A DNA stretch of 64,000 nucleotides from Streptomyces fradiae (GTDB taxonomy: Bacteria; Actinomycetota; Actinomycetes; Streptomycetales; Streptomycetaceae): positions 6,076,001 to 6,140,000 of the forward strand of contig NZ_CP065958.1 in the NCBI RefSeq assembly GCF_041270065.1, in the 5' to 3' direction. Positions within the stretch are counted from its first letter, which is position 1; every line of letters begins with the position of its first letter. This document shows, one piece after another, positions 1 to 64,000 of the stretch. Position numbers and translations under genes: made by a program. Below the pieces are notes generated by a model. The model was not told where the DNA came from, did not search any database, and was given only the letters and a program-made list of their open reading frames with translations.

Positions 1-423
1 TCCGCGCTCTACGTCACCGCCGACCACGGCATGGTGGACATCCCCTTCGACGAGGACCACCGGCTCGACTTCGACGAGGACTGGGAGCTGCGGGCCGGTG
101 TCGCGCTGCTCGGCGGCGAGGGCCGCGCCCGGCACGTCTACGCCGTCCCCGGCGCCGCGTCCGACGTCCTGACCTGCTGGCAGGAGGTCATCGGCGACCG
201 CTTCTGGGTGGCGAGCCGCGAGGAGGCCGTCGCGCTCGGCTGGTTCGGCGACACGATCGACGAGCGGGTGTACGGACGGATCGGCGACGTGGTCGCCGCC
301 GCCCAGGGCCCCCTCGCCATCACCGCCTCCGTCAACGAGCCCAACGAGTCCGCCATGACCGGCATGCACGGCTCGATGACCCCGGAGGAGCAGCTGGTGC
401 CGCTGCTCGAAGTGCGTACCTGA
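1..423 (+). CDS. Alkaline phosphatase/phosphodiesterase family protein, C-terminal part
   Basis: The reading frame is open from the first base, so the 5' end lies outside the window; 140 residues are visible. It opens with a T-A-D-H-G-M motif, the late metal-ligand motif of the alkaline phosphatase superfamily (type I phosphodiesterase/nucleotide pyrophosphatase branch). It ends with an N-x-x-N-x-x-A-M-T-G-M-H-G-S stretch near the C-terminus, which could supply another metal-binding His. The family hydrolyses phosphodiester or phosphomonoester bonds using two metal ions; the substrate cannot be told from this fragment. The gene is followed after 60 bp by thymidine kinase on the same strand. 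The family call is solid, the exact function is not. Confidence 0.8.
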   Translation, partial: SALYVTADHGMVDIPFDEDHRLDFDEDWELRAGVALLGGEGRARHVYAVPGAASDVLTCWQEVIGDRFWVASREEAVALGWFGDTIDERVYGRIGDVVAAAQGPLAITASVNEPNESAMTGMHGSMTPEEQLVPLLEVRT

Positions 424-483
424 GGCCCGCGGCCCCCTCTCCTTCCCCACCGTCCCCCGATTTCGAAAGGTCCTCGACCTCCC

Positions 484-1131
484 ATGCCCGAGCTGGTGTT
501 CTTCTCCGGAACGATGGACTGCGGAAAGAGCACCCTCGCTCTTCAGATCGAACACAACCGCTCGGCCCGCGGCCTCGAGGGCATGATCTTCACCCGGGAC
601 GACCGGGCCGGCGAGGGCAAGCTGTCCTCCCGCCTCGGCCTGGTCACCGACGCCGTCGAGGCCGCCGAGGGCTTCGACTTCTACGCGTACCTCGTCACCC
701 ATCTGTCGAAGGGCGGGCGCTGCGACTACGTCATCTGCGACGAGGCGCAGTTCCTCGCCCCCGAGCAGATCGACCAGCTCGCCCGAGTGGTCGACGACCT
801 GGAGCTCGACGTCTTCGCCTTCGGCATCACCACCGACTTCCGCTCCAAGCTGTTCCCCGGCTCGCAGCGCCTGGTGGAACTCGCCGACCGGGTCGAGGTG
901 CTCCAGGTCGAGGCCCTGTGCTGGTGCGGCGCCCGGGCCACGCACAACGCGCGCACCGTCGGCGGCGCCATGGTCGTCGAGGGCGCGCAGGTCGTGGTCG
1001 GCGACGTCAACGCGGGCGACGAGGTCGGCTACGAAGTGCTGTGCCGGCGCCACCACCGCAAGCGGATGACGAGCGCGACGGCGCGCGCGGCGGCCCTGTC
1101 GCCGGACGTCCTGCCGGTCACGATGAACTGA
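484..1131 (+). CDS. tdk: Thymidine kinase (type II)
   Basis: Cytosolic salvage enzyme that phosphorylates thymidine to dTMP with ATP. The 215-residue protein begins F-F-S-G-T-M-D-C-G-K-S-T (P-loop, residues 6-17). It has a Walker B/DEAQF motif near residue 86 and the C-W-C-G-A-R-A zinc-site half with a second Cys/His group (C-R-R-H-H) near the C-terminus. These are hallmarks of the TK1-like family, and the length is normal. The ATG follows a short run (AAAGG) about 13 bases upstream. Next to a phosphodiesterase-family gene, a role in nucleotide salvage is consistent. Confidence 0.95.
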   Translation: MPELVFFSGTMDCGKSTLALQIEHNRSARGLEGMIFTRDDRAGEGKLSSRLGLVTDAVEAAEGFDFYAYLVTHLSKGGRCDYVICDEAQFLAPEQIDQLARVVDDLELDVFAFGITTDFRSKLFPGSQRLVELADRVEVLQVEALCWCGARATHNARTVGGAMVVEGAQVVVGDVNAGDEVGYEVLCRRHHRKRMTSATARAAALSPDVLPVTMN

Positions 1132-1200
1132 GGCCACTCGCCCGGCTCGCCCCGCCCGGCCCGCCGGTGCACGGCCGGACCCCTGCTTCACGGCGTGTTC

Positions 1201-1234
1201 TCCGCAGATTCTGCTCTGCGGAATCTTCTGTTCC
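1201..1234. promoter_or_regulatory. Nested inverted repeats in front of the AAHS transporter
   Basis: TCCGCAGA (1201-1208) and TCTGCGGA (1215-1222) form a perfect 8-bp inverted repeat with a 6-bp spacer. A second smaller repeat overlaps it: GGAA (1220-1223) with TTCC (1231-1234). The element ends 29 bp before the transporter ATG, a usual operator position. The regulator is unknown. Confidence 0.5.
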
Positions 1235-1263
1235 GTCGGGGTGCCCGCAGGCACCTTGTGACC

Positions 1264-2619
1264 ATGAGCACAGCGAAGAGCGGCCCCGTCGAAGCGGCCG
1301 CGCCCTGGAGACCCGCCGCCCTCGTCATCGGCCTTTGCTGGTTGATCGTCGTCTTCGACGGCTACGACCTCATCGTCTACGGCACGACCATCCCGGCCCT
1401 GCTCAAGGAGCCGGGCTGGCAGCTCACCCCCGGCCAGGCCGGCACCATCGGCAGCCTCGCGTTCGCCGGCATGCTCGTCGGCGCGCTGTTCGCCGGCAAC
1501 CTGGCCGACCGGCTGGGCAGGCGGCGCACCATCCTCGCCTGTGTCACCTGGTTCACGCTGTTCACCGGCCTGTGCGGCCTCGCGCCGAACGCGGAGGTCT
1601 TCGGCGTGCTGCGCTTCGTCGCCGGCCTCGGCCTCGGCGGTCTGGTGCCGTCCGCGAACGCGCTCGCCGCCGAGTTCGTCCCGGCCCGGTTCCGCTCGGT
1701 CGGCGCCACCGCGATGATGTCCGGCGTCCCCATCGGCGGCGCGCTCGCCGCGATCATCGGCATCCCCACCCTGCCGGCGCTCGGCTGGGAGGCGCTCTAT
1801 CTCTTCGCCTTCAGCGGCTTCCTGCTCGTGGCCGCCCTCGGCCGCTGGCTGCCGGAGTCGGCCGTCTGGCTGCGCAGCAAGAACCGTGTCGACGAGGCCC
1901 GGGCCGTCGAGGCGCGGTACGGGCTCGGCGCGGCCGAGGACGCCCCGGCCGGGGATGCCGCTGCGACCGCCGCCCCGGCCACGTACCGCCCCGCCCTGAG
2001 CACCGTGCTCCGCCCGCCGTTCCTGCCGGCGACGCTGCTGTTCGGCGCCGCGACGGTCGCGACCCTGTTCGCCTGGTACGGCCTGGGTACGTGGCTGCCG
2101 AAGCTGACCGCGAGCGAGCCGCGCTTCGACCTCGGCAGCAACCCCCTCACCTATCTGCTCGCCCTCAACCTGGGCGCGGTCGCGGGCTCGGCGATCACCG
2201 CGTGGGTGGCCACCCGGATCGGCCCGCTGCGCAGCGCGATCATCGGCGCCGCCTGCGCCGCGATCGGGCTGGCCTCCCTGGTGACGTATCCGTCCTCGAT
2301 CCTCGTCGTGTACGGAGCGCTGATCCTCGCCGGCGTCGGGACCCACGGCACCCAGTGCCTGATCATCTCGGCGGTCGCCGGGCACTACCCGCCGATCCTG
2401 CGCGGCACGGCCCTCGGGTTCGCGCTCGGCGCGGGCCGGATCGGTGCCGTGATCGCGCCGACCATGGCCGGTTGGCTGCTCGACGGCGGCTACGGCGTGA
2501 GCTCCAACTTCCTGCTCTTCGCCGGGGCTTCCGCACTGTCCGCCGTGCTGCTCGTCGCGCCGTATCTGCTCACCCGTTCCGCCCGGACGGCCGAGCCCGC
2601 CGGAGCGCTCGCCCGCTGA
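1264..2619 (+). CDS. MFS transporter, aromatic acid:H+ symporter (AAHS) type
   Basis: A 451-residue integral membrane protein with about 12 hydrophobic segments. The D-G-Y-D-L motif in the first transmembrane segment, here within F-D-G-Y-D-L-I-V-Y-G, is diagnostic of the AAHS family (PcaK, BenK), which imports aromatic carboxylates with protons. The loop 2-3 motif G-x-x-A-D-R-L-G-R-R-R is present. I place the start at the ATG at 1264: the open frame extends to 1195, but the upstream part runs through an inverted repeat and does not look like protein. No aromatic degradation enzymes are adjacent; the PaaN-like gene at 15.9 kb is the nearest possible connection. The substrate is inferred from the family only. 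Confidence 0.85.
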   Translation: MSTAKSGPVEAAAPWRPAALVIGLCWLIVVFDGYDLIVYGTTIPALLKEPGWQLTPGQAGTIGSLAFAGMLVGALFAGNLADRLGRRRTILACVTWFTLFTGLCGLAPNAEVFGVLRFVAGLGLGGLVPSANALAAEFVPARFRSVGATAMMSGVPIGGALAAIIGIPTLPALGWEALYLFAFSGFLLVAALGRWLPESAVWLRSKNRVDEARAVEARYGLGAAEDAPAGDAAATAAPATYRPALSTVLRPPFLPATLLFGAATVATLFAWYGLGTWLPKLTASEPRFDLGSNPLTYLLALNLGAVAGSAITAWVATRIGPLRSAIIGAACAAIGLASLVTYPSSILVVYGALILAGVGTHGTQCLIISAVAGHYPPILRGTALGFALGAGRIGAVIAPTMAGWLLDGGYGVSSNFLLFAGASALSAVLLVAPYLLTRSARTAEPAGALAR

Positions 2620-2638
2620 GCCGTACACCGGACAGGTT

Positions 2639-3544
2639 TCAGCCCCGCTCCTCGGCGAGGGTCTCGGCGACCACCTCCGCGAAGGCCTGTGCCTGCGGGG
2701 TCCCGGTCCGGCGGCGCAGGACCACGCCGAGGAGGGAGTCCGGGAGGCCCTCGACCGGGACGAAGGCGATGGATCCGCGGTGGCCGTGGTACTCGGCGGT
2801 CGAGCGGCAGAGCAGCATCGCGCCGCGGTCCGCGGCCGTCAGCGAGAGACCTTCCTGCAGGGTGTTGACCAGGGGGCCGGCCGGGATCGGCCGGCCCTCC
2901 GGCGTCTCGCGGGGAGCCTGGGCCAGGCGCCAGTACTCGGGGGCGGAGTCCTGGATGCCGATCAGCCGGCAGTCCGCGAGCTCCTCGGCCGACACCGCCG
3001 CGCGCCCCGCGAGGGGATGCCGGGCGGAGACCGCCAGGGTCTGCGGCTGCCGGGAGAACACCGGCCCGAGCAGCAGGTCCTCCTCCGCCACCGGCAGCAG
3101 GACCACCGCGCAGTCCACCTCCTTGCGGCGGACCGGCCCGAACGGATCGGACAGCGCGATCTCCGCCACCTCGATCGCGCACTGCGGATAGCGCTCCTCG
3201 AACCCGGTGATGGCCCGGGCCAGATAGTCGTCCACCGTGCCCTGGAAGCCGATCCGCAGCACCCCGTCGACGTTCCGGGCGGCCGCCCGGGCCTCGTCGA
3301 CGGAGCTCCGCAGCGCCTCGTACGCCGGACGCAGCGAGGACAGGAAGGATTCGCCCAGCGGCGTCAGGCCCACCCGGCGGCTCGTCCGCTCCACCAGCGG
3401 GGCGCCGATCCGGCTCTCCAGGGAGCGGAGCAGCTGGCTGACCCGGCTCTGGGACAGATAGAGCCGCTCGCCCGCCCGGCCGAAATGCAGCTCCTCGGCG
3501 AGCACGAGGAAGGCCTCCAGCTCGCGGATGTCCAGACTGCTCAT
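2639..3544 (-). CDS. LysR-family transcriptional regulator
   Basis: 301 residues. The N-terminal winged helix-turn-helix (residues about 4-62, with L-E-A-F-L-V-L-A-E-E-L-H-F-G-R-A and Q-S-R-V-S-Q) is followed by a periplasmic-binding-protein-like effector domain. The start ATG is preceded by GGGGAGA. It is divergent from the MFS gene at 3700, the classical LysR arrangement, and an inverted repeat lies between them. It also converges on the AAHS transporter with 19 bp between the stops. The ligand is unknown; the regulator most likely controls the divergent exporter and itself. Confidence 0.92.
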   Translation of the reverse strand: MSSLDIRELEAFLVLAEELHFGRAGERLYLSQSRVSQLLRSLESRIGAPLVERTSRRVGLTPLGESFLSSLRPAYEALRSSVDEARAAARNVDGVLRIGFQGTVDDYLARAITGFEERYPQCAIEVAEIALSDPFGPVRRKEVDCAVVLLPVAEEDLLLGPVFSRQPQTLAVSARHPLAGRAAVSAEELADCRLIGIQDSAPEYWRLAQAPRETPEGRPIPAGPLVNTLQEGLSLTAADRGAMLLCRSTAEYHGHRGSIAFVPVEGLPDSLLGVVLRRRTGTPQAQAFAEVVAETLAEERG

Positions 3545-3638
3545 GGTCTCCCCTTCTGCGCCGCGGTCCCTGACGTTGTCTACCCGGGCGGGCGGCCGGT
3601 CCGCCAGGCGGGCCGGGGGAATCGATCAAGTAGCCGGG

Positions 3639-3654
3639 CTCATCGAAGCATGAG
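3639..3654. promoter_or_regulatory. Candidate LysR operator between divergent genes
   Basis: CTCAT (3639-3643) and ATGAG (3650-3654) form an inverted repeat with a 6-bp spacer, ending 45 bp before the MFS ATG. It resembles the T-N11-A type of LysR box but is one base longer, so assignment to this regulator is tentative. Confidence 0.4.
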
Positions 3655-3699
3655 GGATTGGGCGTTGTTCCCGCAGGTCGCGGCGGGTTGGCTGAACTC

Positions 3700-4905
3700 A
3701 TGGCACAGACAGAGGAAATCGCAGGGGTGACCCCGGAGGCTCCGGAACCCCGGGGCGGCGGCTGGCCCGCCGTGATCGCCGTCGCCGGCGCGACGTTCAC
3801 CGTGGTCACGTCCGAGATGCTGCCGGTGGGGCTGCTCACGCCCATCGGCGAGGCGCTGAAGGTCACCGAGGGCACGGCAGGACTGACCCTGACCATCACG
3901 GGTCTGGTGGGCGCGGTGTCCGCGCCGCTGCTCACCCCGGCGCTCGGCCGCTTCGACCGGCGCCCGGTGCTGTGCGGTCTGATGGCGGTGCTGATCATCG
4001 GGAATCTGCTGGCAGCCTGGTCCCCGCACTTCGCCGTGATGGTCGCGGCCCGGGTCCTGGTCGGCATCGGCATGGGCGGAGTGTGGGCCATCGCCGCCGG
4101 TCTCGCGGTACGGCTCGTCCCGGGCAAGTCCGTCGGCCCGGCCACCTCGCTGGTCTTCAGCGGGATCGCCGTGGCCTCCGTGCTCGGCGTCCCGGCCGGC
4201 ACGTACATCGGCGAACTCGCCGACTGGCAGACGGCGTTCGTCACCGTCGCCGGTCTCGCGCTCGTGGTCCTCGTGGCCCTGGCGGTGCTGCTGCCGAAGC
4301 TGCCCGCCGAGCAGGAGATCCGGCTCGGCGGTGTGCTGCGGCTCGTCGGCAACCCGCGGGTGGCCACCGGCCTCGGCGTGGTGCTGCTCCTGGTCACCGG
4401 CCACTTCGCCGCCTACACCTATGTACGCCCCGCCCTCGAGGAGATCTCGGGAGCCAGCGCGTCCGTGATCGGCACGCTCCTGCTCGTGTACGGCGTCGCC
4501 GGCGTGCTCGGCAACTTCGCCTCGGGCGCTCTCGCCTCGCGCACTCCGCGCGGCGCGCTCCTGGCGATCAGCCTGGTGCTCGCCGCCACGGTCTGCCTGA
4601 TGCCGCTGATCGGCGGGTCGGTGGTCACGGCGACGGTGCTGCTCGCGGTCTGGGGCGTGTCGTACGGCGGGGTCTCGGTGTCCACCCAGACCTGGCTGCT
4701 CGCGGCGGCCCCCGAGGCCCGCGAGTCCGCGTCCGCCCTGTTCGTCGGCGTGTTCAACGGCTCGATCGCGCTGGGCGCGTTCGTCGGCGGCCTCGCGGCG
4801 GACGGCTCCGGCATCGAGGCCGTCATGTACCTGGGGGCGGCCCTCGCCGCCGGCGCCCTGGTGGTGACGGCCGTGGGCCGCGCACCGGCCGCCGGGCGCC
4901 TCTGA
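3700..4905 (+). CDS. MFS transporter (sugar or drug efflux type)
   Basis: 401 residues with about 12 hydrophobic helices. The N-terminal region reads V-T-S-E-M-L-P-V-G-L-L, the signature of the AraJ/YdhP/Bcr-like DHA1 group of exporters, and R-V-L-V-G-I-G-M-G-G-V-W-A-I matches the conserved helix 4 motif of that group. I chose the ATG at 3700 over the upstream TTG at 3658 because the family starts a few residues before the first helix. It is divergent from a LysR gene that probably regulates it. The substrate cannot be predicted. Confidence 0.88.
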   Translation: MAQTEEIAGVTPEAPEPRGGGWPAVIAVAGATFTVVTSEMLPVGLLTPIGEALKVTEGTAGLTLTITGLVGAVSAPLLTPALGRFDRRPVLCGLMAVLIIGNLLAAWSPHFAVMVAARVLVGIGMGGVWAIAAGLAVRLVPGKSVGPATSLVFSGIAVASVLGVPAGTYIGELADWQTAFVTVAGLALVVLVALAVLLPKLPAEQEIRLGGVLRLVGNPRVATGLGVVLLLVTGHFAAYTYVRPALEEISGASASVIGTLLLVYGVAGVLGNFASGALASRTPRGALLAISLVLAATVCLMPLIGGSVVTATVLLAVWGVSYGGVSVSTQTWLLAAAPEARESASALFVGVFNGSIALGAFVGGLAADGSGIEAVMYLGAALAAGALVVTAVGRAPAAGRL

Positions 4906-5013
4906 CCGGCGAGCGCCACTGACCGGCGGGACCGGTTCCATGAGCCGGCGGCGCTCCGGGGCATTCCCTCGTCCCCGGGGCGCCGCCAACCCGACCACCG
5001 CCGGCCGGAGGGG

Positions 5014-5814
5014 TCACACCCCGAGGCCGTCGACACGGTCGAGGAACTTCCGGATCAGCTCGGCCCATTCGGCCGGCCGCTCGGCGGCGATGGCGTGCCC
5101 GCAGTCCAGGACCGCCAGCTCGGCCCCCGGGATTCCGTTCGCGAGTTCACGGGAGTGAAGAGGTGTGATGAGGAGATCCCGGGCCGGGGAGACGACCAGG
5201 ACGGGCACCCGGATCGCGGCCAGATCGGGCCGCACGTCGATGTGGTCGAACAGCGCCAGCTGGGCGTCCGCGCCGGGCGGCATGCCCGCGGCGAAGAGCC
5301 CGAGCTGCTCCTCGATCTCCGCGCCGGAGCGCTCGTCCAGCCAGTCGGGCCCGCCGACCATCAGGGACAGATAGGCGGCCAGGTCCCGGCCGGCGGGATC
5401 GCTCCGGCCCAAGGACCGCCAGGTGTCGATCGCGAGCCGCAGGCGGGGATTGGGGAAGGCGAAGCCGGCGGAAAGCACGAGGGCGGTCACCCGTTCCGGA
5501 TGCCGCACCGCGGCCCGTACCGCCACCGTCGTACCCATCGAGAAACCGGAAATGGCGAAGGAGTGCACGCCGGATTGCACGGCGCTTTCCACGATTTCGT
5601 CGGCGAGTATGTCAAGACTCAATGCGCGATCCGCGAGAGGGGTGGAACCGGAGCCCGGAAAATCGGGACCGACCACGGTCCTGGATTCGGCGAGAGTGCC
5701 GATCACCGGACCGAAGCTGTCCCGCACATCGCTGCCGGCGCCGTGCGCGAGCAGCAGGCCAGGGCCGGTTCCCCACACGGAGCGGGCCAACGAGGAAGGA
5801 GGTGAAGGGGTCAT
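5014..5814 (-). CDS. Alpha/beta-fold hydrolase
   Basis: 266 residues. The fold signature is visible: L-L-A-H-G-A-G (oxyanion hole), the nucleophile elbow G-F-S-M-G near residue 95, a late Asp in S-P-A-R-D, and the His in D-C-G-H-A-I near the end. The start is the ATG at 5814; an upstream in-frame ATG at 5844 is less likely. The gene is divergent from the NRPS, and the two share a 230-bp control region with tandem palindromes, so it could be co-regulated with the cluster. Family members hydrolyse esters, lactones or amides. Substrate unknown. Confidence 0.85.
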   Translation of the reverse strand: MTPSPPSSLARSVWGTGPGLLLAHGAGSDVRDSFGPVIGTLAESRTVVGPDFPGSGSTPLADRALSLDILADEIVESAVQSGVHSFAISGFSMGTTVAVRAAVRHPERVTALVLSAGFAFPNPRLRLAIDTWRSLGRSDPAGRDLAAYLSLMVGGPDWLDERSGAEIEEQLGLFAAGMPPGADAQLALFDHIDVRPDLAAIRVPVLVVSPARDLLITPLHSRELANGIPGAELAVLDCGHAIAAERPAEWAELIRKFLDRVDGLGV

Positions 5815-5921
5815 GGCGGCGATGCTAGCGAATCGCCATGCCAATTCCCGGAATTATCCGTCGACTTCACGCCACTGTGACAGACCACGTGACGGACCCC
5901 GTGATAGTCCCTTGGCAGGCC

Positions 5922-5962
5922 ACTACCTGATCGAGTGGTCGGCGACTACTCGATCGAGTAGT
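5922..5962. promoter_or_regulatory. Tandem 18-bp palindromic operators upstream of the NRPS
   Basis: A perfect 18-bp palindrome, ACTACTCGATCGAGTAGT, occupies 5945-5962. A near copy with three changes, ACTACCTGATCGAGTGGT, occupies 5922-5939. The centres are 23 bp apart, about two helical turns. This is the layout of a TetR/GntR-type repressor site pair, placed between the divergent hydrolase and NRPS genes. No TetR or GntR gene is adjacent in the cluster, so the regulator may be encoded elsewhere. Confidence 0.65.
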
Positions 5963-6044
5963 GGTGGATCGGATCACGTGAAACGTAGGCTCACGAGCAT
6001 CGGGCAACGAAATCCCCTGAGCCTGAATTATCGAAGGAAGGCCG

Positions 6045-9000
6045 ATGCTCACTTCACGTCAGCTCCCGCTGTCCGCCTATCAGCGCGATATCTGGGCTGC
6101 CGAATCCGCCACCGCCGCCGACCCTCAGTTCAACGTCCTCCTCCACGAACGGCTGGACGGGGAGCTGGACACCGATGTCCTGTGCGCCTCCCTGGAGCAC
6201 GTCCTCCGGGCCAACGACGCCTTCTCGCTGCGCTTCGACGACACCGCCGGCGTCCCCTTCCAGTGGCTCGCGACCGAGGACACCGCCCCCTGGGTGGAGT
6301 ACGCCGACCACTCCGACGCGCCGGCCCCCGCCGCGGCCTGCGCCGCCCGCCGCCGGGACTCCTTCAACCGCCCCTTCGCGCTGCGCCGTTCGCGGATGTT
6401 CACGGCCGCCGTGCTGCGCGAGAGCGAGCGCGTGGTCCATCTCCTCCTGAACGTGCACCACTTGATCGCGGACGCCTGGGCGCTGAACCTCGTGCTGCGC
6501 CAGGTCCACGACGAGTACCTCCGCCGTACGACCGGCGCGGAGCCTGCCGGTGCCGGGACCCCCACCCCTTCTGTCGCGACGCTCCTCGACGCCGAGGCCG
6601 CCTACCGCGCCTCCGCCGCCCACGAGGAGGACCGCGCCCACCACCGTGAGGCCCTCGCCGGGGTCGCGCCCGCGCTCTTCACCCGTACCGTCGCCGCCGG
6701 CGAGGCGCCCGTGCTCCGCGGCCGGCACAGCGTCACCGTGGACGCCGCCCTGGTCCGCCGGATCCGCGCCCTCGGCAGCTCGCCCTTCGCCTTCGTCGCC
6801 GCCGCCTTCGCCGCCTACCTCGCCCGGGCGCACCGCGCCGACGAGGCCGTGCTCGGCGTGCCGTTCCTCAACCGCCCGTCCGAGGCCGAGAAGGCCGTCG
6901 TCGGCCAGGTCGCCAACAGCCTCCCGGTCCGTGTGGCCGTCGACGCCGGGGCGAGCCTGCCGGAGCTGGCCGCCCGGATCCGCACCGGCACCGACACCCT
7001 GCGCCGCCATGAGCGGCTCGCGCTCGGCGACGTGCTGCGCGAACTCCCGGCCACCGGCGCCGGATCCCGCCGCCTCTTCGACGTCACCCTGTCCTATCTG
7101 CGCTTCCCGCGCCCCGTGGCCCTGCCCGGCGTCACGGCCGAGACCACCGTCCAGGCACCCGTGCACGCCCAGGACGCGCTGTCCGTGATGATCCACGCCT
7201 TCGACGACGACGCCGACCTGCGGCTCGACCTCGACTACGCGCTCGACGTCTTCGACGAGGACCTGCCCATCACCGCCGTCGCCTACCAGCTGCTCACCCT
7301 GATCCGCGCCGGTGTCGAGCGGCCCGAACAGCCGGCCGTCACCCTGCCGCTGCTGAGCGAGGCCGGGTACGCCGACCTCGTCCACGACTCCCGGGGCCCG
7401 CGCGTCCCGTACGCCGACGACACCACCCTGCACGCGCTGATCGCCGCGCAGGCCGCCCGTACCCCGGACCGCACCGCCGTCACCAGCGCGGACGGCGCCC
7501 ACACCCTGACGTACGCCGAACTCGACGCCCGCTCCAACCAGGTGGCCCGCGGGCTGCGCGCGCACGGCGTCGACACCGGCGACCGGGTCGCCGTCCTGAT
7601 GGAGCGCTCGCCCCGGCTGCTCGTCGCACTGCTCGGCGTCCTGAAGGCGGGCGGCGCCTACGTGCCCGTCGACCCCGGCTACCCGGCCGAGCGGATCGGG
7701 CTGCTCCTGGAGGACAGCCGGGCCGCCGCCGTCCTCGTCGACCCCGACCCCGATTCCGACCCCGATTCCGGCACCACCCTGCACGGGGCGGCGGCCGGCA
7801 AGCCGCCGCTGACCGTGGCGGAACTGCTCACCGGACCCGACGGACCGCTCCCGCCGCACGCCGGCCCGCGCGACCTCGCGTACGTCATCTACACCTCCGG
7901 CTCCACCGGGCGGCCCAAGGGCGTCATGGTCGAGCACCACTCGGTCGTCAACCGGCTGGCCTGGATGCAGCGGGCCTATCCGGTCGGCGCGGACGACGTG
8001 CTGCTCCAGAAGACGCCGATCTCCTTCGACGTCTCCGTCTGGGAGCTGTTCTGGTGGGCGATCGAGGGCGCGGGCCTGGCCCTGCTGCCGGTCGGCGGCC
8101 AGCGCGACCCGCGGCAGATCCTCGCGACCATCGAGGACCGCGGAGTGACCGTGCTGCACTTCGTGCCCTCGATGCTCGGCCCCTTCCTCGACCTCCTGGA
8201 GGTCTCGCCGGAGCTCCGCGCCCGGGCCGGCTCGCTGCGCACGGTGTTCTGCAGCGGGGAGGCCCTGCCGGCGGCGCGCGTCGAGCAGTTCAACCGGGTG
8301 TTCGGCGCGGGTACCGCTACCGATGCCGGTCCCGGCGCCCCGCGCCTGGTCAACCTGTACGGGCCCACCGAGGCGACGGTCGACGTGTCGTACCACGACT
8401 GCCCGTCCGCGCCGGACGAGCCGGTCCGCCGGGTGCCCATCGGCCTGCCCATCGACAACACCGTCCTGTACGTGGTCGACGCGCACGGCGGCCTCCAGCC
8501 CCCCGGCCTGCCCGGCGAGCTGTGCATCGGCGGCGTCGGGGTGGCCCGCGGCTACCTCGACCGGCCGGAGCTCACGGCCGAGAAGTTCACCGAGGACCCC
8601 TTCCCCGCACGTCACACCACGGGGGAGGAGCCCTTCACCCCGGAGCGCCGGATCTACCACACCGGCGACCTCGCCCGCCGGCTCGCCGACGGCGGCATCG
8701 AGTACCTGGGCCGGATCGACGGCCAGGTCAAGATCCGCGGCAACCGCGTCGAACTGGGCGAGGTGCAGAACCGTCTCGCCTCCCTCCCCGGGATCCGCGA
8801 CGCCCTCGTCGTCGACCGCGACACGGCGGCCCGCGGCACCGTGCTCGTCGCCTACCACGTCGCCGACGAGGCCCTCGACCCGTCCTGGCTGCGCGCCGAA
8901 CTCGCCGCCCAGTTACCCGAGTTCATGATCCCGTCGTACTTCGTGCCGATCGACCGAATACCCCTCACGCCCAACGGCAAGGCCGACCGCCGCGCCCTGC

Positions 9001-12000
9001 CCGCCCCGGTCACCGGCTCCGCTTCCGAAGGCCACGGGAACGCAGGTGGTGCCGCCGAGCCGCCCCGGAACGCCACCGAGGAGACGCTGCTCCGCATCTG
9101 GTCCGAGGTCCTGGAGACCCCGCCCGGCCGGATCGGCGTCCACGACGACTACTACGCCCTCGGCGGCGACTCCATCACCCTGCTCCGCATCCAGGCGCAG
9201 GCCGAGAAGGCCGGCATCCGCTTCTCGCCGACCGACCTCATGAACCACCCCACCGTGGCCCAGCTGGCCGCCCGCGCGACCACCGGCGCCCCCGCCGCGC
9301 CCCGCGCCGAACTCGCGCCCTTCGCGCTCGTCTCCCAGGTGGACCGGGCCCGCCTCGAAGGCCGCGCCGACGCCCATCCGCTCACCCGCCTCCAGCTCGG
9401 GCTGCTCTACCACAGCCGGGCCGAGGAGCGTTCGGCCGTCTACCACGACGTCTTCCAGTACAGCCTGGTCCTCGACTGGGACGAGGACCGCTTCCGGGAG
9501 GCCTTCGACCGACTCGTCGCCCGCCACCCGGTGCTGCGCTCCTCCTTCGACCTCGGCGCCTTCTCCGAGCCGCTGCAGATCGTGGACCATGAAGTCGACG
9601 GCGGCCTGGAGGTCTCGGACCTGCGCGGCCGCCCCGAGTCCGAGGCCCGGGCGGAGATCGCCGCCCATGTCGAGGAACGCCGCTTCCACCGTTACGTGTT
9701 CGAGCGCGCCCCGCTCTACCTCTTCCGGGCGCACGTCCTGGACGACACGGTCGAGCTGGTGCTCAGCTTCCACCACGCGATCCTCGACGGCGGCAGCGTC
9801 GCCACCCTCCTGCGCGAACTCCTCCAGGACTATCTGCACCGCCTCGGCCACCCCATCGCGGCCGTCCCCGATACCGCCCTGCCCTCCGGCGCCCACCATG
9901 TGCTCGCCGAGCGCCGGGCCCTGGAGTCGGCGGACACCCGGCGCTTCTGGCAGGAGCGCCTTGCCGACGCCCCGCTGCCGCAGCTGGAGGCCTTCCGCCC
10001 GCACGAGACCCCGCGCGACGCCGAGCAGCTCACCCGGCTCGTCGACCTGCCCAGGGAACTCACCGACCAGGCACGGGACTTCGGTGCCGAGCGGGGTCTG
10101 CCGCTGAAGTCGGTGCTGTTCGCGGCGCACTGCCTCACCCTGCGCCTCTACTCCGGCCAGCCCGATGTCACCACCGGTCTGGTCACCCACGGCCGCCCCG
10201 AGATCGAGGACGCCGACCGCACCGCCGGCCTCTTCCTCAACACCATGCCCGTACGCCTCGACACCGGGGCCGCCGCCGACTGGGCGGGCGTGGTCCGCGC
10301 GGCCTTCGAGCAGGAGCGGCTCAGCCACGAGCACCGCCGCTACCCGCTCAGCGCCATCCAGGAGGACCGCGGCGCGACCGTCCTGGAGACCGCCTTCAAC
10401 TACATCCACTTCCGGCAGCTCGCCGCCGTCCTCGAACTGCCCGGCGTGCGCATGCTCGACTTCCGGACCTGGGAGGAGACCAACTTCCAGCTGCTCGTCA
10501 ACGCCATGACCGACCCGGTCGAGGGGACCGTGCGGCTGCGCATGGACTTCCACGGCCAGACCTTCACCCCGGCCCAGGCGGAGCTGTACGCCGACACGTT
10601 CACGGCCGTGCTCGACCGCGTCGTGCGGCACCCCGACGAGCCCGCGGACCTGGGCTTCCTGAGCCCGGAGCCGTACGAGACCGAGGGCGCCGCCCAGGCA
10701 GCCGACGCCCCCGAAGCCGGCGCCCCCTTCCAGGACGTGGCCCGCACCGTCGCCGAGCGGACCCGGCTGACCCCGGACGCGGTCGCGCTCGTCCAGGGGC
10801 CGCGCCGCTGGACGTACGCCGAACTCGGCGCCGCCGCCGACCGGGTGGCTGCCCGGCTGCTCGCCCTCGGCGCCCGGCCCGGCGACCGGGTGGGCATCGC
10901 CCTGCCCCGCTCGCCGGAGACCGTCGCCGTCATCCTGGGCGTCATGCGCGCCGGGGCCACGACCGTGCCCCTCGACGTCAGCTACCCGGTCGAACGCCTG
11001 ACCTCGATGGTGAGCCAGGCCCGGCCCTTCCGGATCGTCGCCGGAGCCGAACACGTCGGCGCGCTCGGCGAACTGGCCCCGGTGCTCTCCGCCGAGGAGC
11101 TGTTCACCGAGACCGACGCCGAGGTCGAGGCCACGGCCACGGCCACGGCCGACCCCGCCATCGCGCCCGCCGACATCGCGTACATCCTCTTCACCTCCGG
11201 CTCCACCGGCGCCCCCAAGGGCGTCGCCATGCCGCACCGCTCGCTCGCGAACCTCGTGGCCTGGCAGAACTCCGTGCCGAGCGGTGTCGTCGGCGGCACC
11301 ACCGCCCAGTACGCGCCCCTCAGCTTCGACGTCTCCTTCCAGGAGATCTTCTCGACGCTCTGCGGCGGCGGAACCCTCCACCTCCTCTCCGAGGACGAGC
11401 GCCGGGACATGCCCGCGCTGCTCCGCCTCCTCGACCGCGAGGGCGTCGAGCGCCTGTACCTCCCGTACGTCGCGCTCCAGCAGCTCGCCGAGGCCGCCGC
11501 CGCGCTCGACCTGGCGCCGCGCGGTCTGAAGGCCCTGCTCTCCTCCGGCGAACAGCTGCGCGTCACCGACGAGATCCGGCGCCTGTGCGCGGCACTGCCC
11601 GGGGTGATCCTGGAGAACCAGTACGGGCCCACCGAGTCCCATGTGATCACCGCGTACACCATGCAGGGCGACCCGGCCCGCTTCCCGGCCCTTCCGCCCA
11701 TCGGCCGCCCCGTCGACCGGTCCCGGGTGCACGTCCTGGACGGGCGGGGGCGTCCGGTGCCGGCCGGCGTCAAGGGCGAGCTGTATCTGGCCGGCGACTG
11801 CCTCGCCGAGGGGTACGTGGGCCGGGCCGACCTGACCGCCGAGCGGTTCACCGTCCACCCCGTCACCGGCGAACGCCTCTACCGCAGCGGCGACCTGGGC
11901 ATGCGGCTGCCCGGCGGCGACATCGTGTGCCTGGGCCGGGCCGACTCCCAGGTCAAGGTGCGCGGCTACCGGGTGGAGCCGGCCGAGGTCGAGCTGGCCG

Positions 12001-13367
12001 TCGGCCGCTTCGCCGCCGGACACCCCGGCATCCAGGAGGTCGCCGTCGTCGCCCGCCGGCGCGAGGGCAACGACTCCTTCCTGGCCGCCTTCCTGACCGG
12101 CGACCGCGACGGCGCCGACCTGGTCCTGCTGCGCAAGCAGCTGCGTACCGTACTGCCCGACTACATGACGCCCTCGCACTTCGAGTGGCTGCCCGCCCTC
12201 CCGCTCACCCCGAGCGGCAAACGGGACGACGCCGCGCTGCGCCGGACGCCGCTGACCGCCGACACGGCGGCCGACGAGGCCGAGCCGCTCGACGCGTACG
12301 AGCGGACGCTGACCGCGATGCTCGCCGACCTCCTCCAGCTGCCGGCGGTGGGCCCGCACCAGAACATCTTCGACCTCGGCGGCACCTCGCTCACCGCGAT
12401 GCGCCTGGTCGTGCAGATCGAGCAGCGGTACGGCACCAGCATCCCGCTCTCGGACTTCGTCGCGGCGCCCACGGCGGCGGCCCTCGCGGCCCGGCTGCGC
12501 TCCGGCGAGGCCAGGACCGCCTTCGACCCGCTGGTGCCCATCCGCACCGACGGCGACCGGCGCCCGATGTTCTTCGTGCACCCCATGGGCGGCAACGTGC
12601 TCTGCTACGTGCGCTTCGCCAAGCACCTCCCGGACGACCAGCCCTTCTACGCGCTCCAGGCGGCCGGCGCCGACCCGGGCACCGAGGCGCTGCGCAGCGT
12701 GGAGGAGATCGCCGCCGGCTATGTCGAGGCGATCCGCCGGGTGCAGCCCAGCGGCCCGTACGTGATCGGCGGCTGGTCCTTCGGCGGCTTCGTCGCCTTC
12801 GAGATGGCCCGCCAACTGCGCGCGGCGGGGGAGAAGATCGCCCGTCTGGTGCTGCTCGACACCACCGCGCTCAACCCCGGGCGGCGGCTGAACACCGGCG
12901 ACGAGGCGCTGCTCGGCTGGTTCTTCTGGGAGCTGCTCTGGCTGCGCCGCGGCGGGGACTCCCCGCTGGAGCTGATCCCGGCCGAACTGGGCACGCTGGA
13001 GGAGAAGTTCGACTTCATCGCCCAGCTGGCCATCGACGAGGGCGTGCTGCCGGCCGGCAGCACCGGGGCGGTCGTCCGGCGCCTGTTCCAGGTGTACGAG
13101 GCGAACTGGAAGGCGGCCTTCGCCTACCGCCCCGAGGTGGTGGACCAGGACATGGTCCTCATCCACGCCTCGGAGCCGCTGCCGGAGGTCCTCAACTCGA
13201 TGCACACCGCCATCGAGAGCATGCACAAGGACCCCACGAACGGCTGGCGCGAGCGCACCAGCGGCGTCCTCGACGTGGTCGACGTCCCCGGCGACCACCT
13301 CACGATCATGGAGGAACCGCACGTCGGCCACATGGTCAGGACCGTCGTCGAGCTGATCGGCGAGTGA
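6045..13367 (+). CDS. Dimodular nonribosomal peptide synthetase C-A(Ser)-T-C-A(Pro-like)-T-TE
   Basis: A 2440-residue enzyme with seven domains. C1 occupies residues 1-430, with H-H-L-I-A-D-A at 138-144; the final Gly of HHxxxDG is Ala, as can occur in acyl-accepting starter C domains. A1 is about 455-960, with T-S-G-S-T-G near 616. T1 carries Ser1043 in G-G-D-S. C2 has H-H-A-I-L-D-G at 1243. A2 is about 1540-2040, T2 carries Ser2115 in G-G-T-S, and TE carries Ser2245 in G-W-S-F-G with a late G-D-H. By alignment to GrsA the specificity residues of A1 are DVWHFSLVDK, the known serine code. Those of A2 are DVQYLSQVIK, closest to proline codes (DVQxIAHVVK). The ATG has a strong AAGGAAGG site. 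Inference: it builds an N-acyl-Ser-Pro thioester released by TE, feeding the coupled monooxygenase. Confidence 0.95.
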   Translation: MLTSRQLPLSAYQRDIWAAESATAADPQFNVLLHERLDGELDTDVLCASLEHVLRANDAFSLRFDDTAGVPFQWLATEDTAPWVEYADHSDAPAPAAACAARRRDSFNRPFALRRSRMFTAAVLRESERVVHLLLNVHHLIADAWALNLVLRQVHDEYLRRTTGAEPAGAGTPTPSVATLLDAEAAYRASAAHEEDRAHHREALAGVAPALFTRTVAAGEAPVLRGRHSVTVDAALVRRIRALGSSPFAFVAAAFAAYLARAHRADEAVLGVPFLNRPSEAEKAVVGQVANSLPVRVAVDAGASLPELAARIRTGTDTLRRHERLALGDVLRELPATGAGSRRLFDVTLSYLRFPRPVALPGVTAETTVQAPVHAQDALSVMIHAFDDDADLRLDLDYALDVFDEDLPITAVAYQLLTLIRAGVERPEQPAVTLPLLSEAGYADLVHDSRGPRVPYADDTTLHALIAAQAARTPDRTAVTSADGAHTLTYAELDARSNQVARGLRAHGVDTGDRVAVLMERSPRLLVALLGVLKAGGAYVPVDPGYPAERIGLLLEDSRAAAVLVDPDPDSDPDSGTTLHGAAAGKPPLTVAELLTGPDGPLPPHAGPRDLAYVIYTSGSTGRPKGVMVEHHSVVNRLAWMQRAYPVGADDVLLQKTPISFDVSVWELFWWAIEGAGLALLPVGGQRDPRQILATIEDRGVTVLHFVPSMLGPFLDLLEVSPELRARAGSLRTVFCSGEALPAARVEQFNRVFGAGTATDAGPGAPRLVNLYGPTEATVDVSYHDCPSAPDEPVRRVPIGLPIDNTVLYVVDAHGGLQPPGLPGELCIGGVGVARGYLDRPELTAEKFTEDPFPARHTTGEEPFTPERRIYHTGDLARRLADGGIEYLGRIDGQVKIRGNRVELGEVQNRLASLPGIRDALVVDRDTAARGTVLVAYHVADEALDPSWLRAELAAQLPEFMIPSYFVPIDRIPLTPNGKADRRALPAPVTGSASEGHGNAGGAAEPPRNATEETLLRIWSEVLETPPGRIGVHDDYYALGGDSITLLRIQAQAEKAGIRFSPTDLMNHPTVAQLAARATTGAPAAPRAELAPFALVSQVDRARLEGRADAHPLTRLQLGLLYHSRAEERSAVYHDVFQYSLVLDWDEDRFREAFDRLVARHPVLRSSFDLGAFSEPLQIVDHEVDGGLEVSDLRGRPESEARAEIAAHVEERRFHRYVFERAPLYLFRAHVLDDTVELVLSFHHAILDGGSVATLLRELLQDYLHRLGHPIAAVPDTALPSGAHHVLAERRALESADTRRFWQERLADAPLPQLEAFRPHETPRDAEQLTRLVDLPRELTDQARDFGAERGLPLKSVLFAAHCLTLRLYSGQPDVTTGLVTHGRPEIEDADRTAGLFLNTMPVRLDTGAAADWAGVVRAAFEQERLSHEHRRYPLSAIQEDRGATVLETAFNYIHFRQLAAVLELPGVRMLDFRTWEETNFQLLVNAMTDPVEGTVRLRMDFHGQTFTPAQAELYADTFTAVLDRVVRHPDEPADLGFLSPEPYETEGAAQAADAPEAGAPFQDVARTVAERTRLTPDAVALVQGPRRWTYAELGAAADRVAARLLALGARPGDRVGIALPRSPETVAVILGVMRAGATTVPLDVSYPVERLTSMVSQARPFRIVAGAEHVGALGELAPVLSAEELFTETDAEVEATATATADPAIAPADIAYILFTSGSTGAPKGVAMPHRSLANLVAWQNSVPSGVVGGTTAQYAPLSFDVSFQEIFSTLCGGGTLHLLSEDERRDMPALLRLLDREGVERLYLPYVALQQLAEAAAALDLAPRGLKALLSSGEQLRVTDEIRRLCAALPGVILENQYGPTESHVITAYTMQGDPARFPALPPIGRPVDRSRVHVLDGRGRPVPAGVKGELYLAGDCLAEGYVGRADLTAERFTVHPVTGERLYRSGDLGMRLPGGDIVCLGRADSQVKVRGYRVEPAEVELAVGRFAAGHPGIQEVAVVARRREGNDSFLAAFLTGDRDGADLVLLRKQLRTVLPDYMTPSHFEWLPALPLTPSGKRDDAALRRTPLTADTAADEAEPLDAYERTLTAMLADLLQLPAVGPHQNIFDLGGTSLTAMRLVVQIEQRYGTSIPLSDFVAAPTAAALAARLRSGEARTAFDPLVPIRTDGDRRPMFFVHPMGGNVLCYVRFAKHLPDDQPFYALQAAGADPGTEALRSVEEIAAGYVEAIRRVQPSGPYVIGGWSFGGFVAFEMARQLRAAGEKIARLVLLDTTALNPGRRLNTGDEALLGWFFWELLWLRRGGDSPLELIPAELGTLEEKFDFIAQLAIDEGVLPAGSTGAVVRRLFQVYEANWKAAFAYRPEVVDQDMVLIHASEPLPEVLNSMHTAIESMHKDPTNGWRERTSGVLDVVDVPGDHLTIMEEPHVGHMVRTVVELIGE

Positions 13368-13368
13368 C

Positions 13369-14619
13369 ATGACCACCCCTCACACCACCCATCGAATGAG
13401 TACAGAGAAAGAGACGGACGGCACCATGGGGCGAAGCGGCAGCGGCACGCCACGGAAGGCGATCGTCCTCGGCGCGGGCATCGGCGGTCTCACCGCCGCC
13501 GTCGCCCTGCGCGAGGCGGGCCTGGACGTCGAGGTGTACGAGCGGGCCGGCGAGCTGCGCGCCGCCGGTTCCGGTCTCTCGGTGATGAGCAACGCCGTCG
13601 GCGCCCTGGACTCCCTCGGCGTGGGCATCGACCTGGAGAAGCGGGGCACGGCCCTGGAGTCGTACCACGTCAGGACCGCGCGGGGCCGGCTGATCCGGGA
13701 GTTCCCCTTCCCGGAGATCATCGGGCGGCTCGGCGTGCCCAGCGTGCTGATCACCCGCCCCGACCTCCAGGCCGCCCTGCTCGAAGCGGCCGACGGCATT
13801 CCGCTCACCCTCGGTGCCACCGCCACCGGCTACGAGACCGGGGAGGACCCCGCCGACGGGGTGCGGGTGCGCTTCGAGGACGGGCGCGAGGCCCACGCCG
13901 ACGTGCTGATCGGCGCCGACGGCTTCCACTCCGTGGTCCGCAGGCAGCTGGTCGGCCCGGAGGACTCCCAGGACAGCGGGTACCTCTGCTGGCTGGCCGT
14001 GGTGCCGTTCGCGCACCCGAGGTTCGCCCCGGGCTCGGTCACCCACTACTGGGGCAGCGGCCGGCGCTTCGGCATGGTCGACATGGGTGGCGGCCGGCTC
14101 TACTGGTGGGGCACGAAGAACATGCCCGCCGAGCGCTCCGCGCACTGGCGGGGCGGCAAGGACGAGATCCTCGCCACCTACGCCGGCTGGGCGGACGAGG
14201 TCCAGGAGGCCGTCCGGGTCACCCCCGAGGCGGACATCATCGCGGTGCCCTCCCGGGACCGGGCCTTCCTGGAGCGCTGGGGCCGGGGTCCGGTCACGCT
14301 GCTCGGCGACGCCGCCCACCCGATGCTCACCAGCCTGGGCCAGGGCTCCGGCATGGCCATCGAGGACGCCGTCGTGCTCGGCCGGGCCCTCAAGGGCGCC
14401 ACCGACCTCCCGCGCGCCCTGCGCCGCTACGAGGACGAGCGCCGGGAGCGCACCCGCGGCATGGTGGCCGCCTCCCGCGGCATCAGCACCTTCGAGCAGT
14501 CGGAGGACCCGGTGCGCCGGCCCGTCCGGGACGCCTACTTCCGGTTCATGCCGGCCCGCAGGCTGGTCCGCACCCTGGAGGAGTCCCTCACCTTCCCCCT
14601 GCACCCCGCAGCGGTGTGA
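13369..14619 (+). CDS. FAD-dependent monooxygenase of the NRPS operon (class A; PxaB/LgnC-like by context)
   Basis: 416 residues. A Rossmann FAD motif G-A-G-I-G-G lies at about residues 34-39, the D-G motif (I-G-A-D-G-F-H-S) near 180 and the G-D-A-A-H-P-M motif near 310, which together define group A flavoprotein monooxygenases. The ATG starts one base after the NRPS stop, so translation is coupled; alternative ATGs lie at 13396 and 13426. In characterised bacterial pyrrolizidine pathways a monooxygenase of this type, encoded beside the Ser/Thr-Pro NRPS, performs a Baeyer-Villiger oxidation that triggers ring contraction of the indolizidine intermediate. I infer the same role here from architecture; no similarity search was run. 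Confidence 0.85.
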   Translation: MTTPHTTHRMSTEKETDGTMGRSGSGTPRKAIVLGAGIGGLTAAVALREAGLDVEVYERAGELRAAGSGLSVMSNAVGALDSLGVGIDLEKRGTALESYHVRTARGRLIREFPFPEIIGRLGVPSVLITRPDLQAALLEAADGIPLTLGATATGYETGEDPADGVRVRFEDGREAHADVLIGADGFHSVVRRQLVGPEDSQDSGYLCWLAVVPFAHPRFAPGSVTHYWGSGRRFGMVDMGGGRLYWWGTKNMPAERSAHWRGGKDEILATYAGWADEVQEAVRVTPEADIIAVPSRDRAFLERWGRGPVTLLGDAAHPMLTSLGQGSGMAIEDAVVLGRALKGATDLPRALRRYEDERRERTRGMVAASRGISTFEQSEDPVRRPVRDAYFRFMPARRLVRTLEESLTFPLHPAAV

Positions 14620-14652
14620 CCGCCGCCGGACGACCGTAGGAAAGGAAAGATC

Positions 14653-15531
14653 ATGTCAGGCACATTCGGCGCCCTCACCCCGCACGGCAGGTCCGTGCTC
14701 GTCACCGGGGCCTCCTCCGGCCTGGGCCGGGTCTGCGCGCTCGTCCTGGAGCGCGCCGGCTTCCGGGTGTTCGCGGGCGTGCGCCAGGAGGCCGACGGCG
14801 AGGCGCTCGCCCAGGACGCCGCGTACGGCAGGATCACCCCGGTCCGTATCGACGTGACCGAGGAGAAGAGCATCGCCGCGGCGGCCGAGCGGGTCGCCGG
14901 GGCCGTCGGCGACGGCGGTCTGTGGGGACTGGTCAACAACGCGGGCATCTGCGTCTCGGCGCCGCTCGAATGCGTCGCGCCCGAACAGCTCCGCCGCCAG
15001 CTGGACATCAACGTGGTCGGCCAGCTCGCCGTCACCCAGGCGTTCCTGCCCCAGCTGCGACGCGCCCGGGGCCGGGTGGTCAACGTGACCTCGGGGCTCG
15101 GCAGCGTGGCCATCCCGTATCTGGGGGCCTATGCCTCGGCCCAGTTCGCCAAGGAGGCCCTCACCGATGTGCTGCGGCGCGAACTGCGGCCGCACGGCGT
15201 GGACGTGAGCGTGGTCCAGCCCGGGGCGATCATGACCCCGATCTGGGGGAAGGTCACCGAGACCGCCCGGGCCGCCATGGACGGCGTCCCCGAGCCGGTC
15301 GCCGAGCTCTACCGCATCCCGTTCCACCGCTTCCTGCACGCCAACGAGCGCCAGGCCAGGGACAGCAGGACCCGCCCCGAGGACTTCGCGCGCACCGTCG
15401 GACAGGCGCTCACCGCCCGGCGGCCCCGGTCCCGCTACCGGGTCGGCGCGGACGCCCGCACGGTGAGCGTGCTCGCCCGGGCCCTGCCCGACGCGGCCCT
15501 CGACCGCTATCTGCGCCCGATCACGCAGTAG
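14653..15531 (+). CDS. Short-chain dehydrogenase/reductase-fold protein with altered catalytic lysine
   Basis: 292 residues. Nucleotide binding T-G-A-S-S-G-L-G lies at about 19-26, the N-N-A-G motif near 96 and the catalytic Ser in V-N-V-T-S-G-L near 155. The Tyr position reads Y-A-S-A-Q instead of Y-x-x-x-K: the codon at the Lys position is CAG, with an AAG three residues later. The ATG follows GGAAAGG. It is the third gene of the NRPS operon, 33 bp after the monooxygenase, and a hairpin follows it. It may reduce or dehydrogenate the product core, or it may have lost classical catalysis. The altered active site makes the activity uncertain. Confidence 0.85.
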   Translation: MSGTFGALTPHGRSVLVTGASSGLGRVCALVLERAGFRVFAGVRQEADGEALAQDAAYGRITPVRIDVTEEKSIAAAAERVAGAVGDGGLWGLVNNAGICVSAPLECVAPEQLRRQLDINVVGQLAVTQAFLPQLRRARGRVVNVTSGLGSVAIPYLGAYASAQFAKEALTDVLRRELRPHGVDVSVVQPGAIMTPIWGKVTETARAAMDGVPEPVAELYRIPFHRFLHANERQARDSRTRPEDFARTVGQALTARRPRSRYRVGADARTVSVLARALPDAALDRYLRPITQ

Positions 15532-15546
15532 GGCCGCGGAATTCGG

Positions 15547-15575
15547 TTCGGCCCGGGCCCGCAGCCCGGGCCGAA
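15547..15575 (+). terminator. Hairpin terminator after the NRPS-FMO-SDR operon
   Basis: A 12-bp perfect stem, TTCGGCCCGGGC (15547-15558) with GCCCGGGCCGAA (15564-15575) and a 5-base loop, lies 16 bp after the SDR stop. There is no T run, which is common in Streptomyces. It suggests that the following PaaN-like gene is transcribed separately. Confidence 0.7.
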
Positions 15576-15881
15576 AGGCCCGTAGGAAACCGGCCAGCCG
15601 ACGGGCCCGCCCGACCGCCCTCCCAGAGGGATCACGCCATGATCGTGACCGGAACCCCATGTCCCGGACATGTCACGGCAGTTCCGCTTTCGTCCCCCGG
15701 GAAGGCCGGGCGGGCCGCCAAGGGCCCGCACGACCACGCGCGTTCACGGGCTCCGGCACCCTCGCCCCGCCCCCCGGCGCGCGGCCGGCCCGCGGTGCCC
15801 GGCGCGGCGGGCGTGAACGATACGTCAAGTCGGCGCACTGACCGAGTTTGCTGTGGAACCGGTGATCCCCGTACGACAAGG
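15576..15881. other. Gene-free stretch before the PaaN-like gene
   Basis: About 300 bases of GC-rich DNA with no convincing coding frame. It probably carries the promoter of the downstream gene pair; a possible weak -10-like segment (GATACG) lies near 15819. No palindrome like the one in front of the NRPS was seen here. Confidence 0.5.
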
Positions 15882-15890
15882 ATGAAGATC

Positions 15891-17633
15891 ATGGCCCGCA
15901 CCCTTCCGCACCCTTCCCCCACCGCGGCCGCCGCCCCGGCGCGCCTGATCGCCCGGCACCGGACCACCCTGGACCGGGCCCTGACCGCCGTCCGCACCCG
16001 TGAGCACTGGTCGCCCTACCCCGAGGACACCCGGGTCTACGGACCCGGCGGCGCCGCCGACGGCGAGGCCTCCTTACGCGCCCTGCTGGGGCGGCCGTTC
16101 GAGCTCGGCCAGCCCGGCCGCGACGGCACGGTCGGCCCGGCGCCCGAGCGGGGCGGCGAGCGCTCCCCGTACGGTTTCGACCTCGGCATCTCCTACGCCC
16201 ACCACGACCCCGCCGTCCTGCTGCCCGCCCTGGCGGCCGCCCTTCCGGCCTGGCGGGACGCCGGGCCCGAGGTCCGGGCCGCCGTCTGCCTGGAGATCCT
16301 GGACCGGATCAACGCCCGCAGCCCCGAATTCGCGGCCGCCGCCGAGCACACCAGCGGCCACAACCCCGTCATGGCCTTACACGCCGGCGCCGTCCACGCC
16401 CAGGACCGCGGCCTGGAGGCCGTCGCCTACGCCTACGCCGAGCAGACCCGGCTGCCCGCGAGCGCGCACTGGCGCAAGCCGCAGGGCCCGGGCCGCACCG
16501 TCGACATCCACAAGCGGTTCACGGCCGTGCCCCGCGGGATCTCCCTGGTCGTCGGCAACAGCGTCTTCCCCGCCTGGAACGGCTACCCCGGCCTCTTCGC
16601 CTCGCTCGCCACCGGCAACCCCGTCCTGGTCAAACCGCACCCCGCCGCCGTCCTCCCGCTCGCGCTCACCGTCCGCCTCGCCCGGGAGGTGCTCGCCGAG
16701 GCCGGCTTCGACCCGAACCTGGTGTGTCTGGCCCCCGAGCACCCCGGCGAAGGGCTCGCCCGGCGCCTCGCGACCGCCCCCGAGGTGCGCCTGGTGGACT
16801 ACTCGGGCCGGACCGCCTTCGCCGACTGGCTCCACGAACACGCCCGCCAGGCCCGGGTCTTCACCGCCCTCTCGGCCGTGAACTCGCTGCTCGTCGAGTC
16901 CACCGGCGACTACCGAGACATGCTCGCCAACCTCGCCTTCTCCGTCTCCCTCTACAGCGGCCAGCTCTGCACCAGCCCGCAGAACCTGCTGATCCCGCGC
17001 GGCGGCATCGCCACCGACGAGGGGCACAAGGCGTACGAGGAGGTGGTCGCCGACCTCGGCACCGCCCTGGACGCCCTGCTCGGCGACGACGGCGCGGCCT
17101 GCGAGGTCCTGGGCGCGCTGCTCGGCCCCGAGGTCCTGGCCCGGGTGGACCTGGCGATGTCCGGTGCCCTGGGCCCGGTCGGCGTGCCGTCGCGGGCGGT
17201 CCGGCATCCCGCGTACCCGGACGCCGTCGTGCGTACCCCCGTCGTCGTCACGCTCGACGCCGCCCGGGACGCGGACCGCGCGACCCTGCTCGCCGAACGG
17301 CTCGGACCGGTCTGTCTCGCGGTGGCCGTGGACTCCGCGGCGGCGGGCGTCGAACTCGTCGCGGAGACCACGAAGACCTGCGGCGCGCTCTCCGTCGGCC
17401 TGTACTCCGTCTCCGAGGAGGTGACGGAGGCGATGACGGCCGCCTGCGCCGAGGCCGGCGTGATGCTCTCCACCAATCTGATGGGGGACTGGTACATCTC
17501 GCAGTCCGCCGTCTACTCCGATCTGCACGGCACCGGCATGAACCCCGCGGGCAACGCCGTGTACAGCGACGGCGCCTTCGTGGCGGAACGTTTCCGGACG
17601 GTGGTCGTACGCCGCTACGGCGGTGCCACATGA
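15891..17633 (+). CDS. PaaN-like aldehyde dehydrogenase family protein
   Basis: 580 residues. The C-terminal two thirds match the aldehyde dehydrogenase fold: N-P-V-L-V-K-P-H-P (cofactor lysine region), and S-G-Q-L-C-T-S-P-Q-N with the catalytic Cys near residue 360. The N-terminal extension and the V-F-P-A-W-N-G-Y-P segment resemble the PaaN family of phenylacetate catabolism proteins. I chose the ATG at 15891, 9 bases after AAGG; an ATG at 15882 is possible. Its stop overlaps the next start by 4 bases (ATGA). Family members oxidise CoA-linked or free aldehydes. Here it may supply or tailor an acyl group, but no other paa gene is present, so the role is open. Confidence 0.8.
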   Translation: MARTLPHPSPTAAAAPARLIARHRTTLDRALTAVRTREHWSPYPEDTRVYGPGGAADGEASLRALLGRPFELGQPGRDGTVGPAPERGGERSPYGFDLGISYAHHDPAVLLPALAAALPAWRDAGPEVRAAVCLEILDRINARSPEFAAAAEHTSGHNPVMALHAGAVHAQDRGLEAVAYAYAEQTRLPASAHWRKPQGPGRTVDIHKRFTAVPRGISLVVGNSVFPAWNGYPGLFASLATGNPVLVKPHPAAVLPLALTVRLAREVLAEAGFDPNLVCLAPEHPGEGLARRLATAPEVRLVDYSGRTAFADWLHEHARQARVFTALSAVNSLLVESTGDYRDMLANLAFSVSLYSGQLCTSPQNLLIPRGGIATDEGHKAYEEVVADLGTALDALLGDDGAACEVLGALLGPEVLARVDLAMSGALGPVGVPSRAVRHPAYPDAVVRTPVVVTLDAARDADRATLLAERLGPVCLAVAVDSAAAGVELVAETTKTCGALSVGLYSVSEEVTEAMTAACAEAGVMLSTNLMGDWYISQSAVYSDLHGTGMNPAGNAVYSDGAFVAERFRTVVVRRYGGAT

Positions 17634-18823
17634 ACACCGTCCTGGCCCCGGAGGCGCCGCTGCGCGGCCGGGAACGCGAACTGGCGCTCATCCGCGAGGT
17701 GCTTGAGCACGGCAGCCGCGGCGGCACCGCCGTACTCACCCTCGAGGGAATGCCGGGCATCGGCAAGACCCGGCTGCTCAGCGAGGCGGCCGCCCTCGCC
17801 CGGCAGCTCGGCTACCAGCCCCCGCGCCGCCCGCACGGCCGGGAGGCGCGCCACCACCGCCTGTCCGCCGCCCGCACCGCCGCCCGGCCCGCCGGACCCC
17901 ATCTGGTGATCCTCGACGACCCCTGCGGGACCCCCGACCGCCCCGCACACCGGGCCCGCGTCCCCGCACCCCGCGGCCGCCCCGGCCCGGGCCGCGGCGT
18001 GCTGCTCATCGCCCACCGGCCCGGCGAGACCGCCGCGCTGCCCGGATCCCTGCTCGCCGACCCGGCCGTCCGCACCGAACGCCTCGTCCTCGGACCGCTG
18101 GCCCCCGCCGACACCCACCGGCTCGCCCACGACCTGCTCGGCGCGCCGCCCGCCCGCTCCCTCACGCCGCTCGTCGACGACACCGGAGGCCACCCCCGGC
18201 TGCTCATCGAGCTGCTCACCGGCCTCCGCGAGGAGGACGGCGTCGAGCTGACCGGCGGCGAGGCCGAACTCCTCACCGAGCGCCTGCCGGCCCGCCTCTC
18301 CGCCCGCGTACGGGCCACCCTGGAGCGCTACTCGCCGTCCTGCCGCCAACTGCTCCGCGTGGCCGCGGTCCTGGGCGACGAGGTCGTGTACGCCGAACTG
18401 GCCCTGATGCTGCGCACCTCCGTCTCCGCCCTGCTGCCCACCCTGGAGGAGGTCCGCGCCACCGGAGTGGTCCGCGACACCGGCACCCGCGCCGCCTTCC
18501 ACAGCGCCCTGCTGCGCCGGCTCGTCGCGGAGTCCGTACCGGCCCCCGTACGGCTCGCCCTGGAGCAGGAGGCCGCGACGCTCCGCCCCGCCCGCCGGGG
18601 CCAGCGCCAGAGCCCGCAGGCACCGGCGGCCCGGCACGGCGAACCCAGCGGACAGCAGCGCGCCCTGGTGGCCCTGGTCGCCGAGGGCCTGACCAACCAG
18701 CAGATCGCCAGCCGGCTCGCCCTGTCGCCGCACACCGTCAACTACCACCTCCGCAAGCTGTTCAAGCACTACGGAGTGAGCTCGCGCATCGACCTGCTGC
18801 GGGCCGCCGCCCGCGCCCACTAG
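17630..18823 (+). CDS. AAA-ATPase/LuxR-type transcriptional regulator (short LAL type)
   Basis: 397 residues. The Walker A motif G-M-P-G-I-G-K-T-R lies near residue 45 and Walker B L-V-I-L-D-D-P near 92. The C-terminal LuxR helix-turn-helix (about residues 345-393) reads L-V-A-E-G-L-T-N-Q-Q-I-A and S-P-H-T-V-N-Y-H-L-R-K-L-F. At under 400 residues it is less than half the size of classical LAL activators and lacks the TPR-rich middle. The segment between the Walker motifs is Arg/Pro/His-rich and looks degenerate. The start ATG overlaps the stop of the PaaN-like gene. It is the likely pathway-specific activator of the locus. Confidence 0.85.
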   Translation: MNTVLAPEAPLRGRERELALIREVLEHGSRGGTAVLTLEGMPGIGKTRLLSEAAALARQLGYQPPRRPHGREARHHRLSAARTAARPAGPHLVILDDPCGTPDRPAHRARVPAPRGRPGPGRGVLLIAHRPGETAALPGSLLADPAVRTERLVLGPLAPADTHRLAHDLLGAPPARSLTPLVDDTGGHPRLLIELLTGLREEDGVELTGGEAELLTERLPARLSARVRATLERYSPSCRQLLRVAAVLGDEVVYAELALMLRTSVSALLPTLEEVRATGVVRDTGTRAAFHSALLRRLVAESVPAPVRLALEQEAATLRPARRGQRQSPQAPAARHGEPSGQQRALVALVAEGLTNQQIASRLALSPHTVNYHLRKLFKHYGVSSRIDLLRAAARAH

Positions 18824-18884
18824 GGCCGCCGTCCCTCGCCCGCCTGCACACCGCCCACCTGCCCCGACCGGAGGTCCCCACCCC

Positions 18885-20324
18885 GTGGCCGAACTGCGCC
18901 TGTCCCCGACCTGGCCCCACCCCGACACCCCGTCCCCCGCCCGCCGCACCCCCTGGCTCCGCGACGCCCTCGCCGCCGAGACCGAGGCGACCACAGGTGT
19001 GGATCGCACACCACCGCTCACGGACGAGATCCGCTGCGACGTGTGCGTGGTCGGCGGCGGCTTCACCGGACTCTGGACGGCCCTGGAGATCCTGCGCCGC
19101 GCTCCCGGCACCGACATCGTGCTCATCGAGGCCGACGTGTGCGGCGGCGGCGCCTCCGGTGCCAACGCCGGCTTCCTGATGCCCATGTGGGCCCGCTTCA
19201 GCAGCCTGGTCGCGATCGGGGGCCACGAGGAGGCGCGCAGGATCGGCGAGGCCTCCGCCGCCGCCGTCGACGAGATCCTCGACTTCGCCGACACCCACGG
19301 CATCGACATCGAGCACCGCCGCGGCCCCTGGATGTGGGCCGCCTCCTCGCCCGCCCAGCGCGGCGCCTGGCAGCACACCCTGGACGACCTGCACCGGGCC
19401 GGGATCGAACCGCTGCACCGGATCACCGCCGCCGAGGCCCGCGAGACCGTCGGCACCCGCCACCACTACGGAGCGGTGCTCGACCCCGGCTGCGTCACCC
19501 TCCAGCCCGCCCGGCTGACCCGCGGGCTGCGCCGGGTCGCCCTGGACGCGGGCGTACGGATCCACGAACGCACCCCGCTCACCGCGCTGCGGCCCGCCCC
19601 GCGCGGCACCGTCCGCGCCCGCACCCCGTACGGCGCCGTGGACGCCGACAAGGTGGTGCTCGCCGTCAACGCCTGGGCCGGGCAGCTCGAAGACCTCGGC
19701 CGCCGCATGGTCACCGTCGCCAGCGACACCGTCCTCACCCGGCCGATACCGGACCGGCTCAAGGCCCTCGGCTGGGACGGCGAGGTCTCCGTCTGCGACT
19801 CCCGGCGGCGCCTGAACTACTACCGCACCACCCCCGACGGGCGGCTGCTCTTCGGCAAGGGCGGCTCCGGCGTCGCGTACGGCGACCTCGGCCCCAGCAC
19901 CCTGTGGGGCGACGCCCTGCGCCCCGCCGAACTGCGGGCCCACCTCGCCCGCCTCTTCCCCGAACTCGCCGACGCGCCCGTCGACATGCGCTGGACCGCG
20001 CCCGTCGAGTACTCGGTGACCCATCTGCCCTTCGCCGGGTGGCTGAGCTCGGTGCCCGGCGTCTGCTACGCCACCGGCTACTCCGGCGACGGGGTCGGCC
20101 CCTCGCGGCTGATGGCCAGGGTGCTCGCCTCCCTCGTCCTCGGCACGGACGACGAGTGGTCGCGCTCCGCCTTCACCCGGGTCCCCGGCGGCTGGTTCCC
20201 GCCGGAGCCGGTGCGCACGCCGGGCGCCCGCCTGGTGCTTCCGGCGCTGCGGGCGATGGAGGCCCGGGAGGACCGCGGGGGCCGGGTGCCGGACCTGGTC
20301 AAGCGGCTGGTGGAGGTGTTCTGA
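18885..20324 (+). CDS. FAD-dependent oxidoreductase, DAO (DadA/glycine oxidase-like) family
   Basis: 479 residues starting at a GTG. The dinucleotide-binding motif V-C-V-V-G-G-G-F-T-G-L lies at about residues 52-62, and G-A-S-G-A-N-A-G-F-L follows, typical of the DAO fold. The C-terminal C-Y-A-T-G-Y-S-G-D-G-V-G-P-S is the ATG-like FAD motif. Such enzymes oxidise amines or amino acids, often N-methyl groups. The gene lies 61 bp after the LuxR gene on the same strand and converges on a GlxA-type regulator. It may belong to the metabolite locus as an amine oxidase, but this is inferred from position alone. Confidence 0.85.
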   Translation: MAELRLSPTWPHPDTPSPARRTPWLRDALAAETEATTGVDRTPPLTDEIRCDVCVVGGGFTGLWTALEILRRAPGTDIVLIEADVCGGGASGANAGFLMPMWARFSSLVAIGGHEEARRIGEASAAAVDEILDFADTHGIDIEHRRGPWMWAASSPAQRGAWQHTLDDLHRAGIEPLHRITAAEARETVGTRHHYGAVLDPGCVTLQPARLTRGLRRVALDAGVRIHERTPLTALRPAPRGTVRARTPYGAVDADKVVLAVNAWAGQLEDLGRRMVTVASDTVLTRPIPDRLKALGWDGEVSVCDSRRRLNYYRTTPDGRLLFGKGGSGVAYGDLGPSTLWGDALRPAELRAHLARLFPELADAPVDMRWTAPVEYSVTHLPFAGWLSSVPGVCYATGYSGDGVGPSRLMARVLASLVLGTDDEWSRSAFTRVPGGWFPPEPVRTPGARLVLPALRAMEAREDRGGRVPDLVKRLVEVF

Positions 20325-20336
20325 CCATCGGGGGGT

Positions 20337-21332
20337 TCACTGGTCCGGCACCGCCCGGAAGCGGCGCCGGTACTCCATCGGCGTGGTGTCGAGCCGGCGG
20401 CGGAAGGCCCGGATCAGGGTGTCCGTGGTGCCGAACCCGCAGCTCGTGGTGATCCGTTCGAGGGTCGCGTCGGTCGACTCCAGCAGGTGCCGGGCCCGTT
20501 CGACCCGCGCCGACTCGATGTAGGCGCTCGGGGTGGTGCCCAGCTCGGACTTGAAGATCCGGGTCAGCTGCCGCTCGCTGATGTGCGCGCTCGCGGCCAG
20601 GTCGGCGAGGGTGAGCCGGCCGCCGAGGTTGCGGGTGACGTAGTGCCGCAGGTCCTCCACCCGCCGGGTGGTGGAGACCGGTTCGAGCGGCACGCTGAAC
20701 TGGCTCTGCCCGCTGGGCCGCTTCAGATACATCACCAGCTGCCGGGCCACCCGCAGCGCCGTCGGCTCGCCGAAGTCCTCGGCGACCAGCGCGAGCGACA
20801 GGTCCAGGCACGAGCTGATGCCGGCGCCGGTCCACACGTCGCCGTCCCGGACGAAGATCGGGTCGGCGTCCACCTCGACCGCCGGGTGCTCGGCGGCCAG
20901 CTGCCCCGCCGTCGACCAGTGGGTGGTGGCCCGCTTGCCGTCGAGGAGCCCGGCGGCGGCCAGGATGTGCGCGCCGACGCAGACCGAGGTGACCCGGCGG
21001 GTCCGCGCGGCCAGGGTCTTCACCCAGGACACCACCACGGGGTTGACCAGGGCCCGCACCCGCCGCTCGCCGTCCGTCTCCACCGAGCCGGGCACCAGGA
21101 GGGTGTCGATGCTCCGGGCCGCCGCCTCCGCGAAGGTCAGGTCGGGCAGCACGCGCACCCCGGCCGAGGTGGTGACGGGCGCCGTCGACTCGGCGGCGAG
21201 GACCACCTCGTACCCCGTCGCGTCGTCCGTCTCGCGCCGCAGCAGCGCGAAGACCTCGGGCGGGCCGGTGACGTCGAGCAGGTCGACGCCCTCGAAGAGG
21301 ACGATGACGACGAGCCGTCCGGCGTCGCTCAC
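20337..21332 (-). CDS. GlxA-family AraC transcriptional regulator (DJ-1/PfpI domain plus HTH)
   Basis: 331 residues. The N-terminal DJ-1/PfpI-like domain reads V-V-I-V-L-F-E-G-V-D-L-L-D-V-T-G-P. The nucleophile-elbow position is S-V-C-V-G-A-H-I-L-A-A-A-G-L-L-D-G-K-R-A-T-T-H-W, characteristic of GlxA proteins. Two AraC helix-turn-helix motifs fill the last 100 residues. I chose the GTG at 21332 because a clear GGAGG lies upstream and homologous proteins begin just before the first beta strand; an upstream extension to 21479 looks non-coding. The effector and targets are unknown. Confidence 0.9.
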   Translation of the reverse strand: MSDAGRLVVIVLFEGVDLLDVTGPPEVFALLRRETDDATGYEVVLAAESTAPVTTSAGVRVLPDLTFAEAAARSIDTLLVPGSVETDGERRVRALVNPVVVSWVKTLAARTRRVTSVCVGAHILAAAGLLDGKRATTHWSTAGQLAAEHPAVEVDADPIFVRDGDVWTGAGISSCLDLSLALVAEDFGEPTALRVARQLVMYLKRPSGQSQFSVPLEPVSTTRRVEDLRHYVTRNLGGRLTLADLAASAHISERQLTRIFKSELGTTPSAYIESARVERARHLLESTDATLERITTSCGFGTTDTLIRAFRRRLDTTPMEYRRRFRAVPDQ

Positions 21333-21595
21333 GATGTCCCCCCCCCTCCTCCCCGGCCGCCCGGCCGGCACGCTGTCCGGTTCCGCATCGTAGACGCCGT
21401 GACCGGCGCGCGGCCGGGGCACCGGCTGTTCACCTGCGGTGCGCCCGCAGACCTCCTCCCGATCGGGCGGCGGTCGCACGGCTCGGAGGTAATGCGTCTC
21501 TACGACGATCAGACCACGCGCCGGGCAGCGCCGAGCGGCCCGCCGTGCCGAGCCGAGTCGCGCCGCACCGCGCCGCCGACCGCCCAGGAGGACGT

Positions 21596-24208
21596 GTGCC
21601 AGCCGCAGCCGAGACCGCGACCCGTCCGTCCCGGCCCCGGCTGCGGGCGGCGGCCGGTGCGGCGCTCCTCACCGGAGTGCTGTTCTGCCTGGCCTCGCGG
21701 CTCGCCGGGAGCCACCCGTTCGGCTCCCGGACCCGCAACATCGTCGACCTGGGCCAGCAGTACCTCCCGTACCACTCCTACTGGCGCCGACTGCTCCTCG
21801 GCGAGGCCGACGGCGACCTGTTCCTCAACTGGTCCTCGGGCTTCGGCAGCAACTTCCTGGGCGACCTCGGCACCTACCTCAGCAGCCCCTTCGACCTGCT
21901 CGTGGTGGTCTTCCCGGCCGACCGCCCCGAACTGGCCCTGTACGTCATCACCGCGCTCAAGATCGCCACCGCGGGCGCGGCCATGGCGGCCCTGCTGCTC
22001 ACCCTGCGGCGCGGCCCGTGGCCGGTCGCCGCGCTCCTCGGCACCGCGTACGCGCTCTCCGGCTGGACCTTCAACTACGGCGCCACCGTGCCCATGTGGC
22101 TCGACGGCCTGGTCGCCTTCCCGCTGCTCTGCCTGGTGGGGGAGTGGGCCCGGAAGCGCCGCCGGCCGGTGCTCGGGCCGCTGGTCGTCGCCATCGCCTG
22201 GATCGCCAACTTCTACACCGCGTACATGGCCACCATCGGCGCCGCGGTCTTCCTCCTGGTCCGGCTGCTCACCACCGACGACACCGGCTCCGAAGGGGCC
22301 GTCCGCCGGCCCCGCCTCGCCGCGCTGCTGCGCGCCGCCCGTACCGTCGCCATCGGCGTCGGGCTCGCCGCCCCGCTCGTCCTCGTCGTCTTCCTCGGCA
22401 CCAAGGTCGCCGACCCGACCCCGCCGACCCCCTTCGCCCCGGCCGCCTGGACCGACGTCCTCGCCCGCTTCCTGCCGGCCACGGCGAGCGTCGCCTCGCC
22501 CGCGCTCTTCATCGGCACCCCGGCCCTGGCGCTCGCCCTCACCCTGCCCTTCAACAGTGTCGTCGCCGGCCGCGTCCGGGCCGGCTGGGTCACCGCGATC
22601 GTCCTGGTCACGCTCTCCCTGCAGTGGGAGCCGACCCATCTGCTCTGGCACGCCGGCGCCTCGCCCAACGGCATTCCGTACCGTCAGACCTTCGTCCTGT
22701 GCGGCCTGTTGCTGATGGCGGCCTGGCTGTCCGTGGCCGGCGGCCTGCCCCGGCCGCTCGCCCTGCTCGGCGGCGCCGGCACGCTCGCCTTCCTCGCCCG
22801 GGCCGCGGCGGTCAGCGTCGACATCGACCGCTGGACCTATCCGGCCGCCGCCGGAGCCCTCGCCCTGGCCGCGCTCGCCGCCGTCGCCGCGCTGCTCGCC
22901 CGCTCCCGCCCGGCCGGCCGGCTGCTGCCCGTGCTCGCCGTCGGCCTGCTGCTCGCCGCGCAGGCGGGGGAGACCCTGGTCACCGGCAAGCGCATCGAGG
23001 AACAGCAGCTGAGCAAGGTCTCCTGGGCACCCCGGATCGGCCCCTGGCACACCGGCATGGCCGCCGCCGTCGCCGCGAAGGACGCCTGGCCGCGGCACCG
23101 CACCGACCCCGGCGAGGTCCCGGGCGGCAACGACGTCCTCCTGGTCGGCGGCGAGGGCGCCGACTACTACAGCAGCCTCACCTCCGACACGTACTCCCGC
23201 ACGCTCGCCGCCCTCGGCTTCGGCTTCTACGCCAAGGGCCGCCACCCGGTCAGCCTCGACAACCCGGTCACCGACGCGATCTTCTCCATCGGCACCCGGA
23301 TGCGCTCCACCCCCGAGGGCCCGCTGGAGCTCGACCGGCTCCCGGAGGCCCGGATCGAGGTCGCCGAAAGTCCCGTGCCGCCGCTCGTCACCGTCCGCCC
23401 GGGCCCGCCCGCGCCGGCCCCCGCGCCCGGCTCGGCCGCCGACACCGCCTTCGCCCGCCAGGAGCGCATGCTCGGGAGCACGGTGTACGAGGTCCCGGCC
23501 GACCCGCGCCGTACCGGCACCCCCGACGGAACCGGCGCCACCCTCACGGCGAACTGCCCGGCCGGCTCCGAGGTGTGGCTCTGGGCCCCCGAGTACCAGG
23601 GCACCGCAGCCCTCTCCGGCAGCCCGGCCACGACCCCGCCCGCGGAGTTCGCCGGCAAGCTGCCCTCCGTGCTCGCGCCCATGCAGCGGCTCGGCACCGT
23701 CCCCGCATCCGGCGCCGTACGGATCGAGCTGACGCCCGAGCCGAAGGCCGAGCCCCGGCTCAAACTGCCCGCCCGGCCGGTCGGCTGCCTGGAACGGCAC
23801 CGGCTCGACAGCGCCGTACGCGAGCTCACCGCCACCGGCGCCACCGCCGTCCGCGCGACCGGCCACACCCTCACCGCCGAGCTGCCCGCCGGCAGCACCG
23901 GCACCGCCGTGCTCGCCGTCCCCCGGATCTCCGGCTGGCGCTGCGCCGCCGGCGACGCGCCCCTGGAACCCGCGCACCGCCGCCTCGGCCTGCTCGCCGT
24001 CCCCCTCGACGGCAAGGCCACCACCGTGACCTGCTCCTTCCGCCCGCCCGGCGTGAAGCCCGGCGGCGCGGCCGGCGCGGCGGCCCTCCTCGCGCTGCTC
24101 CTCACCGCGTGGCTCCACCGCAGCCGCCGGACCCGTGAACCCGCCCGACGGCGAGAGTTCACCGCCCGTGCACATCCGGCTCGTTCAACGGAGAAGACCC
24201 CTGTCTAG
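21596..24208 (+). CDS. YfhO-family membrane protein (GT-C-like)
   Basis: 870 residues with about 12-14 transmembrane segments and a large C-terminal extracytoplasmic part before a last helix (A-A-A-L-L-A-L-L-L-T-A-W-L). The early N-I-V-D-L-G-Q-Q-Y-L-P-Y and the W-S-S-G-F-G-S-N-F-L-G-D stretches are typical of YfhO. That family is implicated in glycosylation of lipoteichoic acid and related surface polymers using lipid-linked sugars. Start: the GTG at 21596, six bases after AGGAGG. It heads a three-gene group with two cytoplasmic glycosyltransferases. Function in a surface glycan is inferred. Confidence 0.85.
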   Translation: MPAAAETATRPSRPRLRAAAGAALLTGVLFCLASRLAGSHPFGSRTRNIVDLGQQYLPYHSYWRRLLLGEADGDLFLNWSSGFGSNFLGDLGTYLSSPFDLLVVVFPADRPELALYVITALKIATAGAAMAALLLTLRRGPWPVAALLGTAYALSGWTFNYGATVPMWLDGLVAFPLLCLVGEWARKRRRPVLGPLVVAIAWIANFYTAYMATIGAAVFLLVRLLTTDDTGSEGAVRRPRLAALLRAARTVAIGVGLAAPLVLVVFLGTKVADPTPPTPFAPAAWTDVLARFLPATASVASPALFIGTPALALALTLPFNSVVAGRVRAGWVTAIVLVTLSLQWEPTHLLWHAGASPNGIPYRQTFVLCGLLLMAAWLSVAGGLPRPLALLGGAGTLAFLARAAAVSVDIDRWTYPAAAGALALAALAAVAALLARSRPAGRLLPVLAVGLLLAAQAGETLVTGKRIEEQQLSKVSWAPRIGPWHTGMAAAVAAKDAWPRHRTDPGEVPGGNDVLLVGGEGADYYSSLTSDTYSRTLAALGFGFYAKGRHPVSLDNPVTDAIFSIGTRMRSTPEGPLELDRLPEARIEVAESPVPPLVTVRPGPPAPAPAPGSAADTAFARQERMLGSTVYEVPADPRRTGTPDGTGATLTANCPAGSEVWLWAPEYQGTAALSGSPATTPPAEFAGKLPSVLAPMQRLGTVPASGAVRIELTPEPKAEPRLKLPARPVGCLERHRLDSAVRELTATGATAVRATGHTLTAELPAGSTGTAVLAVPRISGWRCAAGDAPLEPAHRRLGLLAVPLDGKATTVTCSFRPPGVKPGGAAGAAALLALLLTAWLHRSRRTREPARRREFTARAHPARSTEKTPV

Positions 24209-24248
24209 CCTGCCCGACCAGTACCGATCAGCGAGTTGGTGAGTCCGA

Positions 24249-25214
24249 GTGCCGAAACTGTCCGTCGTCGTGCCCTTCCACAATGTGGGGCCCTACGCCC
24301 CCGACACCCTGCGCAGTCTCGCCGACAACGCGGACGACGACACCGAGTTCCTGCTGATCGACGACCACTCCACCGACGAGACGCCGGACCTCCTCGACCG
24401 CTGGAAGAGCCGCATCCCGCAGGCCACCGTCATCCGCCACGCGACCAACCTCGGCGTCGCCCAGGCCCGCAACACCGGCATCGACGCCGCCACCGGCGAC
24501 TACATCACCTTCCTCGACGGCGACGACTGGTACGCCCCCGGGCACCTGCGCGCCATGGTCGACGGGATCCACCGCCTCGGCGTCGACTTCGCGCGCACCG
24601 ACCACGTCCTGTCCACCGGCCGGAACCGGCAGATCCGCTACGCCCCGGCGAAGCTCCGCGACACCGCCATGGACCCGCGCGACGGCATCGCCCCGTCCAG
24701 CATGATCACCATGGTCGACTACCCCTTCGTCCCCTTCGGCGTCTACAGCGCCCGCCTCTTCGAGAACGGCACCGGCCGCTTCGAGACCAAGCTGCGCACC
24801 GCCGAGGACCGCCTCTGGATCTGGCGCCTCCACCTCACCGCCACCAGCTACGCCGCGCTCTCGCTGCACGGCTGCTTCTACCGCCGCGGCGTCACCACCT
24901 CGCTCACCCAGATCACCGACAACCGGCAGCTGGACTTCATCCCGTCCTACGACCTGCTGCTCGACGAGGTCGGCCGGGACCGCGAGGCCGACCACTTCCT
25001 GCCCAAGGCCGTCCGCACCTACTGCGCGATGATCGCCTTCCACATGGCGAAGTCCGACCGGTACGAGGCGGCCGTCGGCAAGCGGCTGCGCCGCGACGTC
25101 ACCGACGCCCTGCGCCGGATGCCGCAGCGGGTCCTCGACGAGACCCTCGCGACCATGGACACCCCCCGCAGCAATCTCCTGAAGAGCCTGCGCGACACCG
25201 GAAAGGCCGCCTGA
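24249..25214 (+). CDS. Family 2 glycosyltransferase
   Basis: 321 residues, GTG start. The GT-A fold is evident: L-S-V-V-V-P-F-H-N-V at the N-terminus, I-D-D-H-S-T-D-E-T, the A-R-N-T-G-I sugar-binding motif and F-L-D-G-D-D, the metal-binding DxD equivalent near residue 95. It transfers a sugar from a nucleotide donor in the cytoplasm. The gene starts 40 bp after the YfhO stop and is followed 2 bp later by a polysialyltransferase-like gene, so the three probably act on one glycan. Confidence 0.93.
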   Translation: MPKLSVVVPFHNVGPYAPDTLRSLADNADDDTEFLLIDDHSTDETPDLLDRWKSRIPQATVIRHATNLGVAQARNTGIDAATGDYITFLDGDDWYAPGHLRAMVDGIHRLGVDFARTDHVLSTGRNRQIRYAPAKLRDTAMDPRDGIAPSSMITMVDYPFVPFGVYSARLFENGTGRFETKLRTAEDRLWIWRLHLTATSYAALSLHGCFYRRGVTTSLTQITDNRQLDFIPSYDLLLDEVGRDREADHFLPKAVRTYCAMIAFHMAKSDRYEAAVGKRLRRDVTDALRRMPQRVLDETLATMDTPRSNLLKSLRDTGKAA

Positions 25215-25216
25215 GC

Positions 25217-26512
25217 ATGCCGACCACGGAACGCGACCCCGTCCAGATCTTCCAGGTGTCCACCCTCTACGGCGCCGCCACCGTCGCCGCCGCCATCGAC
25301 GCCGGCCGCTTCGGCGCACCCGGCGCGGCCCGGCGCCTGCTGCTCGTCTCGAACAACGCCGAGATCCCCGAGACCGCCGTCCGCCTGGAGACGATGACCG
25401 GCTACGCGCAGGTCGCCTCCCGCTTCGACGGCGTCCTCGACTGGAACGAGGCCGTCCACCCGCACCACCCCAGCTCCTGGGCGCCCCGCCCCGAGGAGGC
25501 CCCGCTCTGGCAGCGGGTGCTTCGCACCGCCTGGGAGCTCGGCACCGCCCCCGTCGAGCTGGTCGTCGAGTCCATCCAGGTCAACCCGGCCAAGGCGCTC
25601 GCCGCGGTGTTCGCCGAGAGCTCCGTGCACGTCTACGCCGACGGCCTGATGAGCTACGGCCCCACCCGCGACGAACTGCCCCAGTCCATCGCCTGCCGGA
25701 TCCGCCGGGTGCTCCACCTCGACCTGGTGCCCGGACTGCGGCCGCTGCTCCTCACGGAGTACGGCGTCGGCGCCGAGCTCGTCCCCGACGACGCCTTCCG
25801 CGCGGTGCTGCGCGAGATCGCCACGGCCTCGGAGAGCCCGGCGGAGAACGCGGCCCTCGCCGCCGCGACCGCCGCCGCCCCCACCGCCCTGCTCCTCGGC
25901 CAGTACCTCGCCGTCCTCGGCATCCTCACCGTCGAGGAAGAGGAGGAGCTGCACGTGCGGATGCTGCGCGGCGCCGCCGCGGCCGGCCACCGCTCCGTGG
26001 TCTTCAAGCCGCACCCGACGGCCCCCGCCGGCTACTCCACCGCCCTGCGCGAGGAGGCCGCCCGCACCGGCGTCGACCTCACCGTCCTGGACGGCCCGCT
26101 GCTCGCCGAGACCTTCTACGAACGATGCCGCCCAAACCTCGTCGTCGGGTGTTTCTCGACCGCGATGCTGACGGCCGCCGTCTACTTCGGCGTGCCGATC
26201 GCCCGGGTCGGCACCGGAACGGTCCTGGACCGCCTCACCCCGTACGAGAACAGCAACCGGGTCCCGCTCACGGTCGTCGACCACCTGGTGCCCGACCTGG
26301 CGGCCGGCGCCGCGCCCGCCGTGCCGGGCGCCGCCCCCGACAGCCTCGCCCCGCTCATCCGCGCCGTCGGCTACTGCATGCGCCCGTCCGCGCACCCCGG
26401 CCTGCGCGAGGAGACGGCCGCCTATCTCGCCGCGCACGGCACGGACCCGGCCCTGGCCCACCACTTCCCGGCCGAGCGCCTTGCGGAGCTGGAGCTGAAG
26501 GTCCGGGCCTAG
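25217..26512 (+). CDS. Polysialyltransferase-like glycosyltransferase
   Basis: 431 residues, ATG 2 bp after the GT2 stop. The protein contains the small motifs of bacterial polysialyl/sialyltransferases: an acidic-Gly element in V-Y-A-D-G-L near residue 140, the F-K-P-H-P motif at residues 263-267 and the G-C-F-S-T-A-M motif near residue 307. These motifs bind CMP-activated nonulosonic acids in the family. No sialic-acid or Kdn synthesis gene is in the window, so the donor would have to come from elsewhere. The 3' end overlaps the convergent VOC gene by 4 bases. Confidence 0.78.
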   Translation: MPTTERDPVQIFQVSTLYGAATVAAAIDAGRFGAPGAARRLLLVSNNAEIPETAVRLETMTGYAQVASRFDGVLDWNEAVHPHHPSSWAPRPEEAPLWQRVLRTAWELGTAPVELVVESIQVNPAKALAAVFAESSVHVYADGLMSYGPTRDELPQSIACRIRRVLHLDLVPGLRPLLLTEYGVGAELVPDDAFRAVLREIATASESPAENAALAAATAAAPTALLLGQYLAVLGILTVEEEEELHVRMLRGAAAAGHRSVVFKPHPTAPAGYSTALREEAARTGVDLTVLDGPLLAETFYERCRPNLVVGCFSTAMLTAAVYFGVPIARVGTGTVLDRLTPYENSNRVPLTVVDHLVPDLAAGAAPAVPGAAPDSLAPLIRAVGYCMRPSAHPGLREETAAYLAAHGTDPALAHHFPAERLAELELKVRA

Positions 26513-27297
26513 CGGTCGTTACGGTCGGCCGAGCGGACGAGGGTGAACACCGCGCCCTCCGGGTCGGTCACCTGGACCAGCCGCCCCGCCGTGCCCTCGC
26601 GCGGCGGGCGGACCACCTGGCCGCCCAGGTCCACGACCAGCCGGGCGGACGCGTCGACGTCGGCCACCTCGAAGTACGTCATCCAGTGCGCGCCCCGGTC
26701 GCGGGGCAGGGCCGTGCCCACCCCGTGCAGCGAGGCGACCGGGCGTCCGTCGAGGTGGAGGGTCAGATAGTCGAAGTCGGCGGACACCACCGGCTCGACG
26801 TCGTAGTCGAAGACCGTGCCGTAGAACTTGCCGACCGAGGCCGTCTCGTAGGTCAGCAGCTCGTTCCACACCGGCGTCCCGGGCGGTCCGGCCGTCGCCG
26901 TGCCGTGGTGGGCGTCGGCCTGCCAGACCCCGAAGACGGCACCCGCCGGGTCCGCGCAGATCACCAGCCGGCCGGCCTCGCCCGCGTCCAGCGGGCCGAC
27001 CGCGACCGTGCCGCCGCAGCAGCGGATCGTCTCCGCCGTCTCGTCGGCGTCGTCGGTGGCCAGATAGGGAGTCCAGGCGATCGGCAGATGCCGGTCCGGG
27101 GGCAGCTGACCGATCCCGGCCACCTCCCGCCCGTCCAGGAGCGCACGCACATACGGGCCGAGCTGCTGCGGACCCGGCACGAAGTCCCAGTCGAACAGCG
27201 CGGCGTAGAACTCCTGCGTCGCGTCAAGTCCGTGCACCATCAGGCTCACCCAACAGGGCGTACCGGGTGTGCGCCGAGTCGCCTCGGTCATCGTCAC
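26509..27297 (-). CDS. VOC (glyoxalase/bleomycin resistance) family protein, two domains
   Basis: 262 residues made of two repeated VOC modules. Each has a W-x-x-L/E-L start followed by F-Y-x-x-x-F-x-W/Y-D and a closing D-P-x-G-A-V-F. Proteins of this tandem form are common in Streptomyces and are usually annotated as glyoxalase-like or hydroxylase of unknown substrate; metal-binding residues cannot be fixed without alignment. The start is a GTG at 27297 or an ATG at 27291. It lies convergent to the polysialyltransferase-like gene. No pathway context. Confidence 0.85.
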   Translation of the reverse strand: MTMTEATRRTPGTPCWVSLMVHGLDATQEFYAALFDWDFVPGPQQLGPYVRALLDGREVAGIGQLPPDRHLPIAWTPYLATDDADETAETIRCCGGTVAVGPLDAGEAGRLVICADPAGAVFGVWQADAHHGTATAGPPGTPVWNELLTYETASVGKFYGTVFDYDVEPVVSADFDYLTLHLDGRPVASLHGVGTALPRDRGAHWMTYFEVADVDASARLVVDLGGQVVRPPREGTAGRLVQVTDPEGAVFTLVRSADRNDR

Positions 27298-27503
27298 TCT
27301 CTTCTCGCCAGTGGCCGTGCGCGGTGGGCCGTGCGGGCCGTGCGGGGGCCTCCTGGCGGGTCCCTGCCCGCGCGCCGCCCGCCGTACACCTGGACCGGAC
27401 GGCCGTCCCGACCCGATGGTGACACCGCGGGACGGCCCGCGCGCCCCGGACGAATCGGGCGGGTGCCGTCCGTCAGGGGGCGGGCTGCGCGAGGATGGCT
27501 CCC

Positions 27504-28334
27504 ATGAAGCCCATCATCTCCGCAAGCGAACTCGTCAGCGAATCGGCCGGGGCGACGCCGCCGGTCCTCCTGGACGTCCGTTATCTGGCCGTCGGCGGTC
27601 CGCCCGGAAGGCCGGAGTACGAGGCCGGGCACATCCCCGGTGCCGTGTACGTGGACCTGGACGCCGAACTCGCGGGGCCGCCCGGGGCCGGCGGGCGGCA
27701 CCCGCTGCCGGACCTGGCCGCCTTCGGCGCCACGATGCGCCGGGCCGGAGTGTCGGCCGGCACCCCGGTCGTGGTCTACGACGGCGGGCTCGGCTGGGGC
27801 GCGGCCCGCGCCTGGTGGCTGCTGCGCTGGGCCGGGCACCCGAACGTCCGGGTGCTCGACGGCGGCATCGCCGCGTGGACGGGGGAGCTGTCCAAGGACG
27901 TGCCCGCGCCCGCGCCGGGCGACTTCGAGCCGCGCCCGGGCGGCCTCCGGCTGCTCGACGCGGACGGCGCCGCCTCGCTCGCCCGCTCGGGTCTGCTGCT
28001 CGACGCGCGCGCCGCCGAGCGCTACCGGGGCGACGTGGAGCCGATCGACCGGATCGGCGGCCACATCCCGGGTGCCGTCTCGGCCCCCACGATGGAGAAC
28101 GTGGACGGAACCGGGCGCTTCCGCTCCGCCGAGGCCCTGAGGGCACGGTTCGCCGGGCTCGGCGCCGACTCCGCGGGTGAGATCGGCGTCTACTGCGGCT
28201 CCGGCGTCTCCGCCGCCCAGGAAGTGCTGGCCCTGGAGCTCGCGGGCTTCGAGGCCGCGCTCTACGCGGGCTCCTGGTCCGAGTGGTCCGGCGACCCGGC
28301 CCGCCCGGTGGCGACGGGCCCGGACCCGCAGTAG
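27504..28334 (+). CDS. Sulfurtransferase, two rhodanese domains
   Basis: 276 residues. Two rhodanese repeats: the N-terminal inactive copy has L-D-V-R-Y-L and G-H-I-P-G-A-V-Y-V-D, and the C-terminal copy has G-H-I-P-G-A-V-S-A-P and the active loop Y-C-G-S-G-V-S-A with the persulfide Cys. The CGSGV loop points to the 3-mercaptopyruvate sulfurtransferase (SseA) group rather than thiosulfate sulfurtransferase. I placed the start at the ATG at 27504, 9 bases after GAGG; an ATG at 27495 is also possible. The gene converges on sepH with a hairpin between. Confidence 0.92.
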   Translation: MKPIISASELVSESAGATPPVLLDVRYLAVGGPPGRPEYEAGHIPGAVYVDLDAELAGPPGAGGRHPLPDLAAFGATMRRAGVSAGTPVVVYDGGLGWGAARAWWLLRWAGHPNVRVLDGGIAAWTGELSKDVPAPAPGDFEPRPGGLRLLDADGAASLARSGLLLDARAAERYRGDVEPIDRIGGHIPGAVSAPTMENVDGTGRFRSAEALRARFAGLGADSAGEIGVYCGSGVSAAQEVLALELAGFEAALYAGSWSEWSGDPARPVATGPDPQ

Positions 28335-28349
28335 CCGCGGCGGTACGAC

Positions 28350-28385
28350 GAAGGGCCCGCGCCATCACCGTGGCGCGGGTCCTTC
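28350..28385. terminator. Bidirectional hairpin between the sulfurtransferase and sepH
   Basis: A 15-bp stem (28350-28364 with 28371-28385) contains one G.U pair in the plus-strand RNA and has a 6-base loop. It sits between the two convergent stops, so it can serve both genes. Confidence 0.75.
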
Positions 28386-28402
28386 CCCGTACGACAACAG
28401 GG

Positions 28403-29431
28403 TCAGTCCGACGACTGCTTCTTGCGGCGGGTGCCGAAGACGATCTCGTCCCAGCTGGGCACCGCCGCACGCCGGCCGGGGCGGACGCCGTCCGCCTCGG
28501 CCTGCCGGTCGGTGGTGCCGATGAGCCGGTCGCGGTGGCCCGAGACGGCCCGCGGCATCAGGACGTCCGCATAGGCGGAGCCGGCGCCCGCGGAGGCCGC
28601 CGGGGCGGGCGGCTCCTCGGCCTCGACCTCGTCGGAGGGCTCACTGACCGGCTGCTCGGGCACCACCAGGTCGCCGCGGAAGCTCGGCACCGCCTCCAGG
28701 AGGCTGGTGAGCGAGTCGCGCTCCTCCTCCGGCTCGGGAGCCGGGGCGGGCGCGCGGTCGATCTGCCGGTCGAGGGCACGGTCGAGCGGCCGGTCCCGGG
28801 GCAGCCGGGCGATCCGCGGCACGAACGGGAAGCTCGGCTCCGGAACGGCCGCGAGGGTGTCGTCGGTCTCGCCGATCAGCGCCCGCGCCTCGTCGTCCAC
28901 GGCCTGGACGAGCCGCCGCGGCGGGTCGTACGTCCAGCTCGCCGTGTGCACCTCGCCCGCGACCCGGTAGACGAGCAGCACCTCCCAGGTGCCGTCGTCG
29001 CGGCGCCACGAGTCCCACTGCACGGTGTCCTTCTCGGCGCCGCGCAGCAGCAGCCGCTCCTGCACCGCCTCGCCGAGCTGGGGTCCGGTGTTCTCGCCGG
29101 GCCGGCGCACGGGGGTCTTGCGGGCCCGCTCCGCCATGAAGGCGCGCTCGGCCAGCACGGGGCCCTCGAAGCGGCGCACCCGGTCGACGGGGATGCCGGC
29201 GAGCTGCGCGACCTCCTCGGCGGAGGCACCGGCCCGTATCCGGGCCTGGATGTCGCGGGGGCGGAGGTGGCTCTCGACCTCGATCTCGATCTGTCCGAGC
29301 CGGGCGCGGTCGTTGCGGACCGCGGCACGCAGCCGCTCGTCGATCGGAAGTGTGTACTCCGTGTTGTCAGCAGCCTTCAGCACCAGTCGTGTGCCGTCGT
29401 TCGAGACGGCCACGACACGCAGTTCGGGCAT
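28403..29431 (-). CDS. sepH: Septation protein SepH
   Basis: 342 residues. The N-terminal DUF3071 region begins M-P-E-L-R-V-V-A-V-S and contains a helix-turn-helix-like element (A-S-A-E-E-V-A-Q-L-A-G-I-P-V-D-R-V, residues about 70-86). A long acidic, Pro/Glu-rich linker follows, and the protein ends with a basic tail (T-R-R-K-K). This is the SepH architecture known from Streptomyces, where the protein stimulates FtsZ assembly during sporulation septation. The ATG at 29431 is preceded by GGGAGG; the longer frame is discarded. Confidence 0.93.
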   Translation of the reverse strand: MPELRVVAVSNDGTRLVLKAADNTEYTLPIDERLRAAVRNDRARLGQIEIEVESHLRPRDIQARIRAGASAEEVAQLAGIPVDRVRRFEGPVLAERAFMAERARKTPVRRPGENTGPQLGEAVQERLLLRGAEKDTVQWDSWRRDDGTWEVLLVYRVAGEVHTASWTYDPPRRLVQAVDDEARALIGETDDTLAAVPEPSFPFVPRIARLPRDRPLDRALDRQIDRAPAPAPEPEEERDSLTSLLEAVPSFRGDLVVPEQPVSEPSDEVEAEEPPAPAASAGAGSAYADVLMPRAVSGHRDRLIGTTDRQAEADGVRPGRRAAVPSWDEIVFGTRRKKQSSD

Positions 29432-29919
29432 GGGAACCTCCCGGGTGGTGCCTGCCGACGTCACGTGCGTCGCTGCTTCCGCTAGTCGAGTGTGGCCTGC
29501 CCGGGTGCAGCCTGCCACAACCCTGCCGAGTTGCCCGGCGTGTCGGGCATGGACCCTGGAACGCCGTTATGGCACGGTTACCTGAATGCGACGCAGAGTG
29601 ACTGGCGGTCACGCTGTGTCGCGGTGCCCGTGCGGTGCTGCCGTGGCGCCGCCGGTTCGAGTGCCACCTTCGGCCCCCTTCCGTCGATTCCGGACACCCG
29701 TGAGGGAATCCGGACCCAGGGCTCGCCACAGTACTCCATTCGGGCCATCCGGGTGGAGCGGCGCGCCGCCCAACTTCTCGGGCGGCTTCGGAGTTGAGTC
29801 TTCGTGATCCCGGCCCCCGCGTGTCCCTCTTCACAGAAGTGTCGGAAACGGAACTAATCCCTTCGCCCATTTGTCCCTTCTGGGTGCACGCGGGAACGAA
29901 TGAACGAGCTGGGACGGAC
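29432..29919. other. Gene-free stretch between sepH and a membrane protein gene
   Basis: About 490 bases holding the promoters of two divergent genes. Short open frames exist, but their composition is that of Streptomyces non-coding DNA and none has a ribosome site. The part near 29830-29900 is less GC-rich and is a reasonable place for the rightward promoter. I see no RNA gene. Confidence 0.5.
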
Positions 29920-30654
29920 ATGCCCGAAGAGAAGAAGAAACGGTTCGACCTGAGCCTTCCTCAGGTCGCGGGCAGCGCGCTCGCGGCCGTGCTCGCCGCC
30001 AAACTCGCCTCCACGCTCGGTGTCTACGGCACCATCCTCGGCGCGGGTGTGATCAGTGTCATCGCCACCTGCGGCGGCCCGCTCCTCCAGCACCTCTTCA
30101 AGCGCACCGGCGAGCAGGTGCGCGAGGCCGCCGCCCCGGCGAAGCAGCCCAAGGAGCCCCAGCGGTCCCCGCAGCCCCAGCGGCCCCAGGGACCGGGGGA
30201 GTTCGGCGAGCCCACCGTCCACGGCACCCGGATGCGCGGCCGGCGCCGCCCCGCGCTCGCCGCCGCCGCGGTCTTCCTGCTCGCGATGGGCGGCATCACC
30301 GCGTACGAGCTGACCTCCGGTCAGGACCTCGGCGGCACCAAGGGCACCACGACCTTCGGCTCGGCGGTGCGGGGCGGCGACCGGGCCGACGACGGCGGCA
30401 AGGGGGAGGACTCGCCGTCCCCGACGCCCCGGCGGGAGGGCGGTGGTGCCGGGACGCCGACCCCGGACGGTGCGTCAGGCGGTGGCGGGACCGGTACGGC
30501 GACGCCCGATCCGACCGGCACGCCGACCGCCGGCCCGACTCCGACGCCGTCCGGCTCCGTGGAACCCACCGACGGGCCCACGACCACTCCGCCGCCGACC
30601 ACCCCGCCGCCGAGCACCGCGCCCGCGAGCCCGCCGGCGACGGCCGCCGAGTGA
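29920..30654 (+). CDS. Membrane protein with Pro/Thr-rich C-terminal tail, function unknown
   Basis: 244 residues starting M-P-E-E-K-K-K-R-F-D-L-S. A hydrophobic, Ala-rich segment (about residues 15-55) comes first. Then there is a Pro/Gln-rich linker, a clear transmembrane helix near residues 108-128 (A-L-A-A-A-A-V-F-L-L-A-M-G-G) and a long low-complexity Gly/Pro/Thr tail likely outside the membrane. The tail resembles wall-spanning linkers. I do not recognise a functional domain. Confidence 0.75.
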   Translation: MPEEKKKRFDLSLPQVAGSALAAVLAAKLASTLGVYGTILGAGVISVIATCGGPLLQHLFKRTGEQVREAAAPAKQPKEPQRSPQPQRPQGPGEFGEPTVHGTRMRGRRRPALAAAAVFLLAMGGITAYELTSGQDLGGTKGTTTFGSAVRGGDRADDGGKGEDSPSPTPRREGGGAGTPTPDGASGGGGTGTATPDPTGTPTAGPTPTPSGSVEPTDGPTTTPPPTTPPPSTAPASPPATAAE

Positions 30655-30657
30655 CCG

Positions 30658-31998
30658 TCAGTCGCCGAGCACCCGGCGCAGATAGTCGTTGCCGAAGCGC
30701 CGGTCCGGGTCGAGCCGGTCGCGCAGCGCCGTGAACTCGCCGAAGCGCGGATAGGCCTTCTCGAAGTAGGCGGCGTCCCGGGTGTGCACCTTGCCCCAGT
30801 GCGGGCGCCCGCCGTGCCCGGTCATGATCCGCTCCACCGCGGTGAAGTAGGCGCGGTGGGGCGTGCCCTTGTAGAGGTGCACGGCGATGTACGCGGACTC
30901 CCGGTCCGAGGCCGTGGACAGCGCGATGTCGTCGGCGGGCGCCGTCCGCACCTCGACCGGGAAGCTCACCTTCAGCGGCGAGCGCTCGATCATCGCCTTC
31001 AGCTCGCGCAGCGCCGACACGGCCGCCTCACGCGGCAGCGCGTACTCCATCTCCAGGAAGCGCACCCGGCGCGGCGAGGTGTAGACCTTGTACGGGATGT
31101 CCGTGTACGTACGGGCGGACAGCGCCCGGCTGGAGACCTTGGCGAGCGCCGGGATGACCGGCGGCACGGCCCGGCCCAGCGAACAGGCCAGCTGGAAGAC
31201 CCCGTTGGAGAGCAGCTCGTCCTCGACCCAGCCGCTCACCCGGCCCACCGGAGCGGCGGGGCCCGCGCTGCGGTTGTTGCGCTTGGTGTTGCAGTTGTCG
31301 GTGTGCGGGAACCAGTAGAACTCGAAGTGCTCGTTCTCCGCGTGCAGCTGGTGGAACTCCGAGGTGACCCGGTCGAAGGACATCGGCTCCTCGCGCGCGG
31401 TCAGCAGGAAGACCGGCTCCACGGCGAAGGTGAGGGCGGTGACCACGCCGAGCGCGCCGAGACCGATCCGGGCGGCGGCGAAGACCTCGGGGTTCTCGGT
31501 GGCCGAGCAGGTCATCAGGGTGCCGTCGGCGGTGACCAGTTCCATCGCGCGGATCTGCGCGGCGATCGAGGCGGAGTCCCGCCCGGTGCCGTGGGTGCCG
31601 GTCGAGGTGGCGCCGGCCACCGTCTGCTCCATGATGTCGCCCATGTTCGTGAGCGACAGGCCCTCGCGCGCGAGCGCCGTGTTGAGCCGCTTCAGCGGGG
31701 TGCCGGACTCCACGGTCACGGTCATCGCCTCGCGGTCGATCCGGCGGATGCCGCTGAGCAGGTGCGGGCGCACCAGCACCCCGTCGGTGGCGGCGATGGA
31801 GGTGAAGGAGTGGCCGGTGCCGACCGTCTTCACCCGCAGGCCGTCCTCGGCCGCCCTGCGCACGGCGTCGGCGAGCTCCTCGGCCGAGGCCGGGCTCACC
31901 TCCCGCACGGGGCGGGAGGTGACGTTTCCCGCCCAGTTACGCCACGTGCTGCCCGCCGCCCTGGTGCTCCGCCCCGGCTGCGTCGTCGACCTGGTCAA
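30658..31998 (-). CDS. D-arabinono-1,4-lactone oxidase family FAD enzyme
   Basis: About 446 residues. The N-terminal FAD-binding (PCMH-type) domain has V-G-T-G-H-S-F-T-S-I-A and the T-S-T-G-T-H-G-T-G loop that anchors FAD. The C-terminal ALO domain includes W-G-K-V-H near residue 400. The enzyme would oxidise an aldonolactone or a related polyol. The start is difficult: the family begins shortly before W-R-N-W-A-G-N-V and no ATG or GTG fits. A TTG at 31998, just after GGGAGGGG, gives the right length. It overlaps the 3' end of the upstream MFS gene by 62 bp. Confidence 0.87.
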   Translation of the reverse strand: MTRSTTQPGRSTRAAGSTWRNWAGNVTSRPVREVSPASAEELADAVRRAAEDGLRVKTVGTGHSFTSIAATDGVLVRPHLLSGIRRIDREAMTVTVESGTPLKRLNTALAREGLSLTNMGDIMEQTVAGATSTGTHGTGRDSASIAAQIRAMELVTADGTLMTCSATENPEVFAAARIGLGALGVVTALTFAVEPVFLLTAREEPMSFDRVTSEFHQLHAENEHFEFYWFPHTDNCNTKRNNRSAGPAAPVGRVSGWVEDELLSNGVFQLACSLGRAVPPVIPALAKVSSRALSARTYTDIPYKVYTSPRRVRFLEMEYALPREAAVSALRELKAMIERSPLKVSFPVEVRTAPADDIALSTASDRESAYIAVHLYKGTPHRAYFTAVERIMTGHGGRPHWGKVHTRDAAYFEKAYPRFGEFTALRDRLDPDRRFGNDYLRRVLGD

Positions 31999-33199
31999 GC
32001 TGCCCCTCCCGCGTCGGCGCCGGCCTGCGCAGCCGGCGGTGGCCCAGGAGCGCCACGGCGACCGCGAGCGCACCCGACAGGACGGGCACCACGTACCCCG
32101 ACTCCGCCCCCGACGCGTCGACCACCCAGCCGGCGGCCGAGGAGCCCAGCGCCACACCGATCGCGAGCCCGGTTCCCGTCCAGGTCATGCCCTCGGTCAG
32201 CTTGGTGCGCGGTACGTGCGCTTCGACGAGGGCCATCGTGGTCACCATCGTCGGTGCGATGGAGAGGCCCGCGACAAAGAGCGCCACGGCCAGCAACGGC
32301 AGGTTCCCGGCCAGTAGGAGGGGGATCATACTCACGGCCATCGCGCCCACGCCCACGAGCCAGCGCACCGCCGGGTCGCCCTTGACCCGGAGCAGTCCGA
32401 AGACCAGGCCGGCCAGACAGGAGCCCAGCGCGTACACCGCGAGCACCAGGCTGGCGGCCGACTTGTGGCCCTGCTCCTCGGCGAAGGCGACGGTCACCAC
32501 GTCCACCGAGCCGAAGACGGCGCCGGTGGCCACGAAGGCCAGGGCGAGCACCTGGAGGCCGGGGGAGCGCAGCGCCGAGCCGCCGGAGTGGGTCTCGCGC
32601 GGGTGCGGGACCGGCTCGGTGGCGCGCTGCGAGGTCAGCCAGAAGACGCCGGCGGCGAGGAAGGCGCCGGCGAGCAGCGGACCCGCCTCGGGGAACCAGG
32701 TGGTCGACAGGCCGATCGAGATGATCGGTCCGAAGATGAAGCAGATCTCGTCGACGATCGACTCCCACGAGTACGCGGTGTGCAGCCGCTGGGCGTCGCC
32801 GTGGTAGAGCGCCGCCCACCGCGCGCGGGTCATCGCGCCGAGGCTGGGCACGGTGCCGACGAAGGCCGTGAAGACGAACAGGGTCCAGTCCGGAGCGCCG
32901 AACTTCACGCACAGCAGCAGCCCGGCGGCGGCGGTCAGCGAGATCAGGGTGGCCGGGCGCAGCACCGCGCGCTGCCCGTGCCGGTCGACCAGGCGGGAGA
33001 TCCGCGGGCCGAGCGCGGCGGCCGAGAGCGCGAGCGTCGCGGACAGCGCGCCCGCGAGCCCGTACCGCCCGGTGACCTGCGAGATCATGGTCACGATGCC
33101 GATGCCCATCATGGACAGCGGCATCCGGCCGATGAAGCCCGCGACGGAGAAGGCCGTACTGCCGGGGGCCGCGAAGATCGCGCGATAGGGACTGGGCAA
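31937..33199 (-). CDS. MFS transporter
   Basis: 420 residues with about 12 hydrophobic helices, beginning [13 protein letters not shown] from a TTG codon at 33199. The region [11 protein letters not shown] matches a Streptomyces MFS family of unknown substrate. The helix 4-5 R-W-A-A-L motif and D-E-I-C-F-I-F-G-P are visible. Its 3' end overlaps the lactone oxidase gene, so the two are co-transcribed and probably translationally coupled. It could export or import a sugar-derived product. Confidence 0.87.
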
Positions 33200-33381
33200 G
33201 GGGATCTCCGGGCTCGGGCAGGCATGCGGGACCGCACGGCGGGGCGCACACGTGTCAATTAATAGCTAAAGCCTACGGCTTTGAAGTCGCCCGGTCACTC
33301 GCTTTTCCGGTCGGGCTTCCGGTCGGTCTTCCCGTCGGGCCGCACCACGGACCGTCAGTGGCGGGTGGCAGGATCGGTGCC

Positions 33382-34509
33382 ATGTCCGACGCGCTCGATC
33401 CCGCCCCGTACGACGCCCTGCTGCTGCTCTCCTTCGGTGGTCCGGAAGGCCCCGACGACGTGGTCCCGTTCCTGGAGAACGTGACCCGCGGCCGCGGCAT
33501 CCCCAAGGAACGCCTCAAGGAAGTGGGGCAGCACTACTTCCTCTTCGGCGGCGTCAGCCCCATCAACGGCCAGAACCGCACCCTGCTCGACGCCCTGCGC
33601 GCGGACTTCGCCGCGTCCGGCCTCGACCTGCCGGTCTACTGGGGCAACCGGAACTGGGCGCCGTACCTCACCGACACCCTGCGCGAGATGATCACCGACG
33701 GACGGCGCCACATCGCCGTCCTCGCCACCAGCGCGTACGCCTCCTACTCCGGCTGCCGGCAGTACCGGGAGAACCTGGCGGACTCGCTCGCCGAGCTGGA
33801 GGCGGAGGGCCTGCCGCTGCCCCGCGTCGACAAGCTCCGGCACTACTTCAACCACCCCGGTTTCGTCCGCCCCATGATCGAGGGCGTGCTCGCCTCCCTC
33901 GCCGAGCTCGACGAGTCCGTGCGGGCCGGCGCCCACCTCGCCTTCACCACCCACTCCATCCCCGACTCCGCCGCCGACACCTCCGGCCCCGTCGGCGGCC
34001 ACGGCGAGGGCGGCGCCTATGTCCGGCAGCACCTCGACGTGGCCCGGCTGATCGCCGACGCGGTCCGCGAGGAGACCGGCGTCGAGCACCCCTGGCGGCT
34101 CGTCTACCAGTCGCGCAGCGGCGCCCCGCACATCCCGTGGCTGGAACCCGACATCTGCGACCACCTGGAGGAGCTGCACGGCGCCGGCGCCCCCGCCGTC
34201 GTGATGGTGCCGATCGGCTTCGTCTCGGACCACATGGAGGTCCTGTACGACCTCGACACCGAGGCCACCGCCAAGGCCGCCGAGCTCGGGCTGCCGGTCC
34301 GGCGCGCGGCCACCGTCGGCGCCGACCCCCGGTTCGCCGCGGCCGTGCGCGAGCTGGTCCTGGAGCGGGCCGCGGGCGAGCGCGGGCAGCGCGTCGAGCG
34401 CTGCGCCCTGGGCGCGCTCGGCGCCTCCCACGACCTGTGCCCGATCGGCTGCTGCCCCGGCCGGGCCGAGCGCCCGGCCGCCGCCGGCGCCGACAGCCCG
34501 TACGCGTGA
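33382..34509 (+). CDS. hemH: Coproporphyrin/protoporphyrin ferrochelatase
   Basis: 375 residues. It inserts Fe2+ into a porphyrin late in heme synthesis; in actinobacteria the substrate is coproporphyrin III. The N-terminal [10 protein letters not shown], the F-T-T-H-S-I-P motif with the catalytic His (near residue 195) and Y-Q-S-R-S-G are all present. The C-terminal cysteines in C-A-L-G-A and D-L-C-P-I-G-C-C match the 2Fe-2S cluster site of actinobacterial enzymes. I chose the ATG at 33382 over an upstream frame start. An inositol-phosphatase family gene follows 25 bp later. Confidence 0.95.
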
Positions 34510-34534
34510 CCCCGACGCCGAAGGAGACCGAGGC

Positions 34535-35335
34535 ATGACCGACCCCCTGCTCACCGAACTGCACGAGCTGGCCCTGGAGGCCGGCCGGCGGGCCGGCGCC
34601 CTGCTGCGCGACGGGCGGCCCGACGACCTGGCGGTCGCCCAGACCAAGACCAGCGCCGTCGACGTGGTCACCGAGATGGACATCGCCGCCGAGAAGCTCA
34701 TCACCGGCTTCCTCACCGAGCACCGCCCGCACGACGGCCTCCTCGGCGAGGAGGGCGCCGCCACCCCCGGCACCAGCGGGGTGCGCTGGGTCATCGACCC
34801 GCTCGACGGCACCGTGAACTATCTCTACGGCCTGCCGACCTGGGGTGTCTCCATCGCCGCCGAGCGGGACGGCGAGACCGTCGTCGGCGTCGTCGAGGTC
34901 CCGATGCGCGGCGAGACCTTCCACGCGACCCTCGGCGGCGGCGCCTGGCTCGGCGACCGGCGTCTCGCCGTCCGGCCCGCGCCCGAACTCGGCCAGGCCC
35001 TGGTCGCGACCGGCTTCGGCTATGTCCAGGCCCGCCGCGACCACCAGGCCGCCGTGGCCCGCGAGCTCCTCCCGCAGGTCCGCGACATCCGCCGCGGCGG
35101 CTCCGCCGCCATCGACCTCTGCGACCTCGCGGCCGGCCGCCTCGACGCGTACTACGAGCGCGGCCTCAACCCCTGGGACCTGGCCGCCGGCGATCTCGTC
35201 GCCCGCGAGGCGGGCGCCCTGACCGGCGGCCGGGCCGGGGAGCGCCCGTCGGGCGAGCTGCTCCTCGCGGCCCCGCAGGGGCTGTTCGGCACGCTGCAGG
35301 AGTTCCTGGAGCGGGCAGGCGCCTGGCACGACTGA
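34535..35335 (+). CDS. Inositol monophosphatase family protein
   Basis: 266 residues with the metal-dependent phosphatase signature: G-E-E-G near 71, W-V-I-D-P-L-D-G-T-V-N-Y near 87-98 and W-D-L-A-A-G near 212. Family members dephosphorylate inositol 1-phosphate, histidinol phosphate or related compounds with Mg2+. The gene is in the hemH transcription unit and ends just before a strong bidirectional hairpin. The substrate is not decided by sequence alone. Confidence 0.92.
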   Translation: MTDPLLTELHELALEAGRRAGALLRDGRPDDLAVAQTKTSAVDVVTEMDIAAEKLITGFLTEHRPHDGLLGEEGAATPGTSGVRWVIDPLDGTVNYLYGLPTWGVSIAAERDGETVVGVVEVPMRGETFHATLGGGAWLGDRRLAVRPAPELGQALVATGFGYVQARRDHQAAVARELLPQVRDIRRGGSAAIDLCDLAAGRLDAYYERGLNPWDLAAGDLVAREAGALTGGRAGERPSGELLLAAPQGLFGTLQEFLERAGAWHD

Positions 35336-35350
35336 GTGACGGCCGTACAC

Positions 35351-35397
35351 ACGTCGGAGGGCCCCCGGAACCGATGGCTCCGGGGGCCCTCCGACGT
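35351..35397. terminator. Strong bidirectional terminator
   Basis: A perfect 19-bp stem (35351-35369 with 35379-35397) and a 9-base loop, between the inositol-phosphatase family gene and the small convergent gene. The arms read ACGTCGGAGGGCCCCCGGA and its complement. This is the strongest hairpin seen in the window. Confidence 0.9.
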
Positions 35398-35408
35398 ATC
35401 CGCGGGGA

Positions 35409-35582
35409 TCAGGCGCAGGCCGCGCCGATCTCCACGCCGTGTTCGGCGGCCAAGCGGTGCAGGTCGTCGAGCTCGGCCTGCTCGACGTCCGCGAGGAAGT
35501 CGTCGCCCGCCTCGCGAGCGCGCGTGAGGTCGGACTGCGTGGCCTTGATCCGGTGCAGCAGTCCTGCGGTGAAAGCGTCCAT
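35409..35582 (-). CDS. Small hypothetical protein, 57 aa
   Basis: A short gene on the minus strand with ATG at 35582 and stop at 35409. The protein begins M-D-A-F-T-A-G-L-L-H-R-I-K-A-T-Q and ends V-E-I-G-A-A-C-A. It is charged, mostly helical by eye, with one Cys near the end. A GAGGGGG run precedes the start, and a strong terminator shared with the convergent phosphatase gene follows the stop. Both support a real transcription unit. I do not know a function; similar short proteins occur in Streptomyces at the position before cutRS. Confidence 0.72.
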   Translation of the reverse strand: MDAFTAGLLHRIKATQSDLTRAREAGDDFLADVEQAELDDLHRLAAEHGVEIGAACA

Positions 35583-35932
35583 CGTGCGCCCCCTCGTCGT
35601 GGGTCGGTGGCACGGGGAGTGCCGGGGGTGGGTGGACCACGCACAGCCACCTCTGGGGGACAGAGAGCGGTAGGTGGCAGGCCACCTACAGGGCGTGATC
35701 GCGGGGTGTGCAGCTGTCCTCCCCAGCCCTTCGCGGACGGAAACCTCAACTGGCCCGCCGAATCAGGTGAATTCTTCGTGCGCCCCGGCGGCCGACCGGT
35801 CGGGCCGGAGCCCCGCAGGGCGCCTTACAGCCGGTTTACGGGCGTTCGGGGCAGGATGGATACGCACAGTCAGTGCGCAGAACCGCCTTGTCCGCGTGCG
35901 GGACCAGGGCGCCCAGGAAAGGACTTACGGAC

Positions 35933-36586
35933 GTGCGCGTACTCGTCGTCGAGGACGAGCAGCTCCTCGCGGATGCGGTGGCCACCGGCCTGCGCCGGGA
36001 GGCCATGGCGGTCGACGTCGTGTACGACGGGGCCGCCGCCCTGGAGCGCGTCGGTGTCAACGACTACGACGTCGTGGTGCTCGACCGCGACCTCCCCCTG
36101 GTCCACGGCGACGACGTCTGCCGCAAGATCGTCGAGCTGGGCATGCCCACCCGGGTGCTGATGCTGACCGCCTCCGGCGACGTCAGCGACCGCGTCGAGG
36201 GCCTGGAGCTCGGCGCGGACGACTATCTCCCCAAGCCCTTCGCGTTCAGCGAGCTCACCGCCCGTGTGCGCGCCCTGGGGCGCCGTACGAGCGTGCCGCT
36301 GCCGCCCGTCCTGGAGCGGGCCGGCATCAAGCTCGACCCGAACCGCCGCGAGGTCTTCCGCGACGGCAAGGAGGTCCAGCTCGCGCCGAAGGAGTTCGCG
36401 GTCCTGGAGGTCCTGATGCGCAGCGAGGGCGCGGTCGTCTCGGCCGAGCAGCTCCTGGAGAAGGCCTGGGACGAGAACACCGACCCGTTCACCAACGTGG
36501 TCCGCGTCACGGTGATGACCCTGCGCCGCAAGCTCGGCGAGCCCCCGGTGATCGTCACCGTCCCCGGCTCGGGATACCGGATCTGA
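35933..36586 (+). CDS. cutR: Response regulator CutR (OmpR family)
   Basis: 217 residues from a GTG at 35933 (M-R-V-L-V-V-E-D-E-Q). The receiver domain has the acidic pair E-D and the phospho-acceptor Asp in V-V-V-L-D-R-D-L-P (near residue 52), with K-P-F-A at about 100. The C-terminal OmpR winged helix ends V-P-G-S-G-Y-R-I. The sequence matches the Streptomyces CutR I recall, and cutS follows after 4 bp. In Streptomyces, CutRS has been linked to secretion stress and to repression of antibiotic production. Confidence 0.93.
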   Translation: MRVLVVEDEQLLADAVATGLRREAMAVDVVYDGAAALERVGVNDYDVVVLDRDLPLVHGDDVCRKIVELGMPTRVLMLTASGDVSDRVEGLELGADDYLPKPFAFSELTARVRALGRRTSVPLPPVLERAGIKLDPNRREVFRDGKEVQLAPKEFAVLEVLMRSEGAVVSAEQLLEKAWDENTDPFTNVVRVTVMTLRRKLGEPPVIVTVPGSGYRI

Positions 36587-36590
36587 GCCG

Positions 36591-37841
36591 ATGGCCCCGA
36601 ACAACACGATCCTCCACGCGCCACCGAAACCGCACTGGGACCCCCGGGACCCGGTCCGCCCGCTGCTGCGCCCCACCATCCGGATAAGGCTCACGCTGCT
36701 CTACGGCGGGATGTTCCTGATCGCCGGCATCATCCTGCTGGCGATCATCTACCTCTTCACCGCGCAGGCGGTCCGGGACACCACCGCCACCCTGCCCTTC
36801 AAGGTGGTCAGCGGCACGGTCACGCCGACCACCGACTGGTGCGAGCTGCCCCAGAAGTCCACCGGCGAGCCCTTCACCGGCGAGCAGCTCAACAACGCCG
36901 TCTCGATGTGTCTGCGGCACCAGAGCGACCTCGCCCTGGACGACCTGCTGCGGCGCTCCCTGTTCGCCCTGCTCGGCCTGAGCATCATCGCCTTCGCCTT
37001 CGGCTACGCCATGGCGGGCCGGGTGCTCTCCCCGCTGGGCCGGATCACCAGGACCGCCCGCCAGGTGGCCGGCACGGACCTGTCCCGCCGGATCGAGCTG
37101 GACGGGCCGGACGACGAGCTGAAGGAGCTCGCCGACACCTTCGACGAGATGCTGGAGCGCCTGGAGCGGGCCTTCAGCGCCCAGCAGCGCTTCGTCGGCA
37201 ACGCCTCGCACGAATTGCGCACCCCGCTGGCGATCAACCGCACGCTCCTCGAGGTCACGCTCTCCGACCCGGCGGCGCCGGTGGAGCTCCAGCAGCTCGG
37301 CAAGACCCTGCTCGCGACCAACGAGCGCAGCGAGCAGCTGGTCGAGGGCCTGCTGCTGCTCGCCCGCAGCGACAACGCGATCGTCGAGCGCAAACCGGTC
37401 GACCTGGCCGAGGTGGCCTCCCGGGCCATGGACCAGGCGCGCTCGGAGGCCGAAGCCAAGGGAGTGGAGTTCCGCGGCGAGCGGGCCCCCGCCGTGGTCC
37501 AGGGCAACGGTGTGCTCCTGGAGCGGATCGCCCTGAACCTGGTGCAGAACGCCGTGCGGTACAACGTGCCGGCGGACGGCTGGGTGGAGGTCGTCACCTC
37601 CGTGCAGGGCGGTCAGGCGGTCCTGGAGGTGTCGAACACGGGCCCGGTCGTCCCGGCATACGAGATCGACAATCTTTTCGAGCCATTCCGGCGCCTCCGG
37701 CAGGAGCGCACGGGCAGTGACAAGGGAGTCGGCCTCGGCCTGTCGATCGCGCGCTCCGTCGCGCGGGCGCACGGCGGCCGTATCATCGCCGAGCCGCGCG
37801 AGGGCGGCGGACTCGTGATGCGTGTCACTCTGCCGATCTGA
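36591..37841 (+). CDS. cutS: Sensor histidine kinase CutS
   Basis: 416 residues. Two transmembrane helices (about residues 33-58 and 121-143) flank an extracellular sensor loop. A HAMP region follows, then the phospho-acceptor His207 in S-H-E-L-R-T-P and the ATPase domain (N-L-V-Q-N-A-V, D-N-L-F-E-P-F, G-V-G-L-G-L-S-I). The loop contains exactly two cysteines, Cys84 (D-W-C-E-L) and Cys107 (S-M-C-L-R), which could form a disulfide and sense extracellular thiol state or secretion stress. It is operonic with cutR. Confidence 0.93.
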   Translation: MAPNNTILHAPPKPHWDPRDPVRPLLRPTIRIRLTLLYGGMFLIAGIILLAIIYLFTAQAVRDTTATLPFKVVSGTVTPTTDWCELPQKSTGEPFTGEQLNNAVSMCLRHQSDLALDDLLRRSLFALLGLSIIAFAFGYAMAGRVLSPLGRITRTARQVAGTDLSRRIELDGPDDELKELADTFDEMLERLERAFSAQQRFVGNASHELRTPLAINRTLLEVTLSDPAAPVELQQLGKTLLATNERSEQLVEGLLLLARSDNAIVERKPVDLAEVASRAMDQARSEAEAKGVEFRGERAPAVVQGNGVLLERIALNLVQNAVRYNVPADGWVEVVTSVQGGQAVLEVSNTGPVVPAYEIDNLFEPFRRLRQERTGSDKGVGLGLSIARSVARAHGGRIIAEPREGGGLVMRVTLPI

Positions 37842-38239
37842 CACACTGCACGAAGCCGACCGGTTTTGTTCGCTTTGCGCTGAATTTCCGGTTCTCTTTC
37901 CTCGGGTCGTTCTGTGTGATCGATCACAGGGGTGAGTGTCCGGTCCTCCACTCTCCGTGATCGCGAATTCCCGCGGAAAACCCGGAAAAGTCCGGGTTTC
38001 CGGGGGTCCGAATGACGGGAAGTACACGGGGTGGCACCTGTGAGGGAGGGCCGCAGGACCGTGTACGGTCCGCTTCGCCACCCAAAGCCGGTCACTCGTG
38101 AGAGGGCGGATTGGGTGTCGATTGAGTAACAGACCTTGATGTGAGGCAAAATCTCCGCCTCAGGTCGGGCACAAGTCCGGCCTCTCACGCGTTACGTGCG
38201 CTGGAGACACCGCAAACCACCCAGAGGGGGAGAGCTGAC
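37842..38239. other. Gene-free stretch between cutS and the DUF4193 gene
   Basis: About 400 bases, with several less GC-rich patches (37860-37990) and a perfect palindrome at 37915-37928. It presumably holds the terminator of cutRS and the promoter of the DUF4193 gene. I see no coding frame and no folded RNA that I recognise. Confidence 0.5.
37915..37928. promoter_or_regulatory. Perfect 14-bp palindrome TGTGATCGATCACA
   Basis: The half-site TGTGA is repeated as TCACA with a 4-bp centre. CRP/FNR-type sites share the half-site but use a 6-bp spacer, so the binding factor is unknown. It lies 74 bp after the cutS stop and 311 bp before the DUF4193 start. Confidence 0.45.
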
Positions 38240-38536
38240 ATGGCAACGGATTACGACACCCCACGCAAGACCGACGACGACGTCGACTCGGACAGCCTTG
38301 AGGAACTGAAGGCCCGCCGGAACGACAAGTCGACCTCGACCGTCGACGTCGACGAGTTCGAGGCCGCCGAGGGCCTGGAGCTCCCGGGCGCCGACCTCTC
38401 GAACGAGGAGCTGGCCGTCCGGGTCCTGCCCAAGCAGGCGGACGAGTTCACCTGCATGAGCTGCTTCCTCGTGCACCACCGGAGCCAGCTGGCCCGGGAG
38501 AAGAACGGTCAGCCGATCTGCCGCGACTGCGACTGA
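38240..38536 (+). CDS. DUF4193 zinc-ribbon-like small protein
   Basis: 98 residues, strongly acidic in the first two thirds. The C-terminal C-M-S-C-F-L-V-H and C-R-D-C put four cysteines in a zinc-ribbon spacing. The ATG follows GAGGGGGAGAG at good distance. This small protein is conserved in actinobacteria at this position beside cutRS. Its function is not established; an RNA polymerase- or nucleic-acid-binding role is only a guess from the ribbon. Confidence 0.9.
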   Translation: MATDYDTPRKTDDDVDSDSLEELKARRNDKSTSTVDVDEFEAAEGLELPGADLSNEELAVRVLPKQADEFTCMSCFLVHHRSQLAREKNGQPICRDCD

Positions 38537-38542
38537 GATCGA

Positions 38543-39607
38543 GTGACCGTGGCAGGCGACACACCGTCTCGGAAGCGACGGCTCCGGCTCCCCGGGAGGC
38601 CGGAGGCGTACCAGGGCGGCTCGGGCCCGGCAGAGGGCGTCAAGGACGCTCCCTCCGCCGAGCACTCCGCCCCCCTGCCCGCACCTGGCGCACGTGACGA
38701 CGGGCGAGGCCGCACGGCCTCGCTCGAAGCATCCGACGCGCCGCACCGGGCCGGTCACCGGCTCGACCCGGACACCACCCTCGGCCCGGACACCCACCCG
38801 GACCTCACCGGCCTCGCCGGCACCAGCCCGGACACCCGCGACGGCACCGCGAAGCGCGGCGTCCTGCGGCGTGTGGCCAACCCCGCGCGCGTCCAGCTCG
38901 AGCGCATCAGGCTCGACAGCGCCCGCATCGAAGCCGTACGACGCGGAGTCAAGCGCGGCGGTCAGGGCGCCAGGGCCGGCATCGGCTATCTCGCGGACCG
39001 CGTCATCGAGATCGCTCCGCGCGTCCCCGTACGGGACCTCGCGACCCTCCGGCGGCAGTTCCCCGGCCTCGGCCCCGAGCAGATCGCCGACAAGCTCATC
39101 TCCGGCGCGTCCAGGGCCAGCGCCACCGTCGGCGCCGGCATCGGCGCCGCCGCCATGCTGCCCGTACCGCCCGCGATGGCCGCCGAACTGGCCGCGGAGA
39201 TCACCGGCGTCGCCGCCATCGAGCTCAAGCTCGTCGCCGAGCTGCACGAGGTCTACGGCCTGCGGCCCCCGGGCACGCTCCCCCAGCGCTCCACCGCGTA
39301 CCTCACCGCCTGGACCGAGGAGCGCGGCATCGACCCCACCAAGCCGACCACGGTCAACGCGGCGCTCGGCGGACAGATGAAGCGCGAACTGCGCCAGCAG
39401 ATCATGAAGCGCATGATGCGCAACCTGCCGAACCTCACCCCGTTCATGGTGGGCGCGGCCGTCGGCGCCGTGATGAACCGGCGCGACACCAGGAAACTCG
39501 CCGAGCACGTCCGCAAGGACCTGCGCGCCCGCCAGATCCCCTGGGACGCCCTCCCGGCCCTGCCGCCCCTGGAGCAGCCGGAGAACCCCAAGGAGATCGA
39601 CTTCTAG
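38543..39607 (+). CDS. Conserved hypothetical protein, EcsC-like
   Basis: 354 residues, GTG start (38543, or the next GTG at 38549). The first 110 residues are low-complexity and charged. From about residue 115 the protein is Ala/Gly-rich with an amphipathic helix-rich core (A-G-I-G-Y-L-A-D-R-V, A-T-V-G-A-G-I-G-A-A-A-M-L-P-V-P-P) and a basic segment Q-I-M-K-R-M-M-R-N-L-P. This resembles EcsC-type proteins, but the match is loose. It starts 6 bp after DUF4193 and probably forms an operon with it. Confidence 0.75.
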   Translation: MTVAGDTPSRKRRLRLPGRPEAYQGGSGPAEGVKDAPSAEHSAPLPAPGARDDGRGRTASLEASDAPHRAGHRLDPDTTLGPDTHPDLTGLAGTSPDTRDGTAKRGVLRRVANPARVQLERIRLDSARIEAVRRGVKRGGQGARAGIGYLADRVIEIAPRVPVRDLATLRRQFPGLGPEQIADKLISGASRASATVGAGIGAAAMLPVPPAMAAELAAEITGVAAIELKLVAELHEVYGLRPPGTLPQRSTAYLTAWTEERGIDPTKPTTVNAALGGQMKRELRQQIMKRMMRNLPNLTPFMVGAAVGAVMNRRDTRKLAEHVRKDLRARQIPWDALPALPPLEQPENPKEIDF

Positions 39608-39612
39608 CCTCT

Positions 39613-39643
39613 GGAGGGCCCTGAGGGCCCCTGGAGGCCCTCC
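39613..39643. terminator. Hairpin between convergent genes
   Basis: GGAGGGCC (39613-39620) pairs with GGCCCTCC (39636-39643); an internal GGGCCC could extend or compete. It sits 6 bp after the stop of the EcsC-like gene and before the DUF3093 stop. Confidence 0.55.
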
Positions 39644-39658
39644 CGGGTCTTTCGCCGG

Positions 39659-40138
39659 CTAGCGGACCTCGGTGCGGGCCGCCTCGATGGCCGCCGCCAG
39701 CGCCTCCGGCTCACGGCTGGACAGATAGACGTACGGCGTCGGGTCCTCCGGGTCCGTGACCTCGACCCGTACCGCCGTCGCCACATAGCTGCGCATCACC
39801 ATGAACGCGCGCGGGTCGGCCTTGTGCGTGCGCCAGGCGCGCGCCTCCTCGGCATCGAGCACCTCGGGCGCCCCGAGCGCCGACGCCGGAATCCGCGCGT
39901 CCCCCGCGACCAGCGAGCCGGCCACCACCCGGATCCGGGCCGAGCCGTAGGAGGAGACGCCCACCGCGGCGAGCGCCCCCGCGGCGAGCAGACCGCCGAG
40001 CGCCGGCACCGTCCCCAGCGGGAACATGATCAGGGCGCCCGACAGACCGATCAGGGCCGCGATCAGCCACCAGGAGCGGGGTGCGGTCAGACGTTCGTCG
40101 AAGCTCGGGGCGGTCGCGGGCGCGGAAGGCTGCTGCAT
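39659..40138 (-). CDS. DUF3093 membrane protein
   Basis: 159 residues from an ATG at 40138 (M-Q-Q-P-S-A-P). Two adjacent hydrophobic helices (about residues 20-62) are followed by a soluble C-terminal domain with W-R-T-H-K-A-D-P-R-A-F and Y-V-Y-L-S-S-R-x-P. This is the DUF3093 pattern of actinobacteria, of unknown function. It is divergent from the thioesterase gene with 58 bp between starts. Confidence 0.87.
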   Translation of the reverse strand: MQQPSAPATAPSFDERLTAPRSWWLIAALIGLSGALIMFPLGTVPALGGLLAAGALAAVGVSSYGSARIRVVAGSLVAGDARIPASALGAPEVLDAEEARAWRTHKADPRAFMVMRSYVATAVRVEVTDPEDPTPYVYLSSREPEALAAAIEAARTEVR

Positions 40139-40196
40139 GTTCCCAAGCTTGGCACGGCGCGACCCGCGCCCGGCCGCGCGGGTAAGGTCTGCGCCT

Positions 40197-40781
40197 GTGA
40201 CTGGAACATCTGCCGCTCTCACCCCGCCGGCCGACGCCATAGCGCCGGTACGCCACCCCGACGCGCCCGCCCCCGGCGAGCCGCTCGGGGCGCACTACGA
40301 GTACTGCTTCGGGTGCGGCGGCGGGCAGCCCCATGGTCTCCACCTGGAGGCACGCGCGGGCGAGGGCGTGACGGTCACCGCGGAGTTCACCGTGACCCCC
40401 GACCACCAGGGCGCCCCCGGCCTCGCGCACGGCGGCGTGCTCGCCACCGCGCTCGACGAGACCCTCGGCTCCCTGAACTGGCTGCTGCGGGTCATCGCCG
40501 TGACCGGGCGCCTGGAGACCGACTTCGCCCGGCCCGTCCCGGTCGGCACCGTGCTCCACCTCCAGGCCGAGGTCACCGCCGTGCACGGCCGCAAGATCTA
40601 CTCGACCGCCGTCGGCCGGATCGGCGGGCCCGAGGGCCCCGTCGCCGTCCGCGCCGACGCCCTCTTCATCGAGGTCAAGGTCGACCACTTCATCGACAAC
40701 GGGCGCCCGGAGGAGATCCGGGCGGCCATGTCCGACCCCGACCAGGTCAGGCGCGCCCGCGCCTTCGAGGTGAACCCCTGA
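40197..40781 (+). CDS. PaaI-type hotdog thioesterase
   Basis: 194 residues from a GTG at 40197. The hotdog core shows C-F-G-C-G near residue 37, then H-G-G-V-L-A-T-A-L-D-E-T-L-G, the typical catalytic loop with Asp/Glu. It would hydrolyse an acyl-CoA thioester in the cytoplasm. Its stop overlaps the dut start (TGATG), so the two genes are coupled. Confidence 0.88.
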   Translation: MTGTSAALTPPADAIAPVRHPDAPAPGEPLGAHYEYCFGCGGGQPHGLHLEARAGEGVTVTAEFTVTPDHQGAPGLAHGGVLATALDETLGSLNWLLRVIAVTGRLETDFARPVPVGTVLHLQAEVTAVHGRKIYSTAVGRIGGPEGPVAVRADALFIEVKVDHFIDNGRPEEIRAAMSDPDQVRRARAFEVNP

Positions 40782-41293
40782 TGCGCAATCCCGTCGACGT
40801 ACTCATCCGCCGGGTGGACCCGGAGGTGCCGATCCCCGCGTACGGCCACCCCGGCGACGCCGGCGCCGATCTGGTGACCACCGAGGCCGCCGTGCTCGCC
40901 CCGGGGGAGCGGGCCGTGCTGCCCACCGGGGTGTCCATCGCGCTGCCCGACGGCTACGCCGCCTTCGTGCATCCGCGCTCCGGGCTCGCGGCCCGCTGCG
41001 GAGTCGCCCTGGTGAATGCCCCGGGGACGGTCGATGCCGGGTACCGTGGAGAGATCAAGGTGATCGTGGTCAATCTCGACCCGCGCGAGAGCGTGCGGTT
41101 CGAGCGCTTCGACCGGATCGCCCAGCTGGTCGTCCAGCAGGTCGAGAAGGTGCGCTTCCACGAGGTGGCGGAGCTTCCCGGCTCTGCGCGGGCCGAGGGG
41201 GGCTTCGGGTCCACCGGCGGTCATGCCGCCGTGGACGGCACTACGGGTGGGAATCGATACGCTTCGGTCGTATCCGACCGGGAAGGACAGTGA
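40781..41293 (+). CDS. dut: dUTP diphosphatase
   Basis: 170 residues. Converts dUTP to dUMP and pyrophosphate. The five trimeric dUTPase motifs are seen: D-A-G-A-D-L, H-P-R-S-G-L-A, G-T-V-D-A-G-Y-R-G-E, R-I-A-Q-L-V and the C-terminal G-G-F-G-S-T-G. It overlaps the thioesterase stop and is followed 1 bp later by the DUF3710 gene. Confidence 0.96.
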   Translation: MRNPVDVLIRRVDPEVPIPAYGHPGDAGADLVTTEAAVLAPGERAVLPTGVSIALPDGYAAFVHPRSGLAARCGVALVNAPGTVDAGYRGEIKVIVVNLDPRESVRFERFDRIAQLVVQQVEKVRFHEVAELPGSARAEGGFGSTGGHAAVDGTTGGNRYASVVSDREGQ

Positions 41294-41294
41294 C

Positions 41295-42056
41295 GTGTTC
41301 GGACGTCGCAAGAAGAGCGGTGCCGCCGAGGACGCCGCCGAGCAGGTCGTCGACGCGGTGGACACCGAAGACGCGACCGACGCCGCCGGAGGGCAGCGCC
41401 GGGTGAACCTTCCGCCGGCACCCCGGCCCGACGGTCCCTGGGACATCTCCGAGGTCAGCCGGCCGGAGGACGGCCGGGTTGATCTCGGCGGCATCTTCGT
41501 GCCCGGTGTCGAGGGCATGGAGCTCCGGGTCGAGGTGGCGGGCGACGCGATCGTCGCGGCCACCGTCGTGCTGCGCGACAGCGCGGTGCAGCTCCAGGCC
41601 TTCGCCGCCCCCAAGAAGGAGGGCATCTGGGGCGAGGTCCGTGAGGAGATCGCCAACGGCATCACCCAGCAGGGCGGTGTCATCGACGAGATCGAGGGCC
41701 CGCTGGGCTGGGAGCTGCGCGCCCAGGTCCCGGTGCAGCTGCCCGACGGCAACCGGGGCGTCCAGCTGGTGCGCTTCGTCGGCGTCGACGGCCCGCGCTG
41801 GTTCCTGCGCGGCGTGATCTCCGGCCAGGGCGCCGTGCAGCCGGAGGCGGCCGGCCTCCTGGAGCAGATCGTCCGGGACACCGTGGTCGTCCGCGGCGAA
41901 GGGCCGATGGCCCCGCGCGACCCGATCGTCCTCAAGCTGCCCAACGACGCCCAGATGGTCCCGGACGGCGTGCAGCAGGACGATCAGTCCGGCTCCCGCT
42001 TCTCCGGCGGCATGGGACAGCTGCAGCGCGGCCCGGAGATCTCCGAGATCCGCTGA
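41295..42056 (+). CDS. DUF3710 protein
   Basis: 253 residues from a GTG at 41295 after GGAAGGA. The protein has a charged N-terminal tail and a D-G-R-V-D-L-G-G-I-F-V-P-G motif. The core contains G-W-E-L-R-A-Q-V-P-V-Q and R-W-F-L-R-G-V-I-S-G, the DUF3710 signature in actinobacteria, where it regularly follows dut. The function is not established. Confidence 0.9.
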   Translation: MFGRRKKSGAAEDAAEQVVDAVDTEDATDAAGGQRRVNLPPAPRPDGPWDISEVSRPEDGRVDLGGIFVPGVEGMELRVEVAGDAIVAATVVLRDSAVQLQAFAAPKKEGIWGEVREEIANGITQQGGVIDEIEGPLGWELRAQVPVQLPDGNRGVQLVRFVGVDGPRWFLRGVISGQGAVQPEAAGLLEQIVRDTVVVRGEGPMAPRDPIVLKLPNDAQMVPDGVQQDDQSGSRFSGGMGQLQRGPEISEIR

Positions 42057-42075
42057 GCCCGGTGAGTCGAGCAGG

Positions 42076-42139
42076 CCCGGTGGGCCGCTCCCGCTCGCTC
42101 GTACCTCGGGTACGGGTGGGGCGGGAGCGGCCCACCGGG
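42076..42139 (+). terminator. Hairpin terminator after the dut/DUF3710 operon
   Basis: A perfect 19-bp stem (42076-42094 with 42121-42139) separated by 26 bases and followed by TTTTCC. The arm reads CCCGGTGGGCCGCTCCCGC. The T run indicates rightward termination. Confidence 0.85.
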
Positions 42140-42230
42140 TTTTCCACAGCCGGTTTTCCACAGGCCTGGTCCCGCCCCCACCCGCGGCACATACTGGCGG
42201 AGCACACGTTCGAACCAGGGGGGTACCACG

Positions 42231-42959
42231 GTGAGTGAGAGCAACGCGCGGACCGGCACGGCCGTCCTCGACGACCCGGCGGCGGCGCCGATGGTCCGGG
42301 TGGAGAACCTGCACCGGTCGTACGGGACGGGGGCCGCCGCCGTCCACGCCCTGCGCGGCGTCTCCTTCGACATCCCGCGCGGCGAGCTGGTCGCCCTCAA
42401 GGGCCGTTCCGGCTCCGGCAAGACCACCCTGCTCAACCTGGTGGGCGGCCTCGACACCGCCGACCGGGGGCGCATCGTCATCGACGGCACCGACCTCGCC
42501 GATCTCGGCGAGGAGGGCCTGCTGGAACTGCGCCGGGACCGGATCGGATTCATCTTCCAGTCCTTCGGCCTCATACCGATCCTGACCGCCGCGGAGAACG
42601 TCGGCGTGCCGATGCGGCTGCGGAAGGCCGACCCGAAGGAGCGCGAGGAGCGCGTCGCCCTGCTGCTCTCGCTCGTCGGACTCGCCGATCACACCGCCCA
42701 GCGCCCCGGAGAGCTCTCCGGCGGCCAGCAGCAGCGGGTCGCCATCGCCCGCGCCCTCGCCAACCGGCCCGCGCTGCTGATCGCCGACGAGCCCACCGGA
42801 CAGCTGGACGCCGAGACCGGCCTGGCCGTGATGGAGCTGCTGCGGGCCGTGGTGCGCAGCGAGGGCTGCACCGCCCTGGTCGCCACCCATGACACCCAGC
42901 TCCTGGGCCTCGCGGACCGGGTGCTCGAGCTGCGCGACGGCGAGATCATCGAGCACTGA
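42231..42959 (+). CDS. ABC transporter ATP-binding protein (MacB/LolD type), no partner permease
   Basis: 242 residues from a GTG. Walker A G-R-S-G-S-G-K-T (near residue 63), signature L-S-G-G-Q-Q-Q-R and Walker B L-L-I-A-D-E-P-T-G are all intact, in the MacB/LolD/FtsE-like subfamily. That family normally pairs with an FtsX-like permease, but none is adjacent: kdpD follows. It may work with a permease encoded elsewhere. Confidence 0.9.
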   Translation: MSESNARTGTAVLDDPAAAPMVRVENLHRSYGTGAAAVHALRGVSFDIPRGELVALKGRSGSGKTTLLNLVGGLDTADRGRIVIDGTDLADLGEEGLLELRRDRIGFIFQSFGLIPILTAAENVGVPMRLRKADPKEREERVALLLSLVGLADHTAQRPGELSGGQQQRVAIARALANRPALLIADEPTGQLDAETGLAVMELLRAVVRSEGCTALVATHDTQLLGLADRVLELRDGEIIEH

Positions 42960-43068
42960 CGAGTGCGCTGCTCCCGCCTCCGGCCGGCTGCATCAGAATC
43001 ACGTCAAGACGGCCCGGAGCGCCGCTACCTGTGCGGAATGTCCGATTAGCTGGACGTAAGGTCATGGC

Positions 43069-45624
43069 ATGGGACGCGGCAAACTCCGGATCTACCTGGG
43101 AGCGGCACCGGGCGTCGGGAAGACGTACGCGATGCTCTCCGAGGCGCACCGGCGCAGGGAGCGCGGCACCGACGTGGTCGTCGCGTTCGTCGAGCACCAC
43201 GACCGGCCGCGCACCGAGGTGATGCTGCACGGCCTGGAGGGGATACCCCGGCGCCGCCTGGAGTACCGGGGCGGGGAGTTCTCCGAGATGGACGTGGACG
43301 CGGTCCTCGCCCGGCGGCCGGCCGTCGCCCTCGTCGACGAGCTCGCCCACACCAATGTGCCGGGCTCGCGCAACGCCAAGCGCTGGCAGGACGTCGAGGA
43401 GCTGCTCGCGGCCGGCATCGACGTGGTCTCGACGGTGAACATCCAGCACCTGGAGTCGCTGGGCGACGTGGTCGAGTCGATCACGGGGGTGCGGCAGCGG
43501 GAGACCGTGCCGGACGAGGTGGTGCGCCGGGCCGACCAGATCGAGCTGGTCGACATGTCGCCGCAGGCCCTGCGGCGCCGGATGGCGCACGGCAACGTCT
43601 ACCAGCCGGACAAGGTCGACGCGGCCCTGTCGAACTACTTCCGGCCGGGCAACCTGACGGCGCTGCGCGAGCTGGCGCTGCTGTGGACGGCCGACCGGGT
43701 CGACGAGTATCTGCGGCAGTACCGGGGCGAGCACAACATCCGCTCCACCTGGCAGGCCCGGGAGCGGATCGTCGTCGGCCTCACCGGCGGCCCCGAGGGC
43801 CGGACCCTGATCCGGCGGGCCGCCCGGCTCGCCGAGAAGGGCGCCGGCGGCGAGGTGCTCGCCGTCTACATCTCCCGCAGCGACGGCCTCACCGCCGCCT
43901 CGCCGAAGGAGCTCGCGGTGCAGCGGACGCTCGTCGAGGACCTCGGCGGAACGTTCCACCATGTGATCGGCGACGACGTGCCGCACGCCCTCCTGGAGTT
44001 CGCCCGGGGCGTCAACGCCACCCAGATCGTGCTCGGCTCCAGCCGCCGCCGCACCTGGCAGTACATGTTCGGGCCGGGCGTCGGCCAGACCGTGGCCCGC
44101 GAGTCGGGTCCCGACCTGGACGTGCACATCGTCACCCACGAGGAGGCCGCCAAGGGCCGCGGCCTGCCCGTCGCCCGCGGCGCGCGCCTCGGCCGGGGCC
44201 GGATCGTCTGCGCCTGGCTGGTCGGCGTCGCCGGACCCGCCCTGCTCACCCTGCTGCTCACCCATGTCGACGCGGACCTCGGCCTCGCCAACGACATGCT
44301 GCTCTTCCTCACCCTGACCGTCGCCTCCGCCCTCCTCGGCGGCTTCCTGCCGGCCCTGGCCTCGGCGGCCTTCGGCTCCCTGCTGCTCAACTGGTTCTTC
44401 ACCCCGCCGCTGCACCGGCTGACCATCGCCGACCCGCTGAACATCGTGGCCATCGCCGTCTTCTTCGGCGTCGGCATGTCCGTGGCCTCCGTCGTCGACC
44501 TGGCCGCCCGGCGCACCCAGCAGGCCGCCCGGCTGCGCGCCGAGTCGGAGGTGCTGTCCTACCTGGCCGGCAGCGTGCTGCGCGGCGAGAGCAGCCTGGA
44601 GGCCCTGCTCGAACGGGTCCGGGAGACCTTCTCCATGGAGTCCGTCGCCCTCCTGGAGCGCACCGACGACCTCGCGCCCTGGACCTGCGCCGCGAGCGTC
44701 GGCGCCCACCCGGTGGCCCGGCCCGACGACGCGGACGTCGACATGCCCGTCGGCGACCACCTGGCGCTCGCGCTCAACGGGCGGGTGCTGCCCGCCGAGG
44801 ACCGCCGGGTGCTCGGCGCCTTCGCCGCCCAGGCCGCCGTCGTCCTCGACCGCCAGCGGCTCGTCGACGAGGCCGAGGGAGCCCGCAAGCTCGCCGAGGG
44901 CAACAAGATCCGCACCTCGCTGCTCGCCGCCGTCAGCCACGACCTGCGCACCCCGCTCGCCGGCATCAAGGCCTCCGTCAGCTCGCTCCGCTCCGCCGAC
45001 GTCGAATGGTCGGAGGAGGACCAGGCGCTCCTCCTCGAAGGCATCGAGGAGGGCGCCGACCGGCTCGACCACCTCGTCGGGAACCTCCTCGACATGTCCC
45101 GGCTGCAGACCGGCACCGTCACCCCGCTGATCCGCCCCACCGACCTCGACGAGGTCGTCCCCATGGCCCTCGGCGGCGTCCCCGACGGCAGCGTCGGACT
45201 CGACATCCCCGAGACCCTCCCCATGGTCGACGTCGACCGCGGCCTGCTTGAGCGGGCGGTCGCCAACATCGTCGAGAACGCCGTGAAGTACAGCCCCGAC
45301 GGCGTCCCCGTCGCCGTCTCCGCCAGCGTCCTCGGCGAACGCCTCGAACTGCGCGTCACCGACCGCGGGCCCGGTGTCCCGGACGAGGGCAAGGACGGCA
45401 TCTTCGAACCGTTCCAGCGCTTCGGCGACGCCCCGCGCGGCTCCGGCGTCGGCCTCGGCCTCGCCGTCGCCCGCGGCTTCGTCGAGGCCATGGGCGGCAC
45501 CCTCGCCGCCGAGGACACCCCCGGCGGCGGTCTCACCATGGTGCTCACCCTGCGCACCGCCGGCGGCGCCGCGCCGCCCCCGGACCCGGGCGCCGCCCCG
45601 GAGTCCGTCCACAGCTTCACGTAG
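43069..45624 (+). CDS. kdpD: Sensor histidine kinase KdpD
   Basis: 851 residues, normal length. The N-terminal KdpD domain has a P-loop, G-A-A-P-G-V-G-K-T-Y, and D-E-L-A-H-T-N-V-P-G. A universal-stress-like domain follows (about 225-360), then four close transmembrane helices (about 380-480), a GAF-like linker, the phospho-acceptor His624 in S-H-D-L-R-T-P and the ATPase domain (N-I-V-E-N-A-V-K-Y, G-V-G-L-G-L-A-V-A). KdpD senses low K+ and turgor and phosphorylates KdpE. No kdpFABC pump is in the window, so the system may control the Trk/Kim genes nearby. Confidence 0.95.
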   Translation: MGRGKLRIYLGAAPGVGKTYAMLSEAHRRRERGTDVVVAFVEHHDRPRTEVMLHGLEGIPRRRLEYRGGEFSEMDVDAVLARRPAVALVDELAHTNVPGSRNAKRWQDVEELLAAGIDVVSTVNIQHLESLGDVVESITGVRQRETVPDEVVRRADQIELVDMSPQALRRRMAHGNVYQPDKVDAALSNYFRPGNLTALRELALLWTADRVDEYLRQYRGEHNIRSTWQARERIVVGLTGGPEGRTLIRRAARLAEKGAGGEVLAVYISRSDGLTAASPKELAVQRTLVEDLGGTFHHVIGDDVPHALLEFARGVNATQIVLGSSRRRTWQYMFGPGVGQTVARESGPDLDVHIVTHEEAAKGRGLPVARGARLGRGRIVCAWLVGVAGPALLTLLLTHVDADLGLANDMLLFLTLTVASALLGGFLPALASAAFGSLLLNWFFTPPLHRLTIADPLNIVAIAVFFGVGMSVASVVDLAARRTQQAARLRAESEVLSYLAGSVLRGESSLEALLERVRETFSMESVALLERTDDLAPWTCAASVGAHPVARPDDADVDMPVGDHLALALNGRVLPAEDRRVLGAFAAQAAVVLDRQRLVDEAEGARKLAEGNKIRTSLLAAVSHDLRTPLAGIKASVSSLRSADVEWSEEDQALLLEGIEEGADRLDHLVGNLLDMSRLQTGTVTPLIRPTDLDEVVPMALGGVPDGSVGLDIPETLPMVDVDRGLLERAVANIVENAVKYSPDGVPVAVSASVLGERLELRVTDRGPGVPDEGKDGIFEPFQRFGDAPRGSGVGLGLAVARGFVEAMGGTLAAEDTPGGGLTMVLTLRTAGGAAPPPDPGAAPESVHSFT

Positions 45625-45691
45625 ACGACCCGGGCCACGGCCCCCGGCCCGTAACACCCCCTCACGACAACCGACAGGAAGGCCACCCTCC

Positions 45692-46375
45692 ATGACCCGG
45701 GTCCTCGTGGTCGACGACGAGCCACAGATCGTCCGCGCCCTGGTGATCAACCTCAAGGCGCGGAAGTACGAGGTCGACGCGGCGCCCGACGGCGCCACCG
45801 CCCTCAAGCTCGCCGCCGAGCGCCACCCCGACGTCGTCGTCCTCGACCTCGGCCTGCCCGACATGGACGGCGTCGAGGTGATCAGGGGCCTGCGCGGCTG
45901 GACCCGGGTGCCGATCCTGGTGTTGTCCGCCCGGCAGACCTCCGACGAGAAGGTCGAGGCGCTCGACGCCGGCGCCGACGACTACGTGACCAAGCCCTTC
46001 GGCATGGACGAGCTGCTCGCCCGGCTGCGCGCCGCCGTCCGCCGCGCCGAGCCGGTCGGCCGCGAGGAGGGCGACGTGGTCGTCGAGACCGACGGCTTCA
46101 CCGTCGACCTGGCCGCCAAGAAGGTGCACCGGGCCGGCAAGGACGTCCGGCTCACCCCGACCGAGTGGCACCTCCTGGAGGTCCTGGTCCGCAACAGCGG
46201 CCGCCTGGTGAGCCAGAAGCAGTTGCTCCAGGAGGTCTGGGGCCCCTCGTACGGCACCGAGACCAACTATCTGCGGGTCTACATGGCCCAGCTGCGCCGC
46301 AAGCTGGAGCCGGACCCCTCGCACCCGCGCCACTTCGTCACCGAGCCGGGCATGGGCTACCGCTTCGAACACTGA
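45692..46375 (+). CDS. kdpE: Response regulator KdpE
   Basis: 227 residues from the ATG at 45692, after AGGAAGG. OmpR-type: receiver with D-D-E-P and the phospho-acceptor Asp in L-D-L-G-L-P-D-M-D-G (near residue 52), K-P-F-G at about 100, then the winged helix (W-H-L-L-E-V-L-V-R and G-Y-R-F-E-H at the end). It forms a two-component pair with KdpD, 67 bp upstream. Confidence 0.94.
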   Translation: MTRVLVVDDEPQIVRALVINLKARKYEVDAAPDGATALKLAAERHPDVVVLDLGLPDMDGVEVIRGLRGWTRVPILVLSARQTSDEKVEALDAGADDYVTKPFGMDELLARLRAAVRRAEPVGREEGDVVVETDGFTVDLAAKKVHRAGKDVRLTPTEWHLLEVLVRNSGRLVSQKQLLQEVWGPSYGTETNYLRVYMAQLRRKLEPDPSHPRHFVTEPGMGYRFEH

Positions 46376-46469
46376 GTTCGGTCTCCGGGGCCGGGTCCGG
46401 GTCCGGTCCGGGTGCGCTCGGGGTTCGGTGCCCGACGGGCCGTCGGCGGCGGCCGGTACGCTTTTACGT

Positions 46470-46868
46470 ATGAGTGCCGCACCGCGTACAGAGAAGCCCG
46501 CCGGGCGCTTCCGCCGCATGCTCGACAGGCTGTCCACCTCCCAGGAGGAGCTGGAGTCGGTCGAGCTCCAGGAGGACTCCGCGGCCTCGGGGTGCACCCG
46601 GATCTCCGACTGCCACGACCGCGAGATAGTCAAGGTGACTGGTACGTTGCGGACGGTCACCCTGCGCCCCCGTGCGGGTGTGCCCGCGCTGGAGGCCGAG
46701 CTCTTCGACGGCACCGCCCCGCTGGACGTGGTCTGGCTGGGCCGCCGCTCCATCGTGGGCATCGAGCCGGGCCGCAAGCTGATCGCCTCCGGTCGCATCT
46801 CCATGAGCCACGGCCGGCGGGTCCTCTTCAACCCCAAATACGAGCTCCGACCGCTCGGACAGGAGTAG
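46470..46868 (+). CDS. OB-fold nucleic acid-binding domain protein
   Basis: 132 residues from the ATG at 46470. The core G-T-L-R-T-V-T-L-R-P and W-L-G-R-R-S-I-x-G-I-x-P-G-x-x-L shows an OB fold of the type also found in RecG and DNA polymerase III alpha. It starts 3 bp before the DUF3159 gene ends its 5' flank (GTG at 46872), and this pair is common in Streptomyces. Which nucleic acid it binds is unknown. Confidence 0.85.
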   Translation: MSAAPRTEKPAGRFRRMLDRLSTSQEELESVELQEDSAASGCTRISDCHDREIVKVTGTLRTVTLRPRAGVPALEAELFDGTAPLDVVWLGRRSIVGIEPGRKLIASGRISMSHGRRVLFNPKYELRPLGQE

Positions 46869-46871
46869 CCG

Positions 46872-47621
46872 GTGACGTCAGTCGACAAGCCGACCACCGA
46901 CAGGGACGCCCCGGCCGGCCAGGCCGACAAGGCGGTGACCGAGGCCGCCCTCTTCGAGGCCTTCGGCGGCGTGCGCGGCATGGTGGAGACGGTCCTGCCC
47001 GGGCTGCTCTTCGTCACGATCTACACGATCAACAAGAACCTGCACTTCTCGGCGATCGCCGCGCTCGGCGTCTCGCTGGTCCTCGTGGCCGTGCGCCTGA
47101 TCCGCCGCGACACCGTCAAGCACGCCTTCAGCGGCGTCTTCGGCGTCGCCTTCGGTGTCGTCTTCGCGATGATGACCGGCAACGCCAAGGACTTCTATCT
47201 GCCGGGCATGATCTACACCCTCGGCCTGGCCCTGGCGTACATCATCACGACGCTGGCCGGCGTGCCGCTGATCGGTCTGATCCTCGGCCCGGTCTTCAAG
47301 GAGAACCTCTCCTGGCGCACCCGCAACCCGGGCCGCAAGAAGGCGTACGCGAAGGCCAGCTGGGCCTGGGGCCTGATCCTGCTCGCCAAGTGCGCGATCC
47401 TCTTCCCGCTCTACTGGTGGGCCGACACCACCCAGCTCGGCTGGGTCCTGGTCGCCCTGAAGATCCCGCCGTTCCTGCTCGCGGTCTATCTGACCTGGGT
47501 CTTCCTCGCGAAGGCGCCGCCGCCGATCGACGTGTTCGCGGAGATGGAGGCCGAGGAGCAGGCCGAGAAGGAAGCCGAGCAGGCCCGCAAGGCCACGGCT
47601 CCGGGCCGTACGGACGGCTAG
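46872..47621 (+). CDS. DUF3159 membrane protein
   Basis: 249 residues with about five to six transmembrane helices and a Glu/Lys-rich cytoplasmic tail. The sequence E-A-F-G-G-V-R-G-M-V-E-T-V-L-P-G-L is the N-terminal hallmark of DUF3159. Its partner in the transcription unit is the OB-fold gene. It is not known what it does; its place beside potassium-transport genes may be incidental. Confidence 0.9.
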   Translation: MTSVDKPTTDRDAPAGQADKAVTEAALFEAFGGVRGMVETVLPGLLFVTIYTINKNLHFSAIAALGVSLVLVAVRLIRRDTVKHAFSGVFGVAFGVVFAMMTGNAKDFYLPGMIYTLGLALAYIITTLAGVPLIGLILGPVFKENLSWRTRNPGRKKAYAKASWAWGLILLAKCAILFPLYWWADTTQLGWVLVALKIPPFLLAVYLTWVFLAKAPPPIDVFAEMEAEEQAEKEAEQARKATAPGRTDG

Positions 47622-47655
47622 CCCGCAGACGTACAGACCTACAGACGTACGGGAA

Positions 47656-47688
47656 GGGGCCCGGGACCTGTCACAGGTCCCGGGCCCC
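47656..47688. terminator. Bidirectional hairpin between DUF3159 and TrkA genes
   Basis: A perfect 33-base palindrome: 16-base arms (GGGGCCCGGGACCTGT and its complement) around a single C. It lies between two convergent genes and can terminate both. Confidence 0.88.
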
Positions 47689-47706
47689 TCGCCGTAAGGT
47701 CAGCGG

Positions 47707-48381
47707 TTACGCGCCGCCCTCGCGGCGGACCGAGAGCAGCTCCTCCAGCTGCTCCTCGCGGGCCTGGGTGGCCACGAACAGCAGCTCGTCGCCCGCCTCC
47801 AGGGTCTCCTCCGGGCTCGGGGTGAGCACCCGGGAGCCGCGGATGATGGTGACCAGGGAGGTGTCCTGCGGCCAGGCCACCTCGCCGACCTGGGTCCCCG
47901 CGATCGCCGACTCCGGCGGCAGGGTCAGCTCGACCAGGTTGGCGTCGCCGTGGCTGAAGCGCAGCAGCCGGACCAGGTCGCCGACGCTCACCGCCTCCTC
48001 GACCAGGGCCGACATCAGACGCGGCGTCGAGACGGCGACGTCCACGCCCCACGCCTCGTTGAACAGCCACTCGTTCTTCGGGTTGTTGACCCGGGCGACC
48101 ACCCGCGGCACGCCGTACTCGGTCTTGGCGAGCAGCGAGACGACCAGGTTCACCTTGTCGTCGCCGGTCGCCGCGATCACGACGTTGCAGCGCTGCAGCG
48201 CCGCCTCGTCCAGCGAGGTGATCTCGCAGGCGTCGGCGAGCAGCCACTCCGCCTGCGGCACCCGCTCCACCGAGATGGCGGTCGGGGCCTTGTCGATGAG
48301 GAGGACCTCGTGGCCGTTCTCCAGGAGCTCGCCCGCGATGGAACGGCCCACCGCGCCGGCGCCGGCAATAGCGACACGCAT
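47707..48381 (-). CDS. TrkA-type RCK potassium regulatory protein (downstream copy)
   Basis: 224 residues from the ATG at 48381. The RCK_N Rossmann fold shows M-R-V-A-I-A-G-A-G-A-V-G-R-S-I-A with a terminal acidic residue (L-I-D-K), and RCK_C fills the last 80 residues. Such proteins gate K+ channels or Trk/Ktr uptake by binding NAD(H), ATP or cyclic dinucleotides. Its start overlaps the stop of the other TrkA gene by one base (TGATG), so the two are made together and may form a hetero-complex. Confidence 0.92.
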   Translation of the reverse strand: MRVAIAGAGAVGRSIAGELLENGHEVLLIDKAPTAISVERVPQAEWLLADACEITSLDEAALQRCNVVIAATGDDKVNLVVSLLAKTEYGVPRVVARVNNPKNEWLFNEAWGVDVAVSTPRLMSALVEEAVSVGDLVRLLRFSHGDANLVELTLPPESAIAGTQVGEVAWPQDTSLVTIIRGSRVLTPSPEETLEAGDELLFVATQAREEQLEELLSVRREGGA

Positions 48382-49049
48382 CAGTGACCGCCCTCCTCGG
48401 GACCCTCGGCGAAGGCCGCCTCGACCTTGGCGATCTCGTCCGTCCGCATCATCACGTGCACGAGGTCGCCCTCCTGCAGCACCGTCTGTGAGGACGGGAT
48501 GATCGCTTCGCCCAGCCGGGTGAGGAAGGCCACGCGCACGCCGGTCTCGTCCTGCAGCCGGCTGATCTTGTGCCCGATCCACGAAGGCGAGGTGTGCACC
48601 TCGGCGAGCTGCACGCCGCCGCTCGGGTCACGCCACAGCGGCTCCGCGCCCGAGGGCAGCAGCCGGCGCAGCATCTGGTCGGCGGTCCAGCGGACCGTGG
48701 CGACCGTCGGGATGCCGAGGCGCTGGTAGACCTCGGCGCGCCGCGGGTCGTAGATCCGCGCGGCCACGTTCTCGATGCCGAACATCTCGCGGGCGACCCG
48801 CGCGGCGATGATGTTCGAGTTGTCGCCGCTGCTGACGGCGGCGAAGGCCCCGGCCTCCTCGATGCCCGCCTCGCGCAGCGTGTCCTGGTCGAAGCCCACG
48901 CCGGTCACCCGGCGGCCGCCGAACCCCGAGCCCAGGCGGCGGAACGCCGTCGGGTCCTGGTCCACGACCGCGACGGTGTGCCCCTGCTGCTCGAGGGTCT
49001 GCGCGAGAGCGGCTCCCACTCGCCCGCAGCCCATGATGACGATGTGCAC
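48381..49049 (-). CDS. TrkA-type RCK potassium regulatory protein (upstream copy)
   Basis: 222 residues. M-H-I-V-I-M-G-C-G-R-V-G-A-A-L-A opens the RCK_N nucleotide-binding fold with D-Q-D-P after strand 2, and an RCK_C domain follows from about residue 135. It is the first gene of the pair and diverges from the KimA-like transporter; their shared 300-bp region carries four 21-bp repeats. No TrkH membrane subunit is encoded here, so the pair may regulate KimA or a channel elsewhere. Confidence 0.92.
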   Translation of the reverse strand: MHIVIMGCGRVGAALAQTLEQQGHTVAVVDQDPTAFRRLGSGFGGRRVTGVGFDQDTLREAGIEEAGAFAAVSSGDNSNIIAARVAREMFGIENVAARIYDPRRAEVYQRLGIPTVATVRWTADQMLRRLLPSGAEPLWRDPSGGVQLAEVHTSPSWIGHKISRLQDETGVRVAFLTRLGEAIIPSSQTVLQEGDLVHVMMRTDEIAKVEAAFAEGPEEGGH

Positions 49050-49192
49050 GTCCCCTTACCCCGCACTCCTGATCGTCTTGCTGACCTGCGAAAACACCCT
49101 GCTCACAACTTTCCCGGCCGCGCCTGCGGCCATCTACCCGGCTTCACTCCGGTCCATGCTGTCCGTCCGAGCTTATGCGGCACCATCCACGG

Positions 49193-49276
49193 CGACCCAT
49201 CCGAGGTCGTGCTGCGGCCGTTCGAGGTCACCACGCGGCCGTCCGGGATCACCATGCGGCCATCCGAGGTGGTGAC
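49193..49276. repeat. Four 21-bp tandem repeats between the TrkA pair and the KimA-like gene
   Basis: Units at 49193-49213, 49214-49234, 49235-49255 and 49256-49276 have an exact 21-bp period. Conserved core: CC(A/G)T(C/T)CG(A/G)G(G/A)T. Units 2-4 start GCGGCC. A 21-bp spacing is two helical turns, so all copies face one side of the DNA, as expected of a multi-site operator. Confidence 0.75.
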
Positions 49277-49331
49277 CCAGGAGATTCCGTGCGGATGGGG
49301 GTGATGGTCGGCGTGGCCGGTTTCGAACGCT

Positions 49332-49337
49332 TACGAT
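49332..49337 (+). promoter_or_regulatory. Possible -10 box for a leaderless kimA-like transcript
   Basis: TACGAT ends 8 bases before the GTG start at 49346, with no ribosome site in between. Transcription would start at or next to the GTG, giving a leaderless mRNA. No clear -35 is seen. Confidence 0.4.
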
Positions 49338-49345
49338 CCTCTGTT

Positions 49346-51397
49346 GTGTCCAAACTGACCGACGTGCCCAAACGGATCCTCATCGGACGGGCCCTGCGCA
49401 GCGACAAGCTCGGCGAGACCCTTCTCCCCAAGCGGATCGCCCTACCCGTGTTCGCCTCCGACCCGCTGTCCTCGGTGGCGTACGCACCGGGTGAGGTGCT
49501 GCTCGTCCTCTCCGTCGCGGGCCTGTCGGCCTACCACTTCAGCCCGTGGATCGCGCTCGCGGTCGTGGTGCTGATGTTCACGGTCGTCGCCTCGTACCGG
49601 CAGAACGTGCACGCGTACCCCAGCGGCGGCGGCGACTACGAGGTCGCCACCACCAACCTCGGACCGAAGGCCGGACTGACCGTCGCGAGCGCCCTGCTCG
49701 TCGACTACGTCCTCACCGTCGCGGTCTCGATCGCCTCCGGCATCGAGAACCTCGGCTCCGCCGTCCCCTTCGTCGTCGAGCACAAGGTGGCCTCGGCCGT
49801 CGCGGTGATCATCCTGCTCACCCTGATGAACCTGCGCGGCGTGAAGGAGTCCGGCGGCCTCTTCGCAATCCCCACGTACATCTTCGTCTTCGGCGTCTTC
49901 GTCATGATCATCTGGGGCGCCTGGCGCGGCCTGGTCCTCGGCGACGACATGCAGGCCCCCACCGCCGGCTTCGAGATCAAGGCCGAGCACGGCGGACTCG
50001 CCGGCTTCGCGCTGGTCTTCCTGCTGCTGCGCGCCTTCTCCTCCGGCTGTGCCGCCCTCACCGGCGTCGAGGCCATCTCCAACGGCGTGCCCGCCTTCCG
50101 CAAGCCCAAGTCGAAGAACGCCGCCACCACCCTGGCCCTCATGGGCGGCCTCGCCGTCACCATGTTCTGCGGCATCATCTTCCTGGCCATGGCCACCGAC
50201 GTCCGGATGGCCGAGAACCCGGGCGAGGACCTGCTGAACAATGGCGTCCCGCTCGGGGCGGGCTACGTCCAGGACCCGGTCATCTCGCAGGTCGCCGCCG
50301 CCGTCTTCGGCGACGGAACGTTCTTCTTCGTCCTGCTCGCCGCCGCCACCGCGCTCGTCCTCTTCCTGGCCGCCAACACCGCGTACAACGGCTTCCCGCT
50401 CCTCGGCTCGATCCTCGCCCAGGACCGCTACCTGCCGCGCCAGCTGCACACCCGCGGCGACCGCCTCGCCTTCTCCAACGGCATCGTGCTGCTCGCCGGC
50501 GCCGCCGCCCTCCTCGTCTGGATCTACGGCGCCGACTCCACGCGCCTCATCCAGCTGTACATCGTCGGCGTCTTCGTCTCCTTCACGCTCAGCCAGATCG
50601 GCATGGTCCGGCACTGGAACCGGCACCTGAAGACCGAGCGCGACACGGCCAAGCGCCGCCACATGATCCGCTCCCGCGCGATCAACGCCTTCGGAGCCTT
50701 CTTCACCGGCCTCGTCCTGGTCGTCGTCCTCGCCACCAAGTTCACCCACGGCGCCTGGGTCGCCCTGCTCGGCATGGTGATCTTCTACGTGACGATGACC
50801 GCGATCCGCCGCCACTACGACTCCGTGGCCGCCGAGATCGCCGCCGCCGAGGAGCGCCCCGACGAGTACGTGCGGCCCTCCCGGGTCCGCTCCGTCGTCC
50901 TCGTCTCCAAGCTCCACAAGCCCACCCTGCGCGCCCTCGCCTACGCCAAGCTCATGCACGCCGGCGAGCTGGAGGCGCTGAGCGTCAACGTCGACCCGGT
51001 GGAGACCAAGGCGCTGAAGGAGGAGTGGGAGCGGCGCGGCATCAACGTGCCGCTGAAGATCCTCGACTCGCCGTACCGCGAGATCACCCGGCCGGTCATC
51101 GAGTACGTGAAGACCCTGCGCCAGGAGAGCCCGCGCGACGCCGTCTCCGTCTACATCCCGGAGTACGTCGTCGGCCACTGGTACGAGCACCTGCTGCACA
51201 ACCAGAGCGCGCTGCGCCTCAAGGGCCGGCTGCTGTTCACGCCGGGCGTGATGGTGACCTCGGTGCCGTACCAGCTCCAGTCCTCCGAGGCCGCGAAGAA
51301 GCGGGCCCGCAAGCGCTCGGAGTGGAACGCTCCGGGTTCGGTGCGCCGCGGCCCGGTGGAGAAGGTCCGCAAGGAACCGGCGGGAAAGAACAACTAG
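49346..51397 (+). CDS. KimA-like potassium transporter (APC superfamily)
   Basis: 683 residues from the GTG at 49346. Twelve transmembrane helices are followed by a cytoplasmic C-terminal domain of about 170 residues. L-S-S-V-A-Y near residue 40, S-Y-R-Q-N-V-H-A-Y-P-S-G-G-G and F-S-S-G-C-A-A-L-T-G-V-E-A-I-S-N closely resemble KimA (YdaO) of Bacillus subtilis, a high-affinity K+/H+ symporter controlled by c-di-AMP. The gene diverges from two TrkA-type proteins and sits near kdpDE, which supports potassium uptake. An alternative start at 49175 would translate the upstream repeats and is less likely. Confidence 0.9.
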   Translation: MSKLTDVPKRILIGRALRSDKLGETLLPKRIALPVFASDPLSSVAYAPGEVLLVLSVAGLSAYHFSPWIALAVVVLMFTVVASYRQNVHAYPSGGGDYEVATTNLGPKAGLTVASALLVDYVLTVAVSIASGIENLGSAVPFVVEHKVASAVAVIILLTLMNLRGVKESGGLFAIPTYIFVFGVFVMIIWGAWRGLVLGDDMQAPTAGFEIKAEHGGLAGFALVFLLLRAFSSGCAALTGVEAISNGVPAFRKPKSKNAATTLALMGGLAVTMFCGIIFLAMATDVRMAENPGEDLLNNGVPLGAGYVQDPVISQVAAAVFGDGTFFFVLLAAATALVLFLAANTAYNGFPLLGSILAQDRYLPRQLHTRGDRLAFSNGIVLLAGAAALLVWIYGADSTRLIQLYIVGVFVSFTLSQIGMVRHWNRHLKTERDTAKRRHMIRSRAINAFGAFFTGLVLVVVLATKFTHGAWVALLGMVIFYVTMTAIRRHYDSVAAEIAAAEERPDEYVRPSRVRSVVLVSKLHKPTLRALAYAKLMHAGELEALSVNVDPVETKALKEEWERRGINVPLKILDSPYREITRPVIEYVKTLRQESPRDAVSVYIPEYVVGHWYEHLLHNQSALRLKGRLLFTPGVMVTSVPYQLQSSEAAKKRARKRSEWNAPGSVRRGPVEKVRKEPAGKNN

Positions 51398-51415
51398 AAA
51401 AGAAGAACTAGACTG

Positions 51416-51444
51416 GTGGGCTGCTGTCGAGAACAGCAGCCCAC
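51416..51444 (+). terminator. Terminator after the KimA-like gene
   Basis: A 12-bp perfect stem, GTGGGCTGCTGT (51416-51427) with ACAGCAGCCCAC (51433-51444), a CGAGA loop and a T-rich tail ending TCTTTT. Confidence 0.9.
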
Positions 51445-51477
51445 TCTTCATCTTTTGCGCCCTGGGAGCCCCCGATC

Positions 51478-52806
51478 ATGCAGAACGCCCCTGTGAAGTC
51501 CCTGATCGGGGAGGAGTACGAGGTCGAGGTCGGCCCGGTCGCCCACGGCGGCCACTGCATCGCCCGCACCGAGGGCGGCCGCGTCCTGTTCGTGCGCCAC
51601 GCGCTGCCGGGCGAGCGGGTCGTCGCCCGGGTCACCGAGGGCGAGGAGACCTCCCGCTTCCTGCGCGCCGACGCGGTCGAGATCCTGGACGCCTCCAAGG
51701 ACCGCATCGAGGCGCCGTGCCCCTTCGCGGGCCCGGGCAAGTGCGGCGGCTGCGACTGGCAGCACGCCAAGCCGGGCGCGCAGCGCCGGCTCAAGGGCGA
51801 GGTGGTCGCCGAGCAGCTGAAGCGGCTCGCCGGCCTCACCCCGGAGGAGGCCGGCTGGGACGGCACGGTCGTCCCCGCCGAGGGCGACAAGCTCCCCGCC
51901 GGCCAGGTCCCGCAGTGGCGCACCCGCGTGCAGTACGCGATCGACGCCGACGGCCGGGTGGGCCTGCGCAAGCACCGCTCGCACGAGGTCGAGGTGATCG
52001 ACCACTGCATGATCGCCGCCGAGGGCGTCTCCGAGCTCGGCATCGAGAGCCGCACCTGGGAGGGCATGGCCTCGATCGAGGCCATCGCGGCGACCGGCTC
52101 CCAGGACCGCCAGGTCATCCTGACCCCGCGCCCGGGCGCCCGGCTCCCCATCGTCGAGCTCGACAAGCCCGTCTCCGTGATGCGCGTCGGCGAGAAGGAC
52201 GGCGGCGTCCACCGCGTCCACGGCCGCCCCTTCGTCCGCGAACGCGCCGACGACCGCACCTACCGCGTGGGCAGCGGCGGCTTCTGGCAGGTCCACCCCA
52301 AGGCCGCGCAGACCCTGATGCTCGCCGTCATGCAGGGCCTGACCCCCCGCAAGGGCGAGACCGCCCTCGACCTCTACTGCGGCGTCGGCCTCTTCGCGGG
52401 CGCCCTCGCCGACCGCGTCGGCGACCAGGGCGCGGTCCTCGGCATCGAGTCCGGCAAGCGCGCGGTCGAGGACGCCCGCCACAACCTCGCCGACTTCCCC
52501 CGCGTCCGCATCGAACAGGGCAAGGTCGAGTCCGTCCTCCCGCGCACCGGCATCACCGACGTCGACCTCATCGTCCTCGACCCCCCGCGCGCCGGCGCCG
52601 GCAAGCAGACCGTCCACCACCTCGCCGCCCTCGGCGCCCGCCGCATCGCCTACGTCGCCTGCGACCCGGCCGCCCTCGCCCGCGACCTCGCCTACTTCCG
52701 CGAGGGCGGCTACCGGGTGCGGACGCTGCGAGTGTTCGACCTGTTCCCGATGACGCACCACGTGGAGTGCGTGGCGATCCTGGAGCCGGCGAAGAAGGAC
52801 GCCTGA
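51478..52806 (+). CDS. TrmA/RlmD-family SAM-dependent 23S rRNA or tRNA uracil-C5 methyltransferase
   Basis: 442 residues. An N-terminal TRAM domain (about 8-65) is followed by C-P-F...C-G-G-C-D-W cysteines (residues about 80-93) for an iron-sulfur cluster. The methyltransferase core has D-L-Y-C-G-V-G-L-F near 300, D-P-P-R-A-G near 365 and the nucleophile in Y-V-A-C-D-P-A near 395. It methylates a uracil at C5 in rRNA or tRNA; the exact site cannot be read from sequence. It lies at the right edge of the conserved core: IS debris starts about 130 bp after its stop. Confidence 0.93.
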   Translation: MQNAPVKSLIGEEYEVEVGPVAHGGHCIARTEGGRVLFVRHALPGERVVARVTEGEETSRFLRADAVEILDASKDRIEAPCPFAGPGKCGGCDWQHAKPGAQRRLKGEVVAEQLKRLAGLTPEEAGWDGTVVPAEGDKLPAGQVPQWRTRVQYAIDADGRVGLRKHRSHEVEVIDHCMIAAEGVSELGIESRTWEGMASIEAIAATGSQDRQVILTPRPGARLPIVELDKPVSVMRVGEKDGGVHRVHGRPFVRERADDRTYRVGSGGFWQVHPKAAQTLMLAVMQGLTPRKGETALDLYCGVGLFAGALADRVGDQGAVLGIESGKRAVEDARHNLADFPRVRIEQGKVESVLPRTGITDVDLIVLDPPRAGAGKQTVHHLAALGARRIAYVACDPAALARDLAYFREGGYRVRTLRVFDLFPMTHHVECVAILEPAKKDA

Positions 52807-52862
52807 CCTGCGGTTTTGTGGGTGCGCTTTATATGCGGTGTGGGCGTTACGGGCGATGTCTT

Positions 52863-52899
52863 GACGCTGAGACGACGCTCGGGACGCTCATCTGACGCT
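52863..52899 (+). repeat. Four GACGCT repeats spaced 9-11 bp at the edge of the IS remnant
   Basis: GACGCT occurs at 52863, 52874, 52883 and 52894, about one helical turn apart. It lies between the methyltransferase stop and the transposase remnant and may be part of an IS end or a junction. Confidence 0.5.
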
Positions 52900-52949
52900 C
52901 GTTCTGATGGGGTGTCAGGCGACCTGCTGGGCAGGTCAGGACCCGCCGT

Positions 52950-53330
52950 CGCCATCCGCGCCGGATCGTCGAACCAGTCGGCCTGCACGTACAGGTCCTG
53001 GTCGATGAGGGCGTGGCCCTGCTTGGTCGCGTACGTCGTGTACACCGCGACGATCACGTTCTCGACCCGGCCCATCGTGCCGGAATACCGCCGCCCCAAG
53101 GCCGCGGTCTTCGTCCCCTTCTTCGCCTGCCCCGTCTCGTCGAAGATCAGGACCCCGCCGTCGGCGCCGAGGTGCCGGGTCAGGAACGCGCGCACCATGT
53201 CTCTCGCGGTGTCCTCCTCCCGGCGGGCGCGTTCGAGCAGGTGGTGCAGGCGATACGGCCGGTCCGGGCCGACTGTCTCAGCGATCGACCAGCAGTTGCC
53301 CGCAGCGGCCGGCATCAGCCGTGGTCACCG
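52950..53330 (-). pseudogene. IS701-type transposase remnant
   Basis: The minus strand encodes W-S-I-A-E-T-V-G-P, then L-I-F-D-E-T-G-Q-A-K-K-G-T-K-T, R-R-Y-S-G-T-M-G-R-V-E-N, and W-F-D-D-P-A-R-M. This is the first catalytic-Asp region of IS701-like DDE transposases. Both flanks are missing: the frame ends soon after A-R-M-A-T-A-G and the N-terminal part is absent, leaving about a quarter of a normal transposase. It marks the boundary between core and acquired DNA. Confidence 0.85.
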
Positions 53331-53342
53331 CGCGTGGGCCTG

Positions 53343-54368
53343 TCACCTCCGATACCGCTGCGCCACTGCCGTGAAGGCGGCCTTGGGTTCCCATTCCATA
53401 TCGGGGTAGGTCTGCCCCCGGCGCCCTTCGAGGAGTTTGACGATGCCCAGGCCGGCCCGGTCCAAGTCGTCCCTGGGGTCGCCGTCCGGGCGGTGCGGGT
53501 AGCCGGGCAAGGCGAACAAGAACACGAACGCGCTGTCCACGCCCTCAGTCTCGAAGATCTCCAGCAGTTCACTCAGATACGCGGCCTGGCCGGCCTCGTC
53601 ACGCTCGTATACGCCGTTCAGCCGTATCGGGGCCTTGGTCGTCGGGTCGTGCTCGACCACCTCCAGCACCCGCCCACCGCGGTCTCCAGCGCCGCGGTAG
53701 GCCGCGGTGCCGAACCCGGTGATGGCGAGCGGCTTCGGGCCTTGGGCCAGGGTGCGCACCGCGTCCCGGAACCGGTCGGCGACCTCGGCGGAGCGGATCA
53801 GCTCGAACGTCACCATGTCGAAGGGAGTCCAGTCGACCTGCTCGAACTGGATGGATGCGTAGGTGAGCTTGCCCTGGAAGCTCTCGCGGACCGTGGCCGC
53901 GGCATCACGGAGGAATGCGTTCATGCGCACGCCGAGCTCGCGCATCGCTTCGGCCCGCCGCTCGGGTTGGCTCATCAGATGCTCGACCCGCTCCTCGGGG
54001 CTCTCTCCGGACAGGAACCCGCGGTTCATCACGCTCAGCTCGACCCCTGCGACGAACACGACTGCGACCCCCTGCCGCCGGAGCCGTTCCGCTCGCTCGG
54101 CGCAGTCGCGGAAGAGCATGAGGATCTGCTCCGGATCCAGCTCCAGCGGATAGGGCGAGAACCAGACCTCCAGGCCGAGCTCGGCGGCGGCACCGGCGGC
54201 AAGCTCCAGTCGGTCCGGGTCGCCGCCGATGATCTGGACCGCGTTGCAGTGAAGGTCGTCGCGGATGATGGCGAGCTCGCGCCGGACCACCCCGGGGTCG
54301 AAGTGCTCGCGGGACATCTGGCCGTGCACGACGAATCCGGTGTCGTAGGTCATTCCTCTTGCTCGCAT
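53343..54368 (-). CDS. TIM-barrel (glycosyl hydrolase-like) protein, often annotated as abortive infection protein
   Basis: 341 residues from the ATG at 54368, after GAGAGGACG. The sequence M-T-Y-D-T-G-F, R-D-D-L-H-C-N-A-V-Q and L-E-V-W-F-S-P-Y-P follows a TIM-barrel pattern, with acidic residues in V-A-G-V-E-L-S and near I-T-G-F-G-T (the latter lacking the usual Glu). Related actinobacterial proteins are labelled abortive infection or glycoside hydrolase-like without experimental proof. It diverges from a TetR gene, and a double inverted repeat lies between them, so it is probably repressed until an inducer appears. Confidence 0.75.
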   Translation of the reverse strand: MRARGMTYDTGFVVHGQMSREHFDPGVVRRELAIIRDDLHCNAVQIIGGDPDRLELAAGAAAELGLEVWFSPYPLELDPEQILMLFRDCAERAERLRRQGVAVVFVAGVELSVMNRGFLSGESPEERVEHLMSQPERRAEAMRELGVRMNAFLRDAAATVRESFQGKLTYASIQFEQVDWTPFDMVTFELIRSAEVADRFRDAVRTLAQGPKPLAITGFGTAAYRGAGDRGGRVLEVVEHDPTTKAPIRLNGVYERDEAGQAAYLSELLEIFETEGVDSAFVFLFALPGYPHRPDGDPRDDLDRAGLGIVKLLEGRRGQTYPDMEWEPKAAFTAVAQRYRR

Positions 54369-54425
54369 GGTGACGTCCTCTCTGCCGGTCTCGGTCGGGT
54401 CGAGACTGACAGGGAAAATGCGTGC

Positions 54426-54455
54426 ACGCAAGTTTGCGTGTACGAAAGTTTGCGC
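54426..54455. promoter_or_regulatory. TetR operator pair between the TIM-barrel and TetR genes
   Basis: ACGCAAGTTTGCGT (54426-54439) is a perfect 6-2-6 inverted repeat. ACGAAAGTTTGCGC (54442-54455) is a near copy 16 bp further. Both lie in the 117-bp divergent region, as expected for an autoregulating TetR repressor. Confidence 0.7.
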
Positions 54456-54485
54456 CTACGCAGCCCCGTGTGGAACGCTGGCGTC

Positions 54486-55166
54486 GTGACGACACCACGA
54501 CCAGGGCTCCGGGAGCGGAAGAAGCAGGCCACACGCGAGGCGCTTCGCGAGGCGGCCCTGCGCCTGGCTGTGGAGCACGGACCGGACCAGGTGCGGGTCG
54601 AGGACATCGCCGAAGCGGCTGGGGTCTCGCCTCGTACCTACAACAACTACTTCGCCAGCCGCGAGCAGGCGATCGTCTCTGCTGTCACCGCGGACCGGGA
54701 GGCGCGCATCGCGGCGGCGGTCGCGGCCCGGCCCACAGGAGTGCGCCTGGCTGACGCCGTCACCGAAGCAGTGGTCGAGCAGTACACGAACACCGGCGAG
54801 CACGAACACAAGGCGCTGCTGCTGATCACCACCCAGACCGCGCTGCGCGACGCGTTCCTCGATACCACCGCCGGTATCGAGCCCCCTCTCACGGCGGTGA
54901 TCGCCGAACGCCTGGACGACGCCGAAGCGCACACAGCCCGCGTCCTCGCGGCAAGCGTGGCCGCGGCAGTTCGCATCGCGCTGGAGGGCTGGCTCCGGCC
55001 GGCCCAGAACGCAGAGGCCGCCGAGAGTCGCGCCGCCGGAGGACTGGTCGTGCCCTCCGGCTCACTGCCCGACCAGCTCCGCTCGGCGCTGGCCCCGCTC
55101 GCGCCCGCGTTCGACGCTGCCGAGCAACACGCCCAGCCATCATCCTCGGCAGCCGATTCAGCATAG
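54486..55166 (+). CDS. TetR-family transcriptional repressor
   Basis: 226 residues from a GTG at 54486. The N-terminal TetR helix-turn-helix (R-E-R-K-K-Q-A-T-R-E-A-L-R-E-A and V-E-D-I-A-E-A-A-G-V-S-P-R-T-Y-N-N-Y-F) is complete and a helical ligand domain follows. It is divergent from the TIM-barrel gene and probably controls it through the repeats at 54426-54455. Confidence 0.92.
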   Translation: MTTPRPGLRERKKQATREALREAALRLAVEHGPDQVRVEDIAEAAGVSPRTYNNYFASREQAIVSAVTADREARIAAAVAARPTGVRLADAVTEAVVEQYTNTGEHEHKALLLITTQTALRDAFLDTTAGIEPPLTAVIAERLDDAEAHTARVLAASVAAAVRIALEGWLRPAQNAEAAESRAAGGLVVPSGSLPDQLRSALAPLAPAFDAAEQHAQPSSSAADSA

Positions 55167-55203
55167 ATGACGCTATGTCAGGTCGTGATCTACGACTGGA
55201 GTA

Positions 55204-55593
55204 CTAGGCTTCGGCCCGCCTCTGTAGGCGGCTGCCACGCGGCAGGGTGACGGACATGATGTCGCTGGGGCCGTCCAGTGCGATGCGGTGCCATCGCCCG
55301 CGCGGGACGATGGCCGCTGTTCCGGCCGCCAGCCTGATCTCCTCCTCCTTCCCTTCGGGCTGCTCCGGACGGAAGTAGAGACGTATCCCGCCGGTGAGGC
55401 AGGACACGAGTTCGTCCGCCTCGGTGTGGATTTCCCAGTGGTCGCCGTGGACGTCGGCGTCGGTCTCCACATGGAAGGTCATCAACTGCCAGCCGTCCCG
55501 CTCGGAGTCGAACACGGGTTGCGCGGCGCGCACCTGACCGCTGTGGTCCAGGTGAATGAAGGAGGAGAAGAGATCGATCGGTGCAGCGGTCAT
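55204..55593 (-). CDS. Cupin-domain protein
   Basis: 129 residues. The cupin barrel shows D-V-H-G-D-H-W-E-I-H-T-E-A-D-E-L (motif 1, metal-binding His/Glu) and P-R-G-R-W-H-R-I (motif 2). Single-domain cupins can be isomerases, dioxygenases or sugar epimerases; this one is too short to tell. It lies convergent to the TetR gene, with 37 bp between the stops. Confidence 0.87.
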   Translation of the reverse strand: MTAAPIDLFSSFIHLDHSGQVRAAQPVFDSERDGWQLMTFHVETDADVHGDHWEIHTEADELVSCLTGGIRLYFRPEQPEGKEEEIRLAAGTAAIVPRGRWHRIALDGPSDIMSVTLPRGSRLQRRAEA

Positions 55594-55689
55594 GCCGAGA
55601 CTTCCATTCTGCGAGGTTCGTCTGGTGGGCGGTGGGCGGTGGGCGTGGAAAGCGGTCTGGTCGGCCGTGGCCGCCTCGCTCGGTCAGGG

Positions 55690-55889
55690 CGTGGCGCGGA
55701 ACTGCGCCGATTTCGGCGAGCTGCCGCTGTGACACGTCGGCGGACATGACCGCCGGCGCGTCGTGGAAGGCCCGGCCACTGGTGCAGCTCGACCGAGACG
55801 CCTGCCTGCAGCAGGCGGGGCGCGTAGGTGATGCCCTCGTTGCGGTGCGGGTCGCATTCCGCGGTGGCGAAAGGCCGGTGGCAGGCCGG
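55690..55889 (-). pseudogene. Alpha/beta hydrolase (Aes-like esterase) C-terminal remnant
   Basis: Read on the minus strand, short pieces in different frames give L-T-G-L-P-P-A-F, then A-E-C-D-P-H-R-N-E-G-I-T-Y-A, V-E-L-H-Q-W-P-G, and F-H-D-A-P-A-V-M-S-A-D. This order matches the end of hormone-sensitive-lipase-type esterases, including the catalytic Asp (C-D-P) and His (F-H). At least two frameshifts separate the pieces and the rest of the gene is absent. It abuts the stop of the serine hydrolase gene. Confidence 0.75.
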
Positions 55890-57008
55890 TCAGCCGTACA
55901 TCGCCACGCGGTACAGAGCTGCGAGAGCGTCGTCGATGGGGTGGGGCTGCGGCGTGCCGGAGGAGTCGAGCCTGTTCCACCGCTGCATGTTCACCGCGAC
56001 CGCCATCTGCCGCTCGCCGTCGGCACGGATCATGGCCAGCGCCCCACCACCCCAGACCGTGCCGCCGTTGCCCCAGAAGGTGCCCTGACCGGGATCCTTC
56101 ATCGGGTACAGGCCGAGGCCGTAGTCGATCGTCGTTCCCGCGTGGGAGACGACCGGGCCGGTGCGCTGCATCTGCGCCAGCGACGACGGGCTGACGATCT
56201 CCCCGGCCAGCAGCAGGCGGTAGAAGCGGTTGAGGTCCGCGACGGTCGATATCAGCGAGCCCGCCAGCCCCGTCCATGACATGTTGTAGACGCTGTAGTC
56301 GCGCGGCGGGTCGATCATGCCGAACCACGCCTCGTAGAGCTGCGAGTGCGGCCCGTCGACGTACGGTCCGGTGGGGAGTTCGGTGTCCCGGAGCCCGGCG
56401 GGCTCGATGATGTTCCGGGTGATGTACTGCTCGGCCGTGGTGCCGGTCACCTGTTCCAGAAGCCGGCCGAGGAGCAGGTAGTTGGTGTTGGAGTACACAC
56501 CCGGAGTGCCGCCCGGGACGCCGACGGCGGGTGCGGTGACCCCCATCTCGATCAGTTCGACGGGGTCGAACTGCGTGAAGCGGTGGTCGTCCAGGCTCTC
56601 GGGGCTGGTGTCGGCGACGACGGGGAGCGCCTTGAGGGAGGGGTAGGCGTACGGGAGGTACTCGGCGAGGCCGCTGGTGTGGTCGATCAGCATCCGGACC
56701 GTGATCGCGTCACCGCGTTCCCCGGGGACCAGCTTCGGAAGGTACCGGCCGATCGGTGTGTCGAGCCCGATCCGGCCGGCCTCGGCCAGCTGCAGCACCG
56801 CGGCGGCGGTGAAGGTCTTGTTGATGCTGCCGACGCGGTGCCGCATGCCGGCGGTGACGGGGCGGCCGGTGGCGACATCGGCGACCCCGGCGGCGCTCCG
56901 CCAGACCCGGTCGCCGTGCCGTACCTCGGCGAACAGACCCGGCATCCCGGCGCGGTGGACGTTCTTGATGGCGGCGTCCAGCGCCGCTAAATCCAGTGAG
57001 TTCCTCAC
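55890..57008 (-). CDS. Serine hydrolase, class C beta-lactamase/DD-peptidase family
   Basis: 372 residues from the GTG at 57008, after GAAAGGACG. The S-x-x-K motif (S-I-N-K) is near residue 61, Y-S-N-T-N at the Tyr position near 170, and the third box is G-N-G-G-T-V-W-G-G-G near 315. No signal peptide is seen, so it may act in the cytoplasm as an esterase. It diverges from a TetR gene, and a perfect operator lies between. Confidence 0.9.
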   Translation of the reverse strand: MRNSLDLAALDAAIKNVHRAGMPGLFAEVRHGDRVWRSAAGVADVATGRPVTAGMRHRVGSINKTFTAAAVLQLAEAGRIGLDTPIGRYLPKLVPGERGDAITVRMLIDHTSGLAEYLPYAYPSLKALPVVADTSPESLDDHRFTQFDPVELIEMGVTAPAVGVPGGTPGVYSNTNYLLLGRLLEQVTGTTAEQYITRNIIEPAGLRDTELPTGPYVDGPHSQLYEAWFGMIDPPRDYSVYNMSWTGLAGSLISTVADLNRFYRLLLAGEIVSPSSLAQMQRTGPVVSHAGTTIDYGLGLYPMKDPGQGTFWGNGGTVWGGGALAMIRADGERQMAVAVNMQRWNRLDSSGTPQPHPIDDALAALYRVAMYG

Positions 57009-57132
57009 GACATGCGTCCTTTCGTATTCCTCGGGGTGAGCTCCACATCGGTCGCCCGACCCGGCTGACAGGGCATGCGTGGCACGTCGGCCCGCCTGCT
57101 GCCGGGCCGCTCGACACACTCATGTCCCCATT

Positions 57133-57151
57133 ATGCACGCGGTGCGTGCAT
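57133..57151. promoter_or_regulatory. TetR operator upstream of the serine hydrolase/TetR pair
   Basis: ATGCACGC (57133-57140) and GCGTGCAT (57144-57151) form a perfect 8-3-8 inverted repeat, and a half-site GTGCAT lies at 57159-57164. It is in the 186-bp divergent region. Confidence 0.7.
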
Positions 57152-57194
57152 CGCCGAGTGCATAGGTTAGACTGAGTCTGACGAGAGGGGCTAA

Positions 57195-57869
57195 ATGGCA
57201 GGTCGAAGGCGTTGGACGACCGAGGAAATCCTGGATGCGGCAGCGGAGTTGCTGCGCACGAGCGACACAGAGTCGTTCAGCGTGCGCAAGCTCGCCGCGA
57301 CCCTCGGGACTGATTCCTCCAGCCTCTACCGGCACTTCCGCAACAAGACGGAACTGCTGCGCGCGGTCGCCGACCGGATCCTCCTGGCCTCCATGGACGG
57401 CTACCGCGCCGAGGGCGACTGGAAGCAGCGCATCACCGCCCTGGCCCTGCGCGTGCGAGAAGCCTTCGGCGAGCAGCCCGAACTGGCGGCGGTCTGGGGA
57501 CGGTACGCGTCAGGCGGCGCCGGTTCCCGGCTGGTCATGGAGGAGGCGCTGCAGGCCCTGCGTGCATCGGGCCTGCCCGACGAGGAGATCCCGGCGCGCT
57601 ACCACCGGCTCGCGGTCCTCATCGCCGCGCTGATCGCCTCCGAGGCCGGGGTCAGCACCATCACCCTGGAGGAGTACGAGCAGGGCATGGAGCTGTTCCG
57701 CGTCGCGGTGCTCGGCGCCGACCCCGAACGCTTCCCGGCCCTGGCTCACTTCGCCCGCGACGTCCGCCCCCTCGGTGCGGACCGCCGCGCCGCGTTCGAA
57801 GAGATCCTCGCCGCCCAGCTCGTCCACATCGAGGCCGCAATCAGCCCGAGCAGGCCGACTGGCTCGTGA
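57195..57869 (+). CDS. TetR-family transcriptional repressor
   Basis: 224 residues. The N-terminal helix-turn-helix reads W-T-T-E-E-I-L-D-A-A-A-E-L-L and V-R-K-L-A-A-T-L-G-T-D-S-S-S-L-Y-R-H-F-R-N-K, followed by a TetR C-terminal ligand domain. It probably represses the divergent serine hydrolase and itself through the inverted repeat at 57133-57151. Its stop is followed within 15 bp by an IS5 transposase remnant. Confidence 0.92.
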   Translation: MAGRRRWTTEEILDAAAELLRTSDTESFSVRKLAATLGTDSSSLYRHFRNKTELLRAVADRILLASMDGYRAEGDWKQRITALALRVREAFGEQPELAAVWGRYASGGAGSRLVMEEALQALRASGLPDEEIPARYHRLAVLIAALIASEAGVSTITLEEYEQGMELFRVAVLGADPERFPALAHFARDVRPLGADRRAAFEEILAAQLVHIEAAISPSRPTGS

Positions 57870-57879
57870 GTGTCGGCAA

Positions 57880-58236
57880 ACGACCGTCTGCCGAATCCTG
57901 TGGACCGGGGCAAGTACGGCTCGAAGATTCACTTGATCACCGAGTGGACCGGTCTGCCCGTCTCTGTCGGGATCTCGGGCGCGAACCTGCGCGACAGCCA
58001 GGCCCTGATCCCGCTGGTGAAGGGCATACCGCCAATCCGCTCCCGCCGCGGGCCCCGGCGGCGCAAGCCGGGCAAGCTCCACGGCGACAACGGCTACGAC
58101 TACTCCCACCTGCGGCAACGGGCTCGCCGGCTGCCGACGACTCCACCGACGCTACGAACGCAAAGCCGACCACTTTCTCGCCTTCACCAGCATCGCCTGC
58201 ACCCTTATCTGCTACCGCAGGCTCACGCCCACCCGG
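57880..58236 (+). pseudogene. IS5-family transposase remnant with internal deletion
   Basis: The first part encodes N-P-V-D-R-G-K-Y-G-S-K-I-H-L and G-I-S-G-A-N-L-R-D-S-Q-A-L-I-P-L-V, ending G-D-N-G-Y-D-Y. The C-terminal piece, in another frame from about 58129, reads C-R-R-L-H-R-R-Y-E-R-K-A-D-H-F-L-A-F-T-S-I-A-C. The middle (about 40-50 residues including the last catalytic Glu region) is deleted and the 5' end is missing. It is not functional. Confidence 0.85.
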
Positions 58237-58571
58237 GGCGACAAGGCTCAGGTGTTCGCGGCGCCATAGCGCAGGACGTCACCTTGTGGAAGCAGGTATC
58301 CGATGTCACGCGTCTGTGGCAGCTTCCCCGCCAGCGTCGCTGCTCCCATCGCCGCCCCGGATCGCCACACAGCCGCAGACGACCAGTTGGCCCGTCGGCA
58401 GGCGGACCTGACCATGCAACCCGTGAACGTCTGCGGCAGACCACAGAGCACTCAGGACGGCTTGAACCTGGAAAACATCACTCGACCCAACCTCTATGGC
58501 CAGCTCTTAGTAGCCGTCGGACCAGTTGCTCCGGTCCCGGAAGGCAGCAGGACTCGTCATGGCGTGATGCC
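58237..58571. other. Stretch without recognisable gene between IS5 and ketosynthase remnants
   Basis: About 335 bases with less biased composition than the neighbours. A 67-codon minus-strand frame at 58248-58451 has no ribosome site and no recognisable motif. It is probably shuffled IS or cluster debris. Confidence 0.4.
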
Positions 58572-59369
58572 GAGATCTGCATCGCGCTGGGGGCGCGGGG
58601 ACCGAGCATGGCTGTCACCACGGCTTGTGCCTCCGGGGCCACAGCTCTGGGCACGGCCCGCGACCTGCTGCTGGCCGACCGGTGCGACATCGTCCTTGCA
58701 GGTGGCGCGGAGGCGCCCTGCCACCCGCTCACCTCGCTGTCCTTCTCCCAGATGGGCGCGTTGTCGACGCGTGTGCACGACCCGAAAGGTGCCAGCCGCC
58801 CCTTCGAACGCGACCGTGACGGATTCGTCCTCGCAGAGGGCGCGGGCGTACTCGTACTCGAGCGGGCGAGCGACGCGCGGGCCCGCCGCGCCCGGCCGCA
58901 CGCCTACTTCTGCGGATACGGCTCCTCCACCGACGCCTATCACTACGCCGCCGCCCATCCCGCGGGCGCCGGCTTCGAGCGGGCCTTCGCCGCAGCGCTG
59001 GCCGACGCCGGTCTGCACGAGACCGACATCGGCCATGTCAACGCGCATGGCACGGCCACTCCCATGAACGACCAGATCGAAGCCGCCACGTTGCACCGCC
59101 TCTTCAACGGCCATCCGCCTCCTGTCACTTCCACCAAGGGCGTCACGGGCCACACCCTCGGCGCGGCAGGGGCCATCGAAGCGGTACTCGCCCCCCTGAC
59201 ACTGCGGCACCAGACGATTCCGCCCACGGCCAACCTCGACGTACTCGACCCGGCGATCGACCTCGACGTCGTGGCCAAGGAACCTCGTCCGCACCGTATG
59301 CAGGCAGTGATCAGCAACTCGTTCGGCTTCGGCGGGCACAACGCCGTACTCGTCCTTCGCCAGGCGTAG
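58572..59369 (+). pseudogene. Beta-ketoacyl-ACP synthase (FabF/KAS II type), 5'-truncated
   Basis: About 265 C-terminal residues of a ketosynthase. The active Cys in T-T-A-C-A-S-G-A, the first His in N-A-H-G-T-A-T-P and the second in K-G-V-T-G-H-T-L-G-A-A-G are intact, and the frame runs to a normal stop after F-G-F-G-G-H-N-A-V-L-V. The N-terminal 140-150 residues are absent: the sequence upstream is unrelated debris. It would not fold as a complete condensing enzyme. With the following ABC1/aminotransferase relic it looks like the remains of a polyketide or fatty-acid-derived cluster. Confidence 0.87.
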
Positions 59370-59508
59370 GCCGTCCCGAGACCACCTGCTCCCACACGGC
59401 AGTGCGCCGACCGCGGAGCCCGTACCGGAATAGGAACCGCCGTGGCCTACCGGACTTCCCCCGCACTGTCGCCCGCCGTAGAGACGCCCAGCGGCACGGC
59501 CGACACAC

Positions 59509-61507
59509 CTGCCGGATGCGGCTCTGCGCAAGGCGATGGACCGCGGGCTTCCTGTTCCCGTCGCAGCGGCTTTCAGGTCCTTCGACTGGCAACCGGTCGC
59601 CGTCGGATGTGTCGCCCAGGTGCACCGCGCCGTACTCGACTGCGATACCGACGTCGCCGTGAAGGTCGTCAAGAGCGGCGTCAGGCAACAGCTGGAGGCC
59701 GGCACACGAGCCCTGAAAGTGCTTCTCGTCGTCGCGCACGCACTGTGCCCCCCCCGGTGCGTCGATACGACCTACCCGGTCACTTTGCCGAGTTGCGGCC
59801 CCTCCTGGCGGGCCAGTGCGACATGCGTCAGGAAGCCGCCCGGCAGAAGGAGGTGGCATGGAACTTCCGTGACCATCCGTTCCTGCATATTCCCGGCATT
59901 TTCGACGAGTTGTGCACGGGCGACGTCCTGGTCATGGAATACGTCGACGGCGTCCCCGGGATGAACCCGTCCCAGGCCGGCCACTCCCGGTCGTCCCTGG
60001 CACGCCGTCTCCAGGACGTCTTCTACAGCATGGTGTTCTTCCACGGACGGTTTCACGTCGACCCGCATCCCGGAAACATTCTGTTCCGCCCCGACGGCCG
60101 GATCGTCCCGCTCGACTTCGGTCTGGTGGGAACCCTGTCCGCAGACGACAAGTGGAGCCTGTCCGCCTTCTACTACGCGTGCATCCGCGGGCAGTGGGAG
60201 GCGGCCACGGAGCGCTTCGTCCGCACCTTAGTGGCCAACCCCGACGTGAGCGATGACGTGCGCGAAAGGTTCGAGCGCGAGATCGGCGGCCTGAGCCCCC
60301 GTTCCCTGGCGGCCCGGCACGACGCGGCCGGCCACCTGGTCGCCCCCACTCACCTGGATCGCTACGGCCTGCCCAGCGCCTTCCCTCTCGTCGTCGCGAA
60401 GGCGTCAGGCGCCCGCATTCACGACCTCGACGGAAACGAGCACATCGACCTCTCGTGCGGGTACGGGCCGCACATCCTCGGTTACGGCCATCACGGCACG
60501 GTCCAGGCCATCCAGGAAGCCGTCGCCCGGGGCGCAGTCAATGCTCTGGGGAACCCGGCGGAGTTGCGGCTGGCGGAGCTCATCGCCCAGGCGTTCGGCA
60601 CAGGCACGAAAGTCATCCTGGGTCATTCGGGAACAGAGGCCGTCCAGATGGCTCTGCGCATGGCCCGCGCGTACACGGGCCGGCAACGCGTGGCCAAGTT
60701 TCGAAGGTCACTACCACGGATTCTCCGACCAGAGCCTGGTGAGTTCCCTGTTCCGCTACAGCGGCGACGCCCGGTGCCCGAACCCGGTCGCGAACTCGGC
60801 CGGCATGCAACGCACGCTGGTGGAGGACACGCTCGTCCTGCAATACGGCGACCCGGCCTCGCTCGACCGAATCGCCGCCCACGCGAAGACGCCGGCCTGC
60901 GTCATCCTCGAACCCATGCCCGTGACGACGGCAGCGTTCGACCGCTCCTTCCTGCGGCAACTCCAAGATGTCTGCGCGCGCGAAAACGTCCTGGTGATCT
61001 ACGACGAGGTGATCACCGGCTTCCGCGTGCACTACGGAGGCGCCCAGCACCTCGCCGGCGTCAGTCCGGACCTGACCTGTTCTCGGCAAGATCATCGGCG
61101 GTGGCCTGCCGTGCGGAGCCGTCGCCGGACGACCCGACGTCATCGACATCGCGCGCACCACTGGCGACCCTTACGTCGACATCGAGCCCCGGGCCTTCGT
61201 CGGCGGAACGATGAGCGGAAACTCCATCACCGCCGCAGCGGGTGCCGCCGTACTCGCTCACCTGAGCACACACCCCGGTATCTACGGCGATCTCCAGCAC
61301 AAGACGGAGTGGCCGGCACAGAACCTGACCGCACATGCAGCCGACATCGGAATCCCCTGCAAGGTCACAGCCGCACACTCGATCTTCTCCATCACCTTCG
61401 ACCACGCCACCCCTCAACTCATCAGAGACCGGCTGACCGGGTCTAACTTCAAAGCGAATCTCGCGCTCTCCGTACGCGCTCGTCGAGCACGTTTCCTGGC
61501 TGCATAG
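59509..61507 (+). pseudogene. Degraded ABC1/UbiB-kinase and class III aminotransferase, joined
   Basis: Four segments in three frames. (1) 59509-59748: L-R-K-A-M-D-R, then A-Q-V-H-R-A-V-L and V-A-V-K-V-V, the ABC1 N-lobe with the ATP-binding Lys. (2) After a C8 run at 59748-59755 the frame changes and gives F-H-V-D-P-H-P-G-N-I-L-F and L-D-F-G-L-V-G-T, the kinase catalytic and metal motifs. The same frame runs without a stop into G-A-R-I-H-D-L-D-G-N-E-H-I-D, the start of a glutamate-1-semialdehyde-type aminotransferase. (3) An extra base near 60700 and (4) another near 61078 move the aminotransferase through the remaining frames; L-G-K-I-I-G-G-G carries the PLP lysine. The end is truncated. 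Non-functional unless the shifts are sequencing errors. Confidence 0.85.
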
Positions 61508-61689
61508 GGGCGTCGGCGCCACCGGGCCGGCTTCTTCAGCCACTTGGCGGGGGTCCACCCGTCGATCGCCGGATGGCCGACGGAGCGTCCGAGGTTCCAG
61601 GCTGGCGGCATGACCCGCCGTACACGAGCGGGCCGACGCCGCCCCACCGCTGACCATGTGCGGGGCAGACCACACGGGAAAGGAATCTT

Positions 61690-63477
61690 GTGAACACCGC
61701 ATCCGCCTCGGAGGCGACGGGTGCCGAGTCCCTGCGCGTCCGCGAGACGCTCCAGGCGCTGTACGGATATGTCCGCCCGCACCGCTGGACCGTCGTACTC
61801 GGTCTGCTGCTGGCGCTGGCGGGGGCCGCCGGCGGGCTGCTGCAGCCGCTGGCGACGAAGGCGCTGGTCGACCGGCTCTCGTCCGGTGGCACGATCGCCG
61901 CCGTTCTGCTGGCCCTGACCGTACTGGTGCTGCTGAGCACGGTGGCCGAGGCGTTCGGCGCCTACGTCCTGGAGCGGACGGCCGAGTCGGTGGTCCTGGC
62001 CGCCCGCCGCAGCCTCATCGGCCGGCTGCTGCGACTGCGGCTCTCGGCGGTGGACCGGACGCAGCCGGGCGATCTGATGTCACGGGTCACCTCCGACACC
62101 ACGCTCCTGCGCGCCGTCAGCACCCAGGCGGTGGTCAACGCCGCGACCGGGGCGCTCACGCTGATCGCGGCAGTCGTGGTGATGGCCTTCCTGGACGCCG
62201 TACTGCTCGGCGTCACCCTCGTCGTGGTCCTGGTCGTCGGCGCGGGCGCCGCCCTGGTGATGCCGAAGATCGGGCAGGCCGCCGAGCGCTCCCAGGCCGC
62301 GGTCGGGGAGATGTCCACCGGCCTGGAGCGGGTCTTCGGCGCGTTCCGCACGGTGAAGGCGTCCGGTGCCGAGGAGCGGGAGACCGCCCGCGTCGAGGCG
62401 TCGGCCCGACGGGCGTGGCGCCACGGCGTGCGCGGCGCGAAATGGGAGGCCCTGCTGGGAACGGCGGACAACCTCGCTGTCGAGTCGGCGTTCCTCGCGG
62501 TGCTCGCCGTCGGCGGGGCGCGGGTGGCCGCCGGGGACATCCCCGTCTCCACGCTCATCGCCTTCCTGCTGTACCTGTTCTACCTGATGGAGCCGGTGTA
62601 CAAGCTGGTCGAGGCCGCCTCCGCGTACCAGGAGGGCGCGGCCGCGATCTCCCGGATCAAGGAGGTGGACCGCCTGGCGGCGGAGCCGCCGGCCACGCAC
62701 AAGCCGGTGCGGACCGAGGTGCGTCCGGCGTCGGTCCGCTTCGAGGACGTGTCCTTCCGCTACGGGCCCGGGCTGCCGTACATCCACCAGCGGGTGGACT
62801 TCGAGGTGCCGGGCGCCGGGATGACCGCCTTCGTCGGCCCCTCGGGTGCGGGCAAGTCGACGGTCTTCTCGCTCATCGAACGGTTCTACGAGACGACCGG
62901 CGGGCGCATCCTGGTCGACGGCACGGACATACGGCAGTGGCCGCTGTCCGAACTGCGGTCCGTCATCGGGTACGTGGAGCAGGATGCTCCGGTCCTGGCC
63001 GGCACGCTGCGGGAGAACCTGGTCCACAGCGCCCCCGGCGCGACGGACGAAGAGGTCCGCGACGTCCTCGCGCGGACCCGCCTCGACACCCTCGTCGACC
63101 GTCTCCCGCACGGCCTGGACACCCTGGTCGGGCACCGCGGCTCGACGCTGTCCGGCGGCGAACGCCAGCGCGTCGCGATTGCCCGCGCAGTGCTGCGCAG
63201 ACCTCGGCTGCTGCTCCTGGACGAGGCGACCTCGCAACTCGACGCCGTCAACGAGCTGGCACTACGGGACGTCATCGCCGAGACGGCACGCGAGACCACC
63301 GTCCTGGTGGTGGCACACCGCCTGTCCACGGTGACGGACGCCGACCGCATCGTCGTCATGGACGCCGGCCGGGTCCGCGCGATCGGTACCCACGAGGAAC
63401 TGGTGGACCGGGACGAGCTGTACGCACAGCTCGCCGCAACCCAGCTTCTGCTCCCGGCCGGGCCTTCCGGCAGGTGA
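61690..63477 (+). CDS. ABC exporter, fused permease-ATPase half transporter
   Basis: 595 residues from a GTG after AAAGGAATC. Six transmembrane helices (about 30-320) are followed by an ATPase domain: Walker [10 protein letters not shown] near 382, a Q loop Y-V-E-Q-D, the signature L-S-G-G-E-R-Q-R and Walker [10 protein letters not shown]. The MsbA/LmrA-type half exporter would act as a homodimer to export a lipid, peptide or drug. It is followed by a strong hairpin and has no partner gene. Its good coding quality contrasts with the debris upstream. Confidence 0.92.
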
Positions 63478-63483
63478 GTCCCC

Positions 63484-63519
63484 CAGGGCTGCCCCCGCCG
63501 CATGGCGGGGGCAGCCCTG
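63484..63519 (+). terminator. Terminator after the ABC exporter
   Basis: A 16-bp perfect stem, CAGGGCTGCCCCCGCC (63484-63499) with its complement (63504-63519) around GCAT, 7 bp after the stop. Confidence 0.9.
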
Positions 63520-63628
63520 CCGGGTGGCGGAGTGGCGCCGGACAGCCGTCGGGGTGTCGATGCGAGCAGGCCGCGAGGGCCGTCGGCGCCGGGGCGGGCC
63601 GTGAAGGACCGCCCGCCCCGGTCCGGCG

Positions 63629-64000
63629 TCAACGGACGTACTTCGCCGGCTTGGTGGCGGCGTTGAGCAACGCCTCCAGTGGTCCGCGGCGGAAGAAGCG
63701 GGACCAGACCGCGGCGAACACGATCGCCCCGAAGATGAACGTGAGCACGGGGAGCCAGGACGTCTGGGTGCTCTCGCCGGCCGATACGCCGAGCATGGAC
63801 TGGGCGAGGAAGTGGCCCACGTACGCCGTCAGGGACATGGTGCCCACGGCGATGACGGGTTTCGCCAGGCTGCGCAGGCGAGGCAGGCGGTCCATGAGCA
63901 CCGTCGCACCGACGATCACGAGGATGGCGACGCCGACGCTGGCGATGATGTCGAAGGTGGTGCCGCTGTGCGGCCCGGCGGACAGCAGTTCCGAGGCCGC
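63629..64000 (-). CDS. DUF418 membrane protein, partial (C-terminal part)
   Basis: The minus-strand frame is open to the window edge, so the 5' part is missing; about 123 residues are visible. There are several hydrophobic helices, then A-V-W-S-R-F-F-R-R-G-P-L-E-A-L-L near the end. The W-x-x-x-F-x-x-G-P-L-E signature is that of DUF418 proteins, predicted membrane proteins of unknown function. The visible part also contains S-L-T-A-Y-V-G-H near its middle. It faces the ABC exporter, with terminators between. Confidence 0.85.
   Translation of the reverse strand, partial: AASELLSAGPHSGTTFDIIASVGVAILVIVGATVLMDRLPRLRSLAKPVIAVGTMSLTAYVGHFLAQSMLGVSAGESTQTSWLPVLTFIFGAIVFAAVWSRFFRRGPLEALLNAATKPAKYVR

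Follow-up and report, generated by a model that had tools for sequence, protein, structure and literature searches.

What does a dimodular NRPS with a coupled FAD monooxygenase make in Streptomyces fradiae, and what might the SDR gene beside them add? The window is the whole stretch analysed here, 64,000 nucleotides of contig NZ_CP065958.1; all coordinates are positions in it, and + and - denote its strands. Bacterial routes to pyrrolizidines and lipocarbamates have mostly been explained by just two enzymes, an NRPS and one of the Baeyer-Villiger type, and the steering of the unstable [5+7] intermediate has been an open point (PMC11177316, PMC11457151). The core of this locus is of a known, widespread kind, and the SDR is the new part. 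Sequence comparison makes us confident that the NRPS-BVMO core represents a pyrrolizixenamide/legonmycin-type alkaloid pathway.

The NRPS and its monooxygenase

6045..13367, + strand: dimodular NRPS, C-A(Ser)-T-C-A(Pro)-T-TE, 2440 aa (Pfam, A-domain codes, PxaA alignment)
9369..10646, + strand: C2 domain, residues 1109-1534 (Pfam; HHAILDGG as in PxaA)
10782..12224, + strand: A2 domain, proline code (code and identity to PxaA A2)
12564..13346, + strand: thioesterase domain (Pfam; similarity to PxaA TE; complete triad motifs)
13369..14619, + strand: LgnC/PxaB-family FAD monooxygenase, Baeyer-Villiger type (Pfam FAD_binding_3, clade, residues)
14653..15531, + strand: SDR with YxxxQxxK (Tyr160 at 15130-15132, Gln164 at 15142-15144, Lys167 at 15151-15153)

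Pfam places two Condensation, two AMP-binding and two PP-binding domains and one C-terminal Thioesterase in the NRPS, and these stretches confirm the C-A-T-C-A-T-TE order that the earlier note had read within a single protein. Its serine assignment for A1 also stands, as the code DVWHFSLVDK is identical to that of PxaA A1. The A2 code, DVQYLSQVIK, differs by one residue from the DVQYISQVIK of the proline-loading PxaA A2, which agrees with the proline-like reading and, as far as sequence can tell, gives no sign of the other residue that would have refuted it. Because PxaA A2 also accepts azetidine-2-carboxylate (AZE; PMC11794875), the code is no proof of proline. The two synthetases align along the protein with 42% identity over 2457 aligned positions (C1 25%, A1 51%, C2 41%, A2 53%, TE 54%), and the low value for C1 means that the acyl donor may differ considerably. 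Both T domains keep their serine, C2 its HHxxxDG and TE its GxSxG, Asp and His motifs. In C1 the corresponding motif reads HHxxxDA.

The NRPS stop codon occupies 13365-13367 and the monooxygenase ATG lies at 13369, one base on, as had been claimed. Alternative starts are possible at 13396 or 13426. Mutagenesis has shown that LgnC needs H200, Y219 and W221 (PMC11457151), and these correspond, with identical spacing, to H226 (14044-14046), Y245 (14101-14103) and W247 (14107-14109) here. The LgnC-type motifs YWWxTKN and GDAAH (PMC7820566) are also present. The enzyme is 46% identical to PxaB and is its best match in the whole genome (E 2e-107; next 1.3e-34), and it falls in one clade with PxaB (SH-aLRT 99) in a tree from which one locus, L036, dropped out. 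The monooxygenase thus does not group with an unrelated subfamily. The match to urate hydroxylase HpxO (NCBIfam; 237.4 bits against a cut-off of 500) is far below threshold and reflects the common fold.

The pairing itself recurs. The residue trio essential in LgnC occurs in 60/60 relatives with a long NRPS match versus 2/56 without one, and the two exceptions (L130 and L141) do have an NRPS-family gene. An NRPS is present in all 26 named loci at 43% identity or above; none of the 54 loci at 39% or below shows anything beyond a partial adenylation match. An ordinary aromatic hydroxylase lying beside an NRPS by chance would be in keeping with how common FAD_binding_3 enzymes are (at E<=0.001 the genome contains 15 more matches to PxaB), but the co-occurrence, the signature residues, the PxaB best match and the PxaB clade refute such a pairing at sequence level, and we consider it extremely improbable.

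An SDR with an altered motif

The SDR gene begins 33 bases downstream of the monooxygenase. It has the SDR fold, the TGxxxGxG cofactor motif and the residues Ser147, Tyr160 and Asn95, but where the classical N-S-Y-K tetrad has YxxxK it reads YxxxQ, within YxxxQxxK. Gln takes the place of the motif Lys in 121/121 closest homologues and in 29/30 rows of SDRs from related loci, with Met in the remaining row, and the Lys at Y+7 is invariant in these 30 rows (two unrelated SDRs, L017 at 32% and L030 at 36%, were omitted). By comparison, the catalytic Lys is kept in all 25 other SDRs read from the same genome (58 PF00106 matches, of which 30 were fetched; 4/30 loci were not extracted). Its closest solved folds are those of hydroxysteroid/retinol dehydrogenases. 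The nearest solved relatives by sequence or predicted fold are 17beta-HSD1, DHRS9 and clavulanic acid dehydrogenase, at about 28-31% identity, and the first two align a Lys with the family's Gln. SimC7 is reportedly an earlier case of an SDR whose active site is altered. Among the open-access papers listed, no title or abstract opening described the altered motif or an SDR in these pathways, which does not prove absence.

The earlier note treated the SDR as an extra gene that could give a variant. It does lie beside the core, and it is a recurrent partner rather than an oddity of this strain. Across 392 Streptomyces genomes the SDR subfamily occurs in 25 and the monooxygenase in 36; every SDR genome carries the monooxygenase (25/25), and the SDR is found in 0/356 genomes without it. 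One genome with a partial monooxygenase match only (G048, residues 155-308) is counted outside the 36. Beyond Streptomyces, the NRPS-BVMO-SDR trio turns up in other Actinomycetota and in one Pseudomonas, and the SDR recurs with varied neighbours. It is absent from 11/36 monooxygenase genomes, from G492, and from the 21 kb locus of L009, whose monooxygenase is 73% identical; as it is also missing beside PxaAB, the core can do without it.

An apparent association of PapA-type acyltransferase genes with the SDR did not hold up. The raw Fisher p is 0.018 (60 distinct loci, relatedness ignored), or 0.0017 over 61 rows if L140, L142 and L146, whose genomes carry the SDR upstream or on a different contig, are counted as SDR-bearing. 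Once relatedness is considered, 5 independent pairs are left with a median p of 0.5. No PapA-type gene was found among the scanned genes of the window.

Extent of the cluster

The interval first proposed for the cluster ended at 14619 and was too short: neighbouring genes kept in related loci carry it to about 2639-20324 (roughly 2.6-20.3 kb), adding regulators, a transporter, a hydrolase, a PaaN-type aldehyde dehydrogenase and a DAO oxidoreductase. Counts out of 62 loci, like the 30 rows above, include L131 and L132, which are duplicates of L012.

2639..3544, - strand: LysR-type regulator, probable cluster edge (Pfam HTH_1 and LysR_substrate); homologue at 40% identity or above in 6/62 related loci (L119-L122, L124, L127)
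3658..4905, + strand: MFS transporter, start uncertain (Pfam MFS_1); homologue in 7/62 related loci
5014..5844, - strand: alpha/beta hydrolase, divergent to the NRPS (Pfam Abhydrolase_1); homologue in 5/62 related loci (L119-L123)
5922..5962, no strand: possible operator made of two palindromes in tandem, within the divergent promoter region
15882..17633, + strand: PaaN-type aldehyde dehydrogenase (TIGR02288, 752.6 bits, cut-off 578.75); family in 9/62 related loci
17630..18823, + strand: regulator, LuxR helix-turn-helix at the C terminus (Pfam GerE), weak match to AAA; family in 14/62 related loci
18885..20324, + strand: DAO-type FAD oxidoreductase, probable second cluster edge (Pfam DAO); homologue in L119-L123

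Every locus with the PaaN-type or the LuxR-type family also has the SDR. The listed start of the hydrolase is a TTG, and an in-frame ATG at 5814 is equally likely. One palindromic copy is imperfect (5922-5939) and the other is perfect, of 18 bases (5945-5962); a near-identical copy lies upstream of the NRPS in L119, and the same pattern found none in the other 15 loci tried. For an AZE synthase of the AzeJ type, Pfam families gave no methyltransferase-type match among the scanned cluster genes.

The proposed pathway and its known relatives

Gene content, codes and essential residues support the proposal that the operon makes an N-acyl bicyclic alkaloid, with each reaction step modelled on characterised relatives. 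C1 would acylate Ser on T1, and C2, by analogy with LgnD-C2 (PMC8748450), is expected to turn Ser into dehydroalanine by dehydration and then link it to Pro on T2. The thioesterase domain is expected to release the product through ring closure as an N-acyl indolizidinone ([5+6]), into which the monooxygenase would insert oxygen, giving a [5+7] oxazepine carbamate that may persist or, once hydrolysed and decarboxylated, collapse to a [5+5] pyrrolizidine.

From the core alone, a [5+7] carbamate or a brabantamide-type product cannot be told from a pyrrolizidine (PMC11177316, PMC7820566). Both BraC and PxaB go through the [5+7] intermediate, whose fate depends on enzyme and side chain (PMC11177316), and carbamates of this kind are known from Streptomyces (PMC7820566). 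A further enzyme acting on the core might capture that intermediate. An end product of the brabantamide type, or a stable [5+7] bicyclic carbamate like legoncarbamate, clipibicyclene or metaze B, is quite conceivable, if short of probable; on the other side, the A2 code fits the pyrrolizixenamide enzyme, and there is no clpP near the cluster (the genome's four ClpP genes are >3 Mb away), unlike the ClpP-targeting azetidine clusters, which include one (PMC13386464).

The SDR would most likely use NADPH to reduce the bicyclic core at its ketone, a reaction that we propose tentatively, at somewhat under even odds; the monooxygenase in every SDR genome and the hydroxysteroid/retinol dehydrogenase-like fold speak for it. 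As the protein does not have the catalytic Lys of working SDRs, its redox activity may be doubtful. The uniform loss of Lys164 would suit a redox-silent helper that binds, isomerises, or opens or contracts the ring of the [5+7] intermediate, and the contraction after PxaB, described as non-enzymatic (PMC11177316), leaves room for one; the retained cofactor motif and catalytic residues, and a Y+7 Lys that could take over, make this rather doubtful. Less likely still is that the SDR and the PaaN-type dehydrogenase work on the acyl chain. The azeE SDR accompanies fabH2 and an acyl carrier protein in the azetidomonamide cluster (PMC9040856), and PaaN-type genes occur only alongside the SDR in the examined loci, but Pfam recognised neither a FabH nor a carrier-protein gene among the cluster genes scanned, the resemblance of the SDR is to hydroxysteroid dehydrogenases, FabG is not among its best NCBIfam matches, and its neighbours vary.

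Returning to a role on the core, we speculate, with low confidence, that these SDRs form a subfamily dedicated to this pathway, with a catalytic Lys that was either lost or moved along the helix by one turn, from Y+4 to Y+7, and that they perform a so far unreported, scaffold-deciding step on the bicyclic core; the NRPS-BVMO-SDR trio would then represent a separate branch of pyrrolizidine/carbamate biosynthesis in bacteria. The core on its own is one more member of a widespread family. The SDR, with its altered active site and its distribution (25/36 monooxygenase Streptomyces genomes, 0/356 others), is a concrete candidate, open to testing, for one more reaction on the core, and can serve as a marker in the search for clusters of this kind.

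ClpP-inhibitor clusters are described as widespread (Culp et al. 2022, as cited in PMC11794875). The aze, clipibicyclene and metaze clusters are described as pairing a dimodular NRPS with an FAD monooxygenase, as here, and aze (azetidomonamide) also has an SDR gene, azeE/PA3330 (PMC9040856); these systems use AZE instead of Pro, and aze and metaze contain clpP. With an A2 code close to that of PxaA and no nearby clpP, we reject this type as first choice. The lga bohemamine/legoncarbamate cluster of Streptomyces sp. CT37 is described with a Ser and Pro-like NRPS that has one C-A-T-C-A-T-TE protein, and an LgnC-like monooxygenase (PMC7820566), and with a methylation gene and acyl-CoA genes where the present cluster has the SDR and the PaaN-type dehydrogenase.

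The earlier note likened the pairing to both pyrrolizixenamides and legonmycins, and only the former comparison holds for the NRPS. Legonmycin is made by a split NRPS (LgnB A-T and LgnD C-T-C-A-T-TE) that loads Thr (PMC11457151, PMC8748450), and lgnA-D of Streptomyces sp. MA37 is described with a transfer thioesterase (PMC8748450); the single Ser-coded protein here rejects a legonmycin-type split, even though LgnC shares its essential residues and motifs with our monooxygenase (PMC11457151, PMC7820566). Pyrrolizixenamide is therefore the nearer analogue: pxaA-pxaB of Xenorhabdus stockiae DSM 17904 (L026), unlike this cluster, has no SDR match within its 21 kb locus, but it shows the same C-A-T-C-A-T-TE order with an LgnC-type monooxygenase directly downstream.

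Monooxygenase family and its NRPS partner

The core and the gene that follows it lie in a genome of one contig (7.88 Mb):

6045..13367 (+), dimodular NRPS
13369..14619 (+), FAD monooxygenase of the LgnC/PxaB family (BVMO)
14653..15531 (+), SDR

As the earlier note claimed, the monooxygenase ATG at 13369 lies one base past the NRPS stop; translation might instead begin at 13396 or 13426. The product is an FAD_binding_3 protein. Its closest named relatives are Streptomyces proteins, and it is the best match of the pyrrolizixenamide monooxygenase PxaB in this genome (E 2e-107; next 1.3e-34). In the legonmycin enzyme LgnC, H200A and W221A abolish activity and Y219F loses 95% (PMC11457151). The corresponding residues here are H226, Y245 and W247, with identical spacing. 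This trio is present in 60/60 loci with an NRPS match longer than 1500 aa versus 2/56 without one, and gene-family grouping assigns a gene to the NRPS family in both exceptions, L130 and L141. Among the best 80 loci of the matches listed in a scan of GTDB species genomes with the monooxygenase, a homologous NRPS accompanies all 26 at ≥43% identity, and at ≤39% (n=54) a partial adenylation-domain match occurs only in L072. A quick maximum-likelihood tree, with support by SH-aLRT only and long branches in some rows, places the protein inside a 61-row family clade (SH-aLRT 99), closest to L119-L121 (SH-aLRT 99).

The monooxygenase occurs, nearly full length at ≥52% identity, in 36 of 392 Streptomyces genomes (the window's own counted), and matches at E≤1e-60 in 46 of them. 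In Streptomyces coffeae (L029:9998-12514), an 838-aa ORF joins an FAD_binding_3 monooxygenase (2-340) to a PapA/condensation-like acyltransferase (417-719), apparently as a natural fusion. Several further genomes have a monooxygenase open frame of 828-908 aa, which may represent the same fusion.

An SDR with an altered catalytic motif

The SDR gene begins 33 bases past the monooxygenase stop. Its product retains Asn95, Ser147 and Tyr160, with YxxxQxxK in place of the usual YxxxK. Residue 164, the Lys of ordinary SDRs, is Gln in 121/121 sequences: that of the window and the 120 top-ranked among 2831 homologues, one of them the window protein itself, counted a second time. Across 30 SDR rows from 28 distinct related loci, Y+4 is Gln in 29 and Met in one, and Y+7 is Lys in all. 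As a control, the other SDRs readable from the window's genome have Lys at Y+4 in 25/25 and at Y+7 in 0/25, with Tyr in the Tyr column in 23. SDRs at 42-48% identity from genomes of the class without the monooxygenase have Lys in the Gln column in all nine read, with 9 further matches left out of the count; two of the nine (L191 and L193) have another residue in the Tyr column. When the protein is aligned to the solved 17beta-HSD1 and DHRS9, no gap opens between Tyr and Lys across the motif. The predicted structure is confident (mean pLDDT 92.5, pTM 0.91), and its top structural matches are DHRS9, clavulanic acid dehydrogenase and 17beta-HSD1. The second strand is followed by an invariant Arg44, which in the SDR family suggests NADP(H). 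A search of the open-access literature did not find the YxxxQ feature in print.

The SDR occurs in 25/392 Streptomyces genomes (E≤1e-65), all 25 among the 36 with the monooxygenase; by the same cut-off it was not found in the other 11. The two genes lie within ~3.3 kb in 22 genomes, 10.6 kb apart in one and on different contigs in two. Among 394 genomes of the class, three carry the SDR at ≥52%, two of them from genera other than Streptomyces; all three have the monooxygenase and read YxxxQxxK. The genes adjoin in one genome (G582) and lie ~13 kb apart in another (G730), and in a further member of this set (G492) the monooxygenase is present and the SDR was not found. On the monooxygenase tree the SDR requires at least 9 gains or losses versus a mean of 20.5 for shuffled labels, and thus it is clustered, yet gained and lost repeatedly.

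Because the SDR is hydroxysteroid-dehydrogenase-like, mostly adjoins the monooxygenase, and recurs with varied A2 codes and neighbours, it probably acts on the bicyclic core. Ketone reduction is the reaction we tentatively prefer. A redox-silent role is somewhat less probable, and is kept as a reading since the catalytic lysine is missing.

Cluster extent and neighbouring genes

Cluster extent was judged by whether 62 related loci have, close to their core genes, homologues at ≥40% identity.

Neighbouring genes and related loci (of 62) with a homologue
2639..3544 (-), LysR regulator: 6
3658..4905 (+), MFS transporter: 7
5014..5844 (-), hydrolase: 5
15882..17633 (+), PaaN-type dehydrogenase: 8 (9 by gene-family grouping)
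17630..18823 (+), LuxR-type regulator: 13 (14 by gene-family grouping)
18885..20324 (+), DAO oxidoreductase: 5

The order NRPS-BVMO-SDR-PaaN-LuxR-DAO is kept in L119, and the window's order NRPS-BVMO-SDR-aldehyde dehydrogenase is also seen in Pseudomonas sp. UFMG81 (L028). The window's aldehyde dehydrogenase scores above the cut-off as PaaN-type; two loci, L123 and L125, have their PaaN-type gene inverted relative to the core. In Longimycelium tulufanense (L033:7855-11092), NRPS and monooxygenase are separated by a PapA-type gene and the SDR, so the gene set stays together despite the change in order. The ClpP genes of the window's genome were located, and clpP was not found near the cluster.

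Two tandem palindromic elements lie upstream of the NRPS, with a near copy of the pattern in L119 and none found in 15 other loci examined. The window holds five perfect palindromes of ≥16 bases, so a palindrome by itself carries little weight. Elsewhere in the window, an ORF at 58773-59369 resembles a ketosynthase fragment within a stretch gene-poor by calls (57869-61690), which may be a further biosynthetic locus in partial decay. The same genome has additional large NRPS frames, of 2252 and 2447 aa, some 40-50 kb beyond the downstream end of the window (G000:C1:6179875-6191976).

Substrate codes and proposed chemistry

Pfam domains bear out the C-A-T-C-A-T-TE architecture claimed for one protein: the 2440-aa ORF has a pair each of condensation, adenylation and carrier domains and ends in a thioesterase, and the T1, C2, T2 and TE motifs are all intact. 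The claimed A1 code, DVWHFSLVDK, was read again from the ten specificity positions, and is identical in 25 of 27 NRPS rows compared (L017 among them lacking a readable A2 code). The ten A2 positions read DVQYLSQVIK, from which we assign Pro, with AZE or a substituted proline as possible alternatives. One clade reads DVQHCSHAAK (L010, L011, L012) or DVQHCSHAGK (L013) at A2, which probably loads a different proline-like residue; its loci carry the SDR together with genes for a flavin reductase, an acyl-CoA dehydrogenase and an amidase and a PapA-type gene.

By analogy with characterised relatives, the NRPS would first make acyl-Ser, and C2 would dehydrate the Ser unit, for which LgnD-C2 offers a precedent (PMC8748450). 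The dehydrated unit would be coupled to Pro and the acyl dipeptide cyclised by the TE, after which the BVMO would expand the ring to a [5+7] carbamate that then contracts or is trapped. Of all the domains, C1 has diverged most (25% identity to PxaA), so the acyl group is not fixed by likeness to PxaA.

The NRPS-BVMO core is a further member of an already known pathway type, whose clusters are called widely distributed in PMC7820566. Xenorhabdus stockiae DSM 17904 (L026) is, according to PMC11794875 and PMC11177316, the source strain of the cloned pxaA and pxaB. In the account of PMC11794875, PxaA joins acylated Ser to Pro and its A2 accepts AZE too. The L026 NRPS reads DVWHFSLVDK at A1 and DVQYISQVIK at A2; compared with PxaA, the window's A1 code is thus identical, whereas its A2 code differs at one position (L here, I in PxaA).
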